A DNA stretch of 64,000 nucleotides, from contig NZ_FOTP01000001.1 in assembly GCF_900114605.1 (NCBI RefSeq), positions 1,054,001-1,118,000 on the forward strand, read 5' to 3'. Below are positions 1-64,000 of the stretch, piece after piece. The translations under genes and the position numbers were made by a program. How positions within the stretch are numbered: the first letter of the stretch is position 1; each line of letters opens with the position of its first letter. The notes under the pieces are model-generated. The model was given only the letters and a program-made list of their open reading frames with translations. It had not been told where the DNA came from and ran no database searches. Source of the stretch: Bradyrhizobium sp. NFR13. Lineage in GTDB: Bacteria; Pseudomonadota; Alphaproteobacteria; Rhizobiales; Xanthobacteraceae.

Positions 1-1140
1 CTGGGCGGTGCCGGTATCGTCATGAACCATTACACCCGCGTGCAGGGCTTCACTGATCTGCCGACCGAACTGGCCGAGGTATCGCGCGCGGCACGCGATG
101 TCGGCGTGCGTGCCGGCCTCGCCGTGGCAATGAGAGATCGCAATCCTTTGGTCTACGGTCCCTCGGAACCTGTGCTGGCAGCGCTGCCGCCGGACGTTCG
201 GGCGGAGATCGCGCAGCGCTTCACGCGTCCGCCGCTGTCACCGCGCGATTACATGACGCTAGTGGACGAGATTGTCTCCGCCGCCGATGGCCCGACATTC
301 GATGTGCAATACGGTCCCAATGGCGTGCAGTGGTGCAGCGACGCGCTGTTGCAGGCGATCGCCGAAGCCTCGGCACGGACCGGCCGCCGTGTCCACATGC
401 ATCTGCTCGAGACCAAGTATCAACGCCAGTGGTGTGACGCCAATTATCCTGGCGGCGTAGTCCGCATGCTAGACGAGATCGGTCTGCTGTCCCCGCGGCT
501 GACGCTGGCACATTGCGTCTGGGCCCGGCCCGATGAACTCGAACTCCTGGCCGAACGGGGCGTCGTCATTTCGGTCAATACCAGCTCCAACCTGCATCTG
601 CATTCGGGTCTGGCTCCCATGACCCGGATGTGGACCGCCGGATGTCGGATCGCCCTCGGCATCGACGGCAAAGCATTCGACGACGACAACGATGCACTGC
701 GCGAGCTCCGACTGTCACATCTGCTTCATGCCGGCAGTGGTTTCGATCAAATCGTGACCCGCCACCGGGCGCTGCATGAAAGCGTAAGCAATGGCCGCTT
801 CGCCGTCACCAATATCGCCAGCGACGGCGGCCTGCGCCACCGCGCCGATGCGGACATACTGCTGCTGGACTGGAACGCCCTCAACGACGACGCGCTGCGC
901 AGCGATCTCGACCCGATCAATCTCCTGTTCTCGCGGGCAACCGCGCGCCATATCCGGGAGGTGATCGTCGCAGGCCACACTATCGTACGCGATGGGCATG
1001 TCACCGGGATCGACTTCACGGCCGCGCGGCAGGAGATTCTGGCTCAGATGCGCGCCGGCATGCCCTGTGGCCAGAACCTGGCTGGGGCCCTCGCCGCGCT
1101 CGACGGCGTGATTGCCGCAAGCTTTTGCGGATGCTGCTGA
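1..1140 (+). CDS. Amidohydrolase (cytosine deaminase / TRZ-ATZ-like), 5' end outside window
   Basis: The reading frame is already open at base 1, so the N-terminus, including the expected HxH metal motif, lies upstream. The visible 379 residues show later landmarks of the metal-dependent amidohydrolase superfamily: HMHLLET (third metal His), LAHCVW (catalytic His region) and GIDGKAFDDDND (metal Asp on the last strand). The C-terminus is the usual small beta-sandwich that closes the barrel. Such enzymes hydrolyse amidine or ring C-N bonds of heterocycles and are cytosolic. It heads a same-strand set with a transporter, a second cyclic amidohydrolase and a formamidase, so a deaminating or ring-opening step on a nitrogen heterocycle is inferred. 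The exact substrate cannot be read from sequence. An odd Cys-rich end (SFCGCC) follows the domain. Confidence 0.82.
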   Translation: MGGAGIVMNHYTRVQGFTDLPTELAEVSRAARDVGVRAGLAVAMRDRNPLVYGPSEPVLAALPPDVRAEIAQRFTRPPLSPRDYMTLVDEIVSAADGPTFDVQYGPNGVQWCSDALLQAIAEASARTGRRVHMHLLETKYQRQWCDANYPGGVVRMLDEIGLLSPRLTLAHCVWARPDELELLAERGVVISVNTSSNLHLHSGLAPMTRMWTAGCRIALGIDGKAFDDDNDALRELRLSHLLHAGSGFDQIVTRHRALHESVSNGRFAVTNIASDGGLRHRADADILLLDWNALNDDALRSDLDPINLLFSRATARHIREVIVAGHTIVRDGHVTGIDFTAARQEILAQMRAGMPCGQNLAGALAALDGVIAASFCGCC

Positions 1141-1346
1141 CGTGCCTGCGCCTCGCGGTTCTGCAAGCGCCGGCCCGAACAACGCGTTATCTGGACGATT
1201 CCGGTGAGGCCTTTTTTGCACCGCTTAAGCAAAAAGATAGCAGCAGATAAGCGCACTCGGATAGGCTTAACTTGTTCCTGAGGGCGGCCGCAGGCAGAGA
1301 CACCCCACCGGCCGATCGTGTCACTCTTCTCAACAGGAACACACCG

Positions 1347-2396
1347 ATGACCGGACGCCATGCATTTCGTGGATTGCAGACGCTCGCCCTGATGCTGACC
1401 GTGACGGCCGGATCGCTTGTCACCGCGCAGGCCGACACCAGGATCAAGATGGTCCTGAACTGGAAGTATGAAGGTCCGCAGGGCATGTTCTTCCTGGCGC
1501 AGGATCGCGGCTACTTCAAAGCTGAAGGCCTCGACGTCAGTTTCGACCAGGGTAACGGCTCTGGTGCGGCGGTGCCGCAGGTCGCCAACGGGGCCTATGA
1601 CATGGGGTTCGGCGACATCAATGCGCTGATCGAACTTGCCGCCAGGAAGCCGGACGAAGCGCCGATCGGCGTCTACCAGATGTACAACCGCCCGCCTTTC
1701 ACCGTGGCCGTGAAAGCCGATAGTCCAATCAAGACCCCCGCCGATTTCGTCGGACGCAAGCTCGGCGGTGCGGCCAACGACGGCGCGCTGAAGCTATTCC
1801 CGGCGCTCTGCGCGGCGACCAAGATCGACTGCAGCAAGGTCGAGGTTACCAACATGCAGCCGAACCTGCGCGAACAGATGCTGATGAAGGATCAGGTCGA
1901 TGGCGTGTTCGGCTACATCACCACCATCCGCTTCAGCGCCAGGCTGATCGGCATCGATCCTGAAAAAGAGATTCGCTTCATCAAGTTCGGGGACTACGGC
2001 ATGGATCTGTATTCCAACGCCATCATTGTCTCGCGCAAGTTTGCCAAGGAGAACCCTGACGCCGTGAAGGGCTTCCTCAAGGCGCTCAACCGTGGCGTCA
2101 AGGATGCCATGGCCGATCCCAAAGCCGCCATCGAGGCGGTGCAGAAGCGCGAACCGCTGATCAAGCCGGACATCGAACGCGCGCGCCTGGAAGCCACGCT
2201 GTCCGACGAAATGACTTCGCCGGAAATTTCAAAGATCGGCCATGGCGACATCAGCGACGAACGCATGAGCAAGGCGATCGATATCCTCGTCAGCGCCAAG
2301 GAGCTGCCACGCACGCCGAAGGTCGGCGACGTATTCGACCGCAGCTTCATGCCGCCGCTGGCCGATCGCCCAACGGCCATCAAGGCCGCGATGTAA
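1347..2396 (+). CDS. ABC transporter substrate-binding protein, NMT1/THI5-like (SsuA/TauA superfamily)
   Basis: 349 residues starting at ATG 1347, which opens a clear Sec signal peptide (hydrophobic stretch to about residue 28, cleavage near AQA-DTRIKM). An upstream TTG at 1272 would bury this signal, so it was rejected. The mature start, KMVLNWKYEGPQGMFFLAQ, is the classic NMT1/THI5-type opening, and RGYFKAEGLDV follows. Family members bind thiamine-pyrimidine precursors, sulfonates, nitrate or related small polar ligands in the periplasm. The cognate ATPase and permease lie at 4827-6442, after two enzyme genes, an interleaved order that ties transporter and enzymes together. A 200-bp gap separates it from the preceding gene, so it may have its own promoter. 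Confidence 0.88.
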   Translation: MTGRHAFRGLQTLALMLTVTAGSLVTAQADTRIKMVLNWKYEGPQGMFFLAQDRGYFKAEGLDVSFDQGNGSGAAVPQVANGAYDMGFGDINALIELAARKPDEAPIGVYQMYNRPPFTVAVKADSPIKTPADFVGRKLGGAANDGALKLFPALCAATKIDCSKVEVTNMQPNLREQMLMKDQVDGVFGYITTIRFSARLIGIDPEKEIRFIKFGDYGMDLYSNAIIVSRKFAKENPDAVKGFLKALNRGVKDAMADPKAAIEAVQKREPLIKPDIERARLEATLSDEMTSPEISKIGHGDISDERMSKAIDILVSAKELPRTPKVGDVFDRSFMPPLADRPTAIKAAM

Positions 2397-2432
2397 CGAC
2401 GAACCCGCCCCTCAGCATCATCGCCTCTCAAC

Positions 2433-2546
2433 CGTCATTGCGAGCCCTGGCGAATTGGCGAAGCCAATTCGTTGGGCGAAACAATCCAATCTTCCTGCGC
2501 TCATGGCTTCTGGATTGCCGCGTCGCCTTTGCTCCTTGCAATGACG
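2433..2546. repeat. Dispersed palindromic repeat element
   Basis: The 114-bp intergenic stretch begins CGTCATTGCGAG and ends CTCCTTGCAATGACG, so its outer ends are near-perfect inverted repeats. Inside are the 'GCGAAGCCAATTCGTTGGGC', 'CAATCC' and 'GGATTGCCGCGTCGCC' pieces typical of a highly repeated element in Bradyrhizobium and Rhodopseudomonas genomes. It is non-coding and probably folds as a long hairpin in RNA. It sits between the binding-protein gene and the SDR gene, where it could damp read-through or stabilise the upstream message. Only this one copy was noticed in the window. Confidence 0.75.
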
Positions 2547-2585
2547 TGGAGGGGCCAGAGCAAACGACCCAAGAAAGACAGCACC

Positions 2586-3380
2586 ATGAAACTCTCCCTC
2601 GAAAATCGCGTCGTCATGATCACAGGCCCCGCCAAGGGTATGGGCGCCTCCATCACCCACGCCTTTGCCGAACAAGGCTGCAAGCTGGCGTTGCTGGGCC
2701 GCGATATCTCGGCGATTGAGCCGGTTGCCGCCGAGGTGAAAGCCAAGGGCGGCGAGGTGATCGTCATTCCCTGCGATCTCACGAAGTCCGAGCAATGCGA
2801 GGCCGCGGCCGAGAAGACCAAGGCGGCGTTCGGTGGGCGCATCGACATTCTTGTCAATGTCGCCGGCGGCTCCGGCCCGATCGGCAAAACGGGGGTGCAG
2901 ACCACGCCGGAGGAATTCGACGAGATCGTCACGCTCAATATGAATGGTTGCTTCCACTCCATGCGCGCGGCACTGCCGACCATGATCGATCAGCGTTACG
3001 GCAAGATCGTCAATGTTGGCGGCACCTTCGGCATGCGCGGCCGCGCCGGCCGGATGGCCTACTCGGCCTCGAAATGGGGTCTGCGCGGCATCACGAAGAG
3101 CTTCGCGCTCGAGGTCGGCCCGCACAACATCAACGTTAATTGCGTGGCGCCTGGCATGGTCGATGGCCCGCGCTTTCGCGACAAGGTCTGCCGCGACATG
3201 GCGCTGAAGCTCGGCATCACCGAACAGGAAGCCGCCGAGCGTCACGCCATGGACTACGCACTGCGCCGCGTCACCGTCGATGCCGACGTCGCCAATGCCT
3301 GTTTGTTTCTGGCCAGCGACGTCTCGCGCCAGATTACCGGCGTCGACCTGCCCGTCGATGGCGGTTGGGCAATGCTGTGA
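2586..3380 (+). CDS. SDR family NAD(P)-dependent oxidoreductase
   Basis: 264 residues, the size of a classical short-chain dehydrogenase. The Rossmann glycine motif is seen as TGPAKGMG (about residues 13-20), NVAGG follows strand 4, and the catalytic Y159-x3-K163 pair lies in YSASK. The C-terminal TGVDLPVDGGW is the usual family ending. ATG 2586 is preceded by a purine-rich AAGAAAGA. It reduces or oxidises an alcohol or keto group with NAD(P)H in the cytosol; the substrate is unknown. It is followed after 14 bp by the cyclic amidohydrolase gene, so it is probably co-translated and acts in the same catabolic route. Confidence 0.9.
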   Translation: MKLSLENRVVMITGPAKGMGASITHAFAEQGCKLALLGRDISAIEPVAAEVKAKGGEVIVIPCDLTKSEQCEAAAEKTKAAFGGRIDILVNVAGGSGPIGKTGVQTTPEEFDEIVTLNMNGCFHSMRAALPTMIDQRYGKIVNVGGTFGMRGRAGRMAYSASKWGLRGITKSFALEVGPHNINVNCVAPGMVDGPRFRDKVCRDMALKLGITEQEAAERHAMDYALRRVTVDADVANACLFLASDVSRQITGVDLPVDGGWAML

Positions 3381-3394
3381 GCGAGGGGGCTAAC

Positions 3395-4822
3395 ATGGGC
3401 GACAAGGTCGATCTGGTCATCAATGGCGGCACCATCGTATCGCCCGATGCAAGTTACAGGGCTAGCATCGCCATCAAGGACGGCGTGATCCACGCTATCG
3501 GCGCGCCGGAGGCGATGCCGCCGGCGACGCAGATACTCGACGCCACGGGACTTCATGTTCTGCCCGGCGCCATCGACGTGCACGTGCATTTCCGCGACCC
3601 CGGCTATCCGCAGAAGGAAGACTTTGCCAGTGGCACCGCCGCCGCGGCCTTTGGCGGCGTCACCACCGTGTTCGACATGCCCAACACGCTGCCCACCATC
3701 AACAATGCGGAAGCACTAGCCGACAAGCACAAGATCGCTTCTGCCAAGGCCTATGTCGACTACGGGCTCTATGCGGTGCTGGGCGAAGACAGCATCGAAC
3801 ATGTCGACGCGCTGATCGATGGCGGCGTGATCGGCTTCAAGCTCTATATGGGCAACACTTTCGGCCGCATCCCCTCGCCGACCACCGGCGCGATGCTCGA
3901 AGCCTTCGAAGTGGTGGCCCCGACCGGCAAGCGCATCTCGCTGCATGCCGAGACCAATTCCATCATGGAGCGCCGCGAAGCACGGCTGCGTGCCAGCGGA
4001 CGCATCGAATCGATCGCGCATCTGGCAGCACGGCCCGCCGTCGTCGCCGTCGAGGCCGTCGCTCGCGCGGCGATCCTCGCCGAATGGACGGGTGCGCGCA
4101 TCCACGTGCTGCACATTTCCTCCGCTGCCGAATTGCAGCCGCTGGCCGAAGCCAAGGCGCGGGGCGTCGACATTACCGGCGAGACCTGCCCGCAATATCT
4201 GCTGCTGTCGGAGACCGATTACGACAAATTCGGCGGCGTCGTGCGCGTCAATCCGCCGGTGCGCGAAAAGCCCAACCAGCAGCCGCTGTGGAACGCGCTG
4301 ATGGATGGCACGATCGATATGATCGCCACCGACCATGCGCCACATGCACCGGACGAGAAGACCCGGCCGGACATCTGGACCGTCGACTGCGGCTTTCCCG
4401 GCGTCGAGACCCAGATGCCGCTGATGTTGACCGAGATCAACAAGGGCCGCGCCACCATCAACGACTACGTGCGCTGGAGCGCCGAGAGCCCCGCCAAGAT
4501 CTGGGGCCTGTATCCACGCAAGGGTACGCTGACGGTGGGATCCGATGCCGATATCGCCATCGTCGACCTCAAGCGCGAATGGACCGTCGACGACGCGATG
4601 ATCCAGTCGCGCGCGAAGATTTCGCCGTGGCATGGCCGCAAGGCCTCGGCACTGCCGATCCATACCATCGTGCGCGGCCGCTTCGCGATGAAGGACCGGA
4701 TCTTGCAAGAGGAAGCCCGCGGCACCGGGCAATCGGTGCATGCGATCCAGCAGATGCCGCCGGCGACGCCGGTCAACACCGACTCGACCATGGCCGCGAT
4801 CACCTCCGTGCAGAAAGCCTGA
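3395..4822 (+). CDS. Cyclic amidohydrolase, dihydroorotase/allantoinase type
   Basis: 475 residues. Binuclear-metal landmarks are in order: DVHVHFRDPG (H63, H65), GFKLYMG with the lysine expected to be carbamylated, SLHAET, HVLHIS, and ATDHAPH with the catalytic Asp. The HFRDPG form is characteristic of dihydroorotase and allantoinase rather than of dihydropyrimidinase. The enzyme opens a five- or six-membered cyclic amide or ureide in the cytosol. A role in de novo pyrimidine synthesis is unlikely because the gene is embedded with a transporter, another amidohydrolase and a formamidase; catabolic hydrolysis of an imported ring is the better reading. ATG 3395 has GAGGGGG upstream. A roughly 35-residue tail after the barrel has no assignable role. 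Confidence 0.86.
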   Translation: MGDKVDLVINGGTIVSPDASYRASIAIKDGVIHAIGAPEAMPPATQILDATGLHVLPGAIDVHVHFRDPGYPQKEDFASGTAAAAFGGVTTVFDMPNTLPTINNAEALADKHKIASAKAYVDYGLYAVLGEDSIEHVDALIDGGVIGFKLYMGNTFGRIPSPTTGAMLEAFEVVAPTGKRISLHAETNSIMERREARLRASGRIESIAHLAARPAVVAVEAVARAAILAEWTGARIHVLHISSAAELQPLAEAKARGVDITGETCPQYLLLSETDYDKFGGVVRVNPPVREKPNQQPLWNALMDGTIDMIATDHAPHAPDEKTRPDIWTVDCGFPGVETQMPLMLTEINKGRATINDYVRWSAESPAKIWGLYPRKGTLTVGSDADIAIVDLKREWTVDDAMIQSRAKISPWHGRKASALPIHTIVRGRFAMKDRILQEEARGTGQSVHAIQQMPPATPVNTDSTMAAITSVQKA

Positions 4823-4826
4823 CCCG

Positions 4827-5669
4827 ATGAACGCACCGCTCGCCCACCCAAAGCCCCGCGCTGTGGACAATGTGATCGAGCTCGAAAAGGTGCGCGTCAC
4901 CTTCGGCACGGCGAAGAACGCCGTGACCGCGCTGGCCGAGACGTCGCTACGCATAGACAAGGGCGAATTCGTCGCCCTGGTCGGCCCGTCCGGCTGCGGC
5001 AAGTCGACGATTCTGAAACTGGTGGCCGGCACGCTGAATGCTACCCAGGGCAACGTGTTCGTTGCCGGCCGTGAAATCGGCGCGGGTGCGGCGCGCATCG
5101 GCATGGCGTTCCAGAACCCCACGCTGCTGCCGTGGCTGAATATCCGCGACAATGTCATGCTGCCACTGAAGATCGTGCCGCCGTTCAAGGAACGCTTCAG
5201 CGCTAAGCGCAAGACCGAATATCGCGACCGCGTCGAGGCCTCTCTGACGCAGGTCGGCCTCGGCGGCTTCGGCGACAAGTTTCCCTGGCAGCTCTCCGGC
5301 GGCATGCAGCAGCGTGCCTCGCTGTGCCGCGCGCTGATCCACGATCCCACGCTGCTGCTGCTGGACGAGCCGTTCGGCGCGCTCGATCAGTTCACCCGCG
5401 AGGAATTGTGGGAGATCATGCAAAATCTCTGGATCGAAAAGCGGCCGACGGTGCTGCTGGTCACCCACGACCTCAAGGAAGCCGCCTATCTGGCGTCGCG
5501 CATCTGCGTGATGCAGGCGCGGCCCGGTCGCATCGTCGATGACAGCACGGTGCCGTTCGCGCGGCCGCGCACCATCGACGTGTCGTTCGAGCCGGATTTC
5601 GTCACGCTGACCCAGCGCCTGCGCCAGCGCATCGTCGCGGCTCGCGCCGTTCAGGAGATCGTGTCATGA
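4827..5669 (+). CDS. ABC transporter ATP-binding protein (SsuB/TauB/NrtD type)
   Basis: 280 residues with a complete nucleotide-binding domain: Walker A GPSGCGKST (residues 53-61), Q-loop near QNPTLLPW, signature LSGGMQQR (from residue 156), Walker B LLLLDEPFGALD and the H-loop VTHDLKEA. The PTLLPW-type Q-loop and DEPFGALD are typical of the sulfonate/nitrate/taurine importer class, matching the NMT1-like binding protein at 1347. It powers uptake from the inner face of the cytoplasmic membrane. The gene starts 4 bp after the preceding stop and its stop overlaps the permease start as ATGA, so the three are translationally coupled. Confidence 0.93.
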   Translation: MNAPLAHPKPRAVDNVIELEKVRVTFGTAKNAVTALAETSLRIDKGEFVALVGPSGCGKSTILKLVAGTLNATQGNVFVAGREIGAGAARIGMAFQNPTLLPWLNIRDNVMLPLKIVPPFKERFSAKRKTEYRDRVEASLTQVGLGGFGDKFPWQLSGGMQQRASLCRALIHDPTLLLLDEPFGALDQFTREELWEIMQNLWIEKRPTVLLVTHDLKEAAYLASRICVMQARPGRIVDDSTVPFARPRTIDVSFEPDFVTLTQRLRQRIVAARAVQEIVS

Positions 5670-6442
5670 GCGAACGCGTCCGCCGCCAGGTCATGTCCAC
5701 CGCCTGCATCATCGGCTTCTTCGTACTGTGGGAATTGCTGTGCCTGATGTTCCATGTGTCGGACATCGTGCTGCCGCGGCCGAGCCAGGTGCTTGCGACG
5801 CTCTGGACGCGCTTCCCCGCGATCTGGCCGCATGCGCTGCAGACGCTCTACACAACCATGGTTGGGTTCGGCTTCGGCATCGCGATCGGCATTCTGCTGG
5901 GCATGCTGATCGGTTCGTCGAAGCTGGCCTATGATGTCGCCTATCCGATGCTGGTGGGATTCTCGTCGATCCCGAAAGTCGCGGTGGTGCCGATCTTCGT
6001 ACTGTGGTTCGGCGCGGGCACCGTGCCGGCGATCCTCACCGCGATGATCATGTGCATCTTTCCGATCGTCGTGAACGTTGCCACCGGCCTTGCGGCGACA
6101 GAGCCCGAATTGCAGGATGTCATGAAGACGCTGCGCGCGACCAAGCTGGAAATTCTGTGGAATGTGGGGCTGCCGCGCACCATGCCGTACTTCTTCGCCT
6201 CATTGAAGGTGGCTGCGACGCTGGCTTTCGTCGGCACGGTGATTTCGGAGACCGTGGCCTCCAATCGCGGCATCGGCAATCTGATGATGATCGCGTCGTC
6301 CAGCTTCGATGTGCCGCTGGTGTTCGCCGGCCTGTTCATTCTGGCTGCATTGGGCGTCGGTTTGTATATTGTGTTCTCGCTGATCGAGGCGCGCGTCACC
6401 GGCTGGGCCGTGCGCAGCGACAGTTTCGCCGCCGGCGGCTGA
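5666..6442 (+). CDS. ABC transporter permease (SsuC/TauC type)
   Basis: 258 residues with about six hydrophobic segments. The EAA-type cytoplasmic loop is visible as MKTLRATKLEILWNVGLPRTMPYF, where the conserved Gly and Pro contact the ATPase. This is the BPD_transp_1 inner-membrane subunit of a sulfonate/nitrate/pyrimidine-class importer. It overlaps the ATPase gene by 4 bp and is followed after 14 bp by the acetamidase/formamidase gene. It completes the importer started by the binding protein at 1347. Confidence 0.92.
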   Translation: MSERVRRQVMSTACIIGFFVLWELLCLMFHVSDIVLPRPSQVLATLWTRFPAIWPHALQTLYTTMVGFGFGIAIGILLGMLIGSSKLAYDVAYPMLVGFSSIPKVAVVPIFVLWFGAGTVPAILTAMIMCIFPIVVNVATGLAATEPELQDVMKTLRATKLEILWNVGLPRTMPYFFASLKVAATLAFVGTVISETVASNRGIGNLMMIASSSFDVPLVFAGLFILAALGVGLYIVFSLIEARVTGWAVRSDSFAAGG

Positions 6443-6456
6443 ACACAGGACATTCC

Positions 6457-7404
6457 ATGACGCAGACACTGCTTCCGAGCCCGACGACCGTTCATTGGGG
6501 TTATTTCGACGCCACGCTGAAGCCGATCGCCACCGTCGATCCCGGCGAGACGGTCACGATCACAAGCGTCAGCGGCACGCGCGAAAACCTCCCGACAGAA
6601 GCGGGCATGACCGTCCGCCCCGAACTTGTCGCCATCCTGGATGCCGTCACGCCAGAACTCGGGCCGCATATCCTCACCGGGCCTGTCGCCGTGCGCGGCG
6701 CCCAACCGGGCGACGCATTGCGCATCGAAATCCTTGATGTCCAGCTCGCGGATGACTGGGGCTATACGCTCTTCAAGCCCGGCATGGGCACGCTGCCCGA
6801 CGACTTCGACTATTTCCGCCGCGTCCATATCGGACTTGATCGTGCCAGCGGCGTGGTGAAGACGCCATGGGGCATCACGCTAAAGGCGCGGCCGTTCTTC
6901 GGCGTGATGGGCACCGCGCCGAAACCTGCGGTTGGCCGGGTCAGCACGACCATGCCCTCACATTTTGGTGGCAATATCGACAACAAGGAACTCGGCGCAG
7001 GCTGCGTTCTCTATCTTCCTGTCTGGACCGAGGGTGGCCTGTTCTCCTGCGGTGACGGTCACGCCGTGCAGGGTGATGGCGAAGTCTGTGTGACCGCCGT
7101 CGAGACCGGCCTCACCGGCACGTTCAAGATCGATCTCGTCAAGAATACGCAGTTGGAGGCACCTTATGCCGAGACGAAGGATCACCTCGTCTCAATGGCC
7201 TTCGATCCCGATCTCGACGAAGCCGCGCGTATCGCGCTCCGCCGGATGGTGAGCATGATCGTGGCACGCACGACGCTGACGCCCGACGATGCCTATATGC
7301 TCTGCAGTCTCGCCGCCGATGTCCGCGTCACCCAACTGGTTAACCTCGACAAGGGCATCCATGTGATGATGCCGCATGCGGTGCTGAACCAGTCGAAGCG
7401 CTAG
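6457..7404 (+). CDS. Acetamidase/formamidase family protein
   Basis: 315 residues, shorter than FmdA-type formamidases (about 400) and matching the compact AmdA-like class. Features seen: VDPGETVTI near the start, GDALRIEILDVQ, a GTAP segment, FGGNIDNKELGAG, and CGDGHAVQGDGEVC, a conserved family signature. The family hydrolyses short amides to ammonia and the acid (formate or acetate). As last gene of the operon it would release nitrogen from an amide produced by the ring-opening enzymes. ATG 6457 is preceded by ACAGGA. The gene ends 73 bp before a convergent small gene. Confidence 0.88.
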   Translation: MTQTLLPSPTTVHWGYFDATLKPIATVDPGETVTITSVSGTRENLPTEAGMTVRPELVAILDAVTPELGPHILTGPVAVRGAQPGDALRIEILDVQLADDWGYTLFKPGMGTLPDDFDYFRRVHIGLDRASGVVKTPWGITLKARPFFGVMGTAPKPAVGRVSTTMPSHFGGNIDNKELGAGCVLYLPVWTEGGLFSCGDGHAVQGDGEVCVTAVETGLTGTFKIDLVKNTQLEAPYAETKDHLVSMAFDPDLDEAARIALRRMVSMIVARTTLTPDDAYMLCSLAADVRVTQLVNLDKGIHVMMPHAVLNQSKR

Positions 7405-7477
7405 ATCACGCGTTCGATGGGTTCCGACGTGGCGCCTATGCTTCCAGCATCTACCAAGCCTGGCTGGGCGTCTCGCT

Positions 7478-7789
7478 TCACCACGTCTGATTGCGGGAGT
7501 TGTCACCGATGCCGTAGCCATAGCTGGTCGGCGCACTTGCATAGGAATCCATCGGCCGCACCGGCGGAGCAATAAAAGGGACAGTCACGCTGGCGGGAGC
7601 ATTGACACGTCGCTGCACGCGGCGGGCTGCGCTGATATCGGTGGCCAATCGGGGATCTCCGATCCAGCGATAGGCCTTGTCGGATGCCGCCGGGCTTTCC
7701 CCCGTGGATGCCAGCATCACGAAAGCCACGGACGCGGGCACCACGAGCCATCGTCGGGCTGATTTCATCATCGTTTTGCGCGCAAACAT
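7478..7789 (-). CDS. Small exported protein of unknown function
   Basis: 103 residues starting at ATG 7789, with AAAGGA about 7 nt upstream. The N-terminus (basic, then VVPASVAFVMLAS, cleavage near SPAAS) is a Sec signal peptide, so the roughly 70-residue mature protein is periplasmic or released. The mature part is rich in Arg, Pro and Ala and ends in a Tyr/Gly/Ser-rich stretch. A second start at 7771 is possible. It is convergent with the formamidase gene. I do not recognise the family; related short Arg/Pro-rich exported proteins are common in Rhizobiales. Confidence 0.6.
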   Translation of the reverse strand: MFARKTMMKSARRWLVVPASVAFVMLASTGESPAASDKAYRWIGDPRLATDISAARRVQRRVNAPASVTVPFIAPPVRPMDSYASAPTSYGYGIGDNSRNQTW

Positions 7790-7922
7790 CTTCGATCCTT
7801 TCGCATGGATTGAGCCAGGGAGATAACTTCAGGGGCTGAACGACCCGTGTGAACTATTCGTCAAAGGCCGAGACGATCATGCAAGCGGTCACGGCCACAT
7901 TCAGTGATACCCGTGCCGAGTA

Positions 7923-8477
7923 TCACTGCCGTGTTGCGAGCTCGGACATCATCATGTTGTCGCGGCGCCAGGCATTGGGGCTGACCCCGGTCGCGCGGCG
8001 AAATTGGCGGCACATGTGAGCCTGATCAGAAAAGCCGCAATCGATGGCGATCTCACTGAGCGCCTTGCTGCTGGATTTCATCAGCTCCATCGCGCGCGTC
8101 AGACGGCGGGCAACGATATAGGCATGGGGAGACTGGCCGAACGTGGTTTTGAACGCATTTGAGAAGTAACCGCAACTCAGGCGGGCGATACTCGCGAGAT
8201 CCGATACTTGGATGGCTTCATCCAGATTTGAATCAATGTGACGTTTGATCCGATCCACCTGCCAGCGCGCGAGACCGCCTCGGGCGGGAATGACCGACGG
8301 CTGGACCGGGGCTTCGAGCAGCGAAGCGGCCTGCCTGATGCAGCGAAGAGCCGCACCGACATCCGATCCGATCGCCTGCCGCGCATCTAGCAGCAGCTGC
8401 GCGACCGTCGTAGAACTTGCGTCAGACAATACACCAGCAAACGAGTCAGAATTCTGGGACTGTGAATCGAGCAGCAT
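7923..8477 (-). CDS. AraC-family transcriptional regulator
   Basis: 184 residues. The C-terminal half is a two-HTH AraC DNA-binding domain: IQVSDLASIARLS for the first helix pair, the SCGYFSNAFKTTFGQSPHAYI segment, then ALSEIAIDCGFSDQAHMCRQFRRATGVSP for the second. The N-terminal 75 residues are too short for a cupin sensor domain and look like a small helical region. ATG 8477 has AAAGGAG 7 nt upstream. It is divergent from the histidine kinase gene at 8702 with a 224-bp shared upstream region, so it may act on itself, on that kinase, or on a distant target. Confidence 0.85.
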   Translation of the reverse strand: MLLDSQSQNSDSFAGVLSDASSTTVAQLLLDARQAIGSDVGAALRCIRQAASLLEAPVQPSVIPARGGLARWQVDRIKRHIDSNLDEAIQVSDLASIARLSCGYFSNAFKTTFGQSPHAYIVARRLTRAMELMKSSSKALSEIAIDCGFSDQAHMCRQFRRATGVSPNAWRRDNMMMSELATRQ

Positions 8478-8701
8478 ATCGGTCTCCTTTGGGTGGTGAA
8501 TGCCATCAACATCGCGATGACTTCGACGATCCCAAGATGAGAGATTCCGGCCGCGCTAACCATTCTACGAGGATAGAGATTCAAGAAACGAAGGTAATCC
8601 CTCCCTATACCAAGGTTTATCCCGGGCAGGATGCCGCCGACCTCGACGGACTTCACCATTCCCTGCAGGACGCATACCCTGCTTGCTAATATACGGTTCA
8701 A

Positions 8702-10249
8702 ATGACCAGTTCTGATCGCAACCGACGATCCTCACAGCTGCCCATGTCTATTGCAGCGGCCATCCTTGCCGCAGGCATTTTCGCGTTCGACGCCTTCAGC
8801 ACATTCGAGATCGCCGTCGCGGCGCTTTATATCGTCGTGCTGCTGATGGTGCTCCGTTTCACCAATGTCACGGGTATTGTCCTGATCGCCCTCGGCTGCA
8901 TTGGCCTGACAATCCTCGGTTATCTGATCGGCCACGCGAACGACCCCGATGAGGGAGCGATGCTGCGCGGCGGCGTCAGCGCGCTCGCCATTGCTATCGC
9001 CGCCGTGCTCTGCGTCCAGATCAGGATGTCGGATGCAAGGCTCCGACAGAGCGAAGAGCGCTATCGCAACATCTTTCAGAACACGAGCGTCGCCGTCTGG
9101 GAGCAGGACTTCACGGAAGCGGCCGATGCCTGTGCGCCGATCCTGCAACAGGGCCTTCCCCGACTTCGGGATTACCTCATCGCCAATGAGGGCTTTCTCA
9201 AGCATTGCCTGCTTCTGGTGCGGACTATCGACGCGAATGACGCCGCGAAGCAATTGATCGGCGATCTCGACCAGAAGAACGTTGAGCAGTCCTGGGATGC
9301 GGCACTTGAGCCGGAGACTTTGGCTGCCTTTCGCGAAATTCTGCTCGCATTTCTTGCAGGAGAGAGTTTTTTTACGACTGAAGCGACCATCCGTGCTGTC
9401 AACGGGGAGTTGCGCACCACCATCGTCACGGCAACCTTCCCTACCGATCGATCTCGCTCCGTCCTGATCAGTTCGCTTGACGTCACCGCCAAGATCGCAG
9501 CCGAGCAAGCCCTTCAGCAGAGCATCGCAGAACTCACCCGCGTTTCGCGCATCGCAACATTGGGGGCCCTGACGGCATCGATCGGCCATGAGGTCAACCA
9601 GCCACTTGCCGCCGTGGTAACCAATGCAGAGGCGGCCTTGCGCTGGCTGTCGCGGGAGCGGCCCGATCTCGGAGAAACCACGGCCTGCCTCAAGGAAGTC
9701 GTGCAGGAAGGCCGCAGGGCGGGCGACATCATTCACCGGCTGAGATCGCTCGCTGTAAAGGGCGAGTTGGCACGCGGCCCAATCGACATCAACGCCATCG
9801 TCACGCAGGTACTGGCGATGGTTCAGCGCGATCTGGCACAGCACCAGATTGCAGCAGTTCTCGACCTGACACCCGATCTGCCTACCGTCGCGGGCGACGA
9901 AGTACAGCTTCAGCAGGTGCTGATGAATCTCGTCAACAACGCTGTCCACGCCATGAAGGCGACCGAGACGAAAGAGCTGAAAGTGTGGTCGGCATTCGAC
10001 ACGGTACAGGGAATTCGCGTCTCGGTGCGCGATTCAGGATCGGGTATACCGGACGACCATATGCAGCGCCTGTTCGCGCCGTTTTTTACGACAAAGGCCG
10101 AGGGAATGGGGATTGGTCTCTCGATCTCCCGCTCCATCATCGAGTCGCATCATGGACGCATCTGGGCGGAGCGAAACGAGAGTGGTGGAACCACTTTCCA
10201 TTTCGTGATACCGACAGCCTCCGCAGCAGGATCCGGCAGCCTTGCCTAA
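8702..10249 (+). CDS. Membrane sensor histidine kinase (FixL-like kinase core)
   Basis: 515 residues. The N-terminus has about four membrane helices (residues roughly 15-105). A PAS-like sensor region follows (SEERYRNIFQNTSVAVWEQDF), then HisKA with phospho-acceptor H296 in ASIGHEVNQPLAA, and a HATPase_c domain with N box LMNLVNNAVHAM, G1 DSGSGIP, FFTTKAEGMGIGLSISRS and GGTTFHF. It autophosphorylates and should pass phosphate to the FixJ-like regulator encoded immediately downstream; the genes overlap by 8 bp. The PAS part shows no heme-pocket His that I can identify, so oxygen sensing is not implied. The kinase core closely resembles that at 58888-60030, so the two are paralogues. Confidence 0.9.
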   Translation: MTSSDRNRRSSQLPMSIAAAILAAGIFAFDAFSTFEIAVAALYIVVLLMVLRFTNVTGIVLIALGCIGLTILGYLIGHANDPDEGAMLRGGVSALAIAIAAVLCVQIRMSDARLRQSEERYRNIFQNTSVAVWEQDFTEAADACAPILQQGLPRLRDYLIANEGFLKHCLLLVRTIDANDAAKQLIGDLDQKNVEQSWDAALEPETLAAFREILLAFLAGESFFTTEATIRAVNGELRTTIVTATFPTDRSRSVLISSLDVTAKIAAEQALQQSIAELTRVSRIATLGALTASIGHEVNQPLAAVVTNAEAALRWLSRERPDLGETTACLKEVVQEGRRAGDIIHRLRSLAVKGELARGPIDINAIVTQVLAMVQRDLAQHQIAAVLDLTPDLPTVAGDEVQLQQVLMNLVNNAVHAMKATETKELKVWSAFDTVQGIRVSVRDSGSGIPDDHMQRLFAPFFTTKAEGMGIGLSISRSIIESHHGRIWAERNESGGTTFHFVIPTASAAGSGSLA

Positions 10250-10883
10250 CGACGCAGAAGCACCTTTGGTCGTAATCGTGGACGACGAAGCCGCCATCCG
10301 CACTGCGGTTGGCAGTCTGCTGCGCTCGGTCGGATATGAAGTCAGCTTCGCATCCTCGGCGGTCGAGCTTCTCGAGAGCGACATTCTCACCAGGGCCAGC
10401 TGCCTTGTCCTTGATATCCGGCTGCCGATCGTCAGCGGCCTCGATTTCCAGAAGCGTCTTGCGGATCTCGGCGGCAATACGCCCATTGTCTTCATGACCG
10501 GCCATGCCGATGTGCCGATGACGGTCCGCGCCATGAAGGCCGGCGCCGTCGATTTTCTGGCCAAGCCGTTTCGCGATCAGGAAATGCTCGATGCAGTCGC
10601 TGGCGCTGTGGAGCGCGACCGCAAGGCGAGGCAGGAGCGCGATGGAGTAGCCGATATCAAGGAACGTTTCGGCACACTGAGCGCGCGCGAACGCGAGGTC
10701 ATGGAGCTGGCAACTGCAGGGCTGCTGAACAAACAGATCGCCGCGAAGCTGAACCTCAGCGAAATTACGGTTAAGATTCATCGCGGCAAGATGATGAAGA
10801 AGATGGATGCCAAATCCTTCGCTTCTCTGGTGCGCATGGCCGAGGCCATCGGCATGAAACCAGCCCCGGGTACCTCCCGATAA
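10242..10883 (+). CDS. FixJ-type response regulator (receiver + LuxR HTH)
   Basis: 213 residues with a TTG start at 10242 that overlaps the kinase stop, implying coupled translation. The receiver has the acidic pair in IVDDEA, phospho-acceptor D58 in LVLDIRLP, the Thr in FMTGHADVPMTVRAMKAGA and the Lys in FLAKPF. The C-terminal LuxR/GerE HTH reads LSAREREVMELATAGLLNKQIAAKL and then TVKIHRGKMMKKM. These are FixJ/NodW-class hallmarks. It should activate transcription when phosphorylated by the preceding kinase. Targets are unknown; the sugar-dehydrogenase-like gene at 11486 is the nearest metabolic gene on the same strand. Confidence 0.92.
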   Translation: MPNDAEAPLVVIVDDEAAIRTAVGSLLRSVGYEVSFASSAVELLESDILTRASCLVLDIRLPIVSGLDFQKRLADLGGNTPIVFMTGHADVPMTVRAMKAGAVDFLAKPFRDQEMLDAVAGAVERDRKARQERDGVADIKERFGTLSAREREVMELATAGLLNKQIAAKLNLSEITVKIHRGKMMKKMDAKSFASLVRMAEAIGMKPAPGTSR

Positions 10884-10970
10884 ACCTCAGTATGATTTCG
10901 CTGCACGGCGATATTTGACAATATTCTGGTCGAAACGGCTCAACACTGGGGTCGCTGTCAAAGCTGCCGT

Positions 10971-11348
10971 GTGGAGATTGCGTTGAACTCTGAACATGCC
11001 ATTGCCATCATCGACGATTCCTCGTCGGTTCGCCGCGCGCTTGAAAGCCTGCTGCGATCGCTGGGCTTTGTCGTCCTCAGCTTCGAATCCGCCGAAGCGT
11101 TTCTGACATCGCCTTCGGCTCTCGATACGTCATGCGTGGTGACCGACGTCGAAATGCCGGGCCTCACCGGCATCGACCTCTATGAAAAAATGCGCTCGGA
11201 CAAGAACGAGACGCCGGTCATTTTCATCACCGCCAATTCCGAGCAGAAAGTGCGTCAGCGGCTGGGCGACACGCCTTGTGTTCTGAACAAGCCGTTTGAA
11301 GTTGACGAACTGGCGGACTGCATTAACCGGGCTATCGCGACGCCATAG
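10971..11348 (+). CDS. Stand-alone response regulator receiver (CheY-like)
   Basis: 125 residues containing only a receiver domain. The acidic pair is in IIDDSS, the phospho-acceptor Asp in VVTDVEMPG, the Thr in FITANS and the Lys in LNKPFEVDEL. The start is GTG 10971 or in-frame TTG 10983, neither with a strong ribosome site. It follows the kinase/FixJ pair by 87 bp on the same strand, so it probably acts as a second phosphate acceptor or sink for the same kinase. Receiver-only proteins beside FixJ-type pairs are common in rhizobia. Confidence 0.85.
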   Translation: MEIALNSEHAIAIIDDSSSVRRALESLLRSLGFVVLSFESAEAFLTSPSALDTSCVVTDVEMPGLTGIDLYEKMRSDKNETPVIFITANSEQKVRQRLGDTPCVLNKPFEVDELADCINRAIATP

Positions 11349-11485
11349 TCGCACTGCTCTTCCGAATGCTCTTTGCGCCGATCCTCCAATAGCGATGGGC
11401 TCACATGCCCGACACGCCGTCACGCGAAGGTTTTAACGTGCACGGGTGTCAGATAGTGTGCGCGCACTTACATTGGGGGAATGAC

Positions 11486-12790
11486 ATGAGCTTTTCCGGA
11501 ATATTTGCGCGCGTCGTCGCGGTGATCGGTGGTGCTGCGCTGCAATGGCGACGTCTGCAGGGCGCCACACATGCACCTGCCTGGGGCAGTGCGCCCGTGG
11601 TCCCGGAGGCGAAGCCGCAAGGCGCCATCCCCACGCTGAAGATGCCAACCGCCCAGGGCTGGGCCACAGGACAGAAGCCTACCGTCGCGCCGGGCCTCAA
11701 GGTCAATGCATTCGCAACCGGCCTGAAACATCCACGCTGGATCAATGTTCTGCCCAATGGCGACGTCCTCATTGCCGAGGCCACGCAGGTCGCAGGTCCC
11801 GTGCGCAACATGTTCGGGTACGCGATGCAAGCGACAATGCGGCGGGCCGCGGCACTCGGCATCAGCGCGAACCGCATCACGCTACTGCGCGACCGCGATG
11901 GCGATGGCGTCGCCGAGATCAGCCAGACCTTCATGGAGGGGCTGAACCAGCCGTTCGGTATGGCGCTGCTGAACGACACGTTCTATGTCGGCAATGTCGA
12001 TGGCGTGGTGGCCTTCCCCTATGTGGCCGGCGCAGACAGCATCACCGCACCGGGCAGGAAACTCACCAACTTCAAATCCGGCGGCCACTGGACACGCAGC
12101 ATCCTGCCAAGCCCGGATGGCAGCAAGCTCTATATCGGCGTCGGCTCGCTGAGCAATATCGCGGAGATGGGTATGGAGGCGGAAGAAGGCCGGGCCGCCG
12201 TCTATGAACTCGACGTCGCGACGGGCAAGAGCCGCATCTTTGGCGCCGGCCTTCGCAATCCCGTCGGGCTCGCCTGGGAGCCCACGACCGGCTCGCTCTG
12301 GACGGTGGTCAATGAGCGCGACGGCCTCGGCGACGAGACGCCACCGGACTATCTGACCTCGGTGCGCGACGGCGGCTACTACGGCTGGCCCTATTGCTAC
12401 TGGGGCAAGACAGTCGACGACCGCGTGCCGCAGGATCCGGCGCTGGTCGCCACTGCGATCACGCCCGATTACGCGCTGGGCGGCCACACCGCCTCGCTCG
12501 GACTGTGCTGGCTGCCGGCCGGCACGCTACCGGGATTTCCGGACGGCATGGTCATCGGTCAGCACGGGTCGTGGAATCGCAGCACGCTCAGCGGCTACAA
12601 GGTCGTCTTCATCCCGTTCGTAAACGGCAAGCCGTCCGGGCCGCCGCGGGATATCCTGTCAGGCTTCCTCGCGCCCGACGAGAAAGTGTCCTACGGGCGC
12701 CCTGTCGGCGTCACGCTCACCCCGGACGGTGCATTGCTGGTGGCCGACGATGTGGGCGACGTGATCTGGCGTGTGACGGGCGCAGTCTAA
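11486..12790 (+). CDS. Sorbosone dehydrogenase-like (PQQ/GDH-fold) beta-propeller protein
   Basis: 434 residues from ATG 11486, which has GGGGGA 5 nt upstream. A short hydrophobic N-terminal stretch (ARVVAVIGGAAL) suggests export or membrane anchoring. The body is a six-bladed propeller of the glucose/sorbosone dehydrogenase family: GLKHPRWINVLPNGDVLIAEA, NRITLLRDRDGDGVAE, LNQPFGMALL, FGAGLRNPVGLAWEP, WTVVNERDGLGDETPPDY and the late GQHGSWNRSTLSGYKV. Family enzymes oxidise sugars or aldehydes in the periplasm with PQQ, though many homologues lack a demonstrated activity. No PQQ biosynthesis gene or dedicated cytochrome is nearby. Its position after a two-component system suggests, but does not show, regulation by it. 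Confidence 0.82.
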   Translation: MSFSGIFARVVAVIGGAALQWRRLQGATHAPAWGSAPVVPEAKPQGAIPTLKMPTAQGWATGQKPTVAPGLKVNAFATGLKHPRWINVLPNGDVLIAEATQVAGPVRNMFGYAMQATMRRAAALGISANRITLLRDRDGDGVAEISQTFMEGLNQPFGMALLNDTFYVGNVDGVVAFPYVAGADSITAPGRKLTNFKSGGHWTRSILPSPDGSKLYIGVGSLSNIAEMGMEAEEGRAAVYELDVATGKSRIFGAGLRNPVGLAWEPTTGSLWTVVNERDGLGDETPPDYLTSVRDGGYYGWPYCYWGKTVDDRVPQDPALVATAITPDYALGGHTASLGLCWLPAGTLPGFPDGMVIGQHGSWNRSTLSGYKVVFIPFVNGKPSGPPRDILSGFLAPDEKVSYGRPVGVTLTPDGALLVADDVGDVIWRVTGAV

Positions 12791-12815
12791 GGCCCGCGGA
12801 ACAATCCGGCAGGTT

Positions 12816-12846
12816 CGTGGGGCACGTGTTCATCGCGTACCCCACG
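12816..12846. terminator. Possible bidirectional terminator hairpin
   Basis: Seven-bp arms CGTGGGG and CCCCACG flank a 17-nt loop in the 63-bp gap between two convergent genes (propeller protein and mmsA). There is no strong T run, so this is a weak candidate placed mainly by position. Confidence 0.35.
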
Positions 12847-12853
12847 CTCGAGC

Positions 12854-14347
12854 CTACTTCATTGTTGGCATCACGAATTCCGGCCCCTGCGCGATGCTCG
12901 TCGGCCAGCGGCTGGTGACGGTCTTGAGACGGGTATAGAAGCGAACGCCTTCCGGCCCGTGCATCGAATGATCGCCGAACAGCGACGCCTTCCAGCCACC
13001 GAAGGAGTGGAAGGCCACTGGCACCGGGATCGGCACATTGATGCCGACCATGCCGACTCGGATGCGATGAGCGAATTCACGCGCGACGTCGCCGTTCTGT
13101 GTGAAGATCGCAGTGCCGTTGCCGTACTCGTTGTCGTTGATCATGCGCGCTGCCGTCGCATAGTCCGGCGTACGCACCACCGCGAGCACAGGTCCGAAGA
13201 TCTCTTCCTTGTAGATCTTCATGTCCGGCGTCACGTGATCGAACAGCGATCCACCGATGAAGTAGCCACCCTCGTTGGACCGGAAGTCCCGCCCGTCGAC
13301 GACCAGCTTGGCGCCCTGCTCGACGCCGGAATCGACATAGCCGCGCACCTTGTCGAGATGCTGCTGGGTTACCAGCGGGCCCATTTCGGACTCGGCGTTG
13401 AAGCCTGAACCGACTTTCAACGCACGGATCTTTGGCTCAAGCTTCGAGATCAAGGCATTCGCCGTCTTCTCGCCGACGGGCACAGCCACCGAAATCGCCA
13501 TGCAGCGCTCGCCAGCCGAGCCATAGGCCGCTCCCATCAGCGCATCGACCGCCTGGTCGATGTCGGCGTCGGGCATCACGACCATGTGGTTCTTGGCGCC
13601 ACCGAGTGCCTGGCAACGCTTGCCGGTGCTGGTCGCGGTCGAATAGATGTAGCGGGCAATCGGTGTCGATCCGACGAAGCTGATCGCTGCAACATCGGGA
13701 TGATGCAGCAGCGCATCGACGGCTTCCTTGTCGCCATGCACGACGTTGAACACGCCGGCCGGCAGACCTGCTTCGGCCAGCCATTCGGCAATCAGAAGCG
13801 ATGCCGACGGGTCACGCTCGGAGGGCTTGAGTACGAAGGTGTTGCCGCAGGCCAGTGCCACCGGGAACATCCACATCGGCACCATGACCGGAAAGTTGAA
13901 CGGCGTGATGCCCGCGACCACACCCAGCGCCTGACGGACGCCGTAGCTGTCGACACGCGTGCCGACATTCTCGCTGACTTCGCCCTTCAAGAGCTGCGGA
14001 GCACCCACAGCGAATTCGACCACTTCGAGGCCGCGCTGGATTTCGCCCTTGGCGTCCGACAGGGTCTTGCCGTGCTCCGAGGTGATCACCGCCGCGAGAT
14101 CGTCGATGCGGTCTTCGCAGATGCGCAGGAATTTATTGAGAATGCGGGCGCGGCGCAGCGACGGCGTATCGGCCCAGCTCTCCGCAACCGCGTGTGCGGC
14201 TGCAACGGCAGCACCTACTTCCGACGTGCTGGCCAAGCTCACCTGAGCGGTCTGCTCGCCGGTAGCCGGGTTGAAAACTGGCGACGTCCGGCCGCTGCGA
14301 CCTGCCACCTGTTGTCCGCCGATATAGTGCTTGATTTCCGAAGCCAT
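12854..14347 (-). CDS. mmsA: Methylmalonate-semialdehyde dehydrogenase (CoA-acylating)
   Basis: 497 residues from ATG 14347, with AGGGAGAG about 5 nt upstream; the longer frame to 14401 lacks this. Aldehyde dehydrogenase landmarks: [32 protein letters not shown] (NAD-site Gly), [15 protein letters not shown], and catalytic Cys in GSAGERCMA. The GGAKNH and AGERCMA forms are diagnostic of the CoA-acylating MmsA/IolA subgroup, which converts methylmalonate or malonate semialdehyde plus NAD and CoA to propionyl- or acetyl-CoA. It serves valine, inositol or beta-alanine breakdown in the cytosol. A LysR-type gene is divergent 98 bp upstream and is the likely local regulator. No mmsB partner is present. 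Confidence 0.9.
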
Positions 14348-14445
14348 CGAACTCTCCCTTGATGCTCCGGCCGTCTTGCGCTGCTTCCCTGCCCCGGACA
14401 ACGCGCAGTATTGCGGCTTCGATGTGCAGCAAATAAAGTCCAGTG

Positions 14446-15333
14446 ATGGATTGGGACAAAGTTCGGATTTTCCTGGAAGTCGCCCGTACCGGCCAGATTC
14501 TGGGTGCCGCCAAGCGGCTGAAGCTCAACCATGCGACAGTAGCGCGCCAGCTCACTGCCCTCGAAAAAGACCTGAAGACAAAGCTGCTGAACCGCCAGAC
14601 GACGGGCTCGTCGCTGACACCATCAGGGGTTGCGTTGCTCGCAGCGGCGGAGCGCGCAGAATCCGAACTGCTCAAGGTCGGATCGCAGCTCACATCGGCC
14701 GCGGACAAGGTGGCGGGCACGGTGCGGATCGGCGCGCCGGACGGGCTCGGTAATTATTTTCTGGCAGATCGGCTCGGCGGCTTTGCCGCAGCCAATCCGG
14801 ATCTGATCGTCCAGCTCGTGGCGCTGCCGCGCACTTTCTCCCTCTCCAAGCGCGAAGCCGATATTGTGGTGACACTGGAACGGCCTGATGAGGGCAAGCT
14901 GATCTGCACCAAGCTCACCGACTACACGCTGAGCGTCTACGCGTCGGAGGACTATCTGGCCCGATCGACGCCGATCCGCGAACCCGGGGACCTCGCCGAT
15001 CACCTGCTGATCACTTACATCTATGACATCATCTACAGCCGCGCGCTGGACTATGCGTCGACTTTCAGCGAGTTGATGACACGGCGCTTCGAATGCGGCA
15101 GTGTGGTCGGCCAGCTTGAAGCCGTTCGTGCAGGCCACGGAGTCGGCATCCTACACGACTACGCTGCACAGCTTTATCCGGAGCTAAAGCGCATTCTGCC
15201 GGCCAGTCGCTTTACGCGCAGCTACTGGCTCGTTTCCCATCCCGATACGCACGACACCAGCCGGGTCCGCGAAGTGCGGCGCCATATCGTCGCCAAGGTA
15301 CGCGAGGCGCGCAACCAGTTCGTCGTGCAATAG
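14446..15333 (+). CDS. LysR-family transcriptional regulator
   Basis: 295 residues. The N-terminal winged HTH is clear: [23 protein letters not shown], then [16 protein letters not shown] and LLNRQTTG with TPSG. The C-terminal half is the periplasmic-binding-like effector domain starting around [15 protein letters not shown] 14446 is preferred over the GTG 3 nt before it. The gene is divergent from mmsA, the standard arrangement for a LysR regulator controlling its neighbour, so control of mmsA by a semialdehyde-pathway metabolite is inferred. It is convergent with coxG 12 bp downstream. Confidence 0.9.
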
Positions 15334-15345
15334 ATCACAGCGAGT

Positions 15346-15792
15346 TCAGCTTGCGGAAACGACTGCGCCGAATTTGGTGAAGAACTCGCCAGCCAGTTTC
15401 TTGGCCGTGGAGTCGATCAGGCGTCCGCCGAGCTGGGCCAGCTTGCCGCCGATCTGGGAATCAACCTCGTAATGCAGGATCGTTTCGTTGTCGCTCACCG
15501 CCTCGAGCCTGATCGCCGCACCGCCTTTGGCGAAGCCGGCAACGCCACCAGAACCTTCGCCGGTGATCCTGTAGCCGTTCGGTGGATCGAGATCGCTCAG
15601 CGTCACCTTGCCGCCGAAGGTCGCCTTCACCGGACCGACCTTGATCACGACCTTTGCCGTCATCTCCGTCGGCGATGTCATGTCGAGTTCCTGGCAGCCG
15701 GGAATGCACTGCTTCAGGATTTCAGGATTGTTGAGCGCCGCCCAGACCTTCTGTTGTGAGGCGGGAACGCTCTGGCTGTCTTTCATCTGCAT
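15346..15792 (-). CDS. coxG: CoxG-like SRPBCC protein of the molybdenum hydroxylase operon
   Basis: 148 residues from ATG 15792, with AGGTGA 6 nt upstream. The START/SRPBCC fold shows the CoxG pattern: PASQQKVWAALNNPEILKQCIPGCQEL, VKIGPVKATFGGKVTL (here KVGPVKATF), GYRITGEGSGGVAGFAKGGA and a C-terminal LAGEFFTKF. CoxG-like proteins in CO dehydrogenase clusters are thought to help membrane recruitment of the hydroxylase. This copy lacks the long C-terminal membrane anchor. It is the last gene of the minus-strand operon that begins at coxM, 28 bp after livF. Confidence 0.85.
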   Translation of the reverse strand: MQMKDSQSVPASQQKVWAALNNPEILKQCIPGCQELDMTSPTEMTAKVVIKVGPVKATFGGKVTLSDLDPPNGYRITGEGSGGVAGFAKGGAAIRLEAVSDNETILHYEVDSQIGGKLAQLGGRLIDSTAKKLAGEFFTKFGAVVSAS

Positions 15793-15819
15793 GGGATCAC
15801 CTGTTCGCAAATATGCGCG

Positions 15820-16530
15820 TCAGACCGCGCAATAGCGCTCCTGAATTTCCTTGTCGGCCAGCAGTGCTGCCGAACTGCTCTCATAGACCACCTCGCCCTG
15901 ATCCATGATGATCGCGCGATCGGCTAGACGCAGCGCCCATTCCACATTCTGTTCGACCAAGAGCAGCGTAACGCCCTGATCGCGCAGTTTGCGGAACAGC
16001 ACGCCCATCTCCTCGACCAGCACCGGCATGATGCCTTCCGAAGGCTCGTCGAGCAGGATCATCTTGGGTTTGGCGATGGTGGCGCGGGCGATGGCCAGCA
16101 TCTGCTGCTCGCCGCCGGACATGGTAACGCCTTCCTGATCGAGGCGCTCCTTGAGGCGTGGAAAGCTCTCCGCGATTTCCTCGATCGCGTCTTTCTCGTT
16201 GATCTGACCGCGGCTGGCGACGAGACCGAGTTGCAGGTTCTCGCGCACCGTCAGGCCCGGAATGATCCGGCGCTCCTCAGGCACATAAGCAAGCCCCAGC
16301 CTGAAACGATCATGGGCGGGCATCGACGTCAGGTCGTTGCCGTCGAAGGTCATGCCACCCGTGGTTTTCGACATCAGCCCCATGACCGAACGGATCGTGG
16401 TGGTCTTGCCGGCGCCGTTGCGGCCGACCAGTGCGACGACCTCGCCCTGCGCCACCGAGATCGAGACCCCGTGCAGCGTATGGCTGGCGCCGTACCAGGC
16501 GTTCAGGTCTTTGGTTTCAAGCATAGCCAT
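15820..16530 (-). CDS. livF: Branched-chain amino acid-type ABC transporter ATPase (LivF)
   Basis: 236 residues, the normal LivF size. Walker A is GRNGAGKTT, the signature is MSGGEQQMLAIARA, Walker B is MILLDEPSEG, and LLVEQNVEWAL is the LivF-type H-loop region. GLAYVPEERRI is typical of LivF. Start at ATG 16530 gives a 14-bp overlap with livG; ATG 16524 is also possible. It is one of the two ATPases of a HAAT-class importer. The operon context with a molybdenum hydroxylase suggests that the importer carries the hydroxylase's aromatic, heterocyclic or carboxylated substrate rather than leucine. Confidence 0.93.
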   Translation of the reverse strand: MAMLETKDLNAWYGASHTLHGVSISVAQGEVVALVGRNGAGKTTTIRSVMGLMSKTTGGMTFDGNDLTSMPAHDRFRLGLAYVPEERRIIPGLTVRENLQLGLVASRGQINEKDAIEEIAESFPRLKERLDQEGVTMSGGEQQMLAIARATIAKPKMILLDEPSEGIMPVLVEEMGVLFRKLRDQGVTLLLVEQNVEWALRLADRAIIMDQGEVVYESSSAALLADKEIQERYCAV

Positions 16531-17272
16531 CGTTCTGTCCCAGATAGACGCGACGAACCTCGGGGTCCGTCTGAATGTCGCGCGGTGAGCCGTCCGCAAT
16601 CAGCCGGCCATGATGCAGCACCAGAATCCGGTCGCTGAGGCCGAGGATCATCTTCATCTTGTGCTCGACCAGCAGGATGGTGCGCTCAGACGCCAGCTTC
16701 TCCAGCAGCGCTACCATTTCCTTGGTCTCTTCCGGCCCCATGCCCGCGGTCGGTTCGTCCAGCAGCAACACTTCCGGATTGGAGATCAGCGCGATGGCAA
16801 TCTCCAGCGCACGCTGCTGGCCATGAGCCAGAAACTTCGCGGTCTCGTCGCGCTTGGCGACCAGACCGACGGATTCGAGCGCGGCATCCGCCTTGGCATC
16901 CAGCTCGGTGAACCTGTTGCGGTTGGTCCAGATATTGTAGCGCGAGCGGCTGGCTTGCGCTGCGACGCGGACGTTTTCGTGGACGCTCAGATCCGGGAAG
17001 ATGTTGGTGATCTGATAGGAGCGCGCGATACCACGATGCACGAATTCATGCTGTTTCGTGCCTTTGAGATCGTCGCCCTTGAAGCGGATCGAGCCGCTGG
17101 AGGGCGTCAGCACGCCGGACAGCACGTTGAAGAACGTGCTCTTGCCGGCGCCATTGGGGCCGATAATGGAGGTGACACGGCCCGGCCGGAATTCCGTCGT
17201 CACGCCTTGCAGCGCGACGAAGCCGCCGAACCTCACTCCGATATCGTTGACGGCGAGAAGCGGCGCGTTCAT
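16517..17272 (-). CDS. livG: Branched-chain amino acid-type ABC transporter ATPase (LivG)
   Basis: 251 residues from ATG 17272, whose ATG overlaps the livM stop as ATGA. Walker A is GPNGAGKSTFFNVLSG, the LivG-specific GIARSYQITNIFPDLSVHENV follows, then the degenerate signature AHGQQRALEIAIAL and Walker B VLLLDEPTAGMGPEET. LVEHKMKMIL is the H-loop. It pairs with LivF on the LivH/LivM permease. The signature AHGQQ replaces LSGGQ or SYGQQ, which is common in this subfamily. Confidence 0.93.
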   Translation of the reverse strand: MNAPLLAVNDIGVRFGGFVALQGVTTEFRPGRVTSIIGPNGAGKSTFFNVLSGVLTPSSGSIRFKGDDLKGTKQHEFVHRGIARSYQITNIFPDLSVHENVRVAAQASRSRYNIWTNRNRFTELDAKADAALESVGLVAKRDETAKFLAHGQQRALEIAIALISNPEVLLLDEPTAGMGPEETKEMVALLEKLASERTILLVEHKMKMILGLSDRILVLHHGRLIADGSPRDIQTDPEVRRVYLGQNDGYA

Positions 17273-18261
17273 CGCATGACCTTTGTGAGAAATGTGCCCC
17301 AGATGCCCTTGGGCAGAAACAGCACGAACAGCACGAAGATGGATCCGACGATGATCTGCCAGTGCGAGGTCCACAGCGAGAACACGTCTTCCATCACCAG
17401 GAACACCAGCGCGCCGATGAACGGACCGAAGAAGCTGCTCGCGCCGCCCAAAAGCGTCATCATCACGATCATGCCGGACGACAGATAGTGCAGCGAATCC
17501 AGCGGCACGAAAGCCAGATGCAGTGCCGACATGGTTCCACCGAGCGCGCAGATCGTGCCTGACAGTGTGAATGACAACAGCTTGGTGCGCTCGACATTGT
17601 AGCCGCAGGTCCGTGCACGACGCTCGTTCTCGCGAATTGCTTCGATCGCGGCGCCGAATGGCGAGTTGAGAATGCGCGAGACGAGCCACAGCGCTAGCGC
17701 TGCGAAAACCATCAGCACGTAGTATTTGTTGACCGGGTCGAGAAAATTGATCTCGAATCCAAACAGATTGATCTTGTTGACTGTGAAACCGCGCAGTCCG
17801 TTCTCACCACCTGTCCAGGACGGCGTCTGGAGCGCCACATAATAGACCAGCTGCGCGAGAGCGAGCGTGACCATCGAGAAATAGATGCCACGCGTTCGCG
17901 TCGATAGCGCGCCCATGACGAAGGCCAGCAGCGCACCGCCAATAACGCCCATCAGCACCGCGAGATACCAGGGCACACCGAACTGCCCGATGGCGATGCC
18001 GGTGATGTAGGCCCCGGTGCCGACAAAGGCCGCATGGCCGAACGACAGCAAACCAGTATAGCCGAACAGCAGATTATAGCCGACGGCGACCGTGCCGTAG
18101 ATCAGGACGTTCACCGCCAGCGCCTTGGACGGCAGCAACCACGGCAACAGACAGAGCGCGAGGATCGACAGCGGGACGCGATATTTGGTCACGAGCGATC
18201 TGAAGCGCGCAGGCTTTCGCGCACTGGCGGAAGGAGAAACGGCGAGCGCCGGTGATGTCAT
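17269..18261 (-). CDS. livM: Branched-chain amino acid-type ABC transporter permease (LivM)
   Basis: 330 residues with about nine hydrophobic segments. LLFGYTGLLSFGHAAFVGTGAY is the LivM hallmark, and FGAAIEAIRENERRARTCGYNVERTKLLSFTLSGTICALGG is the conserved cytoplasmic loop that touches the ATPase. It is an inner-membrane permease subunit. It overlaps livG by 4 bp and follows livH by 11 bp. Confidence 0.94.
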   Translation of the reverse strand: MTSPALAVSPSASARKPARFRSLVTKYRVPLSILALCLLPWLLPSKALAVNVLIYGTVAVGYNLLFGYTGLLSFGHAAFVGTGAYITGIAIGQFGVPWYLAVLMGVIGGALLAFVMGALSTRTRGIYFSMVTLALAQLVYYVALQTPSWTGGENGLRGFTVNKINLFGFEINFLDPVNKYYVLMVFAALALWLVSRILNSPFGAAIEAIRENERRARTCGYNVERTKLLSFTLSGTICALGGTMSALHLAFVPLDSLHYLSSGMIVMMTLLGGASSFFGPFIGALVFLVMEDVFSLWTSHWQIIVGSIFVLFVLFLPKGIWGTFLTKVMR

Positions 18262-18272
18262 GGTCCGCTCCG

Positions 18273-19139
18273 TTACGCGAGTTTGCCGAACAGACCTTGC
18301 GGCCGGATCAGAAGAACGATGGCCATCAATGCAAACATCACGATGGTCGCCATTTCCGGTGCGAACAGCGCGGTCATGCTGATCACGACGCCGACCAGAA
18401 GACCCGCGATGATCGAGCCGACCAGCGAGCCGAGGCCGCCGATGACCGTCACGACGAAAGCTTCGGCCAGCACCAAGGCGCCCATCTCGGGATTAACTGA
18501 CCGCATCGGCCCGGACAGCACGCCGCCGAGCGAGGCGAGACCGACACCGAGCCCGAACACCAGCAGCCAGACCTTGCTGATATCGACGCCAAGCACCTTC
18601 ATCATGGTCGGATCGCGTGCCCCTGCGCGCACGATCAGGCCGAACTTGGTCTTCTCCAGCCCCAGCCACAACAGCACCACGACCAGGAAGACGACGCCGA
18701 CAACGAAGATGCGATAGATCGGGAAGAAACCGACGCCGAGATCGACCACGCCGGTCAGTGACGACGGCGTGGGAAACGGAATGCCGTCACTGCCAAATAC
18801 AATGCGAACACCTTCGACCAGCACGTAACTGAGACCGAAGGTCAGCAGCAGTGGATCGTCGATCGAACGGCCGTAAAGCGGGCGTATCAGGACATATTCG
18901 ATCGCCATCCCGAACACGCCGATCATGATGGGGGCAACGAGCAGCCCCCACCAGAAACTGCCGGTCAATGAGGCGACCCAAAGCCCGGCATAGGCGCCGA
19001 CCATGAACAGCGCGCCATGCGCGAAGTTCACCACACCCAGCATGCCGAAAATGATCGACAGGCCGAGCGCGGTGATCACGAGGATCGCACCGAGGGCAAC
19101 TCCGGAGAAGAGTTGCATCAGAATGAGTTCTGTATCCAT
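18273..19139 (-). CDS. livH: Branched-chain amino acid-type ABC transporter permease (LivH)
   Basis: 288 residues, all hydrophobic helices. GLSIIFGMLGVVNFAHGALFMVGAY is the LivH signature, and LIVRAGARDPTMMKVLGVDISKVWLLVFGLGVGLASLGG is its cytoplasmic loop. GGLGSLVGSIIAGLLVG is a conserved later helix. It forms the membrane channel with LivM. It follows the binding protein gene by 18 bp. Confidence 0.94.
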   Translation of the reverse strand: MDTELILMQLFSGVALGAILVITALGLSIIFGMLGVVNFAHGALFMVGAYAGLWVASLTGSFWWGLLVAPIMIGVFGMAIEYVLIRPLYGRSIDDPLLLTFGLSYVLVEGVRIVFGSDGIPFPTPSSLTGVVDLGVGFFPIYRIFVVGVVFLVVVLLWLGLEKTKFGLIVRAGARDPTMMKVLGVDISKVWLLVFGLGVGLASLGGVLSGPMRSVNPEMGALVLAEAFVVTVIGGLGSLVGSIIAGLLVGVVISMTALFAPEMATIVMFALMAIVLLIRPQGLFGKLA

Positions 19140-19157
19140 GGACGGCGAATGCTTTCG

Positions 19158-20408
19158 TTAGGCCGGGAAGCCGAGTTCAGTGCAGCTGCGCAGCACGTTT
19201 TCCGAAGCCGGCTCATTGGCCACGATGCTGAACAGATCGCTGTCGCCCTTCATATCGGCCTTCTTTTTGGACTCGAGCACGAGAACCGACTGGACCGACT
19301 GGTGATCGCATTTGCGATAATATTGCGGACCCTTGGCGACATCGTATTTCAGGCCTTCCAGCGCCGCGATCACCTTGTCGGTGTCGGTACCGCCAGCCAC
19401 CTGCATCGCCTGCAGCAGCGACGAGACGCCGGTATAGCCATAGGCGCCGTAGTCGGTCGGGATCGCGCCGCCATTGGCCGCGCGATAGGCGTCGTTGAAC
19501 GCCTTGGCGCTCGGCAACTGGCTCTCAAGGCCCCAATAGTAGTTAGAGCCGCCAACGACCCCTTCGAACACTTCCGGGCTCACCGCCAGCCGCTGGTTAT
19601 GCAGCAACACAGGTACGACGATCTTGGCCTGCTGCTTGAGGCCGAAATCCACCGCCTGCTTAATGGAATTGGCCTGGTCGCGGCCGAAATTGCTGATGCA
19701 CAGGATGTCCGGGCGCATCGAACGCAGACGCGGCATGAAAGTCGAGTAATCCGCAGCACCGAACGGGTGCATGATCTCGCCAACGGTCTCGGCGCCGATT
19801 ACGGCCTGCGCACGCTTGAAGCCACGCAGCATTTCATGACCATAGGCATAGTCAGCCACGAGATGTGCAACCTTGGTGCCCTTCTTGAAGGCGTGCCGCG
19901 CCACGGCGCCCGCGGTCATTGTCGGATTGAGCGCTTCGTGGAAGGTGTATTTGCTGAAGTCCTTGACCTCATTGATGGTGTCGGACTGGCTGATGGAGAC
20001 ATAGAGCACGCCGCGCGCACGCGTCACTTCATTGACCGCAAGCTGCACCGCGCTGGACAGCGATCCGACGATCGCATGCACCTTATCTTTTTCGATGAGC
20101 TCGAGCGTGCGGGTCGCCGCCTCGCCGCCATTGAGCTTGTCATCACGCACCAGCAGCTCAATCTTGCGACCGTTGACGCCGCCCTTGTCGTTGAATTGCT
20201 TGACGGCGAGCTCTGCGCTCTTGACCTGATCCTTGGCTTCCGCCGCGAACGGGCCGGTCAGCGGTGTCGGAAAGCCGATGCGGATCGTGTCATCGGCAGC
20301 GCGTGCGATCCACGGCATGGCGACGACGCTCGCGCCGGTGCCGAGCGCGGCCAGCACGTGGCGGCGCGAGATATGATTGCGTTTGGTGTCTCGAATGTCC
20401 TTCGTCAT
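19158..20408 (-). CDS. Periplasmic substrate-binding protein (Peripla_BP_6, HAAT importer) with Tat-like signal
   Basis: 416 residues. ATG 20408 has GGAGGA about 6 nt upstream. The N-terminus carries a twin-arginine-type signal: SRRHVLAALGTGASVVAMPWIARA. The mature part begins IRIGFPTPLTGPFAAEAKDQ, the classic Leu/Ile/Val-binding fold opening; LVRDDKLNGGEAATRTLELIEKDKVHAIVGSLSSAV and YGAYGYTGVSSLLQAMQVAG follow. It captures the substrate for LivHMGF. Its gene lies between coxL and livH, physically linking uptake with the hydroxylase. The ligand is unknown. Confidence 0.92.
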   Translation of the reverse strand: MTKDIRDTKRNHISRRHVLAALGTGASVVAMPWIARAADDTIRIGFPTPLTGPFAAEAKDQVKSAELAVKQFNDKGGVNGRKIELLVRDDKLNGGEAATRTLELIEKDKVHAIVGSLSSAVQLAVNEVTRARGVLYVSISQSDTINEVKDFSKYTFHEALNPTMTAGAVARHAFKKGTKVAHLVADYAYGHEMLRGFKRAQAVIGAETVGEIMHPFGAADYSTFMPRLRSMRPDILCISNFGRDQANSIKQAVDFGLKQQAKIVVPVLLHNQRLAVSPEVFEGVVGGSNYYWGLESQLPSAKAFNDAYRAANGGAIPTDYGAYGYTGVSSLLQAMQVAGGTDTDKVIAALEGLKYDVAKGPQYYRKCDHQSVQSVLVLESKKKADMKGDSDLFSIVANEPASENVLRSCTELGFPA

Positions 20409-20437
20409 GATGTCCTCCGTTTGATTTCTTTTATGGG

Positions 20438-22810
20438 TCAGATGTGTCCAAGCGCCTTGAGTATTCGCGCCGGTGTCATTGGTACCTGCGCGACCGTGCC
20501 TCCGAATGGCTTCATCGCATCATTCATCGCATTAAGCGCTGCTGCCGATGCCGCAGCCGTACCGGCTTCGCCGACACCCTTGGCACCGAGCTGGGTATCC
20601 AGCGTCGGCGTCTCGACATGTCCGATCTCGATGTCCGGCATCTCCACCGCCATCGGCACGAGATAGTCGGCGAGCGAACCATTGGTGAGCTGGCCACTGT
20701 CTCCGTAGACGCATTCCTCGAAGAACGCCGCGCCAAGGCCTTGCACGACGCCGCCGCGGATCTGCTCGTCGACCAGCAGCGGGTTGATGACCCGGCCGCA
20801 ATCCTCGACCACCCATAGCTTGAGGATCTTGACCAGACCTGTTTCGACATCGAGTTCGAGATGACAAGCCTGAACGCCATTGGTGAATGCGAAGGGATAG
20901 CCCTGCGGCGCATAGTGATGCGCGACGGACAGCTGTGCCTGGGTGTCGGGCGGCAGTGTATCGGAACGGAAGTAAGCGATGCGCGCGATCTCGGAGAGTT
21001 CGATACGCTGCTGGGCGGTCGCGACATCTACGATCCAGCCACTATGAATGTCGAGCTTCTCCGGTTCGTCCTGCAGGAGGGCCGCGGCCACCGCCAGCAC
21101 ATTGGCCTTCAGCTTTTTGGCCGCCTGCAACGCCGTTTCGCCGCCGATACCGGCACCACGGCAGGCATAGGTCGCGCCGCCATGCGGGGTGGTGTCCGTA
21201 TCGCCTGTCATCACCTTGATGCGATCGCGATCGACGCCGAGATGTTCGGCAACGATCTGCCCGATGATGGTCTCGGTACCCTGCCCGAGTTCGGTCACCG
21301 AGATCGAGCAATGAACATCCCCCGACGGCGTGACCTTGATCATGGCGCCATCCTGCGACGAGATGCGCGCACCGCCGACGCCATAGAAGGCCGGGCCGGG
21401 ATTGGTGATTTCCACGAAGGTGGCGATACCGATACCGCGATGAATGCCTTTGGTGCGCAGCTCGGCCTGTTCGGCGCGCAGCCGGTCGTAATCCATCATC
21501 TCCCGCAGCTTAGCGAGACAGGCATGATGCGACAGCGCTTCGAACTGGTAGCCGGTCGGCGAGGTGCAGGGATAGGCATCGTCGGCGATCATGTTGCGGC
21601 TGCGGATGTCGAACACATCCTGCGCCGTCTTGTCGGCGATCATGTCCACAAGCCGCTCGGTGACGGTGCAGGCGACCGGATGCCCGACGGCGCGGTACTG
21701 GCTCATCTGCACCTTGTTCTGGAACACCACCTGCAGATCGGCCCGGTAATTCCTGAATGTGTAAGGCGCGCCCATCAGGCGATAGACCTGATTACCTTCG
21801 ACCACACTGGTGCGCGGATAGGCAGAGAAAGCGCCGATGCCGGTGACGTCCTCCACATCCATCGCCAGGATATTGCCGTCGATATCCGCCGCCATGCGCG
21901 CGCGGACGCGATGATCGCGGGCGTGAATGTCCGACACGAAAGATTCGATACGATCAGCGACGTATTTGACGGGACGGCCAAGCATCATGCTGAGCCCGAC
22001 CACCGCCATATCCTCGTGATACATGTGCAGCTTCATGCCGAACGAACCACCGATATCCGGCGCGATCACGCGGACGCGGGATTCAGGGAGGCCGTAGTGG
22101 CGGGCATAGATGTCCTGGAACTGATACGGCGTCTGCGTCGCATGATGCACCGTCAATTGCCCCTCGCTGGCATCGTAATCAGCGATGATCGCGCGCGGTT
22201 CCATGGTGACCGCCGTATGGCGGCCGAAGTGAAACTCCTCCTCCACCACATGCGGGGCGCCAGCGAAGACATCCTCGACACCACCGGTATCGATCTTACC
22301 GTGGAAACAGAGATTGCTGCCGAGTTCCGGTGAAATCACCGGCGCATCCGGTGCGCGCGCAACGTCGATATCGACGACGGCGGGCAGTTCATCGAACTCG
22401 ATATACACCGCCTCGGCTGCGTCTTCAGCCAGCGCGCGCGTATCGGCCACGACCGCGACCACGGCCTGCCCGGACCATACGACCTTGTCGATAGGCAGCG
22501 GCAATTGCGGCGGCGACTTCATACCCTTGAAGTGATCCATGGTACCAACCCATGGCGCGCAGAGCCTAGCGAGGTCCTCGCCGGTGGCCACCAGCCGCAC
22601 GCCAGGCATCTCGCGCGCCGTCGTCGCATCAATCGAGACGATGCGGGCATGCGCATAAGGGCTGCGCACGTAGGCGACATGAAGCATCCGCGGCAGAGCG
22701 ATATCGGTGACGTAACGGCCGCGGCCGGCGAGCAGCCGCTTGGCATTCGGGCGCGGCACCGAGCGGCCGATATAGGAATTCGGACGATCCAGTGGGGTTA
22801 GCACGCTCAT
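20438..22810 (-). CDS. Molybdenum hydroxylase large subunit, CoxL-like (not canonical CO dehydrogenase)
   Basis: 790 residues of the xanthine-dehydrogenase-family molybdopterin subunit: IGRSVPRPNAKRLLAGRGRY at the start, PRAIIADY, GGSFGMKLHMYHE and the catalytic Glu in KGVGEAGTAAASAALNAM. The active-site loop that reads AYxCSFR in form I CO dehydrogenase and AYRGAGR in form II-type enzymes is QYRAVGHP here (residues 371-378), and no Cys is present there. True CO oxidation is therefore unlikely; hydroxylation of an aromatic or N-heterocyclic compound, or of an aldehyde, is the better guess. It works with the FAD and 2Fe-2S subunits encoded upstream. Start ATG 22810 overlaps the small-subunit stop. 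Confidence 0.88.
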   Translation of the reverse strand: MSVLTPLDRPNSYIGRSVPRPNAKRLLAGRGRYVTDIALPRMLHVAYVRSPYAHARIVSIDATTAREMPGVRLVATGEDLARLCAPWVGTMDHFKGMKSPPQLPLPIDKVVWSGQAVVAVVADTRALAEDAAEAVYIEFDELPAVVDIDVARAPDAPVISPELGSNLCFHGKIDTGGVEDVFAGAPHVVEEEFHFGRHTAVTMEPRAIIADYDASEGQLTVHHATQTPYQFQDIYARHYGLPESRVRVIAPDIGGSFGMKLHMYHEDMAVVGLSMMLGRPVKYVADRIESFVSDIHARDHRVRARMAADIDGNILAMDVEDVTGIGAFSAYPRTSVVEGNQVYRLMGAPYTFRNYRADLQVVFQNKVQMSQYRAVGHPVACTVTERLVDMIADKTAQDVFDIRSRNMIADDAYPCTSPTGYQFEALSHHACLAKLREMMDYDRLRAEQAELRTKGIHRGIGIATFVEITNPGPAFYGVGGARISSQDGAMIKVTPSGDVHCSISVTELGQGTETIIGQIVAEHLGVDRDRIKVMTGDTDTTPHGGATYACRGAGIGGETALQAAKKLKANVLAVAAALLQDEPEKLDIHSGWIVDVATAQQRIELSEIARIAYFRSDTLPPDTQAQLSVAHHYAPQGYPFAFTNGVQACHLELDVETGLVKILKLWVVEDCGRVINPLLVDEQIRGGVVQGLGAAFFEECVYGDSGQLTNGSLADYLVPMAVEMPDIEIGHVETPTLDTQLGAKGVGEAGTAAASAAALNAMNDAMKPFGGTVAQVPMTPARILKALGHI

Positions 22811-23319
22811 GCGCCGACCTCCTCGGACGCCTGAGCAATCACACCAGCATCGCGGTCGCGCGCGACCTTCTCGATGGCATCGACGATCGCCTCATAACCG
22901 GTGCAACGACAGTAATTGCCCGACAGTGCGTCGCGAATGTCCTCACGCGACGGCACACCTGGCTGCGACAACAGGGCGTGGGCTGTCATCAACATGCCGG
23001 GCGTACAGAAGCCACATTGCAGGGCGTTACGCTGATGGAACGCCTCCTGGATGTCCGCAATCACCGCCCGATCACTGAGACCTTCTACCGTCTCGATGGC
23101 CGCCCCGCTCGCCTGCACCGCGAAGGTCAGACAAGAATGTACGACGCGGCCATCCAGAATAACCAGACAGGCGCCGCAGACGCCCATCTCGCAGCCGGTA
23201 TGGGTGCCGGTCAGTTCCAGCGTCTGGCGCAGGAAATCCGCTAGCGTGATGCGCGGCGCGATGCCGTGCGACACCTCAGTGCCGTTCACCGTCATGGTGA
23301 CATGGACGAGATCGCTCAT
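22807..23319 (-). CDS. Molybdenum hydroxylase 2Fe-2S small subunit (CoxS-like)
   Basis: 170 residues, the usual size. The plant-type 2Fe-2S cluster Cys set is CEMGVCGAC...SCL, and the all-alpha second cluster is CGFCTPGM...CRCTGYEAIVDAI. TVNGTEVSH near the N-terminus is typical. It transfers electrons from the molybdenum site to FAD. It overlaps coxM and coxL by 4 bp each, so the three subunits are translationally coupled. A short C-terminal extension after the second cluster is unremarkable. Confidence 0.95.
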   Translation of the reverse strand: MSDLVHVTMTVNGTEVSHGIAPRITLADFLRQTLELTGTHTGCEMGVCGACLVILDGRVVHSCLTFAVQASGAAIETVEGLSDRAVIADIQEAFHQRNALQCGFCTPGMLMTAHALLSQPGVPSREDIRDALSGNYCRCTGYEAIVDAIEKVARDRDAGVIAQASEEVGA

Positions 23320-24179
23320 GCGCCCTGCCTCGCGATCTCGCCCAGCAGTCGGCCGAGAAGAACGCGCGCAAGATGGCGCTTCATGGCAGGCGGCGTGTGC
23401 TCGTCTTCAGGCGGATCGAGATCGTCGCCGACAACGGCCTGCGCAGCAGCGATTACAGCCTGATCCAGCTTCTTGCCGATCAGAGCTTCTTCCGCCTGCC
23501 GGGCGCGCAGCGGCGTGCTGCCTACAGAGAAGAACGCGATACGCACCTGTTTGACGACGTCATCGACGAATTCGGCGAGAATGCCGCAGCCCACCAGCGC
23601 AAAATCGCCACGCCGGCGCGCAAGCTCGTGAAAGGCCCAGCGATGGCCGGGCCTGACCACCGGCACATGAATCGCGACAAGAAGCTCGCCCGGTTCGATC
23701 GCTGTCTGAAACAGATCGAGGAAGAAATCGTCGGCCGGCACGCGGCGTACGCCGCCGCGGCTAGCAATTTCGAGCTCCGCGCCCAGCGCCAACGTCATCG
23801 CCGGGAATTCCGACGCAGGATCGGCATGAGAGATACTGCCGCCGAGGGTGCCTTTGTTTCGTATAGCCGGATGCGCCACATGCGGCGCGGCTTCGCTGTA
23901 GAGCGGCGCGTGCCGGCGGATCAACGGATCGGTCAGCACTTCGTGATGGCGGGTGAGCGCGCCGATGCGCAACCAGTCACCCTGCAGGTCGACACCACGA
24001 AGCGTCGAGATATGCGCGATGTCGATCAGCAATTGCGGCGCCTGCAAACGCAAGGCAAGCGCCGGCACGAGGCTCTGGCCACCTGCGATGTAACTCGCAT
24101 CGTCGCCGGCTTCCTCGAACGCTTTCAAAGCCTCCACCACGGTGGAGGCCCTCACATAGTTGAACGCCCTCGCCTTCAA
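23316..24179 (-). CDS. Molybdenum hydroxylase FAD subunit (CoxM-like)
   Basis: 287 residues. The FAD-binding PCMH domain shows YIAGGQSLVPALALRLQAPQLLIDIAHI and the second FAD motif in TLGGSISHADPASEFPAMTLALGAE. The start is TTG 24179, supported by GGGAGA about 5 nt upstream; there is no ATG nearby. It passes electrons from the 2Fe-2S subunit to the acceptor. First gene of the operon, with a divergent TetR gene upstream and palindromic sites between, so it is the likely point of transcriptional control. Confidence 0.93.
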   Translation of the reverse strand: MKARAFNYVRASTVVEALKAFEEAGDDASYIAGGQSLVPALALRLQAPQLLIDIAHISTLRGVDLQGDWLRIGALTRHHEVLTDPLIRRHAPLYSEAAPHVAHPAIRNKGTLGGSISHADPASEFPAMTLALGAELEIASRGGVRRVPADDFFLDLFQTAIEPGELLVAIHVPVVRPGHRWAFHELARRRGDFALVGCGILAEFVDDVVKQVRIAFFSVGSTPLRARQAEEALIGKKLDQAVIAAAQAVVGDDLDPPEDEHTPPAMKRHLARVLLGRLLGEIARQGA

Positions 24180-24216
24180 CGTCTTCTCCCTAAACGTCTC
24201 GCGGACGTCCAGTTGT

Positions 24217-24228
24217 GACCATTTGGTC
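24217..24228. promoter_or_regulatory. Palindromic operator candidate, copy 1 (GACCATTTGGTC)
   Basis: GACCA-TT-TGGTC has perfect 5-bp arms. It lies 38 bp upstream of the coxM start, where a repressor would block that promoter. An identical 12-mer lies 54 bp away, about five helical turns, on the same face of the DNA. Confidence 0.65.
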
Positions 24229-24270
24229 GGAAATCTAGAACACGTCGATTTCCCCGGGTCAACTTAAAAT

Positions 24271-24282
24271 GACCATTTGGTC
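24271..24282. promoter_or_regulatory. Palindromic operator candidate, copy 2 (GACCATTTGGTC)
   Basis: Second identical copy of the 12-bp palindrome, 48 bp upstream of the TetR-type ATG. A pair of such sites between a TetR gene and its divergent operon is the normal layout for autoregulated repression. Confidence 0.65.
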
Positions 24283-24329
24283 TCTTTTTCGAATTGAGCT
24301 ATTCAGAACTCCCGCAACGCGAAGCAAAA

Positions 24330-25010
24330 ATGGCAAAAAAGCCCATCAAATCAGTCGAAAAGCCACCGCGTCGCAACATGCGCGCGGCGGAGCGCGAGCG
24401 TTTCATCGTCGATGAAGCCGTGAAATTTTTTGCCGAACACGGCTTCGGCGGGCAGACGCGCGAACTGGCGAAACGCATGGGCATCACCCATTCAGCGATC
24501 TACCGCCACTTCCCGAGCAAAGAGGCGCTGATCGAACGCGTCTATGAAGAGATCTATCTCAGCCGCTGGTCACCGTCCTGGGCCGGCCTGATCCAGGATC
24601 GCACGCTATCGCTGCAGGCACGGCTGTCGCGCTTCTATCTGGAATATGTCGAGCAGGTCTTCGAATACAACTGGGTGAGAATCTTCGTGTTCTCCGGAAT
24701 GAAATCGTTCGACATCACCAAGCGCTATCTTCAGATTGTCCGCGAACAAATCATCGAGCCCGCCTGCCGCGAGCTTCGTCACGAATTGAAGCTGCCTTCA
24801 AGCGATCAGGTGCCGCTGTCGGAGCGTGAAGTCGAAATGTTCTGGGGTTTGCACGGCCGCATCTTCTATATGGCCATCCGGCGTTTCGTCTACGACACGC
24901 CGACACCGGAGCGACTGGACGACATCGTCAACGACGCAGTGAGGGTGTTTCTCGATGGCTCAAAACAGCTGATGCCTGAGCTTGTGCAATCCGCGTCACG
25001 CCGTTTGTAG
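24330..25010 (+). CDS. TetR-family transcriptional regulator
   Basis: 226 residues from ATG 24330; an in-frame TTG at 24294 is possible but would add 12 residues and overlap no signal. The N-terminal HTH is clear: RERFIVDEAVKFFAEHGFGGQTRELAKRMGITHSAIYRHFPSKEALIERVYEEIY. The C-terminal ligand domain is helical and unassigned. It is divergent from the molybdenum hydroxylase/Liv operon and is flanked by two copies of GACCATTTGGTC, so it probably represses that operon and itself until the substrate or product binds. Confidence 0.9.
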   Translation: MAKKPIKSVEKPPRRNMRAAERERFIVDEAVKFFAEHGFGGQTRELAKRMGITHSAIYRHFPSKEALIERVYEEIYLSRWSPSWAGLIQDRTLSLQARLSRFYLEYVEQVFEYNWVRIFVFSGMKSFDITKRYLQIVREQIIEPACRELRHELKLPSSDQVPLSEREVEMFWGLHGRIFYMAIRRFVYDTPTPERLDDIVNDAVRVFLDGSKQLMPELVQSASRRL

Positions 25011-25723
25011 TCCATTGCGATCGCCACCTTTTGCGATCAGCACACGCCTGCTTCTTAATCTCATCCGAGAGCTTGCGACCCCGACAGGCACACTTCGGAG
25101 TCGCGAATTCGCCAAGGCTATTATCGATCGGCCTGCACGACTATCAGTCAGCACAGCCATGCCAGCAAATTGGTCAAGTTGATCGAGCACATGAAGTACA
25201 TTGATAGAGTCCGGCTCCGCCGGAGCAGAGACGTGGCTCGGCACCATTTCACATTTTTCTGCCGAAGAAGTGAAATCATACCGCGCCGGTATTACGGATT
25301 TCCGAAGCGCGACACTCGAAGTGAGCACCGCCGCGACAGGAGAGAAGCTTGCTATCGTTGTCGCACACACCACTGCCGTAGAGGAATCCGAAACGCACAT
25401 CATCAAGTATCATTTCTCTCGGTGATACTTATCATCGCATTTGTGTAGTTCCTTTACCGGGCGAGATCGTTGAGAAATACCGTTACGAGCACGTTATGAG
25501 TCGTTGCGCACCGTGCTACCGCAACTCTGATACAGTCTCCAAGTTTTAGCACAATTAACTCACTGTTTTGCCCATTGCCGCGCCAAACTCCCGCCTCAAA
25601 CGTAAACAAACGTTAATCCACGGGCGCTTCGATCGAAGCTAATGCAGAACTGTAGTTACGTACCTGCACTTTCTTTTACGAAGTTTCTTGGGGGCTTCGT
25701 CAACACAATACAGGGGAACGGTA
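25011..25723. other. 713-bp intergenic region upstream of the secreted-protein gene
   Basis: This stretch is visibly lower in GC than its flanks. It contains a 74-codon frame at 25201-25425 (+), opened only by TTG and without a convincing ribosome site; its translation (EEVKSYRAGITDF, HIIKYHFSR) looks protein-like and may be a gene remnant. Downstream is an AT-rich stretch (about 25440-25720) that must hold the promoter of the gene at 25724, including the inverted repeat at 25599-25614. No insertion sequence ends were seen. Confidence 0.5.
25599..25614. promoter_or_regulatory. Inverted repeat AACGT-N6-ACGTT upstream of the secreted-protein gene
   Basis: Perfect 5-bp arms around AAACAA, about 110 bp before the TTG start at 25724. 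It could be a regulator site; no matching factor is evident and the arms are short. Confidence 0.3.
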
Positions 25724-27391
25724 TTGGCAACATTACACTACACGTCCGGAGACAACATCGACGCAAACGGTAACTTCACTCCAGCTCAGGCAGGCTTCAA
25801 TCTCGCCGACGTTTCGTCGGTCGAGCAAGTGAACGCTTTGCCGGCAGGTGTGAAGGGCCTCGTCTGGCTCGATCAGGGTGATGGCGTCACCCAGAGCTTC
25901 ATCGACGCTGTGAAACCTTACATCGGTAATCCCAACGTCTACGGTTTCTTCCTTAAGGACGAACCAGATCCTACGGGGCAGTGGAATACCCTCGTGACCG
26001 CTGCAAACTTGAAGGCAGAGTCCGATTGGATTCACGCCAACGTTCCGGGCGCGAAGACGTTCATTACCATGATGAACATGGGATCTTCAGATAATCCCAG
26101 CTTCGCGAATACGTATACTCCGGAAAACACCCACATCGACCTCTTCGGAATCGATCCGTATCCGGTGCGGTCGGATAGCTCGACAGTCGACTACAGCATG
26201 ATTGACAAGGCTGTCGCTGCCGCCAAAGCCGCCGGAATTCCAGAGGCCAGCATCGTCCCGGTGTTTCAGACATTCGGCGGCGGTAACTGGGTCACCGATC
26301 AGGGTGGTCACTATGTAATGCCGACCGCCGCGCAGGAACAGCAAATGCTCGACCATTGGGCATCTGTCGTTCCCAATCCGGCATTCGACTACGCCTATGC
26401 CTGGGGATCCCAGAACGGAGACGTGGCGCTCGAAAACTCGCAAGAGCTCCAGAACGTATTCCTGCAGCACAATACGAGCACCACGACGACGGGGTCGACG
26501 TCGACTGGAAGCACGACTCCGGTCGATACGTCGAGCAGCAGCCCGACAACGCCGATCGACACGTCGCATAGCGGCACCTCGACAGACACGACGTCTTCGA
26601 GCGATCCTTCGACGACGCCCACGACCTCCCAGCCAACGACGACGGCGCCGACCACCGACACCAGCAGTTCCGGGCACAACCACCATCACAGGGCTGACTC
26701 CTCCCAGTCGACAGATGGAAGCACATCGTCCGGATCCGGAGGCGGACACCATCACCACGGATCCACGGCAAACGCGTCGGTGAGCACTGCAACGGATACC
26801 GCTTCCAGCAGCGTTACCGACAAAGCGTCGGTCGATACGTCAACAACGACGGACTCGACCTCATCGGTCGACACCTCGACTGCGCCCGCGACCACGGAGC
26901 CGGCGACGACGCCGACCCCCAACGCTGGCCACTCCGGGCATAACCACCATCACAAGCTGGACTTCTCCCAGCTGACCGATGGAAGCACGTCATCCGGAGG
27001 TGGACACCATCACCACGGATTCGCGGCAACCGCGTCCGTGAGCGCTGCAACGGATACCGCTTCCAGCAGCGTTGTCGACACAGCGTCGGTCGACACCTCG
27101 ACTGCGGCGACCACCACCGAGCCGACGACGACGGCTCTGGCCACCGACGTCGGCAACTCCGGGCACAACCACCATCACAGGCTGGATTTCTCTCATCTCA
27201 CGGATGGGAACAAATTTTCCTGGGTTGGTCATCATAACCAGGCATCCGCTTCGCCCGCTGCAACTGCGGCAGCGACGGCTGCAACCGATACGGCTTCGAG
27301 CGACGTCACCGACGCAACTCTGGCGCCGCATCTGGATCTCGCCAGCCTCCACAACAACCATCACGTGGAACACCATTCGTGGCACTGGTAA
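25724..27391 (+). CDS. Type I-secreted protein candidate: hydrolase-like TIM barrel + histidine-cluster repeat tail
   Basis: 555 residues if translation starts at TTG 25724, which has AGGGGAA 5 nt upstream; no ATG fits, and a TTG at 25688 has no such site. There is no signal peptide. Residues about 1-250 resemble a glycoside-hydrolase-like TIM barrel: VYGFFLKDEPDP (E80 as possible acid), HIDLFGIDPYPV (D144-P-Y), VPVFQTFGGG, and YAWGSQNGD. From about residue 255 the chain is Ser/Thr/Asp/Pro-rich with three related units (about 316-403, 404-478, 479-555), each opening SGHNHHH and carrying GGHHHHG or a decayed form. It ends HNNHHVEHHSWHW. No RTX GGxGxD repeats are present. The downstream exporter genes mark it as the probable cargo. 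Enzyme activity is inferred, not shown. Confidence 0.75.
   Translation: MATLHYTSGDNIDANGNFTPAQAGFNLADVSSVEQVNALPAGVKGLVWLDQGDGVTQSFIDAVKPYIGNPNVYGFFLKDEPDPTGQWNTLVTAANLKAESDWIHANVPGAKTFITMMNMGSSDNPSFANTYTPENTHIDLFGIDPYPVRSDSSTVDYSMIDKAVAAAKAAGIPEASIVPVFQTFGGGNWVTDQGGHYVMPTAAQEQQMLDHWASVVPNPAFDYAYAWGSQNGDVALENSQELQNVFLQHNTSTTTTGSTSTGSTTPVDTSSSSPTTPIDTSHSGTSTDTTSSSDPSTTPTTSQPTTTAPTTDTSSSGHNHHHRADSSQSTDGSTSSGSGGGHHHHGSTANASVSTATDTASSSVTDKASVDTSTTTDSTSSVDTSTAPATTEPATTPTPNAGHSGHNHHHKLDFSQLTDGSTSSGGGHHHHGFAATASVSAATDTASSSVVDTASVDTSTAATTTEPTTTALATDVGNSGHNHHHRLDFSHLTDGNKFSWVGHHNQASASPAATAAATAATDTASSDVTDATLAPHLDLASLHNNHHVEHHSWHW
26669..27391 (+). repeat. Tandem His-cluster repeats within the secreted-protein gene
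   Basis: DNA-level repeats start at 26669, 26933 and 27158 with TCCGGGCAYAACCACCATCAC. The first unit is 264 bp and the second 225 bp; they differ by a 13-codon Ser/Thr insertion, and the third has diverged. Each unit encodes SGHNHHH, then TDGSTSS and GGHHHHG, then ATDTASSSV. The near-identity of units 1 and 2 at DNA level points to recent duplication. Confidence 0.85.
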
Positions 27392-27459
27392 GCCCGCAGA
27401 ACTGAGTCTGCGACAAAGAACGACATATGCGCGGTGATCCGCACATATGAAAGCGACTT

Positions 27460-27486
27460 GGGGGGCCTTCATGGCCCCCCATTTTG
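27460..27486 (+). terminator. Rho-independent terminator between cargo gene and exporter genes
   Basis: An 8-bp all-GC stem GGGGGGCC / GGCCCCCC with a 5-nt loop TTCAT, followed by ATTTTG. It lies 69 bp after the cargo stop and just before the ABC exporter frame, so exporter expression would depend on read-through or a separate promoter. Confidence 0.8.
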
Positions 27487-27504
27487 GGGATCATCGCGGC
27501 CAGT

Positions 27505-29436
27505 ATGGTCGCGAGAGGAATGCCGTCTCGCGCAGTGCGGGATGTGTTGCGTACGAGCGCATTCGCGCTCGCTTCTTCGCATATGGCTTCTCTAACGTTA
27601 GCGCCGTCCGATCCGGGCGGCCTGGATGCACACATGTATACTTCAGCAAAGCCACCCGCGCTTGCGGACGCTTTCCGTCAGATACGTCCCGGCCTGCTTG
27701 CCGCCGGCGGGCTGTCTGTCTTCATAAATCTTCTGGTGTTCGTTTCGCCACTTTATACGATGCAGATCTACGATCGCGTTCTGACGAGCCGAAACGCGAT
27801 GACGCTTTTGCTGCTTTCGCTGATCGCACTCGCGCTTTTCATCAGTTACGCAGCACTCGAACACTTCCGCAGTCGTGTTCTCGTGCAAACCGGGATCCGC
27901 TTCGACCAGCTACTCTCAGGAGAAGCTTTCGAAACGGCGCTTGCACAGGCGGTGCGTACGGGGAGCTCGCGTCATGTCCAGCTGTTGCGCGATGTCGATA
28001 CATTGCGCGACGTTCTTTCCGGCGGCGTGATCACGTCTTTGATGGACGTACCCTGGACTCCGATTTTTCTCGGCATGTGTTTTCTGCTTCATCCGTCGAT
28101 CGGCCTCGTTGCCCTGACGGGTGCGCTCGTTATTCTTGCGCTCGCCTTTCTCAATGAGCGCGCGACCAAAGCGCCGCTGATGGCCGCCTCGGCCAAGAAC
28201 CTCCACGCTTTGGATCGACTGACATCCTCGCTGCGTAATGCGGAAGCCATCCGCGGCCTCGGCATGGGCCCAGCGATCCGCTCCGCCTGGGGCGCGATGC
28301 ATGGACAGGCACTCGTTGAAAGCGCCAGGGCGGGAGAACGCGGCGGAACACTGCTCGCAATCTCAAAGTTCCTGCGGATGGCGATTCAGGTGGCGATTAT
28401 GGGAGTCGGTGCTTACCTGGCCATTCACCAGGAAATCTCGGGAGGCGTTCTCTTCGCTGCCTCACTCATCATGGGGCGCGCGCTTGCACCGGTCGAGGCC
28501 GCCGTCTCCCAGTGGAGAGCATTCGTTGCAGCACGTACCTCTTTTTCCCGCCTCGACGAGGCCTTGCGAAATCGCGCGACAGAACGACAGCCGACACGGC
28601 TGCCGCCCCCGGTTGGCCAAATCTCAGTCGAAGCCTTGACCGTTATGGTGCCGGGATCACAGCTGGCGGCGATTGCCGATGTCAATTTCCGGCTGACGCC
28701 TGGCGAGGTTGTCGCGATCGTCGGTGCGTCCGGCTCCGGCAAATCCTCTCTGGCGCGCGCGCTGGTCGGAGCATGGCCCGCCGCGCAGGGTTGCGTGCGC
28801 GTCGACGGAAACGACATCCGGCATTTCGATGCCAGCTACCTTGGCCAAAGTTTCGGATACCTGCCGCAGGACGTTGAACTGTTCGCCGGAACCGTTCGCG
28901 ACAATATCGCTCGCTTTCGCGACGGCGCTTCGGACGAACAGGTTGTCGAAGCAGCACAACTGGCTTCGGCGCATGCCATGATCCAGCGACTGCCGCAGGG
29001 TTACGACACCGTCATCGGGGAAAACGGCGCTGGTCTTTCCGGCGGCCAGCGGCAGCGCATCGGACTGGCCCGCGCGCTGTTTGGCAGGCCCGTCTTCGTC
29101 GTGCTCGATGAACCCAACGCCAATCTCGACGGCGACGGCGATCGCGCCTTGGCTGATGCCATCCAGGCGCTTCGGGAGCAACGCGTGACGATCGTGATCA
29201 TCAATCACCGCCCCAATCTTCTGTCCTTGGTCGACAAGATCGTCTTCATGCACGAAGGTCGCATCGGACGCGCGGGAACACGCGAAGAGCTGCTCCCCCT
29301 GCTTCTTGGAGACACGGCCGCGCCCAAGCCCCGCGAGACACGGATCGCGCCGGAAGAAGATCGCCGAATTCACGGACCCTCACGCCACGCGCCGTTTCCA
29401 CGTTCGGTGCGGCCTGTCCATATAACGAGACAATGA
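27505..29436 (+). CDS. Type I secretion ABC exporter (PrtD/HlyB family)
   Basis: Up to 643 residues from ATG 27505; ATGs at 27520, 27583 and 27634 are alternatives, and conserved sequence begins near 27650 (PALADAFRQIRPGLLAAG). The membrane domain has about six helices with no C39 peptidase or CLD domain ahead of it, as in PrtD. The nucleotide-binding domain has Walker A GASGSGKSS (from residue 407), YLPQDVELFAGTVRDNIARF, signature LSGGQRQRIGLARALFG, and Walker B FVVLDEPNANLD. It exports an unfolded substrate across both membranes together with the HlyD protein that follows. A Pro/Arg-rich C-terminal extension of about 50 residues is unusual. It overlaps the adaptor gene by 4 bp. Confidence 0.92.
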   Translation: MVARGMPSRAVRDVLRTSAFALASSHMASLTLAPSDPGGLDAHMYTSAKPPALADAFRQIRPGLLAAGGLSVFINLLVFVSPLYTMQIYDRVLTSRNAMTLLLLSLIALALFISYAALEHFRSRVLVQTGIRFDQLLSGEAFETALAQAVRTGSSRHVQLLRDVDTLRDVLSGGVITSLMDVPWTPIFLGMCFLLHPSIGLVALTGALVILALAFLNERATKAPLMAASAKNLHALDRLTSSLRNAEAIRGLGMGPAIRSAWGAMHGQALVESARAGERGGTLLAISKFLRMAIQVAIMGVGAYLAIHQEISGGVLFAASLIMGRALAPVEAAVSQWRAFVAARTSFSRLDEALRNRATERQPTRLPPPVGQISVEALTVMVPGSQLAAIADVNFRLTPGEVVAIVGASGSGKSSLARALVGAWPAAQGCVRVDGNDIRHFDASYLGQSFGYLPQDVELFAGTVRDNIARFRDGASDEQVVEAAQLASAHAMIQRLPQGYDTVIGENGAGLSGGQRQRIGLARALFGRPVFVVLDEPNANLDGDGDRALADAIQALREQRVTIVIINHRPNLLSLVDKIVFMHEGRIGRAGTREELLPLLLGDTAAPKPRETRIAPEEDRRIHGPSRHAPFPRSVRPVHITRQ

Positions 29437-30929
29437 TGAATATACCCAAGCTGCGAGCAGAGACGGCTGCTCACGACGAATTGGCGCGCCTTCTCACGCG
29501 CCTGAGCGATGGCGGACGCGCACTGCGGTCGCCTGATGTCCTGCAGCGTTTCGCGGAGGTCAAGACACGATTGCTCGCCTGGCTATCGAAGGCGAAGCTG
29601 GCGATCTTCCCGAACAACAATCCCGGGAACGACAATGGCACCCCAACGGGCGACTGGCACACTCCGGCGCGACGCGGCTTCGGCATCGTGTTCCTAACCT
29701 TCGTTGTATTTGGTGGTTGGGCCGGCCTGGCATCTATCGATGGCGCCGTCGTCGCTGCAGGCTCGGTCGTCGTCGAAAGCGACCGCAAATCCGTCCAGCA
29801 TCTCGAAGGCGGGATCGTCCAAAGCCTGATGGTCAGGGGCGACTCACATGTCGAACAGGGGCAGGTGTTGCTGCGGCTCGAACCCACCCAGGAGCGGGCG
29901 CGGGAGGAGATGGCTCGTTCGGCCGTCTATTCGGCAATCGCGGAAGAGGGACGGCTGCTTGCAGAAGCCGAAGGAGCCGACACGATTACGTTTTCGTCCG
30001 AACTGATGCAGAAGGCCTCCGACCCCTCCGCGCAGCGCGCCATGGGCGACCAGAAGCGGCGGTTCGAGGAACGTCGCGCGGCGCGAAAGATCGAGGTTTC
30101 AATCCTTGAAGAAAAGATCGGACAGGCGCAGCGCCAAATCCAGGGAAACGCTGCGCAAAGCAAGGCTGCACGGGCGCAATTCGACAGCATGGCGCAGGAA
30201 TATACCAAGCTCAAGCCGCTCGCCGACCAGGGAATCGTTCCGTTCGCGCGGATTGCAACTCTGGAGCGTTCCAAATCCGACCTTGAGGGGCGAATTGGTT
30301 CATACGATGCCGATATCGCGCGCTTCGGACGGATCATCGACGAGGCACGGTTACAGATCAATCAAGTCGGACAGAAAGTTCTGGAGGAAGCCACCGGCAA
30401 GCTTGCCGACACCCGCGCTCAGCTCGCCGACGCGCGCGAGAAACTGCGCATGGCCGCTGACGTTCTCGGCCGGACGGAAGTGCGTGCCCCCCGCTCCGGA
30501 CGCATCGTCAATCTGAAGGTTCACACGGTCGGCGCGGTGATCAAGGCCGGCGACGTCTTGATGGAGATCGTGCCGGACAATGACGTGCTCGTGGTTGCCG
30601 CGAAAATACCTTCTCTCGATGTCAACCATGTACAGGTGGGCATGCCCACGGAAGTGCGGCTTCCCTCGTTCAAGGCTCGTTCAACGCCGATTGCTGTCGG
30701 TGAAGTTCTTTCGGTTGGAGCCGACGCGCTTCGCGACGAAGTCACGCACCAGCCTTACTATGAGGTCAAGGTCTCCGTGCAAGTGACGAAGTTTCCAGAA
30801 AAGGTCCGCGAAAAGCTCAAGCCCGGCATGATGGCCGACGTCCTGATCGCCACCGGCGAGCGCACCGTTCTTGCCTATCTCGTGCAACCGATGACCGACG
30901 CGATACGGCGCGGCATGCGGGAGGACTAA
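29433..30929 (+). CDS. Type I secretion membrane fusion (HlyD/PrtE-family) protein
   Basis: 498 residues. A single N-terminal membrane helix (GFGIVFLTFVVFGGWAGL, about residues 78-97) is followed by the family hallmark VAAGSVVVESDRKSVQHLEGGIVQSLMVR. A long coiled coil occupies roughly residues 150-350, then the lipoyl half-motif and the C-terminal VRAPRSGRIVNLKVHTVGAVIKAGDVLMEIVP region (EVRAPRSG here). It bridges the exporter to a TolC-type outer-membrane channel, which is not encoded in this window. An N-terminal cytoplasmic extension of about 75 residues is longer than usual. ATG overlaps the ABC gene stop as ATGA. Confidence 0.93.
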   Translation: MMNIPKLRAETAAHDELARLLTRLSDGGRALRSPDVLQRFAEVKTRLLAWLSKAKLAIFPNNNPGNDNGTPTGDWHTPARRGFGIVFLTFVVFGGWAGLASIDGAVVAAGSVVVESDRKSVQHLEGGIVQSLMVRGDSHVEQGQVLLRLEPTQERAREEMARSAVYSAIAEEGRLLAEAEGADTITFSSELMQKASDPSAQRAMGDQKRRFEERRAARKIEVSILEEKIGQAQRQIQGNAAQSKAARAQFDSMAQEYTKLKPLADQGIVPFARIATLERSKSDLEGRIGSYDADIARFGRIIDEARLQINQVGQKVLEEATGKLADTRAQLADAREKLRMAADVLGRTEVRAPRSGRIVNLKVHTVGAVIKAGDVLMEIVPDNDVLVVAAKIPSLDVNHVQVGMPTEVRLPSFKARSTPIAVGEVLSVGADALRDEVTHQPYYEVKVSVQVTKFPEKVREKLKPGMMADVLIATGERTVLAYLVQPMTDAIRRGMRED

Positions 30930-30935
30930 GGAGAC

Positions 30936-30969
30936 CAACCGGCGTCGCGACTTGTCGGGACGCCGGTTG
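30936..30969 (+). terminator. Hairpin after the type I secretion genes
   Basis: An 11-bp perfect stem CAACCGGCGTC / GACGCCGGTTG with a 12-nt loop starts 6 bp after the HlyD stop. There is no T run, so it may act as a Rho-aided end or 3' stabiliser between convergent operons. Confidence 0.55.
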
Positions 30970-31049
30970 TCAGGCTGATATCCATCCGTTCGCCACGGAG
31001 ACAAGCGAACTGGTCGCGTTGTCCTGCAGACGTTTAGTATGTGCGCCGG

Positions 31050-31670
31050 TCAGGGCACCGGCCAGTTGCATGCCGCCGCGATCTTGCGCCGGATGGAATC
31101 CAAGCCGACCAATTGAAACGTACTTTCATATGGCGGACCTTTCCCAACCTGGACTTTAACGAGAAGCCGGCCGCCATCCGGTATTGAGCGGAGCAAGCGG
31201 ACGACGTCGCCTGGAAAGGCGAGACTTTTCCCCACTTCTGTGGCTCTCCAGCGTTGTTCAACAACCGGCTCCTCGTTGATCCGGTGCGCGACCTTCACCT
31301 CACCATCCGAGACCTGTTTCCAGGACCCCGTTGTAGAAATTATCAGTTCCGTGCGATGGGCACGGCAATGGATGGCGAGCGCGGAGGCAGCATTTTGCGA
31401 CGCCGCGCGCGCTGTCATCAGTGCCTCAATCTGAGGCTGATAGTCCACCGGCGAGGTCGTCTCGCTGATAATCCAGTTCGGACTTTGAGACGGCACCGTA
31501 GCGGAGGGGGCAGCCATTTCCCCCAACAGCTCGTCGACGCATTTCAATCGCTCCATACCTTCGAACTGTGAGCAAATCTTCAGACGATCGATGGCGCCGC
31601 CGGTTTGAGCACACACAGCCTGGCTCATAACCAAGAGCACAGCCAGGCCGAGAGTACTCGTGCCCTTCAT
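31050..31670 (-). CDS. VasI/TagO-like exported protein
   Basis: 206 residues with a Sec signal (GLAVLLVMSQAVCAQ). Pairs of cysteines (ICSQFEGMERLKCVDELLG) follow. The central pattern NWIISETTSPVDYQPQI..., CRAHRTELIIS, VAHRINEEPVVEQRW, FPGDVVRLLRSIPDGGRLLVKV, and FQLVGLDSIRRKIAAACNW matches the VasI family known from some type VI secretion clusters. No type VI gene is present here, so the name marks fold similarity only. Its start overlaps the TAXI gene stop by 4 bp; it is the last gene of a three-gene minus-strand operon next to the type I secretion locus. Confidence 0.75.
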   Translation of the reverse strand: MKGTSTLGLAVLLVMSQAVCAQTGGAIDRLKICSQFEGMERLKCVDELLGEMAAPSATVPSQSPNWIISETTSPVDYQPQIEALMTARAASQNAASALAIHCRAHRTELIISTTGSWKQVSDGEVKVAHRINEEPVVEQRWRATEVGKSLAFPGDVVRLLRSIPDGGRLLVKVQVGKGPPYESTFQLVGLDSIRRKIAAACNWPVP

Positions 31671-32701
31671 GGGGACCGTCCCGCTGTTACGGCCTGCGGA
31701 AGATCAAGCCATTCCTGCGCCGGCTTAAACCTGCCGAGGCTCGGCACGCTGGCCCGCAGATTGACCTCTTTCCATTTCGAATCGAAACCGGGGGACTGCA
31801 ACCGGTCGAAGCGACCAAACAAGTGATCTACAAGACGCGCCACGCGCCGGTATCGGTCGGACTGTTGCGGCCAGTTGTAGGCCGCAAGAATGGTGGGGAC
31901 TGCAATCGTCGCTATCCGCTCCCCCTTCGGCACCAGACTCGGATAATCCGTCGCGTCGATAGACGACGGAAGATAGTAGTCCTCGAATTTGGCGCCGTAT
32001 TCGACGGGGAGGATCTTAAATCCGGGATCCCAGCGTCCCTTCAGAAAAGCGTCGACGGGCTTTGACGTCACAAACACAACGGCTGCGATTTCTCCGCGCT
32101 TCATTTGCTCCAATGCCACCTGGTGCGGAATGAACATCTTTTCCACATTTAGTCCCAGCCGGCTGAAGATCAGCGGACCGGAATAGGCGGCTGCAGTACC
32201 TTGCGTATTGAAATTGACCTTTTTGCCCTTGAGTTCTTCGAGCGACCGGATCTCCGGGCGGACGAAGATGTGCAGTTCGGACGGAAAGAGGTTCAGAACG
32301 TAAACGATGCGTCGTTCGATAGACGGAACTTGAGCTTTATATTCCTCGAGAGCATCCGTGTTGATGATCGCCGCATCAACACCCCTGAGATAGAGCAGCG
32401 AATTGACGTTTTCCGTTGCTCCGCGCGTCACGATCGGGAGGACGTGAAGCTTATCCTCCTCATTTACGACGCGAGCGATCTCTGCCGCGAGACGCAGCGG
32501 AGCCCCTTCAATGAGCCCGCCGGCGAGGCCGACAGTCCATGCATTGATGCGTTCTTTCGCGGCCGCTTCGGTCTTTTTCACCGCCGCCGTAGCCTGCGTC
32601 TCGCGCGTCGGGAGAGATTGGGCGTTGGCAGCCAGTTGCAGCCCAAACGCCGCTAATGCCATAGCAAATGAGAACTTGATGAGCGACATGCGGGTCTCCA
32701 T
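31667..32701 (-). CDS. TAXI-family (TRAP-associated) solute-binding protein
   Basis: 344 residues. A signal peptide is present (FSFAMALAAFGLQLAANAQS). The TAXI fold shows VGLAGGLIEGAPLRLAAEIARVV, RGATENVNSLLYLRGVDAAIINTDALEEY, LFPSELHIFVRPEIRSLEELKGKKVNFNTQGTAAAYSGPLIFSRLGL, and a late LPSSIDATDYPSLVP. TAXI proteins normally deliver ligands such as glutamate or other carboxylates to a fused TRAP membrane protein; none is encoded nearby, so this is an orphan receptor that may sense or scavenge. It sits between the coiled-coil/Sel1 gene and the VasI-like gene. Confidence 0.85.
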   Translation of the reverse strand: METRMSLIKFSFAMALAAFGLQLAANAQSLPTRETQATAAVKKTEAAAKERINAWTVGLAGGLIEGAPLRLAAEIARVVNEEDKLHVLPIVTRGATENVNSLLYLRGVDAAIINTDALEEYKAQVPSIERRIVYVLNLFPSELHIFVRPEIRSLEELKGKKVNFNTQGTAAAYSGPLIFSRLGLNVEKMFIPHQVALEQMKRGEIAAVVFVTSKPVDAFLKGRWDPGFKILPVEYGAKFEDYYLPSSIDATDYPSLVPKGERIATIAVPTILAAYNWPQQSDRYRRVARLVDHLFGRFDRLQSPGFDSKWKEVNLRASVPSLGRFKPAQEWLDLPQAVTAGRSP

Positions 32702-32744
32702 TCTCAGAATGACTACCTTGGGCTGACGGGTCAGAGACTGGCGG

Positions 32745-34436
32745 CTATTTCAGCGTCTCGATCCGAGCCTTCGCATCCTCAATGCCGCCCGCCTGTGCCT
32801 TTTCATACAGTTCGCGTGCTTTTCTGGAATCACCGAGGACCCCACGTGCGCTCCACGATTTCAGCACCCGGGCGTCGTAAGTCTCCGCGAGCATAAAGGC
32901 GGCTCGCGCGCTGCCATGTCCAAGAGCGTGTTCAAGCAATGGGCGCGCTCCGCTGATGTCAGCTTGCCGGAGCAATGCGTTGGCCCGAACAAGCAGTCTC
33001 TGTTCGTCCGCCACAGAATAGGGAGCGACACTCGCCAGCACGGTTGCCTCTGATGCCACGGGGACTTTCGGCTCCACACTTGGCACGGCTTCGCGAGCGG
33101 TCGACCGTGCTAGCGGTGGCGTTTCCAACACGGATGATCGTTCCGCATATGAAGCGACGGCCTGAATAGAAGCCCACTGCGGCAAGGCGCTCTTTCCCTC
33201 GGTCGTCTTCGCACGGGGCTCCGCCGCGCCTTCGTTCCGGCCAGTAGTGGCGGGTTTGCGCGAAGCGAGAGTCTGAGAAGCACTCACCGCAGCAAGCTGC
33301 TGGTTTCCAGCCCCCAGTTGGTTCTTAACAAGAGCAAGCTCCTGCACAAGTGCGTCAGCACGCTCGCGCTCGCTGGCAAGAGCTCGCCTTTGCTCTGCCG
33401 CCGTGGTGTTGCTGGCCTCCGTCACCCGAAGCACCTCAGCGTGTGCCGCCGCGAGACGGCTGGCGTGCTCTTCGACCTGCTGACGCGCCGAAGAGAGCTC
33501 GCGGGCGACTGCCTCAGTCCGGCTGCGCTCCTTTGCAAATGTCTGCTCTTGTTCGATCCGCGCAGCCTCGATGATCCGCGCGACTTCCGGCGTCGCGGCA
33601 TGCGCCTTGTCGAGTTCCGTCCGGAGGGAGGTCAATTCACGCGTGAGCGCTTCTGCTACGTCTCGCTGCTGTTTGAGCTGCTGTTCGAGTGCCTGTTTTT
33701 GTTCGATCTCTGCCGCGGTGGCCTTTGCAGCGTCCGAAGCTGCGATCCGCACCGTATCGAGTTCCGCCCGAAGGGAAGCAAGGTCATGAGCGAGAACGTC
33801 TGCCTTGCCCCGCTCCTGCTGTTCGAGCGCCTGCTCCTGTTTGATTTCAGCCTCGGTGGCTTGCACAGCTTTCGAAATCACGATCCGCGCCGCGTCGAGT
33901 TCCGTCCGAAGGAAGGTAAGCTCACGCATAAGGTCGATTGTTTTTTCGCGCTCCTGTTCGAGCGCTTGCGTTTGCCTGATCCCGACCTCAATGGCCTCGG
34001 TAGGTTCCTTGCCTGCCACCCGCGCCGTCTCGAGTTCCGCCCGGAGGGTCGCGAGTTCACCCGCAAGGGCGTCTGCCCTGGCTCGCTCCTGATCAAGCGT
34101 GTGTTTTAGCGTGGTGCTGGTCGCTTCCGCCGTCGACTGCACCGCATTGAATTCTGCTCGGGGCGCGACAAGCGCTGGTGCAAGGGCCTCGGCACTGTTC
34201 TGTTCCCGTTCAACGGCCGGTTCCCGCTCCCGTGCTTGAGAGGCTTCGGAGGCCTGCGTGCGGAATTGAATTTCACCGCATAGCCCATCCTCCGCAATCC
34301 CAATGAAGAACCACAGAATGCAAGCTCCCGCTGCAGACAAGGCACGCGCAGCGGTTCTGCTTGTTACGCGGGAGCCCTCAACAGCTTTGGATCGCGGTAG
34401 CCAATGCGATGCTACCTCAATTGCCTGTGACCACAT
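32745..34436 (-). CDS. Coiled-coil protein with C-terminal Sel1-like/TPR repeats
   Basis: 563 residues. One N-terminal membrane helix (ALSAAGACILWFFIGIA, about residues 31-48) precedes a very long coiled coil (about 60-400) built from repeats of roughly 47 residues: ALEQ..., A..L...LASLRAELDTVRIA, KAT.AEI. A disordered linker then leads to a Sel1-like module with LLRQADISGARPLLEHALGHGSARAAFMLAETYD and DSRKARELYEKAQAGGIEDAKARI. The chain would project into the periplasm or act as a scaffold. Related architectures occur widely in Bradyrhizobium, function unknown. The three-gene set with TAXI and VasI-like proteins suggests an envelope function. The start at ATG 34436 has only a weak ribosome site. 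Confidence 0.8.
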   Translation of the reverse strand: MWSQAIEVASHWLPRSKAVEGSRVTSRTAARALSAAGACILWFFIGIAEDGLCGEIQFRTQASEASQAREREPAVEREQNSAEALAPALVAPRAEFNAVQSTAEATSTTLKHTLDQERARADALAGELATLRAELETARVAGKEPTEAIEVGIRQTQALEQEREKTIDLMRELTFLRTELDAARIVISKAVQATEAEIKQEQALEQQERGKADVLAHDLASLRAELDTVRIAASDAAKATAAEIEQKQALEQQLKQQRDVAEALTRELTSLRTELDKAHAATPEVARIIEAARIEQEQTFAKERSRTEAVARELSSARQQVEEHASRLAAAHAEVLRVTEASNTTAAEQRRALASERERADALVQELALVKNQLGAGNQQLAAVSASQTLASRKPATTGRNEGAAEPRAKTTEGKSALPQWASIQAVASYAERSSVLETPPLARSTAREAVPSVEPKVPVASEATVLASVAPYSVADEQRLLVRANALLRQADISGARPLLEHALGHGSARAAFMLAETYDARVLKSWSARGVLGDSRKARELYEKAQAGGIEDAKARIETLK

Positions 34437-34666
34437 CGTGACAACTCAGGTGAGCTTTTATGTGTGTCCATTTTCATGACACAGCCTTCATCGACCGTTT
34501 GTCGATGTAGCAATGGAAGTAGTCACAATGAGGTAGGCGCACCAATCGTGGCAATTAAGTAGATCGCGCCCGCATTGTCTGAACTATTCTTGACCCGCCC
34601 GTTCGCGCACGATTACGCTGTAGCGCACACTTGAGTCAGCACTCCCAGCACACTCAAGGAGACAAC

Positions 34667-35194
34667 ATGAACAGATCACTCGTCGTCTTCGCCAGCGTGG
34701 CCGCCGTTGGGAGTATCTTGGCGCTGAGCACCCAAACCAGCGGCGCTGTAGAAATCAATAGTTCTGCCAGGACTTCTGCCAGAATGAACGTAAACGCCAA
34801 GATGACCACGGGCGCCGTCCGAACGCAGCCACATCGGCTCGTCGTACAGGTTGACGTCAATGACCCCGCAACAATGAATCTCGCTCTCAATAATGTCAGC
34901 AATGTAGTTCAGCACTACAGCGAGATCGGTCAAAAGGTTGGGGTCGAAGTGGTCGTTTTTGGACCCGGACTGCATATGCTGCGAGATGACACCTCTCCCG
35001 TCAAAACGCGCATCAAATCCATGAGCGAAGCCATGCCACAGCTGACCTTTTCGGCATGCGGGAATACCCGCGAGAATATGGCAAAAGCTGAGGCGAAAGA
35101 TATTCCTCTTATCCCCCAGGCCAAGGTCACCAAATCCGGAGTGGTACGGCTCATGGAGCTGCAAGAGCGAGGTTGGAGCTACTTGCGACCTTGA
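34667..35194 (+). CDS. Exported DsrE-like protein
   Basis: 175 residues from ATG 34667, preceded by AAGGAGA at ideal spacing. A signal peptide (SLVVFASVAAVGSILALSTQTSGA) is followed by a short low-complexity linker and a DsrE/DsrF-like domain: HRLVVQVDVNDPATMNLALNNVSNVVQHY, VGVEVVVFGPGLHMLRDD, and a single Cys in FSACGNTREN at the usual DsrE position. Small exported DsrE proteins are frequent in proteobacteria and may handle sulfur species or thiols, but this is unproven. It is divergent from the coiled-coil gene and convergent with the A-T-TE gene. Confidence 0.82.
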   Translation: MNRSLVVFASVAAVGSILALSTQTSGAVEINSSARTSARMNVNAKMTTGAVRTQPHRLVVQVDVNDPATMNLALNNVSNVVQHYSEIGQKVGVEVVVFGPGLHMLRDDTSPVKTRIKSMSEAMPQLTFSACGNTRENMAKAEAKDIPLIPQAKVTKSGVVRLMELQERGWSYLRP

Positions 35195-35247
35195 TCGCAG
35201 AGACCTTTGTAATCTGCATCGCCTTGCTCCAATCTGTTGGTCGAAGA

Positions 35248-37977
35248 TCAGGAACAGGACAACGTGATCGCTCGCTCGATGACCGGTCGGTTTACGGTCA
35301 AATGCGGGTCGATCACCAGATCGAGATGCCCGCCAGCAATTGGAATAACTTCCAGTTTTGCAAACAGAGAGTCCCACCCGAGATGTGCTGGTGCCCCTCG
35401 CCGGTTGCAAAGGAACAGCGTTCCGGTGATTGGCAAGCGAGGTTTGGCACTCGCCACCCAACGGCCGAATTCCTGCATCCGGAGAATCTCCTCAAGCTCC
35501 AACTTAAGCATGAAGCGGGTGCCGGCCAGACGTGTCCAGATCCTCGCATCGAGAATTCGGCAGAACTCCACCTCCCAGTGGAGTCGAACAACGCATTTTG
35601 CGATAGCGCGACACAACATTCGGTACGCCGTGACCCGGTGCGATCTAACTCGCTGGAGCGTACGTGATAGGGTCTCCCGATAATCACTCCTGCGGGGGCC
35701 GATGTTCGTGTCCAGTATGCCCAGGAATTTCACCGACCGGCCTTCCGCAATCAGCCTAGCTGCCACTTCAAATGCGACGCCGCCGCCCAGCGAATAGCCG
35801 ATCAGACTTATGTCGCCGGTAGGATGAACGGCGTTGATCTGCTCCAGAGCCAACGTCGCCATGTGGTCGATCGAACCGCATCCAGTCAAGGCAGACGTCA
35901 GATCCGGGTAGCGGATCGGGATCACCTGAGCCGTCTTGCTCAACTGCGCCCCGAACGCCGCCAGACTTGGGCCGTAACCCATTGAACCTGGCAACATTAC
36001 AAGATGAGGGAGCAGGTCTTCGACCGGTTGGCTCCGCTGCACTTTACCTCCAGCAGCGACGATCTCGATCATGTCGGCTGCGCTCATGTCCACCGTGAAG
36101 GCCTCCATGTTGAGCTCTTCGCCAACCAGTTCTTCCAACTCCATCACGCATCGCAGAAGCTTGAGGGAATCGCCACCGGCCTCGTCCCAGCGGCCGGCAA
36201 CGTCAGTCGTGCCGAGAATCCGCGTCCATACATGCGCCACCATCCTTCCAGCCTGCTTCACTTCATCCGCCCCTGGGGGCTGAGGCGAGGGTGGACCTCT
36301 TCGGCTTTCGGCATCCAGCGCCTTGAGTTTCGCGACGTCTATCTTTCCGCCGGCGAGACGCGGAAGTTCCACGATTTCATGCAATCTGGTCGGATGTAAC
36401 GCGGTCGGAAGCGTCTGCCTGACGACCTCTCGAATGTCAGCCGTGAATGTTGCCTGGGCTTCGGCGCCGGGCGCTGCAAAAATAACCAGCTCGCTCGAGT
36501 CGGTCACGATGGCGACGGCGTCGCTCACATAGGGAATCCTTCGGACGACAACCTCGAGCTCCGCCGGTTCGACACGCCGTCCGTTGATTTTGAGTTGACG
36601 CCCCTTTCGTCCCAGCATCTGCATTAATCCGCGTGCATCGACAATAACAAGATCCCCCGTCGGGAAAATGCGGCAACGGTCGTCATCCGGGTCAGGCAAT
36701 GCAGGCAGCACCTGACCGTTCTCCCAGTAACCAAGTAGCACATGCATGCTCTTGATGATGAGCTCACCAACCTCGCCGGTGGGCACAGGTGCCCCGTTGT
36801 CGTCGACAACGGCAAACGACATTCCGGGAAGCAAATAGCCAACCGGGGGCATACTGAAATCGCTTTCTTTGCAGTCGTCGGGAAGAAACCACTGCGTGCC
36901 GGTGGTTTCGGTTGACGAATAACTGATCTGAATGAAGCAGGAGGGCCTCACGGCCTTTCGGACGAGTGCGACATCCGTCCACAACACCTTCTCACCGCCA
37001 ATACGGACAACCCGAAGCGATTCGAAATCACCGGTATCGCTTGCGGCAATCACTGCCCGCAGGAGAGCAGGAACAATATAGGTGATCGTTATCTGCTGGG
37101 ATCGGATTTGACGCAACACGCCGCGAAGACCGAGGGCCTCGACGTCCGCCATATGCAGTCTTGCGCCGGTCAGCAAGGCCGTGAGCATCTCTCTGGTGCC
37201 CGCAATGGTCGTAGGGCCGCTCAGAGGCATGAAGACATCGGTGGCGTCGATATGGCATGCATCCGCATATTGCTGGACACGTTGGAGCAAGCTGCGCTGG
37301 CTATTCACGACACCCTTTGGCTGCCCGGTACTGCCCGAGGTGTAGAGCACGAGGGCAGGCGCATCCACCGAGATCGGCTCAAGCAATGCGGTGTCGCCGA
37401 AAGGCTCATTGGCGCGCGTAATATCGATCCAACGCAGACCGTCTTCATCGATCCATTTGGTTGAGCTACTGTCGCCCTGGCCGATCAGTACAGAAATCTG
37501 CGCATTGGCAACGATGTGGGCGAGCCGCTGGTCCGGATCGCGCGGATTGAGCGGCACCAAAGGCCGCCCTGCGGCCATGCATGCAAGCATGGCGATCGGA
37601 TGCCAGATCGAGTGGCGCAATAGCAGACCGACAGCCTGCCCTTCGGGAACCACCGCTGTAATCGCCTGGGCCAGCGTCAAAACTCTGATGAGAAGATCCG
37701 AATATGTGATTTGGCGAGCGTCATCGCTAATGGCTACATTGTTCGGAAATGTCTTTGCCACCGCATCCAGATGCGTGATGGCGGGCACGCCGGCAAATTC
37801 GGCCCCCATACGATTGAACGGGCGGTCGACAGGCCCGCCCACGTCGAGAGGCAATTCGGGAGAATTCATCCAGAGGGCTTTTGCAGGCTCCCTTACATCT
37901 CCGGGAAGTGCGCGCCGACCAACGAAAGTCTTCGCGCGGTTCGGCAGGGATCCATCGGGAAATCGTTGAAGTTGCAT
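35248..37977 (-). CDS. Stand-alone adenylation-carrier-thioesterase (NRPS-like) protein
   Basis: 909 residues from ATG 37977 with GGTGAG 7 nt upstream (a GTG at 37989 lacks a site). The adenylation domain has core A3 YTSGSTGQPKG (212-222), A5 SYSSTET, A7 PTGDLV, A8 GRKGRQLKINGRRVEPAELE and A10 Lys in LAGGKIDVAKL (K545). A carrier domain with phosphopantetheine site GGDSL (S604) and a type I thioesterase with GYSLGG (S729) follow. No condensation or reductase domain is present. At the position of the A4 Asp that holds an amino acid's alpha-amine the alignment gives Ile258, so the substrate may not be an alpha-amino acid. Last gene of the exopolysaccharide operon, so it may activate an acyl or amino-acyl decoration. 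Confidence 0.88.
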   Translation of the reverse strand: MQLQRFPDGSLPNRAKTFVGRRALPGDVREPAKALWMNSPELPLDVGGPVDRPFNRMGAEFAGVPAITHLDAVAKTFPNNVAISDDARQITYSDLLIRVLTLAQAITAVVPEGQAVGLLLRHSIWHPIAMLACMAAGRPLVPLNPRDPDQRLAHIVANAQISVLIGQGDSSSTKWIDEDGLRWIDITRANEPFGDTALLEPISVDAPALVLYTSGSTGQPKGVVNSQRSLLQRVQQYADACHIDATDVFMPLSGPTTIAGTREMLTALLTGARLHMADVEALGLRGVLRQIRSQQITITYIVPALLRAVIAASDTGDFESLRVVRIGGEKVLWTDVALVRKAVRPSCFIQISYSSTETTGTQWFLPDDCKESDFSMPPVGYLLPGMSFAVVDDNGAPVPTGEVGELIIKSMHVLLGYWENGQVLPALPDPDDDRCRIFPTGDLVIVDARGLMQMLGRKGRQLKINGRRVEPAELEVVVRRIPYVSDAVAIVTDSSELVIFAAPGAEAQATFTADIREVVRQTLPTALHPTRLHEIVELPRLAGGKIDVAKLKALDAESRRGPPSPQPPGADEVKQAGRMVAHVWTRILGTTDVAGRWDEAGGDSLKLLRCVMELEELVGEELNMEAFTVDMSAADMIEIVAAGGKVQRSQPVEDLLPHLVMLPGSMGYGPSLAAFGAQLSKTAQVIPIRYPDLTSALTGCGSIDHMATLALEQINAVHPTGDISLIGYSLGGGVAFEVAARLIAEGRSVKFLGILDTNIGPRRSDYRETLSRTLQRVRSHRVTAYRMLCRAIAKCVVRLHWEVEFCRILDARIWTRLAGTRFMLKLELEEILRMQEFGRWVASAKPRLPITGTLFLCNRRGAPAHLGWDSLFAKLEVIPIAGGHLDLVIDPHLTVNRPVIERAITLSCS

Positions 37978-38089
37978 GACGGTACTCACCGTTGCGGGAT
38001 GGATATCGTAGGCTACACGTCGGCCATTGGCGTCCTTCGAGTGAATGATAGGTCTGCACCAATTTGCCGGCCTCTATCCAACTACCGGG

Positions 38090-40252
38090 TTATTCGGCGT
38101 TGGGTCGACGAAACTCCACAACGGCAAAGAGCAGGCCGGCCGTCATATTCACGCGTTTGTAGATGTAGATCGCCATTGCCGTGTTCCAGGCCACATTCGT
38201 CACGGCCGTCGCAACGGCGGCCCCTATCACTCCAAAGAAAGTAATGCCGATCGCACAGGCTGCGACATTCATGACGGCTCCGATCGCGGTGATTGCGGCT
38301 GCCGCTCGCTCATGCCCAGTCATGGTCAGAAGATTTTGCTGCGGACCAGTAGCAGCAGCAAAGATCTGTCCGACGATAAGAATTTGTGCGACCGGAGCTG
38401 TTGCAACGAATTCCTCGCCAAAAAAGCGGAGTAGCGGTACCGTCAGAAACAAAAGTGGAAGTGCCAGCACGACTGTTCCAGCCAGCGACAGGACAGTTGC
38501 TCGCGCAAACAGACTCTGAAGCGCTGCCTCATTCCGATGCGCGTGAAGCTTCGAGACATTTGGTGAAAAGAAAGTCCCTACTGCCATCCGGGGAAGAACA
38601 AGAAAAAGAGCTAGATTCAACCCCAGTGCAAAAATGCCGGCCTCATGGGCATCGCCGATCCAGCCGAGGATGATCACGCCGGCGCGGCTCATGAGAACCT
38701 CAACTCCAATCAAGATCATGACAGGGCAGGCGAGATACCACCAGTCGCGGGGCGCATAAGCCGGAACCACCGACCGTAGCTGCTGCGGCCAGAGTTTCCG
38801 CATGCTTAGTCCGACAATGGCTGCTGTGACGGCAGAGCTTGCCATCAACGCAATCAGGACCGTTGTCGCATCGATTGGCGTGACGTTGAGCGCCACGGCA
38901 AGCAGAAGCAGCACGACCATAAGGCCGTCCCGGATGAATCGTTCGGGCGCGATTGCCGAAATGACGCCACCCAGCGCGCGCACCGTAGCAGAACCGAGAA
39001 CGTAAAGCGCGACCAATGGGACGGTCGCCATGCCAACCGCCAGACTGACAGTCAACTCCCGATGGAGTGTCTCCGACAGAAATAATGCGGTGGCGATTCC
39101 GCAGATCGCAATCAATATCCCGACGAGCAATGATCGCCCGAATGCGAATTGAATGACTCCACGCGCCAATGGCCACCTTCCTGTCGCGCTATAGGCTGGT
39201 ACATATCGCAGCAGAACCGTGTTGAACCCGAGCCCCGCGATGTAGGAGAGAAGGGTCGTCCAGGCCAGCACATATGAATAGATGCCGTAGCTCGTCGCCC
39301 CTATCGTGCGGGCAATGACAAGTTGGGCCACGCACGTCAGCCCGGCGCCGCCAACATAGATAACGAATGCCCACAGGCTTGCACTGGCCAGGCGCCGAGC
39401 GAGTTCGGGTTGAGACTGAACCATGAGAGCTTCGATTGTTTCGGGCGCCGGCAGGGGTTGCGTGAGCTTCTCGGCACGAGGCTCAAAACTATCGTCCCCT
39501 GTTCCGGGTGACGAATTGAACGCCCCGTCGGGCCTGAACTTGCTGGAGACTTCCTCTTCGATACGATCGAGAGCCTTGGACATCAGGCCGGGATCGAGTG
39601 AGTTGATGCAGATCACCTGTTGATGCTCGGCCGCAAGCAGCGAGCCCACGTAATCAGTAATCGGCTTTGCCTTGAGAAATGTACCTACATCAGGCTCGAA
39701 CCATTTCTCCATGTAGGTTTTTTGGTGCACTCGCTGGTGGAGGCGCTGTTCCAACAGCTCCTTCGGAGCATCAAATCGGATTAGCAGATCGGATTGCGTC
39801 CTCATGCCGATTGCACGAGCAATCGTCTTCTCGTCTGCTCGGCTAAACAGCGCCAAGGTGCAAACGACCTGCACAAAGCCCTGGTCGAACAAGACTATGC
39901 GATCGGGCTTGTGCGAATCTCTCCACACGCAGGAAAACCGGACGACGTATTGGCTAAGCCTGACCCACCAGACGGGATTGTTGGGTGGCATTAGTCGGAG
40001 CAGGTCCTTCGCCAGACGCAGCCCTCGGGCATTTGCAACAGGACGGCACAAGATTGCGATGGTGGCGAAGATCGCGAGAGAGACGCGCTGCAGTGCCGGA
40101 AGAAATCCACCAAAATTTAGAAGATGATTAGATAGATGCGGCAACATAAGTACGAGGTCGACCTCATACCCACGGTCACGCAGGCGCTGAGCGAGTGCCC
40201 GGCTGAAAGTTGTTTTGCCGGCGCCAGGTGGACCAAAGGTCTCGATAATCAT
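38090..40252 (-). CDS. Fusion: N-terminal P-loop (thymidylate-kinase-like) kinase + C-terminal Wzx-type flippase
   Basis: 720 residues in one uninterrupted frame. Residues 1 to about 235 form a P-loop kinase-like domain: GPPGAGKTTFSRAL at 7-20, DRIVLFDQGFVQ as the Walker B/DR-type strand, and a lid region LLEQRLHQRVHQKTYMEKWF. A charged linker (about 235-290) leads to a polytopic domain (about 295-720) of roughly 12 helices with the Wzx/MATE-like pattern ARTIGATSYGIYSYVLAWTTLLSYIAGLGFNTVLLRYVP. The flippase would move lipid-linked repeat units across the inner membrane. The kinase half might phosphorylate a lipid or sugar, or regulate the flippase. Flanked by the co-polymerase gene (7-bp gap) and the A-T-TE gene. 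Confidence 0.85.
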   Translation of the reverse strand: MIIETFGPPGAGKTTFSRALAQRLRDRGYEVDLVLMLPHLSNHLLNFGGFLPALQRVSLAIFATIAILCRPVANARGLRLAKDLLRLMPPNNPVWWVRLSQYVVRFSCVWRDSHKPDRIVLFDQGFVQVVCTLALFSRADEKTIARAIGMRTQSDLLIRFDAPKELLEQRLHQRVHQKTYMEKWFEPDVGTFLKAKPITDYVGSLLAAEHQQVICINSLDPGLMSKALDRIEEEVSSKFRPDGAFNSSPGTGDDSFEPRAEKLTQPLPAPETIEALMVQSQPELARRLASASLWAFVIYVGGAGLTCVAQLVIARTIGATSYGIYSYVLAWTTLLSYIAGLGFNTVLLRYVPAYSATGRWPLARGVIQFAFGRSLLVGILIAICGIATALFLSETLHRELTVSLAVGMATVPLVALYVLGSATVRALGGVISAIAPERFIRDGLMVVLLLLAVALNVTPIDATTVLIALMASSAVTAAIVGLSMRKLWPQQLRSVVPAYAPRDWWYLACPVMILIGVEVLMSRAGVIILGWIGDAHEAGIFALGLNLALFLVLPRMAVGTFFSPNVSKLHAHRNEAALQSLFARATVLSLAGTVVLALPLLFLTVPLLRFFGEEFVATAPVAQILIVGQIFAAATGPQQNLLTMTGHERAAAAITAIGAVMNVAACAIGITFFGVIGAAVATAVTNVAWNTAMAIYIYKRVNMTAGLLFAVVEFRRPNAE

Positions 40253-40259
40253 GCTGCCC

Positions 40260-42215
40260 TCAATCGCTTCTCAACCAATTGCGGGGGTTCAGTTTGGGCG
40301 ATCCAGGGCGCTTCAGCTCGATTGCGTCGCCGCCCCACGGTCGCCAAGTGATTGCTCTCTTTGAGCGCTGGCGGAATGCGTCCCACGTCCTCTTGAACAA
40401 TTGCTGCGCGCGCTCACCGAACTGGTCCTGCTGTGGCGGTTCGACGCGAGTTAAGACCGACGAGAATCTCGTGCTCTGGGCGGGGCTGAGATGTTCCGTC
40501 CGAATAAGTTGATGCAGCGCGGTCTGTGCCGCCTCACGATCAGTGCTCCCCGCGTGAATGGCGAGCAAAACGTGGTCAGCCCAACTCGCCAGCAGCCTTG
40601 CTTCCGGGGCTTCCAGCAGCGAGGGTCCGTCGATGATCACGAAATCATAAGTGTCGCTCAGTTGCCGGAGCAACGAAGGAACTTTGGGGTCGGAGAGAAT
40701 CCGAAGCCGATGTCCCCCGAACGGTGTTGCGGGCAGATAGTCAATTCCGGACTCATGGATATGTTCGATCGCGTCTGCCAGTGGGCGGCCATACGCCAGT
40801 ACACTGTGCAAGTTAGCGGTCTCGCCACCCGGTCGGCGAGTGAATTGACCAAAGTCAAGGATTAGAGTGCGCCACCCGAGCCGCGCAGCGTAAAGACCAA
40901 GGCTCCAGGCTAGCGTGGTCTTGCCTTCCCCACCGATGCTGGAGCTGACGAGGACAACACGCTGCGATCGTGGGGTTGCCGGGTCAGAGGCCAGTATGGA
41001 TACCAGAATGGAGCGAATTGCTCTGGCATAGTGGCTTGCAGGTTCCTCCAAAACATAATGCGGCTGCTTGCCTGACTCCAGTGGAATTGAAGGTATCAGT
41101 CCGGCACATGGAATACGCAAAGCTTCAGCGGCGTCAGCCTCCGTATGCAGGGTCCGATCGAAGTGGTTCAATATGACTGCGAGAACGCAACCCAGCAGAG
41201 CGAAGATAATTACGGCAGGAGGAATCATCAGTAACGGGTGTAATGAAGTCGGTCGTTCTGGCGGCGTGGCCGTGGCGAGAATACTGACGTCTGATTGCGC
41301 GGTCAGACCTTTTGCCGTTAGCTCCTGCCGTCGCCGCAGGAGCGTTTCAAACTGTTGCGCCAGCGTGGTGACCTGCCACTCCAGCGCAGCGTTCCGGGAG
41401 GGCGAGGCCTGACCAAGACGGGAGGCTTTTAGTTCCTCCTCCGCCTTTACAAGGTCCCGCTGAACTTTGGATGATTGTGTCGCGAGGGAGCTCAAGGCAT
41501 ACTCCACGTCGCTTTGCTTCTGACGCGTGACCTCATCGACATACGATTGTGCCACCGTATTGGCGATTTCCGCCGCTCGTTGCGGATCGGAGGCCGTGGA
41601 GGTAACGGCAATGATTCTGGAGCGCCGTTCCTGGCCAACCCTCAGGCTGCGCTTTAACGCAGCGAGAGCGGCCCCGTCATCGGGCTCGTGGCTTTTACCA
41701 AGCAGCAGCTCCTTGGTTGCAGACCATGTACGACGAAAGAGCGTGCGCAAGCTCTGCATCCACGTTCCTGACCCAGCTGCCGCAGCGTGCCTCGCGTCCT
41801 CGAGAGCGCGGAGCGTTGGAAGAAGTCTCCGCAGATAGGCGTCGGAGAGCAGCACCGTGACATGCGTGTCGATGGTGGATTCCTCAGCGGCCGGTGTAGG
41901 TGCTGCGGACGCACCGCCGGCATTCAAGACATCGGCTGCGCCGGATTGTCGAACGTCAACAGCGAGTTGTGCCGTCGTCATGTAGGACGGTGACATAAGA
42001 AGGCCAGCGACTCCGGCCAGCAGGGCGCCGATGACAATCATCCTGACGACAAGCCGCTTGTACTTCCGCACACTATCAAGCACGCACTTCAATGACTGGA
42101 GACCGTCATTTGAAGCCGGGGATTGTTCCGTCAAGCGTCGCCCAAATTCATCCTCTGTCAGATCCGGCGAAAGAGCCTGCAGCGGTCGAATGCGCCTTCC
42201 TACTAACGCTTCCAT
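40260..42215 (-). CDS. Exopolysaccharide chain-length/co-polymerase protein (Wzz domain + BY-kinase-like domain)
   Basis: 651 residues. Membrane helix 1 (about 56-75), a periplasmic Wzz domain with coiled coil, helix 2 (about 326-350) and a cytoplasmic BY-kinase-like ATPase: Walker A SSSIGGEGKTTL (GK at 431-432), Walker A' LILDFGQ (D454 kept, the second Asp of the usual DxD replaced by Gly456), Walker B FVIIDGPSLL. The C-terminus has no tyrosine cluster, so autophosphorylation like Wzc is doubtful. It controls polymerisation and export of the polysaccharide with the Wzy-like protein and the ExoF-like protein. RBS GGAGCGA precedes ATG 42215. Confidence 0.9.
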   Translation of the reverse strand: MEALVGRRIRPLQALSPDLTEDEFGRRLTEQSPASNDGLQSLKCVLDSVRKYKRLVVRMIVIGALLAGVAGLLMSPSYMTTAQLAVDVRQSGAADVLNAGGASAAPTPAAEESTIDTHVTVLLSDAYLRRLLPTLRALEDARHAAAAGSGTWMQSLRTLFRRTWSATKELLLGKSHEPDDGAALAALKRSLRVGQERRSRIIAVTSTASDPQRAAEIANTVAQSYVDEVTRQKQSDVEYALSSLATQSSKVQRDLVKAEEELKASRLGQASPSRNAALEWQVTTLAQQFETLLRRRQELTAKGLTAQSDVSILATATPPERPTSLHPLLMIPPAVIIFALLGCVLAVILNHFDRTLHTEADAAEALRIPCAGLIPSIPLESGKQPHYVLEEPASHYARAIRSILVSILASDPATPRSQRVVLVSSSIGGEGKTTLAWSLGLYAARLGWRTLILDFGQFTRRPGGETANLHSVLAYGRPLADAIEHIHESGIDYLPATPFGGHRLRILSDPKVPSLLRQLSDTYDFVIIDGPSLLEAPEARLLASWADHVLLAIHAGSTDREAAQTALHQLIRTEHLSPAQSTRFSSVLTRVEPPQQDQFGERAQQLFKRTWDAFRQRSKRAITWRPWGGDAIELKRPGSPKLNPRNWLRSD

Positions 42216-42226
42216 AGCTCGCTCCT

Positions 42227-44215
42227 CTACTGTGCGGGCTCGAGGGTGTCTGTCGATCGGACCGTTCTCTGTTCAACTGTCGTTTCCAGCCATGACTGCA
42301 ACATCAGGACGGCCCATAGCGTTCGGGAATGATCACGATTGCCACTCAGATGATCCTGCCAGCAGTTCTGAATCCTTTGCGCATCCAGTAAATTCTGGCG
42401 GCGAAGGCGCGCTTCGGAGAGCAGGTCTGCAGCCCATGAGCGCAGAGGGCCTTTCAACCAGGCGCCCACAGGCACGTCGAATCCTTGCTTGGGTCGATCT
42501 ATCAAGTGGCGCGGCAAGTAACGATTGAGAACCTGCCGCAAGATCCACTTGCCCTGCCCGTCGCGCACCTTGGCCCTGTTCGGCAGCCGCCAGGAGAATT
42601 CCACGACGCGATGGTCCAGAATTGGACAACGCGCCTCCAGGCCTGTCGCCATGCTGGCGCGATCGAGCTTCACCAGAATGTCCCCGGGGAGATACCCGAT
42701 CATGTCGCGCACAATGAAGTCGGACAGAAGATCGTTCAGCGGCGGCACGTTGCTCGAATCGGAGACCGTCTGCTCCGGGGTTAATTGCAGCTCGGAAAGC
42801 CGCATGACTTTCCGGTACATCTCGTCGGCGTCATTGCCTGCAAACAGTTGCGCAAGGCGATTAATCCGGTCGCTTCCGATCATCCGTCGCAGGCGGCCTG
42901 AAAGAGGCAGGGCGTCAGCGACGTCCTCCCGGATACCGCGGGCGAGCAACGACACACCCATTGCTGCTGTTCGCCGAACTGCCCGATTGGAGTTAAGGAG
43001 GGGAGCCAGACGGGCAGTCAAAAGATGCCTGGAATATCCGGCAAAACATTCATCGCCGCCGTCACCGGAGAGGACAACAGTTACATCCTGGCGCGCGAGA
43101 CGAGATAGCAGCAGTGTCGGAATCTGCGACTCGTCGGCGAATGGCTCGTCCCAAATGCGGGGCAGCTCGGGAATGACATCTCTGGCCTCCGAGGGAGTGA
43201 GACGTAGCTCCGTGTGGTCCGTGCCGAGGTGATGGGCCACAGCCGCGGCACTGGCTGCTTCATCGAAGGCGGGTTCGCCGAAACCAATAGTGAACGTGCG
43301 GACTGGCCGGCTGGATTGGGATTGCATCAGGGCGACGACAGTTGAACTATCGATGCCACCGGACAGAAATAGCCCGATTGGCACGTCGGCAACCATGCGC
43401 TCACTGACCGCCTCACGAAGCAAGCCATCAAGATGCGACACGAGCTGGCAATCATCCGCCGACACGAGGTTTTCTCGGCCGCTCTTTGCGATGTCAGTCA
43501 GCGACCACCAAGTATGCGTCTTTGCTCGAAGCTCTGCAGCATCCTGCGATGCCAGAAGATCATCGGCGTCGAAAGATAGAATGCTGCCGGGTGGAAGTTT
43601 GAAGACGTTTCGCCATATGCAATGTTCGTCCGGTAACCAGCCGCGGGCGAGAAACTCAGCGACCCCGCACGGATTGATCTCCGGATGGAAATCGGGGAAC
43701 GCATCGATCGCCTTTAATTCTGAAGCAAAGACAGCGGCGTTTCGCGTTCTGGTGACGTAGAGGGGCTTCTTTCCCATTCGATCGCGAGCTAGATGGAGAG
43801 TGCGGGTCTGGCGATCCCAGAGACCGATTGCGAAGATGCCGTTGCTGCGCTTCAGGGCTGCCTCAAATCCCCATCTCTCGATCATCGCGAGCAAGACTTC
43901 GGTATCGCTGCTGCCGATGAAGGTCTGGCCGAGACGTTGGAGCTCCTGTCGCAGCGACAGGTAATTGTAAATCTCGCCATTGAACGTGACGACGAACCGG
44001 CCGCTCTCGGAAAGCATCGGTTGACGCCCCGCGTCCGTGAGGTCAACGATGGCTAGCCGGCGATGCCCGAATGCAATCCCGGCGTCGCGATCACACCACG
44101 AACCGTCGGCATCAGGTCCGCGATGGTGCAAACGATCCGTCATTCGACCGATCGCATTCAGATCGGCGGATCGGGAAGCTCGTGGCATCTGAAGAATTCC
44201 GGCGATTCCACACAT
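42227..44215 (-). CDS. asnB: Glutamine-hydrolysing asparagine synthase-type amidotransferase
   Basis: 662 residues. N-terminal Ntn glutaminase with catalytic Cys2 (MCGIAG), HHRGPDADG, FNGEIYNY and SSDTEVLLA. C-terminal synthetase domain with the PP-loop LSGGIDSS (285-291), SGDGGDECFAGY and RASMATGLEARCPILDH. AsnB homologues in polysaccharide clusters often amidate sugar carboxyl groups instead of making asparagine; that role is inferred from the position between the polymerase and co-polymerase genes. Only 3 bp separates it from the wzy-like stop. Confidence 0.9.
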   Translation of the reverse strand: MCGIAGILQMPRASRSADLNAIGRMTDRLHHRGPDADGSWCDRDAGIAFGHRRLAIVDLTDAGRQPMLSESGRFVVTFNGEIYNYLSLRQELQRLGQTFIGSSDTEVLLAMIERWGFEAALKRSNGIFAIGLWDRQTRTLHLARDRMGKKPLYVTRTRNAAVFASELKAIDAFPDFHPEINPCGVAEFLARGWLPDEHCIWRNVFKLPPGSILSFDADDLLASQDAAELRAKTHTWWSLTDIAKSGRENLVSADDCQLVSHLDGLLREAVSERMVADVPIGLFLSGGIDSSTVVALMQSQSSRPVRTFTIGFGEPAFDEAASAAAVAHHLGTDHTELRLTPSEARDVIPELPRIWDEPFADESQIPTLLLSRLARQDVTVVLSGDGGDECFAGYSRHLLTARLAPLLNSNRAVRRTAAMGVSLLARGIREDVADALPLSGRLRRMIGSDRINRLAQLFAGNDADEMYRKVMRLSELQLTPEQTVSDSSNVPPLNDLLSDFIVRDMIGYLPGDILVKLDRASMATGLEARCPILDHRVVEFSWRLPNRAKVRDGQGKWILRQVLNRYLPRHLIDRPKQGFDVPVGAWLKGPLRSWAADLLSEARLRRQNLLDAQRIQNCWQDHLSGNRDHSRTLWAVLMLQSWLETTVEQRTVRSTDTLEPAQ

Positions 44216-44218
44216 GAT

Positions 44219-45472
44219 CTAGCTTCCGATGCGCGTACGTGGCGGCGAGGCCTGCACCGATCCGAGGATCAGGCTGAGAGCAAACGCGAACCACACGATG
44301 GGATGACGCAAGATGAAATGGCTGATGCTGAAAATAGCCAGCGCAACGAACAGTGCTGCAAGGGCATCGAGCTTCGCGCGGAACATGAGTATGAACGTTC
44401 CTGCGAAGAGACCGCAAACGGCAATCACAGCGAGCAGACCGCCTTGCGTAAATATATCCAGCAGTGTGCTGTGGGCTTCGAAAGGAGTTGGAAGCGCCTT
44501 GTTATTGGCGACGTTCGGCTTCTCGAGATGCGGACCCGGCCCCAGGCCAACCGATCCAGCTTCCAGCCCCCGATGGAGTGCATCTCCCCAGAGTTGCAGT
44601 CGCAGGGATGCGGTGCGCTTCGTTGCCTCACCACCACGGTCCTTCGCCAAACTGATCGCCAGACCTTCAAACTCATCGGCGGTCGCGACGGCATACGGTG
44701 CGAATGCGAGTGCCAGAGGAACGGCGGCGGCAATGACCAGAACCGCTACCACAGACCGGAAATTCAATCTGTGCTGTGGCGAGGTCAGCCAACTGCGCAA
44801 ACGCAGCACAGAAAAGACCGCGGTGGCAGTCACCATCGCAACGAGAAACGTATCGCTTTTGGTCAGCCGCCCGACGGCGAAGGTTAGCAGGCAACTGAAC
44901 GATCCTGCTATGCGGCCAACCCCTTTGGCCGATAGGGCAAGACTGAGAGACAGCGGCGTCAAAACGGCGCAATAGAGCGCAATCTGATTGGGATTCTCCG
45001 CCCAGCCTCGAAATCGATCCCAGTACCATGGATCAACCGACGGCAGGCTGATGATGGACCAGCCTGCAGCGATCTGAAGGACCAGTGCGACGTTCCAGAA
45101 GGCGATCAGGAACCATTGGGTTTGCCGTATGGCAGCGTTGGCTTCCATCGTTGCGACGATGAGACAGGTCAAGGTTGCCACCAAAAGATACGCGAAGGCG
45201 TCATGCAACATCGAGGGAAGGTCCAGCTCCTGGCTCAGATAGGCCACGCATGTCCCTATGCTCAGGGCGAGTGCAAGACAGGCCCAAAACGCACCGATTC
45301 GGAGCAAGGCTGTCGCGTTGTAAATCTGGCCGGTAACGATGATTCGCAATGAGACGAAGGCCAGCCACAGGACGAGACAGACCTCGCCAACACCCAACGG
45401 AATTCCCGGAAGGCGCAGCTGTGAAGCTGTGGTAAGTACGATGCCAAAAGAGAGAAGCGCATTGGCGATCAT
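44219..45472 (-). CDS. O-antigen ligase/polymerase-type membrane protein (Wzy-like)
   Basis: 417 residues with about ten hydrophobic helices. The large periplasmic loop carries KRTASLRLQLWGDALHRGLEAGSVGLGPGPH and FEAHSTLLDIFTQGG, the Wzy_C/O-antigen ligase pattern (Arg and the HST-L-D-I motif). It would polymerise lipid-linked repeat units at the periplasmic face after Wzx transport. ATG 45472 overlaps the preceding glycosyltransferase stop by 4 bp. Ligase and polymerase cannot be separated from sequence alone; context favours polymerase. Confidence 0.88.
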   Translation of the reverse strand: MIANALLSFGIVLTTASQLRLPGIPLGVGEVCLVLWLAFVSLRIIVTGQIYNATALLRIGAFWACLALALSIGTCVAYLSQELDLPSMLHDAFAYLLVATLTCLIVATMEANAAIRQTQWFLIAFWNVALVLQIAAGWSIISLPSVDPWYWDRFRGWAENPNQIALYCAVLTPLSLSLALSAKGVGRIAGSFSCLLTFAVGRLTKSDTFLVAMVTATAVFSVLRLRSWLTSPQHRLNFRSVVAVLVIAAAVPLALAFAPYAVATADEFEGLAISLAKDRGGEATKRTASLRLQLWGDALHRGLEAGSVGLGPGPHLEKPNVANNKALPTPFEAHSTLLDIFTQGGLLAVIAVCGLFAGTFILMFRAKLDALAALFVALAIFSISHFILRHPIVWFAFALSLILGSVQASPPRTRIGS

Positions 45473-46689
45473 GGTACTTTTCCGCTGTGCTGGCTCACCC
45501 TTCGATCTTCATGGATGTCGCGGGATAAAACAGTCGACTCTCCACTTCGCCTCCCGGTGAAAACCAGCTTCCTGTAAAGATCGGCGTAACGGTCAGCCAC
45601 GACGTTCAGGTCGAATTCACGGCGCACGAGTGCGATCGAGCGCTGCCCCATGCTCTTTGCGCGGACAGGATGCTGGAGAAGATCGAGAATGGCAGCGGCG
45701 AGCGCACGCGGATCCCGGGGCGGCACCAGATGGCCATTACAGTTCTCCACCACAACATCACCGCAGCCCGGCATACGCGTGGCGACAATAGGCACACCCG
45801 CCAATCCTGCTTCCAACAGAACACGGGGAATTCCTTCGCGATACTCCGTCGGGAAGGCGAAGACATTCGCGATCCCAAGAAGCGAAGGAACGTCGGATCG
45901 CGCACCGAGAGCGATTACGTGTGGCGCGTATCGATCAATCAAAGCCTGATCCACAGCAAAAGGACCTTCACTCTCCCTTGGCCCGACAAGCAGGAAACGA
46001 ACGTTGGGTCGCGCTTCGCGGACAATCGCCGCCGCATCTAGAAGCGTGGGTATACCCTTTTGTACTGTCAGCCGGCTCACAGTCATGACGACTTCATCGT
46101 CGCCGATTCCAAGTTCTGTACGAAGTTGTGCAGCGGGCGGCGCTTGGTCCCGCGCCGTCTCGAAAGCATCGACATCGATTCCCGAACTTCCGATCAGTAC
46201 AGCGGGGCTTTTGCCAAGCAGACGGTAACGGCGGAAAAAGTCACTATCCTCCTTGTTCTGAAATACCGTTGCCGAGGTCCAGCAGGCGGCCAGCCGCTGC
46301 AGCGCCAGGTAGGCCGGTCTGAATGCAAGAGCTTTCAGGTGTGCCGAGGAGAATACCCAACCCATTCCGTTGATGGTGCGCACAATGGGGATTGTCCCTC
46401 TCACCGCGAGAGGAGCAAGCAGATTTGGTTTGGTATCGAACGTTTGAACAACATCCGGTCGAATGCCACGCACAAGCTGTGAGAGCTGGCCGACGGCCTG
46501 GCGGTCGGCAACTCGTGCGCCGAACCTGTTGAAGTCATAGCGATGATACTCGATGCCACTATTTGAGAACGGGAATGCTGCGCCGGTGCCGGCAGCGCTC
46601 ACCCGGAAACCACGACTGCGCAGAGCTGCCAGAAATGGAATCCGCAGGGCATGATCCTCGCCTCCCACGCAAAGCACATGCAACGTCAT
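45469..46689 (-). CDS. Glycosyltransferase family 4
   Basis: 406 residues with a GT-B fold. The N-domain has VLCVGGEDHALRIPFLAALRSRGFRV and QTFDTKPNLLAPLAVRG; the C-domain has VSRLTVQKGIPTLLDAAAIV, FLLVGPRESEGPF and the EX7E motif in EYREGIPRVLLEAGLAG. It transfers a sugar to the lipid-linked repeat unit in the cytosol. The TFDTKPN and INGMGWVFSS stretches resemble the CapM/PglA-type subgroup that acts on UDP-N-acetyl-sugars. RBS AAAGGAT precedes ATG 46689. First gene of the downstream exopolysaccharide block. Confidence 0.92.
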   Translation of the reverse strand: MTLHVLCVGGEDHALRIPFLAALRSRGFRVSAAGTGAAFPFSNSGIEYHRYDFNRFGARVADRQAVGQLSQLVRGIRPDVVQTFDTKPNLLAPLAVRGTIPIVRTINGMGWVFSSAHLKALAFRPAYLALQRLAACWTSATVFQNKEDSDFFRRYRLLGKSPAVLIGSSGIDVDAFETARDQAPPAAQLRTELGIGDDEVVMTVSRLTVQKGIPTLLDAAAIVREARPNVRFLLVGPRESEGPFAVDQALIDRYAPHVIALGARSDVPSLLGIANVFAFPTEYREGIPRVLLEAGLAGVPIVATRMPGCGDVVVENCNGHLVPPRDPRALAAAILDLLQHPVRAKSMGQRSIALVRREFDLNVVADRYADLYRKLVFTGRRSGESTVLSRDIHEDRRVSQHSGKVP

Positions 46690-47056
46690 GCTAATCCTTT
46701 CGATCGCAATCGGAATGCAGCTCAGTCGAGCCGAGCGCTCGGCTACAGATGGATTTCGATGTCCTCGAGTATGAGCGGACTATGTGAGCTTACGAGACGG
46801 TCACGAAGTGTCTTCATTCGTTCGAATGACGGCGACATCGGAAATACTCGGCGATCCTGAAGAACTGGGACATCGACACGACGAGGATTACTCCGAAGTG
46901 CGTCTGGCATGATGTGCGCGAGCTGAAGCGTCGTATCGTCAGATTCGGACTCAGTTCAAACGTCTGAGTAAGTGGGTCAGCCGGCGCCCCGTTTCACTTG
47001 CGCTGCATTTGCGCCTGGATGGACAACGAGGCTTGCCTGGGTGCCTATCGTCGACC
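46690..47056. other. Intergenic region, no gene recognised
   Basis: 367 bp between the GT4 gene and the LuxR-type gene. It must hold the promoter of the downstream exopolysaccharide block. No convincing frame, repeat or strong hairpin was seen. The untranslated stretch could hold a leader RNA, but nothing supports one directly. Confidence 0.5.
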
Positions 47057-47755
47057 TCAATTGCCGGGAGAAGGCAGGACGGCGACACGCCCGAGCAAGG
47101 CAACCAGCTCCGCCTGCCGCCGTGTCTGTGTCTTGACAAACAGGGATGCCAAGTGTGAGCGGATCGTCGTTCGGCTCAGCCGTCGGGAGCGAGCGATATC
47201 GAGCAAATTATGGCCCCGCGCCAATTCGACTGCAAGCTGGGTTTCCGCGGCTGTGAAGCCGAACAAACACCGAAGCGCCTGGGGCGTCGGCTCTGGATGA
47301 GCGTCGAGATCGAGCAGAATGATGGTGCTGGTTTCATCCGTCCAGACATTGACCATCTGGCTCACAAGGCTGGTGACGCCCTCCTTGAAGGAAGTCGCAA
47401 GCCATGATGTCGAGCCAACGGGAATCTGGGCCCCCGCGCGATTCACCAGCTGCTTTACGGCGCTGTAGAGTGTTTCAGGGCTGGCGGTGATTTTGTACTC
47501 GCGTTCCAATATCGCACGCCCGATCGCACTCACGTCGAGCACGCAACCACGCTTGAGCAGAACTTGCCCGCAGCCAACACGCGCCAGAACCGCGTGCAGT
47601 ACGTCGCGTTGTTCGCCAAGGTCGGGCTTCTTGTCTGGATCAGCGTCTGGCCTGACAAGAGGAGCGCGATTCGAAATGTTGAAGATTGATTCCCTGCAGG
47701 GATGAAGCGATGCAATTGCTCCTGGCAATGCGGCACTCTGGTTCAAGTTCAACAT
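47057..47755 (-). CDS. LuxR-type HTH regulator within the exopolysaccharide locus
   Basis: 232 residues. The C-terminal LuxR/GerE HTH is clear: FGFTAAETQLAVELARGHNLLDIARSRRLSRTTIRSHLASLFVKTQTRRQAELVALL. The N-terminal 165 residues show no receiver signature and may be a PAS-like or ligand-binding domain (RGCVLDVSAIGRAILEREYKI, TSTIILLDLDAHPEP). Related one-domain LuxR proteins are common in rhizobia beside polysaccharide genes. It lies between two same-strand exopolysaccharide blocks and probably controls one or both. ATG 47755 has GGGAA about 7 nt upstream. Confidence 0.85.
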   Translation of the reverse strand: MLNLNQSAALPGAIASLHPCRESIFNISNRAPLVRPDADPDKKPDLGEQRDVLHAVLARVGCGQVLLKRGCVLDVSAIGRAILEREYKITASPETLYSAVKQLVNRAGAQIPVGSTSWLATSFKEGVTSLVSQMVNVWTDETSTIILLDLDAHPEPTPQALRCLFGFTAAETQLAVELARGHNLLDIARSRRLSRTTIRSHLASLFVKTQTRRQAELVALLGRVAVLPSPGN

Positions 47756-48049
47756 TTCGCCATTCCCTTTGTCTACTCGTTCAACTGGATGACAAGGATT
47801 GATCGAACCAAAAGCATTCCAATTTCAACGCGCCATGTAAATGTTCAAATCGGGGTAACCCGACTGCACACCTGAGCGAAGCGATCCGCTATTCGCAGGC
47901 CCTCTAGCGGTCTGGCCGACAGGGAAGAATGGAAGAAATGCCGCCAGAAGAACGAGGCGCAACCTCAGCGCGCAGTTCTGTGCAGGCAGTCGGGCTAGAG
48001 GCTATGAATAGCCGTATCCATTGTGGGTACCCCCGCCGGGGCCAATGGC
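47756..48049. other. Intergenic region upstream of the LuxR-type gene
   Basis: 294 bp between the ExoF-like stop and the LuxR-type start. AT-rich near 47790-47850. It probably contains the LuxR promoter and the end of the upstream operon; no specific site could be supported. Confidence 0.4.
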
Positions 48050-49324
48050 TCAATTGGATGCGCTGGCTACTCCCGAAGCGCGCAGCGAAACTTCGACCAC
48101 GTCTCCCGGCTCTACATCGAAATCAACCGATGCCGCGATCCTGCTCCACTGCTGGCCGACCTTTCGCGCGATCGTTATTTCTGGTCGGAGATCGCTGGTT
48201 CCGACCGGTAGCGCTCCCGCACCACCGACAGGCTGCAATTTTTGACTCAACGCCTGCAATTTAACCCGCAGGTCCGCCATGCGAACGGTTGAATCCTTCA
48301 GCTCGCGCAGCAGATTGATGGTTCGCTGGCTGGCGACTCGCTCGATCTGGCGCAGAAAGTCTTCGCGCTGACGTTGCAGCCGCATGACTTCGACCATCGT
48401 CTGAAGACGCCGTGTCGACGACAACAAAAGAGCGCGTCGGCTTTCCGTGACACGAGGGCTTGGCAATGATCCTGAGCCAAATAACTTGACCACCCGATCC
48501 AGCTCATCCTCATCAGCCTGCACACCCTTTTCCTCACCGTCCTGCTGCTTTCTGAGGGTTACTAGCTGCGCATCGGATTGCTTTACAGCATCCTCCAGAA
48601 AGCTTCGTTCCTTGCGGAAGTCGATTTGCGCGGTCTTTAGCGACGCCGCCTCGGATTGCACGAGTGGCTCGATGACCGAGTCCGGCAAAGATACCTCGCT
48701 GGGCACCTTCTGATCGAATTTATCATTACCCAGGATTTCCGCATTGGTGCGGGCAACGTGAAAGTACTCCTTGATATACTCCGTCGAGAGAGATTGGTAA
48801 TCGCGCAACAGATCCGCCGGATCGGTGGCGCCGATCTGACCGCGAGAACGCAACAGGCTAAAGCCACCAGCGACCGCAACGGCTTGGCGTACCGTCATGG
48901 ACGCGCGATACACCAGCTGCCCGGGCGTGAGAACGTCGCCAGTGACATAGATGGGTCGATACTCCACGACACTCGTGATCACGTCCCCAGGCTTGATGAC
49001 CAGCGCCTGCTCGCGCCCGTCCGGTGAGCGCTGACGCAGGATCCTGGACTGCAGCAGCGTCTCCATGCGGGTCTGAAGTTCCGCAGGGGTCAAACCGGCA
49101 ACCGGCACTGTACCGACTCCGGGGAGAGCAACGGTGCCGTCAATCTGGATCTGAGCTCTATTGCGCTGTTCAGGTGCCCCACCGACCGCCACCTCGATAG
49201 TATCGCCGGGCGCGAGGCTGTATTGAGATCCAAGGCAAGCGTCGCTGCTCACCAGGACAACGATTCCTGCCCAGAGGCTGATGGAGACATAGCTGAAAGT
49301 TTTACTGCGCCTGTTGTCTTTCAT
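48050..49324 (-). CDS. Polysaccharide export protein, ExoF-like (Poly_export/SLBB + coiled coil)
   Basis: 424 residues from ATG 49324, with AAGGAGAT at good spacing; the longer frame to 49534 lies over the preceding gene. A signal-type helix (SISLWAGIVVLVSSDACLG) precedes the export domain YSLAPGDTIEVAVGG, IQIDGTVALPGVGTVPVAGLTPAEL. An SLBB-like part reads RPIYVTGDVLTPGQLVYRASMTVRQAVAVAGG. A coiled-coil region of roughly 150 residues (EAASLKTAQIDFRKERSFLED to LRELKDSTVRMADLRVKL) and a short C-terminal beta region (VEPGDVVEVSL) follow. The order and length match S. meliloti ExoF (421 aa). It would form or gate the outer-membrane exit. Overlaps the propeller gene by 23 bp. Confidence 0.88.
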   Translation of the reverse strand: MKDNRRSKTFSYVSISLWAGIVVLVSSDACLGSQYSLAPGDTIEVAVGGAPEQRNRAQIQIDGTVALPGVGTVPVAGLTPAELQTRMETLLQSRILRQRSPDGREQALVIKPGDVITSVVEYRPIYVTGDVLTPGQLVYRASMTVRQAVAVAGGFSLLRSRGQIGATDPADLLRDYQSLSTEYIKEYFHVARTNAEILGNDKFDQKVPSEVSLPDSVIEPLVQSEAASLKTAQIDFRKERSFLEDAVKQSDAQLVTLRKQQDGEEKGVQADEDELDRVVKLFGSGSLPSPRVTESRRALLLSSTRRLQTMVEVMRLQRQREDFLRQIERVASQRTINLLRELKDSTVRMADLRVKLQALSQKLQPVGGAGALPVGTSDLRPEITIARKVGQQWSRIAASVDFDVEPGDVVEVSLRASGVASASN

Positions 49325-50594
49325 GACGATCTCCTTGCGCCAAGCTGCTTCCACTGTCTCGATCAGCCCAGTCGATGCGGGAAACAAAATCAAATACCGG
49401 CCCGCCTCGTTGCCCCCAGTTGCTCGACCAGATGACTTGCGAGCCATCAGGAGAAGGTGAGCCGTGCGTTTCGCTCCAATAGTCATACGGAGCATTGCGC
49501 GTATGCGCGATACGTCGAAATTCGCCGCTACCATCGATTTTCAATGCGATAACTTCCTGAGCGAACGGGGCCACTTTCTTACCGCCGGCGGGAGCGAGCG
49601 CGGCGCCGGCATAACTCAGGAAGACCCAACCGGGGCGGCGTATCGCTCGCATCGATGCATGCTGAGCTTCGCCATAGGGAGCGAGCGCCGTGACTTGTCC
49701 GTCCTGGAGCCTCCGTTTGATGACCTGATATTTGTCAGGCACCGACTTGCTGATGCCGACATAAACTTCGTGGCCATCGACATCGACGGTCATGTCGCCG
49801 TGGCCGGGCCGATGGTGCTCGGTCCAGCTCTGCAGGAGATCGCCCTCGACGCTGAAGACAAATGCTTGATCCGTGAAATCAATGAGAGACTGCTGGCAGA
49901 ATATGTACTTGCCCAGCGGCGAGATCCCGCAATAGTTGTTCTTGCCCGGAATTCGCGCCAGCTCAATGTCGGGGAATTTCCGGCGATCCAAAAGATCCAA
50001 CGCAAATGCGACAAGCGTACCCTGTTGGCTGATGGCGCGTACTACGATGCGGTTACCGTCCCATGAAGGATTGCCCTTGTAGGGGCCGAACTGAAGCTCG
50101 CTATATGCTTCAGCATCAAGAATCACATCTTCGGCGTTGCTTCGCGGCGCCCATCGCGAAATGCGACGCCCGGCGACACAAATCATGAGCTCTGGATCTT
50201 GCGGGTGCCATTCGCATTCCCCTCCGCGCTGTCGCCGGAACAGTGGGGCATAAGTGCGCCCATCAAGAAAGCACAGGCCATTGCATCCGTTGACAATCAA
50301 AAGCAGGCTCTGGTCGGCATTCCACGCCTGCGCACTCGAATAGCGATGAGTGCAATAAGAACGCTTGCAAGCCAAACCGTTTCCCATCGGATTGTCAGGC
50401 GTGGTCACACGTACAAAGGTCGTGCCGAGGGATGCCTCGGTGGCTGGCGCGAGATAGCCAGGCAGATCCATGGCAGGCGCCGGGAGGAATTGGGCGTTTG
50501 CGAGCGATTCCGTTGAGGCAGGTCTCGAGGACACGAGCAAGACAAGGGCGCCACAGCACAGCAGAGCTCGGGCATAACCCAGCCGGGCCATCAT
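49302..50594 (-). CDS. Secreted beta-propeller-like protein of unknown function in the exopolysaccharide operon
   Basis: 430 residues from ATG 50594, chosen because it overlaps the dehydratase stop as ATGA and has AGAGGGA upstream. A signal peptide (GYARALLCCGALVLLVSSRPASTES) is followed by WD40/PD40-like blades: YSSAQAWNADQSLLLIV, CEWHPQDPELMICV, GNPSWDGNRIVVRA, and HGSPSPDGSQVIWSSNWG. Several Cys pairs (CKRSYCTHRY, CNGLCFL) suggest disulfides. The fold resembles oligogalacturonate-lyase or TolB-like propellers. In this operon it might process or bind the polymer in the periplasm. I do not recognise a specific family. Confidence 0.75.
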   Translation of the reverse strand: MMARLGYARALLCCGALVLLVSSRPASTESLANAQFLPAPAMDLPGYLAPATEASLGTTFVRVTTPDNPMGNGLACKRSYCTHRYSSAQAWNADQSLLLIVNGCNGLCFLDGRTYAPLFRRQRGGECEWHPQDPELMICVAGRRISRWAPRSNAEDVILDAEAYSELQFGPYKGNPSWDGNRIVVRAISQQGTLVAFALDLLDRRKFPDIELARIPGKNNYCGISPLGKYIFCQQSLIDFTDQAFVFSVEGDLLQSWTEHHRPGHGDMTVDVDGHEVYVGISKSVPDKYQVIKRRLQDGQVTALAPYGEAQHASMRAIRRPGWVFLSYAGAALAPAGGKKVAPFAQEVIALKIDGSGEFRRIAHTRNAPYDYWSETHGSPSPDGSQVIWSSNWGQRGGPVFDFVSRIDWADRDSGSSLAQGDRHERQQAQ

Positions 50595-51598
50595 GTGATG
50601 AAATCCCTCTGCCGCCGGACTTGCTTTCCCGAAAGGCGATGACGCCACCAGTCAACTGTCCGTTCCAACCCTTCCCGCAGCGTGACCTGCGGTGACCATC
50701 CCGTTGCATGGACGAAGCGGGTGCAATCAGCGAGCAACGCTCGCACTTCCGAATTTGTCGGCCGCAGACGCTTCTCCTCCTGAAGCACAGGCTTGTCGCT
50801 GGAAGTAAGATCGACGATGACGTCAATCAGGTCGCGGATCATGATCGCCCGCTGACTGCCTGCGTTATATGGCTGGCCGTATTCGATACCTTCGGCCAGC
50901 CCGGCAGCCATGAACGCGGCTGCCGTATCTGCAACGAATGTGAGATCGCGTACGGTTGTTGCATCCCCGATCATGATCGCGGGGCAAGAGGGATCGAGTG
51001 CTTGCCGTATGATGGCGGCGATGATCGCCCTCTCGCTTTGCCGTGGCCCAAACGTATTGAACGGCCTGAGGATGACGACCGGCACGCCGAACGACTTCGC
51101 GAAAGCCCCCGCCATCATGTCTGCGGCAATTTTGGAGGCGGAGTAAGGCGATTGTCCCTGTAGCGGATGATTTTCATCGATCGGCATTGTTATGGCCGTG
51201 CCGTAAACCTCGCTGGTCGACGTGTGAATGACCCGCTCTGTGCCGTGTTGCCGCGCGGCTTCGAGCACATTCAAGGTGCCGAGCACGTTCGTTTCGACAT
51301 AGGATTGCGCAGCGACGTAGGAATAGGGGATCGCAATCAGTGCTGCGAGATGAAAAACGATTTCGTGGCCGGGCACGAGACGACCGATGAAAGCCGCATC
51401 GCGGATGTCACCGCGAACGAGATTGACTTTCTTTCGGGTCGAATCCGGCAAATCATCCAGCCAACCATGGCTGTCGAAGGAATTGTACTGGGCAAGCGCG
51501 GTAACATTGGCTCCTGCCGAAACAAGCGCTTCGGTCAGGTGCGAACCAATGAAGCCATCGGCTCCCGTAACGAGAATTCTGGCACCAAGGTAACTCAT
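50591..51598 (-). CDS. NAD-dependent 4,6-dehydratase, LegB-like
   Basis: 335 residues from ATG 51598. Extended SDR: TGADGFIG (11-18), VRGDIRDAAF, catalytic Y152-x3-K156 (PYSASK), TSTSEVYGTA and RPFNTFGPRQS. The ALAQYNSFDSHGWLDDLP and HLAALIAIPYSY stretches match the LegB/WbjB-type UDP-GlcNAc 4,6-dehydratase subgroup rather than GDP-mannose dehydratases. It would make a UDP-4-keto-6-deoxy sugar. The aminotransferase at 52311 is the natural next step, giving a 4-amino-4,6-dideoxy sugar for the polymer. Overlaps the propeller gene by 4 bp. Confidence 0.9.
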   Translation of the reverse strand: MSYLGARILVTGADGFIGSHLTEALVSAGANVTALAQYNSFDSHGWLDDLPDSTRKKVNLVRGDIRDAAFIGRLVPGHEIVFHLAALIAIPYSYVAAQSYVETNVLGTLNVLEAARQHGTERVIHTSTSEVYGTAITMPIDENHPLQGQSPYSASKIAADMMAGAFAKSFGVPVVILRPFNTFGPRQSERAIIAAIIRQALDPSCPAIMIGDATTVRDLTFVADTAAAFMAAGLAEGIEYGQPYNAGSQRAIMIRDLIDVIVDLTSSDKPVLQEEKRLRPTNSEVRALLADCTRFVHATGWSPQVTLREGLERTVDWWRHRLSGKQVRRQRDFIT

Positions 51599-51603
51599 GG
51601 CCG

Positions 51604-52308
51604 TCAATCTCCGGTTTGTTGTCCAGAGTCTTTGGATTGATCTTTCGGCGTGGATTCAGTCCACGATCCCACGGCGATTGCCCAGGCTGCACGAACAATC
51701 CAGCCAAGATCGGAAATCAGTGTTCGGCGTGGGAAATAGGCGAGATCGATCTTCGCCTTGGTCGGGAACAGAACTTGTCGATAGAAGTCCACAGCCGCAA
51801 CGTCAGCGGGATAAAGCTTGCTTTCATGGCGAAACATGACCTGGCACGGACCAACAAGGCCGGGTTTGTGGTCGAGGAGCTTCTCAAAGCCATTATGAAA
51901 GCAGTCGAAGAATGCAAGCGATTCGGGCCGCGGGCCCACGAGCGCCATGTCGCCGCGCAAAACATTCCAGAGTTGCGGTAACTCGTCCAGCTTGCTCGCG
52001 GCGAGGAAGCGACCAATCATCGTTAGGCGGCCATCGCCCTCTACCGTGAGCGGATACCCATGCAGATCACAATCCGGTCTGAATTTGCGAAATTTGTACA
52101 TGCGGAATGGTCGTCCATTTTGCCCGAGACGAAGTTGCGAAAACAAAATCGGCCTTCCGCTTTCGATCCAGATAGCGAGCGCTACGATGAGGAAGAGAGG
52201 AGCGAGAGTGGCTGCCGCAGCACCGGCAACCAGAACATCAAGGGCCCGCCGCAAGCCCACTTGCGTAACAGGAGTTGACGTCGAGAGTTGGTGAGCTGCA
52301 CCACGCAT
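51604..52308 (-). CDS. Undecaprenyl-phosphate sugar phosphotransferase (monotopic phosphoglycosyl transferase)
   Basis: 234 residues. One N-terminal membrane-embedded helix (LDVLVAGAAAATLAPLFLIVALAIW) precedes the bacterial sugar transferase domain: QLRLGQNGRPFRMYKFRKFR with the Asp that follows, SKLDELPQLWNVLRGDMALVGPRPE (Asp-Glu catalytic pair). It is the short PglC/WecA-independent type without the extra helices of WbaP. It loads a phospho-sugar onto undecaprenyl phosphate and starts each repeat unit; the 4-amino-6-deoxy sugar of this operon is the likely primer. It lies 2 bp after the aminotransferase stop. Confidence 0.9.
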   Translation of the reverse strand: MRGAAHQLSTSTPVTQVGLRRALDVLVAGAAAATLAPLFLIVALAIWIESGRPILFSQLRLGQNGRPFRMYKFRKFRPDCDLHGYPLTVEGDGRLTMIGRFLAASKLDELPQLWNVLRGDMALVGPRPESLAFFDCFHNGFEKLLDHKPGLVGPCQVMFRHESKLYPADVAAVDFYRQVLFPTKAKIDLAYFPRRTLISDLGWIVRAAWAIAVGSWTESTPKDQSKDSGQQTGD

Positions 52309-52310
52309 GG

Positions 52311-53447
52311 CTATGCGATTGCCCCTAATGGAAACTCGGTGCCAAGTGCGGCTGCAAGGGAATTCACCGCCTGCTCTACATCGGCCGGGTTCATCCGGGG
52401 GTGTAGCGGCAGCGTGAGTTCCCGCTGGGCAAACTCCTCGGTTCGCGGCAAGAGCGTATCGGGGTAAAGCTCTCTGTAAAACGTCAGCTGGTGTACAGGG
52501 GGATAGTGAATGGTGGTCTGTATCCCGCGCTTGCGTAGCCGATCAATCACGGGCTGCCGGTCGGTTGCCGCCGGCAGAACAACAGGCATTAGATGGTGCG
52601 CCGATGGCCAGGGATTTGCGAAGGGTATCATCACCGTTGGGCAATGCTCCGCCATCAGCTGACGATAACACAGTGACAGGCGTCGTCTGGTGTCATTCCA
52701 TTCAGGAAGTTTCTTGAGCTGGGCAAGACCGAGGGCCGCGCGCAACTCGTCCATACGGTAGTTGAATCCAAGGATCGTCACATCGTAGTCGGGACGGCGA
52801 CTGGTGAGGCGTTGCCGCGTGCTGCTTGTCATGCCATGAGATCGTGCTCGCCTGATGGTTTCCCTCAAAGCGCGGCTGCGGGCGATAATGGCGCCGCCCT
52901 CGGCGGTCGTCATGTTCTTGTTGCCATAGAAGCTGAATGCCGCCGCCTCGCCAAACGTCCCCACGGCGGGCAATCCTGGCGCATGAGCTGCATCCTCGAT
53001 CAGGAGCAGCCCCTTACGACGAGCAAAGGACTGCCAAGTATCGCGGTGTGCGAGGTAGCCGGCGAAATGGACGAGAATAATCGCTTTGGTTCTCGATGTG
53101 CATTTGGCCTCAGCGTCATCCAGCGACATCAGCGGAATCTCGGCTGAATCGATATCGACGAAGACCGGGCGCGCTCCCACATAAAGAACGCTATTGGCCG
53201 TGGCGACGAAGGTTAGCGATGGAACGAGAACTTCGTCGCCAGGCCCAATACCAAGCGCGTGCAAGATGAGGTGAAGGGCTGCCGTGCACGAGCCGACGGC
53301 GATCGAATCCTCGGCTTCATGAAGATGGGCGAACGCCTGTTCGAATTCCCGAACGCGATCGCCCATCGTGACCCAACCGCTCTCAATGACAGAGGCTAGG
53401 GCTGTCTGCTCGTCCGGACCCAGGACTGGCTCTGATACCAATAGCAT
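52311..53447 (-). CDS. DegT/DnrJ/EryC1/StrS aminotransferase
   Basis: 378 residues from ATG 53447, with GGAGAT 6 nt upstream. PLP-dependent sugar aminotransferase: AVGSCTAALHLILHALGIGPGDEVLVPSLTFVATAN, D152 in IEDAAHAPG and the Schiff-base Lys177 in SFYGNKNMTTAEGG, then NYRMDELRAALGLAQL. It aminates a 4-keto (or 3-keto) nucleotide sugar with glutamate. Paired with the LegB-like dehydratase it would make UDP-4-amino-4,6-dideoxy-GlcNAc or similar. No acetyltransferase is encoded next to it, so further N-acylation would rely on another locus. Confidence 0.92.
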   Translation of the reverse strand: MLLVSEPVLGPDEQTALASVIESGWVTMGDRVREFEQAFAHLHEAEDSIAVGSCTAALHLILHALGIGPGDEVLVPSLTFVATANSVLYVGARPVFVDIDSAEIPLMSLDDAEAKCTSRTKAIILVHFAGYLAHRDTWQSFARRKGLLLIEDAAHAPGLPAVGTFGEAAAFSFYGNKNMTTAEGGAIIARSRALRETIRRARSHGMTSSTRQRLTSRRPDYDVTILGFNYRMDELRAALGLAQLKKLPEWNDTRRRLSLCYRQLMAEHCPTVMIPFANPWPSAHHLMPVVLPAATDRQPVIDRLRKRGIQTTIHYPPVHQLTFYRELYPDTLLPRTEEFAQRELTLPLHPRMNPADVEQAVNSLAAALGTEFPLGAIA

Positions 53448-53512
53448 GTGTTTATCTCCGATCCCGGATTCAGCGAAACGTTTGAGCGGTACGGGCAACA
53501 ACGGTGTCAGCG

Positions 53513-54235
53513 TCAGGCCGCGACCGTTGCCACGAATGCTGGGGGCGACTGCTCGTCCCAGGCAATATCCTGAGCCTTGAGGAAGTCATCCACCCGCCCG
53601 ATGTCGAGCCACATGCCGTTGTGCTTGAATACGTTCACGGGTACTTCTTCCTCGAGCATCTGGGCCATCAGATCATCGAAGCCGAATGGAACACCTGACG
53701 GAATGCGATCCAGCACCGAGGGATCCATGCAATAGATGCCCATGCTCACGAGATGCGACAGTTCAGGCTTCTCGCGGAATCCGGTGACGCATCCGCCCGT
53801 CTCGTCGATCACGCCAAAGTCCATCTTGGTAGGACGTGTTGCGGTGGCGATGGTAAGAGGACCTTGATGTCGTCGATGACAGCTCACGAACTGGCTGAGA
53901 TTCAGGTCCGTAAGCACATCGCCATTGAGAACCAGAAACGGCGTGTCGAGTTGTTCTCGCAGAAGGGACAGTGGCCCGATCGTTCCAAGCGGCTCCAACT
54001 CCTGCGTGTAAACAATCTGCATGTTCCACTGATTGCCGTCGCCGCACACGCTGCGAATAAGATGGCCTAAATATCCAGTCGTGATGAAGACTTCTCTGAT
54101 TCCGTTTCGTCGGAGCCATTTGAGCAGAAGTTCGAGAACGGGCCGCGATCCGATCGGCATGAGCGGCTTCGGCAAAATGGATGTATGCGGGCGCAGGCGC
54201 ATTCCCTTTCCGCCGCATTGAATGACAGCTTTCAT
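53513..54235 (-). CDS. Sugar nucleotidyltransferase (NTP_transferase family)
   Basis: 240 residues from ATG 54235, preceded by a strong AGGAGGA. The nucleotide-binding start QCGGKGMRLRPHTSILPKPLMPIG and the metal Asp in FLVLNGDVLTD are clear, and FREKPELSHLVSMGIY follows. Short proteins of this type couple NTP to a sugar-1-phosphate (mannose-, glucose- or legionaminic-type). No left-handed helix acyltransferase domain is fused. It is the first gene of the exopolysaccharide locus, 66 bp upstream of the aminotransferase gene. Confidence 0.88.
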   Translation of the reverse strand: MKAVIQCGGKGMRLRPHTSILPKPLMPIGSRPVLELLLKWLRRNGIREVFITTGYLGHLIRSVCGDGNQWNMQIVYTQELEPLGTIGPLSLLREQLDTPFLVLNGDVLTDLNLSQFVSCHRRHQGPLTIATATRPTKMDFGVIDETGGCVTGFREKPELSHLVSMGIYCMDPSVLDRIPSGVPFGFDDLMAQMLEEEVPVNVFKHNGMWLDIGRVDDFLKAQDIAWDEQSPPAFVATVAA

Positions 54236-54792
54236 ATTATCCTCCTGTGTTGCTGGAGCACGCAATCGTTCATCATATCAACGCGACAACCCGACCTGGC
54301 GCTGGTGGCCGAACCGGAATGGCATTGACGAGAAAGCTAGACGCTGACTATCAACACGTCTTCGTGCGTTTGCATGAGATGTCGCAAGGATAGTTGGATT
54401 TTACGTGAGCACATGCATTGAAGCGGCAATGCTGCAGCTCGCAGTAGCTGCCTGATGGTATGGGATAGACCAAACCCAACTTCGGCTGTCTCGCTGGCGT
54501 GGATATCGCGAGACAAGATTGACATCGTTGCGATTGGTATGACGACGACAGACGCAACGCGCCGACTCGTTAGCAAGCCTTTCAGAAGCTGGTGCCCGGT
54601 ATCCGTCACGCACGCGAGCGACGTTGCACTAACCGTTGTCGAAGATCGGTGGAACAACTTATTGAATCGCATCGCGACAGCACGCGTGATCAACGCATCA
54701 CGTATCTAAGCTTGATCGCTCATCGGCATGAGCGCGACCACCCGACAACCATCGGTCAGCGCGACTTGCTCGCCCACGTCAACAATCGTCGG
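54236..54792. other. Intergenic region upstream of the exopolysaccharide locus
   Basis: 557 bp that should hold the promoter of the upstream exopolysaccharide block. A 118-codon minus-strand frame at 54337-54693 exists but shows no recognisable fold or good ribosome site. The composition is lower in GC than the flanking genes. No repeats or insertion ends were recognised. Confidence 0.5.
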
Positions 54793-55710
54793 CTACTTAC
54801 CGATCCGAGCCGTGCCACAAATCTTTCGATTGATGCCCTTGCGGATCAGACCGTCGATGTGCGGGACCTCGACATGATCTGGCTCGTCGTTGATCACACT
54901 GAGAGGTACCGACGCCTCGATTGTTTTGATCTCGGAGATCATCGCAACAGGATTTGAAAGACGGCCGTTCGAATCGCCAACCAAAGGTGGAGAGTTGCTG
55001 TTCGCTGGCTCTGCCAGTGATCCGTTGTTCATCCCCCAAATCGCCGCCTGTGTCCGATTCTGAACCCGGAGCTTACGAAGGATCGCTTTGACGTGGACTT
55101 TTACAGTTGCCTCGGCGATATGGATCTTTCGTGCGATGCTCTTGTTGGAAGCGCCTTCGATCAGGCAGTGCAGAATTGATTTCTCCCGCGGAGAAAGCTG
55201 CGGCGCCATCGTACCTTCTGGAGCAATAAGAATTGCGTGTTTTTTGTTCTGGCCACGCGGCTCTGCCTCGCCTGAATGACTACCTTCAGGAGCAAGAACA
55301 GATGATAGAAATGCCGGAGGAAAGATAGTTTCACCCATCATGATCAGCTCGATGGATTTTATGAATACATCGCAGGTCATAACGTTGACAAAGTAACCGC
55401 TAGCACCTGCCCGAAACGCCGAAGCTAGTTCTTCCATTCGATAGTGATCGGCTACGATCGCGATCCGCCCGTCCGGATGGACATCTCTGAAAAGTTCGAT
55501 TTGTTCAATTGCGGCGTCAAAATCATCGCCGGTGTAGACAATAAGAAACAACGGTTGATGTGCTTGCAGTTGGCCCGGGAGCAAATCATCAACACTTGAT
55601 ACTGAGGCAAGGATACGAAAATTTGCTGAGCGTAAAATTCTGGCAAGCCCCTCTCTAAGTAGAATGCTTTTCCCAACAAGAATGGTCAAAAAAGATTGTT
55701 GCCTTCGCAT
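54793..55710 (-). CDS. NarL-type regulator with a degenerate receiver domain
   Basis: 305 residues from ATG 55710 (GGGAGA 5 nt upstream; the GTG at 55728 lacks a site). The N-terminal domain aligns with NarL-type receivers (ILLREGLARIL, FRAGASGYFVN, ELIMMGETIFPPAF). The acidic pair is replaced (LVGKS for LVDDH), the phospho-acceptor Asp is absent (LIVYTG), and the conserved Lys is Asn (YFVNVM). The LuxR HTH is intact: LSPREKSILHCLIEGASNKSIARKIHIAEATVKVHVKAILRKLRVQNRTQAAIW. A 75-residue C-terminal extension is unassigned. It faces the exopolysaccharide locus on the same strand and is a likely phosphorylation-independent regulator of it. Confidence 0.85.
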   Translation of the reverse strand: MRRQQSFLTILVGKSILLREGLARILRSANFRILASVSSVDDLLPGQLQAHQPLFLIVYTGDDFDAAIEQIELFRDVHPDGRIAIVADHYRMEELASAFRAGASGYFVNVMTCDVFIKSIELIMMGETIFPPAFLSSVLAPEGSHSGEAEPRGQNKKHAILIAPEGTMAPQLSPREKSILHCLIEGASNKSIARKIHIAEATVKVHVKAILRKLRVQNRTQAAIWGMNNGSLAEPANSNSPPLVGDSNGRLSNPVAMISEIKTIEASVPLSVINDEPDHVEVPHIDGLIRKGINRKICGTARIGK

Positions 55711-56233
55711 AGCGCTCTCCCACCACACGCAAACTGATACTAAAAAACGGAGCGATTGAAATTCAGCTCCTTCTTGGCGATCTATCGGCGGTTAAGCACC
55801 GCTTCTTCGGCAGAAGTTTTGGTATTGAAATATTCCTAGTCGGCAAGAAACTCTGGCTTTTGGAAAGCATTTGATGGTCGATTTTAGGAAGCCCCCTGTC
55901 GGTTTGCGACCATTTTATGAATGTTAGATGCGAATTCCCGATCTCCCTATATACCTTTAGTTATAGGCGATGGACCGGTACTGAGGGATGTCGTTCATAA
56001 TAGTAAACGGGGAAATCACCGCAGACTCCGCAATAGGAGTGCGTGCTTCGTCATATGTAGCATCCATCCTTGAGTGACAATTTCAAACATGGGCACCCGA
56101 AGTTGTGGTGCCTTTTCATTGTTGCGCTGCGATGTAGCGCAACAAATTTGAGCCTCCGGAAAATTAGGTTAAGAAGGAAATATCCGGGGTAGCCTGGAGT
56201 TTAAGTTTTGGGGGGCGAGGCTGAGGACCGCCC
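55711..56233. other. AT-rich divergent promoter region between two NarL-type regulators
   Basis: 523 bp, clearly the most AT-rich stretch of the window. It carries the divergent promoters of the genes at 54793 and 56234, and the inverted repeat at 56121-56143. No coding frame of note. Confidence 0.6.
56121..56143. promoter_or_regulatory. Inverted repeat GTTGCGCT-N7-AGCGCAAC upstream of a NarL-type gene
   Basis: Perfect 8-bp arms with a 7-nt spacer, 90 bp before ATG 56234 and followed by AAATTTG. It could be a dimer operator or a leader hairpin. Confidence 0.5.
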
Positions 56234-56917
56234 ATGAGCTGCACCAGCGTAGTGATCGCAGACCGCCATCCAGTGGTTCTGCAAGGTTTGACGAGTGTGC
56301 TTGAAGCGCAAAACGGCTTCAAGGTAGTCGCATGCTGCAGCAATGGCATGAGCTGCATCGAAGCGATCCGAAATTTGACGCCGGACATCGCCGTTATCGA
56401 CATCGCAATGCCAGGCCTGACTGGGCTGGAAATCATTACCATCGCCAATTCCGAGGGGCTTGCAACGCGGGTCGTCTTTTTCAGCGCCATGGTTGAAGAT
56501 CGCCAACTGGCTCTATCGGCCGCGGCTGGCGCCTACGGTGTCATCCTGAAGGACGTGCCGCTCGAAACCCTGGTGCAATCCTTGCGGGAGATCGCGACTG
56601 GTCAAAGGCTATTGCCGCTCCCCTCGGTCAATCACGTTATACCTTCCGAGCAAAAGAGTATCGCGATCGCGGAGAGCGTGCTGACGGCGCTGACAGAGCG
56701 CGAGCGTCAGATCATGCGCCTGGTCTCTGAAGGGTTGTCTAACAAGCAAATTGGGCGCCGGCTGAATATTGCTGATGGGACCATCAAGCAGCATCTCCAT
56801 CACATCTATCAGAAGCTTGAAATCAGCAACCGGACAGTGCTCGCAGCGCTTGCTATATCCCACCACGAACGTGGGGGCTTTCTTGAGGATCGGGCTCTGT
56901 CAGTTCATTGTGATTGA
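56234..56917 (+). CDS. NarL/FixJ-type response regulator
   Basis: 227 residues from ATG 56234, with GAGGA 7 nt upstream. The receiver keeps the key residues: VVIADRHPVVLQGL, phospho-acceptor Asp in IAVIDIAMPGLTG, Ser in VVFFSAM and Lys in VILKDVP. The LuxR HTH reads LTERERQIMRLVSEGLSNKQIGRRLNIADGTIKQHLHHIYQKLEISNRTVLAALA. No kinase gene is adjacent. It is divergent from the degenerate-receiver regulator, so the two may form a regulatory pair for the exopolysaccharide locus. Confidence 0.9.
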   Translation: MSCTSVVIADRHPVVLQGLTSVLEAQNGFKVVACCSNGMSCIEAIRNLTPDIAVIDIAMPGLTGLEIITIANSEGLATRVVFFSAMVEDRQLALSAAAGAYGVILKDVPLETLVQSLREIATGQRLLPLPSVNHVIPSEQKSIAIAESVLTALTERERQIMRLVSEGLSNKQIGRRLNIADGTIKQHLHHIYQKLEISNRTVLAALAISHHERGGFLEDRALSVHCD

Positions 56918-57076
56918 GCCTCCGCAGCAGCGCACTGAGCCGTGCGCCACTTCCCGGCTGATATGGGAGCTAATCGGCGCACAAGCCTGGTCGGCGACAC
57001 CCACCTCACTCACCAAGGCGGTAACCGAAAGGACCCTGATGCGCGGCTTCAACACCGTGCGCAACATCGGTCGGCT

Positions 57077-58069
57077 TCAGAAAATCGCTGGGGAACCTGC
57101 ATTGCCAGTTGCGCGGCGCCATGCCCCCGGCGGCAGTCCAGTCGCAGCGGAGAAGACGCGGGTGAAGTGACTTTGATCGGCAAAGCCGCAAGCCAGTGCG
57201 ACATCGGCCAATGGCATATCGCTCTTCATCAGAAGACCTCGGGCCTGCTCGACGCGCTGCGACAGGATCCACTGGTGGGGCGCCTTGCCCGTCGCCTTCT
57301 TGAAGCCGCGGATGAAATAGCCGCGCGACAATCCACAGGCCTGGGCAACGTCAGCAACGCGCACATTGCCGGTAACGTTGCTGCTCAGCATTTCGACAGC
57401 GAGCGCCAGTTGCGGCCGCGATAGCGCCGCGCCTTGCGACGCGGATTCGAGACTGGTCGCATTGTTGTACCGCTCGATCAGATGAATGCCGATCGTCGTT
57501 CCGAGCTGATCGAGGAACAACGGACTCGCCTCGCTACTCTTCTGCAGCAGGGGCTCGACCACGCTGACGAGCCGCAACAGAACGGGATCGGTGTCACCGG
57601 CGTGGCACGCAAGGTCGACCGTACCGCGCAACCCGTGCTCCTGCGCCAGTTCGATCAGGAACGGCCGCGATACCTCCATCAGGAGGAAATCGAACGCACC
57701 GCGCAGATCGGCACGATAGTCATCCGCGAGGTTGCGAATATAGATCGAGCCTTCCTCGAACTCATGACCCGTGGCGTGATGCTCGTGGAAAATACGCCGC
57801 CGATGACCACGGCCTTGCGAGATGCCGATCAGGAAACCGCGATCGTCGGCTGCGGTCGAGACCTGACCGAGATGCGGATCGTCGCTCCCTTTGCGGAAAA
57901 ACTTGATCCCGGCGCCGCGCAGCTCCTGATCCTTGTGGAGCTTGCTGGCAGGACAACCAAACAGGTCGATCGTCGGTGCTTTCGGCTTGGCCAGGATTTG
58001 CTGCCGCTCCGGCATGTGGACGGATCCCGCATATGGTGCACGGTCGGGAATTCGGGTATCCGCCATCAT
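57077..58069 (-). CDS. AraC-family transcriptional regulator
   Basis: About 330 residues from ATG 58069; an upstream ATG at 58180 would add 37 residues with no clear ribosome site. The C-terminal two-HTH domain reads VRVADVAQACGLSRGYFIRGFKKATGKAPHQWI and MPLADVALACGFADQSHFTRVFSAATGLPPGAWRR. The N-terminal domain is a divergent ligand or cupin-like region (SIYIRNLADDYRADLRGAFDFLLMEVSRPFLIEL). Targets are unknown. It is 198 bp from the two-component genes that follow on the same strand. Confidence 0.87.
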   Translation of the reverse strand: MMADTRIPDRAPYAGSVHMPERQQILAKPKAPTIDLFGCPASKLHKDQELRGAGIKFFRKGSDDPHLGQVSTAADDRGFLIGISQGRGHRRRIFHEHHATGHEFEEGSIYIRNLADDYRADLRGAFDFLLMEVSRPFLIELAQEHGLRGTVDLACHAGDTDPVLLRLVSVVEPLLQKSSEASPLFLDQLGTTIGIHLIERYNNATSLESASQGAALSRPQLALAVEMLSSNVTGNVRVADVAQACGLSRGYFIRGFKKATGKAPHQWILSQRVEQARGLLMKSDMPLADVALACGFADQSHFTRVFSAATGLPPGAWRRATGNAGSPAIF

Positions 58070-58267
58070 ATACCGCCATTGCTGCACGCCACAGATCGTC
58101 TGGGCGCTCTCGTGCGCCCGCCGAACCACCGCAGGTTTCCGTTCAGCCACACACATCGTTGTGCGTCGCCGCCGCTCCATGATTCCAGAATGCGGAATTG
58201 TATGCGGACAGACAATTGGAGCATGGTGGAGACTGACTAGACCTTGGTCTAGGCGAGCGAGGGCGGC

Positions 58268-58891
58268 TCAAATCCCCAACCGGTCGGCCATGCGCACGAT
58301 GTCAGCGAGCGAGTTCGCCCGCATCTTGCGCATCATCGTGCCGCGGTGGAGCTTGATCGTGGCCTCGCTCAGGTCCAGCGCAGCCGCAATCTGCTTGTTC
58401 ATCAAGCCGGCGGCGACATGCACGAACACCTCGCGCTCCCTGACCGTCAACGTCTCGAAATCCGCCCTGAGGCCAGCGATTTTCTCGGCCGCCTGCTTCA
58501 TTGCACAGTCGCGCTTCACAGCCGCCTCAACCGCAGCGAGAAGATCCATCGCGCGAACGGGCTTGGTCAAGAATTCGATAGCGCCGGCCTTCATCGCCCG
58601 CACCGACATCGGCACATCGGCAAAGCCGCTAATCACGATCACTGGCGTCGTGACATGCAGGGCAGCCAGATCATCAAGGAAATCGAGGCCGTTACGGCCA
58701 GGTAAATGCACGTCGAGAACGATGCAGCCGAATTTGTCCCTGTCATCCTTCGCCAGAAACTCGTGCGCCGAGGCAAAGCACTCGACCTGAAGACCGACTG
58801 AGCGCAGCATGCCGTCCAAGGCCTCGCGAATACCCTGGTCATCGTCGATGACGGCGACAACGGCCGCAACCTTTTCTGCATGTGCGATCAC
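58268..58891 (-). CDS. FixJ-type response regulator (receiver + LuxR HTH)
   Basis: 207 residues from GTG 58891, which overlaps the stop of the kinase gene (GTGA). The receiver has VIDDDQGIREAL, D60 in IVLDVHLPG, ISGFADVPMSVRAMKAGA and FLTKPV. The HTH is LTVREREVFVHVAAGLMNKQIAAALDLSEATIKLHRGTMMRKM. It is closely related to the regulator at 10242-10883, down to the VPMSVRAMKAGA and HRG.MM.KM segments, so cross-talk is possible. It is the output of the three-gene phosphorelay encoded upstream. Confidence 0.92.
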   Translation of the reverse strand: MIAHAEKVAAVVAVIDDDQGIREALDGMLRSVGLQVECFASAHEFLAKDDRDKFGCIVLDVHLPGRNGLDFLDDLAALHVTTPVIVISGFADVPMSVRAMKAGAIEFLTKPVRAMDLLAAVEAAVKRDCAMKQAAEKIAGLRADFETLTVREREVFVHVAAGLMNKQIAAALDLSEATIKLHRGTMMRKMRANSLADIVRMADRLGI

Positions 58892-60030
58892 GGCGCTACC
58901 TGCAGCATACGTGGCGGCAGCGTGAAGCGAAAGCACGTGCCGGTGGGCACGCGTGGCTCCGCCCAGAGCCTTCCGCCATGGGCATCGAGAATGGAACGGC
59001 AGATCGACAGCCCCATACCAATGCCATCCCGCTTGGTCGTGAAGAACGGATTGAAGATCACATCAAGATGATCGGGGTCGATACCCACTCCGGCATCTTC
59101 GACGGTGACGCAGACCTCTCCCAATGGGTCCATCGCCGACACCACCGTCACGCGTCGCTGCTGCGTCCCCGATGCATTGATGGCGTCTGCAGCGTTCGAT
59201 ACGAGGTTCAACATCACCTGTTGCAGCTGCACCCGATCACCAACGATCGACGGCTGGCCGGGCTGAAGATAGACGTCTAGCGCAATCCCTTGCCGCGACA
59301 GTTCCGGCTGTACGATCGAGAGGACGCTTTCGATCATCTCGTTCAGGTCGTGCTCTTCGAACACTACTGGCGCGTTGCGCGCAATCGCACGGACGCGCTG
59401 GATGATCGCTCCGGCGCGATGCCCCTCCGCGATGGCCCGCTCGGCAGCGGCGCGGGCCTCGCCGACATTGGCCTTCTCGCCCTTGAGCCATTGCACGCAG
59501 GCCTCGGCATTCATGACAACGGCCATCAGCGGCTGATTGACTTCATGCGCAATGGACGCGGTGAGCTGCCCCATCGTGGTGATCCGTGACATGCGCGCCA
59601 GTTCCGCCTGCGCGACCTGAAGCGCCGCCGTGCTCTCGCGCAGCTTGCGGTCGGCACGGTCCTTGTACAGGGCCATTTCGATCACGGTGCGCAGTTGCAG
59701 ATCCTCGAACGGTTTGAGCAGGTAACCAAATGGCTCGGCCTCACTGGCCCGCCTGATCGTCTCGTCATCGGCATAGGCCGTGAGGAATACCACCGGGATC
59801 TGGCATCTGGCACGGATGTGGCGGGCGGCATCGATGCCGTCTATCTCGCCTTCCAGACGGATGTCCATCAGCACCAGATCGGGGCGATTGCTGATGGCAA
59901 GCTCAACGGCTGCCTCGCCGCGGGCGGTCACCCCGATCACGGAATGGCCGATCCGGCCGAGTTGCTCACCGATATCGCGGGCGACGATGCGATCGTCCTC
60001 AACGACCATGACGCGGGCGCGCGTTGTCAT
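58888..60030 (-). CDS. Receiver-histidine kinase hybrid (receiver first)
   Basis: 380 residues. An N-terminal receiver (VVEDDRIVARDIGEQL, D56 in LVLMDIRLEG, FLTAYADDETIRRA, LLKPFED) is followed directly by a HisKA domain with H162 in ASIAHEVNQPLMA and a HATPase_c domain (LNLVSNAADAIN, DAGVGIDP, FFTTKRDGIGMGLSICRS). No membrane helix. A receiver ahead of a kinase lets phosphorylation from the GAF-HWE kinase gate this kinase's activity. Its kinase core is paralogous to that of the 8702-10249 protein. Overlaps both neighbours by 4 bp. Confidence 0.92.
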   Translation of the reverse strand: MTTRARVMVVEDDRIVARDIGEQLGRIGHSVIGVTARGEAAVELAISNRPDLVLMDIRLEGEIDGIDAARHIRARCQIPVVFLTAYADDETIRRASEAEPFGYLLKPFEDLQLRTVIEMALYKDRADRKLRESTAALQVAQAELARMSRITTMGQLTASIAHEVNQPLMAVVMNAEACVQWLKGEKANVGEARAAAERAIAEGHRAGAIIQRVRAIARNAPVVFEEHDLNEMIESVLSIVQPELSRQGIALDVYLQPGQPSIVGDRVQLQQVMLNLVSNAADAINASGTQQRRVTVVSAMDPLGEVCVTVEDAGVGIDPDHLDVIFNPFFTTKRDGIGMGLSICRSILDAHGGRLWAEPRVPTGTCFRFTLPPRMLQVAP

Positions 60031-61181
60031 GGCGCGAGCCTCGCGCTACGACCAGCCTGGAATGTAAGGGTGCAAGTCGTACCGCCGGTGCGATCGACAG
60101 AGAACGCGCCATGCAACTGCTCGACCAGATCGCGCACCAGCTGCAAGCCAAGTGATCTGGTTTCGATGAAGTCGAACTGTTCGGGCATCCCGATGCCGTC
60201 ATCCGCGACGGTCAGAATACATGTTCCGTCGTCGCTGCGGCCGAACGTGACCTTGATATAGCCAGTGCGCTCGCCAGGAAAGGCGTGTTTGAACGCATTG
60301 GACACGAGCTCGTTGATGACGAGGCCGCATGACACGGCGCGGTCCATGTCCAGCGTGACGTCATCGCTCTCAGCCGTGATCTCGACGCGAGCCCGCCCGT
60401 AGGCGCGGCGCAGATGCGTGCACAGACTGAGCACGTGGGCTTGCATCTCGATCTCGGCGAAATTGCCGGCGCGATAAAGATTTTCATGCACCAGCGCCAT
60501 CGACCGCACGCGGTTGCGGCTGTCCGCAAACAGCGCCGCGGTGATCGGGTCAGTGATGCGCGATGCCTGCAGATTCAGGAGACTGCTGATGAGCTGCAGG
60601 TTGTTCTTGACGCGGTGATGCACTTCCTTGAGCAGCGCTTCCTTTTCGTTCAGCGATGCTTCTAGCCTTTCCCGCGCAGCGTTTCCCGTTGTGATGTCCA
60701 TCATTGCGCGCCGCAGTTCGAGCTGATTCATGATCTGCCGCGCGAGCGCCTGTAGCGTGAAGCGCTGACGGGCCGAGAGACCATCCGGGCGCGGTGTATG
60801 GTCAAGCACACAGACGGTGCCGATCGGCAGGCCGTTTTGCGTTTCCAGCAAAGCACCCGCGTAGAAGCGCAGCTTTGGACCGCCGCTCACCAGCGGATTG
60901 TCCTGGAAGCGCGTATCCGAGGAGAGATCGGGGACCACAAACAAATCGGTCTGGCGGATCGCCTGCGCACAGATCGAATGATCCAGCGATAGTTCCCGGT
61001 CGCCGTGCGCGATGCCGGTCAATGTCCAGTGCCGGTCGCCATCAATCAGATTGATGGCCGCGATCGGCGCATCGCAGATATCCGACGCGATCTGCACGAA
61101 GTCCGCGAAATCCACATCAGATGCAGAATCGAGAATATCGTATCGATGCAAGGCCGCGATGCGATCGCGTTCATTCCACAT
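60027..61181 (-). CDS. GAF-domain HWE/HisKA_2 sensor histidine kinase
   Basis: 384 residues from ATG 61181 (GTG 61190 possible). An N-terminal GAF domain (about 25-155: IASDICDAPIAAINLIDGDRHW, LDHSICAQAI, FYAGALLETQNGLPIGTVCVLD) precedes the HisKA_2 dimerisation motif EALLKEVHHRVKNNLQLISSLLNLQ (His188/189) and an HWE-type ATPase (VINELVSNAFKHAF, VADDGIGMPE, SLGLQLVRDLVEQL). It is soluble and probably senses a small molecule or redox state. It should phosphorylate the receiver of the downstream kinase. First gene of the relay. Confidence 0.92.
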   Translation of the reverse strand: MWNERDRIAALHRYDILDSASDVDFADFVQIASDICDAPIAAINLIDGDRHWTLTGIAHGDRELSLDHSICAQAIRQTDLFVVPDLSSDTRFQDNPLVSGGPKLRFYAGALLETQNGLPIGTVCVLDHTPRPDGLSARQRFTLQALARQIMNQLELRRAMMDITTGNAARERLEASLNEKEALLKEVHHRVKNNLQLISSLLNLQASRITDPITAALFADSRNRVRSMALVHENLYRAGNFAEIEMQAHVLSLCTHLRRAYGRARVEITAESDDVTLDMDRAVSCGLVINELVSNAFKHAFPGERTGYIKVTFGRSDDGTCILTVADDGIGMPEQFDFIETRSLGLQLVRDLVEQLHGAFSVDRTGGTTCTLTFQAGRSARLAP

Positions 61182-61309
61182 GTCAGCCACTTATGTCGGC
61201 GTCATCCGAACCATCACACCAAACAGGATCAATGGCAGGTGGTCACGTAACCTATTCTGCCGCGGTGCAAAATGAAACCACGCCGTAACGCGGTCGCCGG
61301 AGCGCCCGC

Positions 61310-62746
61310 CTACCACCCATATTTGAGCTCCAGGCCGAGATAGTTGCTGTCATGGCCGCCAGCATTCCGCACGGTATCGCCAATGGCATAATGCACCGCC
61401 TCGACGGCTCCGGTCAGGTTGGCGTTGAAGACGTAATCCGCCCGAAGCTGCGAATAGACCCCGGTCCAGCGACTGCCCTGCCCGGCCGTGCCTGCAATGG
61501 CAACATTGGGCTGAACATAGACGGCATCGGCGGCCGTCTGACGCCACTGCATGCCGACCCCGGCGGTCACCGTCAGATTAGCGATGGGCTTCACCGTCAG
61601 TGTCGGCTTCAGATGGATCAGGTTGGCGTAACCGGTATAGCCGGCCAGCGAGAAATAGTAGCCGTTCGGGAATAGCGGATTGAACGTTCCGATCGTGTTG
61701 TCGCCCGCACGCCCGTCGCCTGACGCCGCATCCGCCTGCAGGCCGATCCTCGGCGTCCATGCAATGCTAGAGAATGTGTAGCCGGTACGGCCGCCCAACG
61801 CCCAGGCTTCGATATCCTTGGGGCCGACATGACCGGTCTGCCCCATCGCCTCGAGATCCCAATCGAAGCCATTGGCATTGCCGGCAAAGCGGACGTCGAA
61901 GATATGCCGGGACTCTTCACCCAGCGCGTCGAGATAGCGCGCAGACGACCGCTCGAACAGCGAGTAGTAGCCAGAGAGTTCGTTGTCGCCAAAGACCTTG
62001 CGTTCGATGCGCGCGGTGCTGAAGCGGAAATTCTGACCGGAGAAGTCGTCGAACACATCGCCAAAGCGGTATTGCACCGGCTGGCTAACAAAACCGATGA
62101 AACGCCACAGTCCGGTCTCGTAATCCGCCCACACCGCATCGAATGACTGCCGGACATTCGGTCCGTCGCGCGACGATACGAAGCGCTGCAGATCGAAGGC
62201 AAAATCCTGCCGGCCGACACGGGCCTTGAAGATGCCGTCCCCCAGCGCGCCGCTATAGGCGATGAAGGCCAGTCTCAGGTCGAGCTGGTTTTGATCGACC
62301 GGCGAGATACTCGCCTTGTCGATGGTTCGCACGTCCTCGAGCTGGGTGAAGATCTGCCAGTTCTCGTTCAGCCGGATATCGACATGCATCTGCAGCCGCT
62401 GCAGCAGATAGGAATCGCCACGCGTATTTCCGACGCCGAAATTCGGCGCGTCGTTGAACTCGAACCGCTCGCGCAGATTGGCACCGAACGAGATATAGCT
62501 TTTCGGATCGGTGACGAAGAGCGGGATGTATTTCAGCGCGTCGAACGGCTCGGTCCGCAGCGCCGGATTGGCGAGCGCGGACCAGTCTTCCTGCCAGCGA
62601 TTGGTGAGAATCTTCGGGCGCGCCGGCGGCGACGCGGCGTCTTCAGCACGCACAGGCGAGAGCAACGCGGCAACCACACTGAAAGCAAGTGCAGTCGCCG
62701 CTGCCCGTCTTCTATTTGCTGATGGTGGAGTGAATCTCGGCAACAT
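61310..62746 (-). CDS. Outer-membrane porin of the alginate-export family
   Basis: 478 residues. A signal peptide (AAATALAFSVVAALLSPVRAE) is followed by an alginate_exp-type beta-barrel: WQEDWSALANPALR, FDALKYIPL, YISFGANLRERFEFNDAPNFG, LQRLQMHVDIRLNENWQIFTQLED, ARVGRQDFAFDLQRFVSSRDGPNVRQSFDA and a C-terminal aromatic end LGLELKYGW. Such porins pass anionic oligosaccharides, aromatic acids or other solutes. In Bradyrhizobium-type genomes many members lie outside alginate clusters, so the substrate is open. It overlaps the VOC gene by 35 bp. Confidence 0.87.
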   Translation of the reverse strand: MLPRFTPPSANRRRAAATALAFSVVAALLSPVRAEDAASPPARPKILTNRWQEDWSALANPALRTEPFDALKYIPLFVTDPKSYISFGANLRERFEFNDAPNFGVGNTRGDSYLLQRLQMHVDIRLNENWQIFTQLEDVRTIDKASISPVDQNQLDLRLAFIAYSGALGDGIFKARVGRQDFAFDLQRFVSSRDGPNVRQSFDAVWADYETGLWRFIGFVSQPVQYRFGDVFDDFSGQNFRFSTARIERKVFGDNELSGYYSLFERSSARYLDALGEESRHIFDVRFAGNANGFDWDLEAMGQTGHVGPKDIEAWALGGRTGYTFSSIAWTPRIGLQADAASGDGRAGDNTIGTFNPLFPNGYYFSLAGYTGYANLIHLKPTLTVKPIANLTVTAGVGMQWRQTAADAVYVQPNVAIAGTAGQGSRWTGVYSQLRADYVFNANLTGAVEAVHYAIGDTVRNAGGHDSNYLGLELKYGW

Positions 62747-63617
62747 AACCTCCGGGGAATTTCACCAGCACCGCACGCCGCGCATCTGCTACATAGGGCT
62801 CGACCAGCACGGCGGCACCGGCAGTCTTCGCCTTGGTCAGCGTCTCATCGAGCGACGGCACTTCGTAGCCGGTCAGCTCATGGCCATAGGGATAGGGAAG
62901 CACGCCGTCGGTCACCAAAACGGTCATTTTGCCGAATTTCGACGTGAGGCGAATCCGTCGATAGTTGTCGTTGGGGCGGCCGATCTCGATGCCCGGCGCC
63001 TTCGCCGTGTCGGAGACGACGCTACCTTTCGAGAAAGCGACAAAGCTCTTCACGAACTGGTCGGCCCGGCCGGCCGGCACATAGACGCGATTTTCCGGGA
63101 CTGTCTGCAGCTCCGAATAGGACGGCGCCGTCGTGTGCCAATAGAGCTGCATGTTGATGCCACCCGGCCATTGTACCACGACGTCACGGCCAATGGGATC
63201 GGGGAACGTCTTGACCAGCACGTCGGCGCCCGCGCCTTGCGCGGCTTTGACGGCGGCGTCGATATCGGTGACGAGATATCCGGTGCGCTCATGGCCGAAC
63301 GGATACGGAATCGGCGTTTTGAAGCCGAACACCGAGACCGACCCCGCCGGAGTCAGCAGAAGCTGCGACGTCGTGCTGCTCGGTGTCGGCGTCACCGTGG
63401 CGACGACCTGTTTGGTGCTCTTGCCGCCAAAGGTCGCAATAAAGCTCTCAACGAAGCGGTCGACCTCCTCCGGTGCGACATAGACATGCGTCGTGTCATA
63501 TTGCGCGCCGACCGCAAAATTGGTCTTCGCCGGTACCTCGCGCGACCGTGCATCTTGCGGCGCCGCCGACAGCAGCGCGACGGAAACAATAGCGGCAGTG
63601 AATTTGAACAAACGCAT
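62712..63617 (-). CDS. Exported protein with two VOC (glyoxalase/dioxygenase-fold) modules
   Basis: 301 residues. A signal peptide (KFTAAIVSVALLSAAPQDARS) precedes two related VOC modules: first about 30-165 (QYDTTHVYVAPEEVDRFVESFIATFGG, PFGHERTGYLVTDIDAAVKAAQGAGADVLVKTF), second about 170-300 (ENRVYVPAGRADQFVKSFVAFS, PYGHELTGYEVPSLDETLTKAKTAGAAVLVEPY). Each has the VxVP...F..F and YGHE landmarks. Metal-binding His/Glu are present, but the usual glyoxalase quartet is not clear. A VOC protein outside the cytoplasm is unusual. Substrate unknown; it may work with the porin. Confidence 0.82.
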   Translation of the reverse strand: MRLFKFTAAIVSVALLSAAPQDARSREVPAKTNFAVGAQYDTTHVYVAPEEVDRFVESFIATFGGKSTKQVVATVTPTPSSTTSQLLLTPAGSVSVFGFKTPIPYPFGHERTGYLVTDIDAAVKAAQGAGADVLVKTFPDPIGRDVVVQWPGGINMQLYWHTTAPSYSELQTVPENRVYVPAGRADQFVKSFVAFSKGSVVSDTAKAPGIEIGRPNDNYRRIRLTSKFGKMTVLVTDGVLPYPYGHELTGYEVPSLDETLTKAKTAGAAVLVEPYVADARRAVLVKFPGGYVAEIHSTISK

Positions 63618-63637
63618 CTTGGCAGTCCTTGTGACGA

Positions 63638-64000
63638 CTAATGCTGGTTGAGCAGTTCGGGCTTCGACATCGGGTTCTTCAGATCCAGCGTCAGAAAATG
63701 CCGGACCACGGGGGCGGCGGGCCCGGTGTGATATTGCGTCATCTCGCGCTGCACATCGGCATCAGCCTTCGAGACGCGGTGATGCTGCCGCAGATGTTCC
63801 GCCCACGATTCCACCAGGAACCATTCCACAATCTTCTCCGGATCGGCGGCATCTTCGGTGATACCCCAGCCATAAGCACCATCGCGGCGGCGCGCTTCGG
63901 AGAGGCGCTTGAGCCCGGTGAAGAATGGCGCGCGGTTTTGACGCGCGATTCGGTACTCAATCAGGATCAGGACGGGACCGCGGTCATGTTCGACCTCATC
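63638..64000 (-). CDS. MFS exporter, MFS_3/EntS-like, C-terminal end (5' end outside window)
   Basis: 121 codons read open to the edge at 64000, so the membrane part lies beyond the window. The visible tail is the soluble domain found at the end of MFS_3 (DUF894/EntS-like) exporters: GPVLILIEYRIARQNRAPFF, RLSEARRRDGAYGWGITEDAADPEKIVEWFLVESWAEHLRQHHRVSKADADVQ, then a Pro/Ala linker. Such exporters pump small hydrophobic compounds. It lies upstream of, and in the same direction as, the VOC and porin genes. Confidence 0.75.
   Translation of the reverse strand, partial: DEVEHDRGPVLILIEYRIARQNRAPFFTGLKRLSEARRRDGAYGWGITEDAADPEKIVEWFLVESWAEHLRQHHRVSKADADVQREMTQYHTGPAAPVVRHFLTLDLKNPMSKPELLNQH

Follow-up and report, generated by a model that had tools for sequence, protein, structure and literature searches.

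Adenylation (A), carrier or thiolation (T) and thioesterase (TE) domains are joined in a single 913-residue protein encoded at 35248–37989 on the minus strand of the window (the whole 64,000-nucleotide stretch of Bradyrhizobium sp. NFR13 DNA that was analyzed), and this A-T-TE gene is a core part of an exopolysaccharide (EPS) locus. Domain matches, an alignment with EntF and the retention of catalytic residues across relatives bear out the original prediction of an A-T-TE protein that has no condensation (C) domain and keeps its TE and carrier serines. The predicted reading frame is also real, with one difference in its start: position 37977 marks an internal ATG (Met5) in a frame that runs from a GTG. 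Because Val4 and Met5 are invariant in a 10-row alignment, a start at or 5′ of the GTG is favored.

The adenylation domain (36343–37767, residues about 75–549) is matched by AMP-binding PF00501 over residues 75–422 (E = 7.6e-64) and by AMP-binding_C over residues 477–549 at 21 bits, below the Pfam cut-off of 24.5. Conservation was counted over 31 distinct proteins, with rows shorter than 850 residues or under 30% identity dropped, and Lys549 is present in 31/31. The carrier domain (36070–36267, residues about 575–640) obtains no PP-binding score with Pfam and is revealed by EntF, which aligns over residues 77–772, from A through T into TE; its Ser608, within a GGDSL motif, is kept in all 31 proteins. 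The TE domain (35251–36012; PF00975 over residues 662–762, E = 2.4e-16) contains a Ser733-Asp760-His888 triad found in 31, 31, and 30 of these proteins, respectively. The single exception at His888 is locus L018, where the frame continues into the next gene. Pfam detects no condensation domain in the protein, and PF00668 is matched nowhere in the genome. Since the three domains share a single polypeptide and their catalytic residues are kept, the protein is an NRPS-like A-T-TE synthetase, related in kind to the enzymes that usually produce small peptides; it departs from canonical NRPSs in lacking both a condensation domain and the pocket residue Asp235. Likeness to NRPS termination modules is seen with EntF, the best-scoring PDB chain. 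Unlike EntF, the A-T-TE protein has neither a C domain nor a pocket for an amino acid. Hydropathy analysis finds no hydrophobic stretches, and an AlphaFold model of the full protein built on the 10-row alignment is unusable (mean pLDDT 41.8, pTM 0.29). The expected phosphopantetheinyl transferase is present as one PF01648 match in the genome, in a frame between pdxJ-like and lepB-like frames that we take to be AcpS; no 4PPT_N (Sfp-type) enzyme is matched in the genome.

The adenylation pocket suggests the class of substrate. The Asp that binds alpha-amines was predicted to be replaced by an Ile, numbered 258, and this residue, Ile262 when counted from the GTG (37204–37206, minus strand), indeed aligns with GrsA Asp235 in 9/9 pairwise settings and is Ile in 31/31 distinct proteins. 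Arg266 (37192–37194, minus strand), at code position 239, is equally constant (31/31 proteins, 9/9 settings). Arg329 (37003–37005, minus strand), at code position 299, is Arg in 30 of the 31 proteins and Lys in the other, and is aligned there in six of nine settings and fails to align in three. The pocket reads I262-A263-R266-Y304-R329-G331 by alignment, with code positions 330 and 331 left out because they are not confidently placed. The Asp-less pocket thus stands, but the "aryl, keto or hydroxy acid" substrate does not stand as worded in view of the arginines at 239 and 299. With Ile and two Arg, the pocket fits a non-amino, anionic, dicarboxylate-like acid better than an aryl acid, and it points to such a substrate, which may be a hydroxy or keto diacid. 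Alternatively, Arg266 and Arg329 could pair with acidic groups of the protein rather than of the substrate.

Family matches to the neighboring genes, together with synteny, place the A-T-TE gene at the end of an EPS operon, as predicted; the genome is Tardiphaga-like. All on the minus strand, these genes encode a Wzx-type flippase with an N-terminal P-loop kinase-like domain (38090–40252; PF01943, 4.3e-11, and a weak AAA_33 match), a Wzc-like chain length determinant with a C-terminal P-loop domain (40260–42215; scores below cut-offs except for AAA_31), an AsnB-type amidotransferase (42227–44215; TIGR03108 with the best E-value, 558 bits against a cut-off of 816.9), a polytopic membrane protein that is probably the Wzy polymerase (44219–45472; nine hydrophobic stretches and no family match), and a GT4 glycosyltransferase (45469–46689). 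Further along are p232, with weak LuxR-type HTH matches (47057–47755; GerE 0.0035, HTH_40 0.0015), a Wza-type polysaccharide export protein (48050–49534; PF02563, 3.1e-15), and p448 (49302–50648), a conserved protein without a family that has one N-terminal hydrophobic stretch and an uncertain start, since its frame overlaps its neighbors. A LegB-like NAD-dependent sugar 4,6-dehydratase (50591–51607; TIGR04180, 393 bits against a cut-off of 475), an initiating sugar-phosphate transferase (51604–52308; PF02397, 1.9e-46, with TIGR03025 below cut-off), a DegT family sugar aminotransferase of the PseC/ArnB-like kind (52311–53501), a sugar nucleotidyltransferase (53513–54265; PF00483, 1.4e-37), and a LuxR-type regulator (54793–55728; PF00196, 1.9e-20) follow. 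The initiating transferase, Wzx, Wza, and Wzc mark the locus as Wzx/Wzy-dependent, with Wzy assigned through hydropathy and position only. No acetyl- or other acyltransferase appears among the Pfam matches of the operon genes, but such an enzyme could be hidden in p417, p448, or p232, none of which obtains a strong family match. A promoter and terminator scan of 34300–40400 does not set the operon borders, because sites are no more numerous than in shuffled sequence (1 vs a mean of 2.3 and 5 vs 5.7). An ABC transporter and an HlyD-type protein are encoded at 27484–30929 on the plus strand, 4–8 kb away; the EPS co-occurrence test does not include this pair.

The linkage between the A-T-TE gene and EPS genes is conserved. 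Synteny of the surrounding locus is seen in Tardiphaga and Bradyrhizobium, and the association spans four families of the order. At 24 of 33 A-T-TE loci, at least two EPS gene families lie within 8 kb; the 33 include the window itself (L076) and two loci with the same protein (L020 and L077), with rows under 700 residues or 250 bits dropped. At two loci, no polysaccharide gene adjoins the A-T-TE gene, judged by annotation for L017 and from three scanned neighbors for L069. An orthologue of the operon AsnB, defined by a limit of 1e-230 that was set beforehand and leaves out weaker AsnB proteins, occurs in 13/397 genomes of the order, and all 13 are among the 14/397 with an A-T-TE protein (Fisher p = 1.7e-23, with relatedness ignored and the two surveys taken as the same draw). 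This co-occurrence links the A-T-TE protein to the whole EPS locus and to no single step. In Bradyrhizobium, the gene in the dehydratase position is just 27–28% identical to that of the window, so the sugar may differ there while the A-T-TE pocket is the same. We found no published description of an A-T-TE protein in an EPS locus among titles and abstract openings of the open-licence literature.

A second carrier module, located beyond the window, comprises a TE or A-T-TE protein, a NadE-like protein, an AsnB, an amino-acid-type ligase, and an ACP, and it seems to serve the same pathway. Its ligase is found in 14 of 20 A-T-TE genomes, with the G069 ligase just 53% identical to the query; the 20 genomes include two (G217 and G611) whose A-T-TE proteins are just 34% and 38% identical. 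The ligase is found in 0 of 24 comparison genomes, which were hand-picked from those listed without an A-T-TE match (eight from the same genus as the window, 13 from g49, and three others; p = 3.4e-7, relatedness ignored). Module 2 is contiguous with EPS genes in two genomes (G219 and G292). The ligase has Asp at position 235 and scores 490.8 bits with TIGR03098, below the cut-off of 592.35. In both modules, an AsnB accompanies an adenylating enzyme and a carrier. The AsnB rows of the two modules, which represent 21 and 11 distinct proteins, retain Cys2 in 23/23 and 11/12 cases, the twelfth row having no N-terminus, and SGGxDS in 23/23 and 12/12. In eight genomes, the TE-containing protein of module 2 has neither an A domain nor a carrier motif, and a full A-T-TE protein is encoded elsewhere in 8/8.

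We propose, at slightly under even confidence, that the cytoplasmic A-T-TE protein acylates the EPS repeat unit, its TE handing an acidic acyl group to the precursor. The A domain would adenylate the non-amino, anionic acid and load it onto the protein's own carrier domain, probably primed by AcpS. From there the TE would transfer it onto a nucleophile of the EPS precursor, ahead of flipping by Wzx. The likeliest acceptor would be the 4-amino group generated by the LegB/DegT pair, since no N-acyltransferase is recognized in the operon. The TE triad is as compatible with hydrolysis as with transfer to a sugar amine. A broader scheme, which we consider unlikely as a whole, would assemble the EPS substituent on two carriers without a condensation domain. 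In this scheme, the A-T-TE protein would activate the acidic non-amino acid, and the ligase and ACP of module 2 an amino acid. Amidation would fall to AsnB and the NadE-like enzymes, which are ATP-dependent, and a pair of sister TEs would join the acyl groups or deliver them onto the polysaccharide. With the A-T of the other protein serving both, one sister TE would repeatedly lose the A and T domains of its own.

Among alternatives to acylation of the repeat unit, the acid might instead be tailored while carrier-bound, for example through amidation of a second carboxylate by AsnB, after which the TE would free it for use in EPS synthesis by another enzyme. The presence in both modules of an adenylating enzyme, a carrier, and an AsnB with its key residues kept is consistent with this, as are the 13/13 co-occurrence of AsnB and A-T-TE and the presumed futility of an A-T-TE protein that hydrolyzes just its own substrate without such a step. 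Against it, excerpts of PMC7468200 tie WbpS, of the TIGR03108 family, and WbqG to uronamide formation on sugars, and no enzyme using the freed acid is recognized in the operon by Pfam. On balance, such tailoring is improbable.

Another reading that we doubt takes the product of the A-T-TE protein and module 2 to be a free small molecule, such as a signal, metallophore, or dimer, that is merely co-expressed with EPS. Other A-T-TE proteins do yield small products, including the quinone synthetases covered in excerpts of PMC10316625; L017 and L069 have no recognized adjoining EPS genes; and an ABC transporter with an HlyD-type protein lies nearby on the other strand. The EPS tie across 13/13 genomes, 24/33 loci, and four families stands against this reading. 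The original prediction had left the choice between a polymer substituent and a co-expressed product open, and the presence of the A-T-TE gene in, and its co-occurrence with, the EPS locus favors an acyl group for the polymer over an unrelated product, as far as genomic context can indicate.

It is very unlikely that the protein, like D-alanylation systems, loads an ordinary alpha-amino acid. TIGR01733 (amino acid adenylation) is the best-scoring model for the A domain, at 241 bits against a cut-off of 317.4, and the module 2 ligase does carry Asp235, but the invariant Ile at that position led us to set this reading aside for the A-T-TE protein. The least probable reading, dimerization of two alpha-keto or aryl acid units by the TE as in RalA or atromentin synthetase, shares the domain order and the absence of Asp235 but was set aside on pocket residues, with Ile at code position 1 rather than the Val that marks the alpha-keto dimerizing class and Arg at position 5 rather than Ile/Val or Asn (excerpts of PMC10316625), and it sits poorly with the EPS linkage.

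Acylation of the EPS repeat unit would have partial precedents. Carrier-protein chemistry is already known to D-alanylate teichoic acids and to glycinylate LPS, and in the Dlt (DltA-DltC-DltB) and Alm systems an adenylating enzyme and a carrier bring an acyl group to a surface polymer (excerpts of PMC3783018); the module 2 ligase and ACP resemble DltA and DltC in parts. Here, in contrast, a single fused A-T-TE protein lies inside a Wzx/Wzy-type locus, it includes a TE, no membrane or other dedicated acyltransferase (DltB MBOAT or AlmG LPLAT) is recognized in the operon Pfam matches, and without Asp235 the A domain does not qualify as amino-acid-specific. In Porphyromonas gingivalis, a partly similar gene set (Wbp/Vim) is reported to put a seryl group on the amine of a linking sugar, and WbpS to amidate the sugar acid (abstract and excerpts of PMC7468200). 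There, however, placement of the amino acid is ascribed to VimA, which was matched to N-acetyltransferases and FemAB, and the excerpts mention no A-T-TE protein. The EPS cluster of Thauera MZ1T includes an asparagine synthase (excerpt of PMC4784049), and the excerpt of PMC9850573 contains nothing bearing on the question. The quinone/furanone synthetases (atromentin, polyporic acid, RalA) share the domain order and the absence of a condensation domain, but differ in genomic setting and in code positions 1, 3, and 5, which are here Ile, Arg, and Arg. XrtA/PEP-CTERM EPS systems offer a TIGR03108-kind AsnB, a TIGR03098-kind ligase with an ACP, Wza, Wzc, a GT4 enzyme, and an initiating transferase; the A-T-TE and NadE-like proteins are additions here. 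Assignment to an XrtA system was set aside because TIGR03108 and TIGR03098 both score below their curated cut-offs and exosortase PF09721 is matched in 0/20 A-T-TE genomes, in a search of little-tested sensitivity whose control matched in 1/14 named genomes.

If the acylation proposal is true, exopolysaccharides made by bacteria of soil and plants would join the polymers modified through carrier-protein chemistry, and the thioesterase could be the acyltransferase, an unfamiliar way to decorate a bacterial surface sugar. Because the sister TE has lost its A and T domains repeatedly, it would offer a case in which sharing of a carrier in trans can be tested. NCBIfam names relatives of AsnB and the module 2 ligase after XrtA/PEP-CTERM systems, and the literature excerpts are silent on what that ligase does, so the answer here may bear on those relatives as well.

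The adenylation-carrier-thioesterase (A-T-TE) protein is encoded on the minus strand (35248-37989) and comprises 913 residues from a GTG start. Pfam identifies an AMP-binding domain (7.6e-64) and a thioesterase (TE) domain (2.4e-16), with the C-terminal AMP-binding subdomain scoring under the cut-off, and an alignment to EntF covers residues 77-772, carrier domain included. There are no hydrophobic stretches, and the protein should act in the cytoplasm. The original prediction of a protein that has no condensation domain and keeps the Ser residues of its TE and carrier is borne out: Pfam finds no such domain in the protein, PF00668 has no match anywhere in the window's genome, and carrier Ser608 and TE Ser733 occur in all 31 distinct proteins of the family alignment (33 rows, of which L076 repeats the window's own protein and L020 and L077 are one and the same). 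Lys549 of the adenylation (A) domain and TE Asp760 are also present in 31/31, and TE His888 in 30. By architecture, the protein is an NRPS-like A-T-TE. In locus L018 of Mesorhizobium sp. AR07, the A-T-TE and NadE-like gene form a single 1245-residue open frame (11980-15717, plus strand) without the TE His; the PLSDB gene table gives just its nadE part.

The adenylation pocket, numbered after GrsA and checked against 1amu, has the family code I235 A236 R239 Y278 R299 G301 S/G322 K517. Ile235, Ala236 and Arg239 are found in 31/31 distinct proteins, Tyr278 and Arg299 in 30 each and Gly301 in 29; at position 322, 21 have Ser, nine Gly and one Ala. The placement of Ile235 and Arg239 agrees in nine of nine pairwise settings, that of Arg299 in six. 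The A4 Asp had been read as replaced by Ile258; this residue is Ile262 when counted from GTG, and the replacement holds in every protein and every setting. The pocket code, proposed as a check on that reading, was read here by alignment, and the Asp that it lacks, Asp235, is the A4 Asp. This loss argues against an α-amino acid substrate, and the two Arg residues argue for an acidic group on it; A domains of the Asp/Glu type bind charged side chains through charged residues of the code. The pocket sequence thus predicts a substrate that is acidic and not an α-amino acid.

The A-T-TE gene is the last of a minus-strand run encoding, in order, a LuxR-type regulator, a nucleotidyltransferase, a DegT aminotransferase, an initiating sugar transferase, a LegB-like dehydratase, p448 (in no family), Wza, p232 (LuxR-type by a weak match), GT4, a probable Wzy (the polytopic protein p417), AsnB, Wzc, the kinase-Wzx fusion and the A-T-TE. 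Identities of 92 and 93% to the A-T-TE proteins of named Tardiphaga robiniae relatives place the window's genome close to that species. The order p232 - GT4 - p417 - AsnB - Wzc - (Wzx) - A-T-TE is common to the Tardiphaga loci and to six Bradyrhizobium loci, the latter with A-T-TE proteins 65-67% identical to that of the window. Wza precedes p232 in those loci that reach far enough, and the Wzx fusion has no match in the six Bradyrhizobium loci.

Several neighboring features were also recorded. The Wzx flippase (38090-40252, minus strand) carries a P-loop kinase-like domain at its N-terminus; the Wzx-kinase protein of L054 (genome G579) is split into two separate frames, and a free-standing kinase-like gene (27-28% identity) adjoins the A-T-TE in L018 and L057. 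The p448 protein (49302-50648, minus strand), which belongs to no Pfam or NCBIfam family, is found in 9 of the 25 loci compared, several of the others being too short. Convergent with the A-T-TE gene is that of a 187-residue protein (34631-35194, plus strand) that has a single hydrophobic stretch, at its N-terminus, and belongs to no Pfam family; it lies next to the A-T-TE in Tardiphaga and in five of the six Bradyrhizobium loci. Across the Tardiphaga loci, and across most of those from Bradyrhizobium, the A-T-TE also keeps synteny with genes for a 563-residue repetitive, coiled-coil-looking protein and then NMT1-like and VasI-like proteins (31050-34436, minus strand). An outer membrane protein of the alginate-export family (4e-138) is encoded at 61310-62746 on the minus strand.

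A-T-TE matches occur in 11 of 296 genomes of the family (E <= 1e-70; eight of them at least 50% identical and nearly full length), 14 of 397 of the order (E <= 1e-72) and 9 of 398 of the phylum, eight of these nine belonging to the order. Orthologues of the operon AsnB (59-100% identity) are present in 13 of the 397 order genomes, all within the 14 that have the A-T-TE and spanning four families (f1, f16, f20, f24). The sole order A-T-TE genome without one (G611) has an A-T-TE of 38% identity. This pairing is independent of adjacency, since in genomes G498 and G517 the A-T-TE heads a second gene set, module 2, and AsnB is encoded at another site of that contig. Among 33 loci with a long A-T-TE, at least two exopolysaccharide (EPS) gene families lie within 8 kb in 24, at least two module 2 families in seven, and neither in six. 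Of these six, L034 has its A-T-TE abutting NadE2 close to a contig end, the annotation of L016 includes a lipopolysaccharide biosynthesis protein and a family 2 glycosyltransferase, GT4 and Wzy_C genes occur in L068, and one Polysacc_synt gene in L075 scores at the cut-off; L017 has no polysaccharide gene by annotation, and L069 none among three neighbors scanned. The A-T-TE relatives of L016 and L017, of about 50% identity, are borne by pMLb and pUSDA76, plasmids typed as conjugative.

In the window's genome, module 2 is found on contig C10, where a protein that shares 48% identity with the C-terminal portion of the A-T-TE is followed by a NadE-like protein (PRK00876), AsnB, an AMP-binding ligase and an ACP. 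Module 2 recurs as a single block, headed either by a protein with the TE only or by a complete A-T-TE; it is contiguous with EPS genes in G219 and G292 and adjoins Wza and p448 in G498 and G517. This module's ligase, whose nearest model is TIGR03098 (490.8 bits vs a cut-off of 592.35), is present in 14 of 20 A-T-TE genomes vs 0 of 24 comparison genomes, none of which has an A-T-TE match (Fisher p 3.4e-7, relatedness ignored). In the remaining six A-T-TE genomes (G217, G363, G428, G579, G611, G650), the pathway must run without module 2 or with another. Unlike the A-T-TE, the ligase carries Asp at position 235 (D-Y-Y-P-T-T-M code in 13/13 aligned rows, 11 distinct, with the 53% relative of G069 left out), and by this residue looks like an amino acid enzyme. 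The PRK00876-type NadE-like protein of L033 (10556-11806, plus strand), which belongs to module 2, may be other than a housekeeping NAD synthase.

The module 2 TEs (11 rows) form one side of one branch (support 100/99) in the 33-row TE tree. By match ranges, the module 2 protein has no A domain in eight genomes (G000, G001, G009, G016, G219, G292, G515, G549); the GGDS carrier motif is missing from all eight, and the TE triad is intact in all five such proteins aligned. That of G496 has its A domain and is missing the stretch with the C-terminal subdomain and carrier. All nine genomes have a full A-T-TE elsewhere. The A-less forms occupy three places in the tree, some intervening branches being weakly supported, and one has an intact form as its sister (the pair from Tardiphaga, support 96/95); the A and carrier (T) domains were lost at least twice, probably three times. 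Where the module 2 protein is the only A-T-TE match (G498, G517), A and T are kept; G593 and G014, in which both proteins are whole, run counter to the pattern. Although the numbers are small, such losses are expected if one A-T serves two TEs in trans. Alternatively, the A-less TE could serve the ACP of module 2 instead.

Elsewhere in the genome, where the original prediction proposed to check for a PPTase, PF01648 has a single match, in a frame that we take to be AcpS, and 4PPT_N has none. The search is able to detect such enzymes, as 4PPT_N is matched in 7 of the 20 A-T-TE genomes; ten of the 20 have only one PF01648 match. AcpS is therefore likely to prime the A-T-TE carrier in the window's genome.

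Nucleotidyltransferase, LegB-like dehydratase and DegT aminotransferase families together yield 4-amino-4,6-dideoxy sugar nucleotides, and the operon's three enzymes would make such a compound. No N-acyltransferase is found among the operon's Pfam hits, three of its proteins being without a strong family match. Read most simply, the A-T-TE would supply the sugar N-acyl step or another acyl substituent. An aminoacyl group on a sugar amine has a precedent in the linking sugar of P. gingivalis, whose gene set includes an AsnB of the TIGR03108 type (PMC7468200). The AsnB homologue there, WbpS, makes a uronamide, and the paper also shows that AsnB by itself can act in a role independent of any carrier. 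The two AsnB genes here have a parallel in the two asparagine synthetase genes that PMC9012009 notes for a conserved EPS cluster in Zoogloea resiniphila and Aquincola tertiaricarbonis.

The locus was also compared with known systems. An XrtA system is rejected, with PF09721 in 0/20 genomes and TIGR scores under the cut-off, as is a canonical NRPS, there being neither a condensation domain nor Asp235. The A-T-TE pocket and the recognised parts do not match a Dlt or Alm system (PMC3783018), and by the Val criterion of PMC10316625 the protein is not an α-keto A-T-TE. We found no description of an A-T-TE in such an EPS locus in the open-licence literature, searched by title and abstract start. We rate the locus as a putative case of carrier-based acylation of a surface polymer, a known kind of system, made from different parts.
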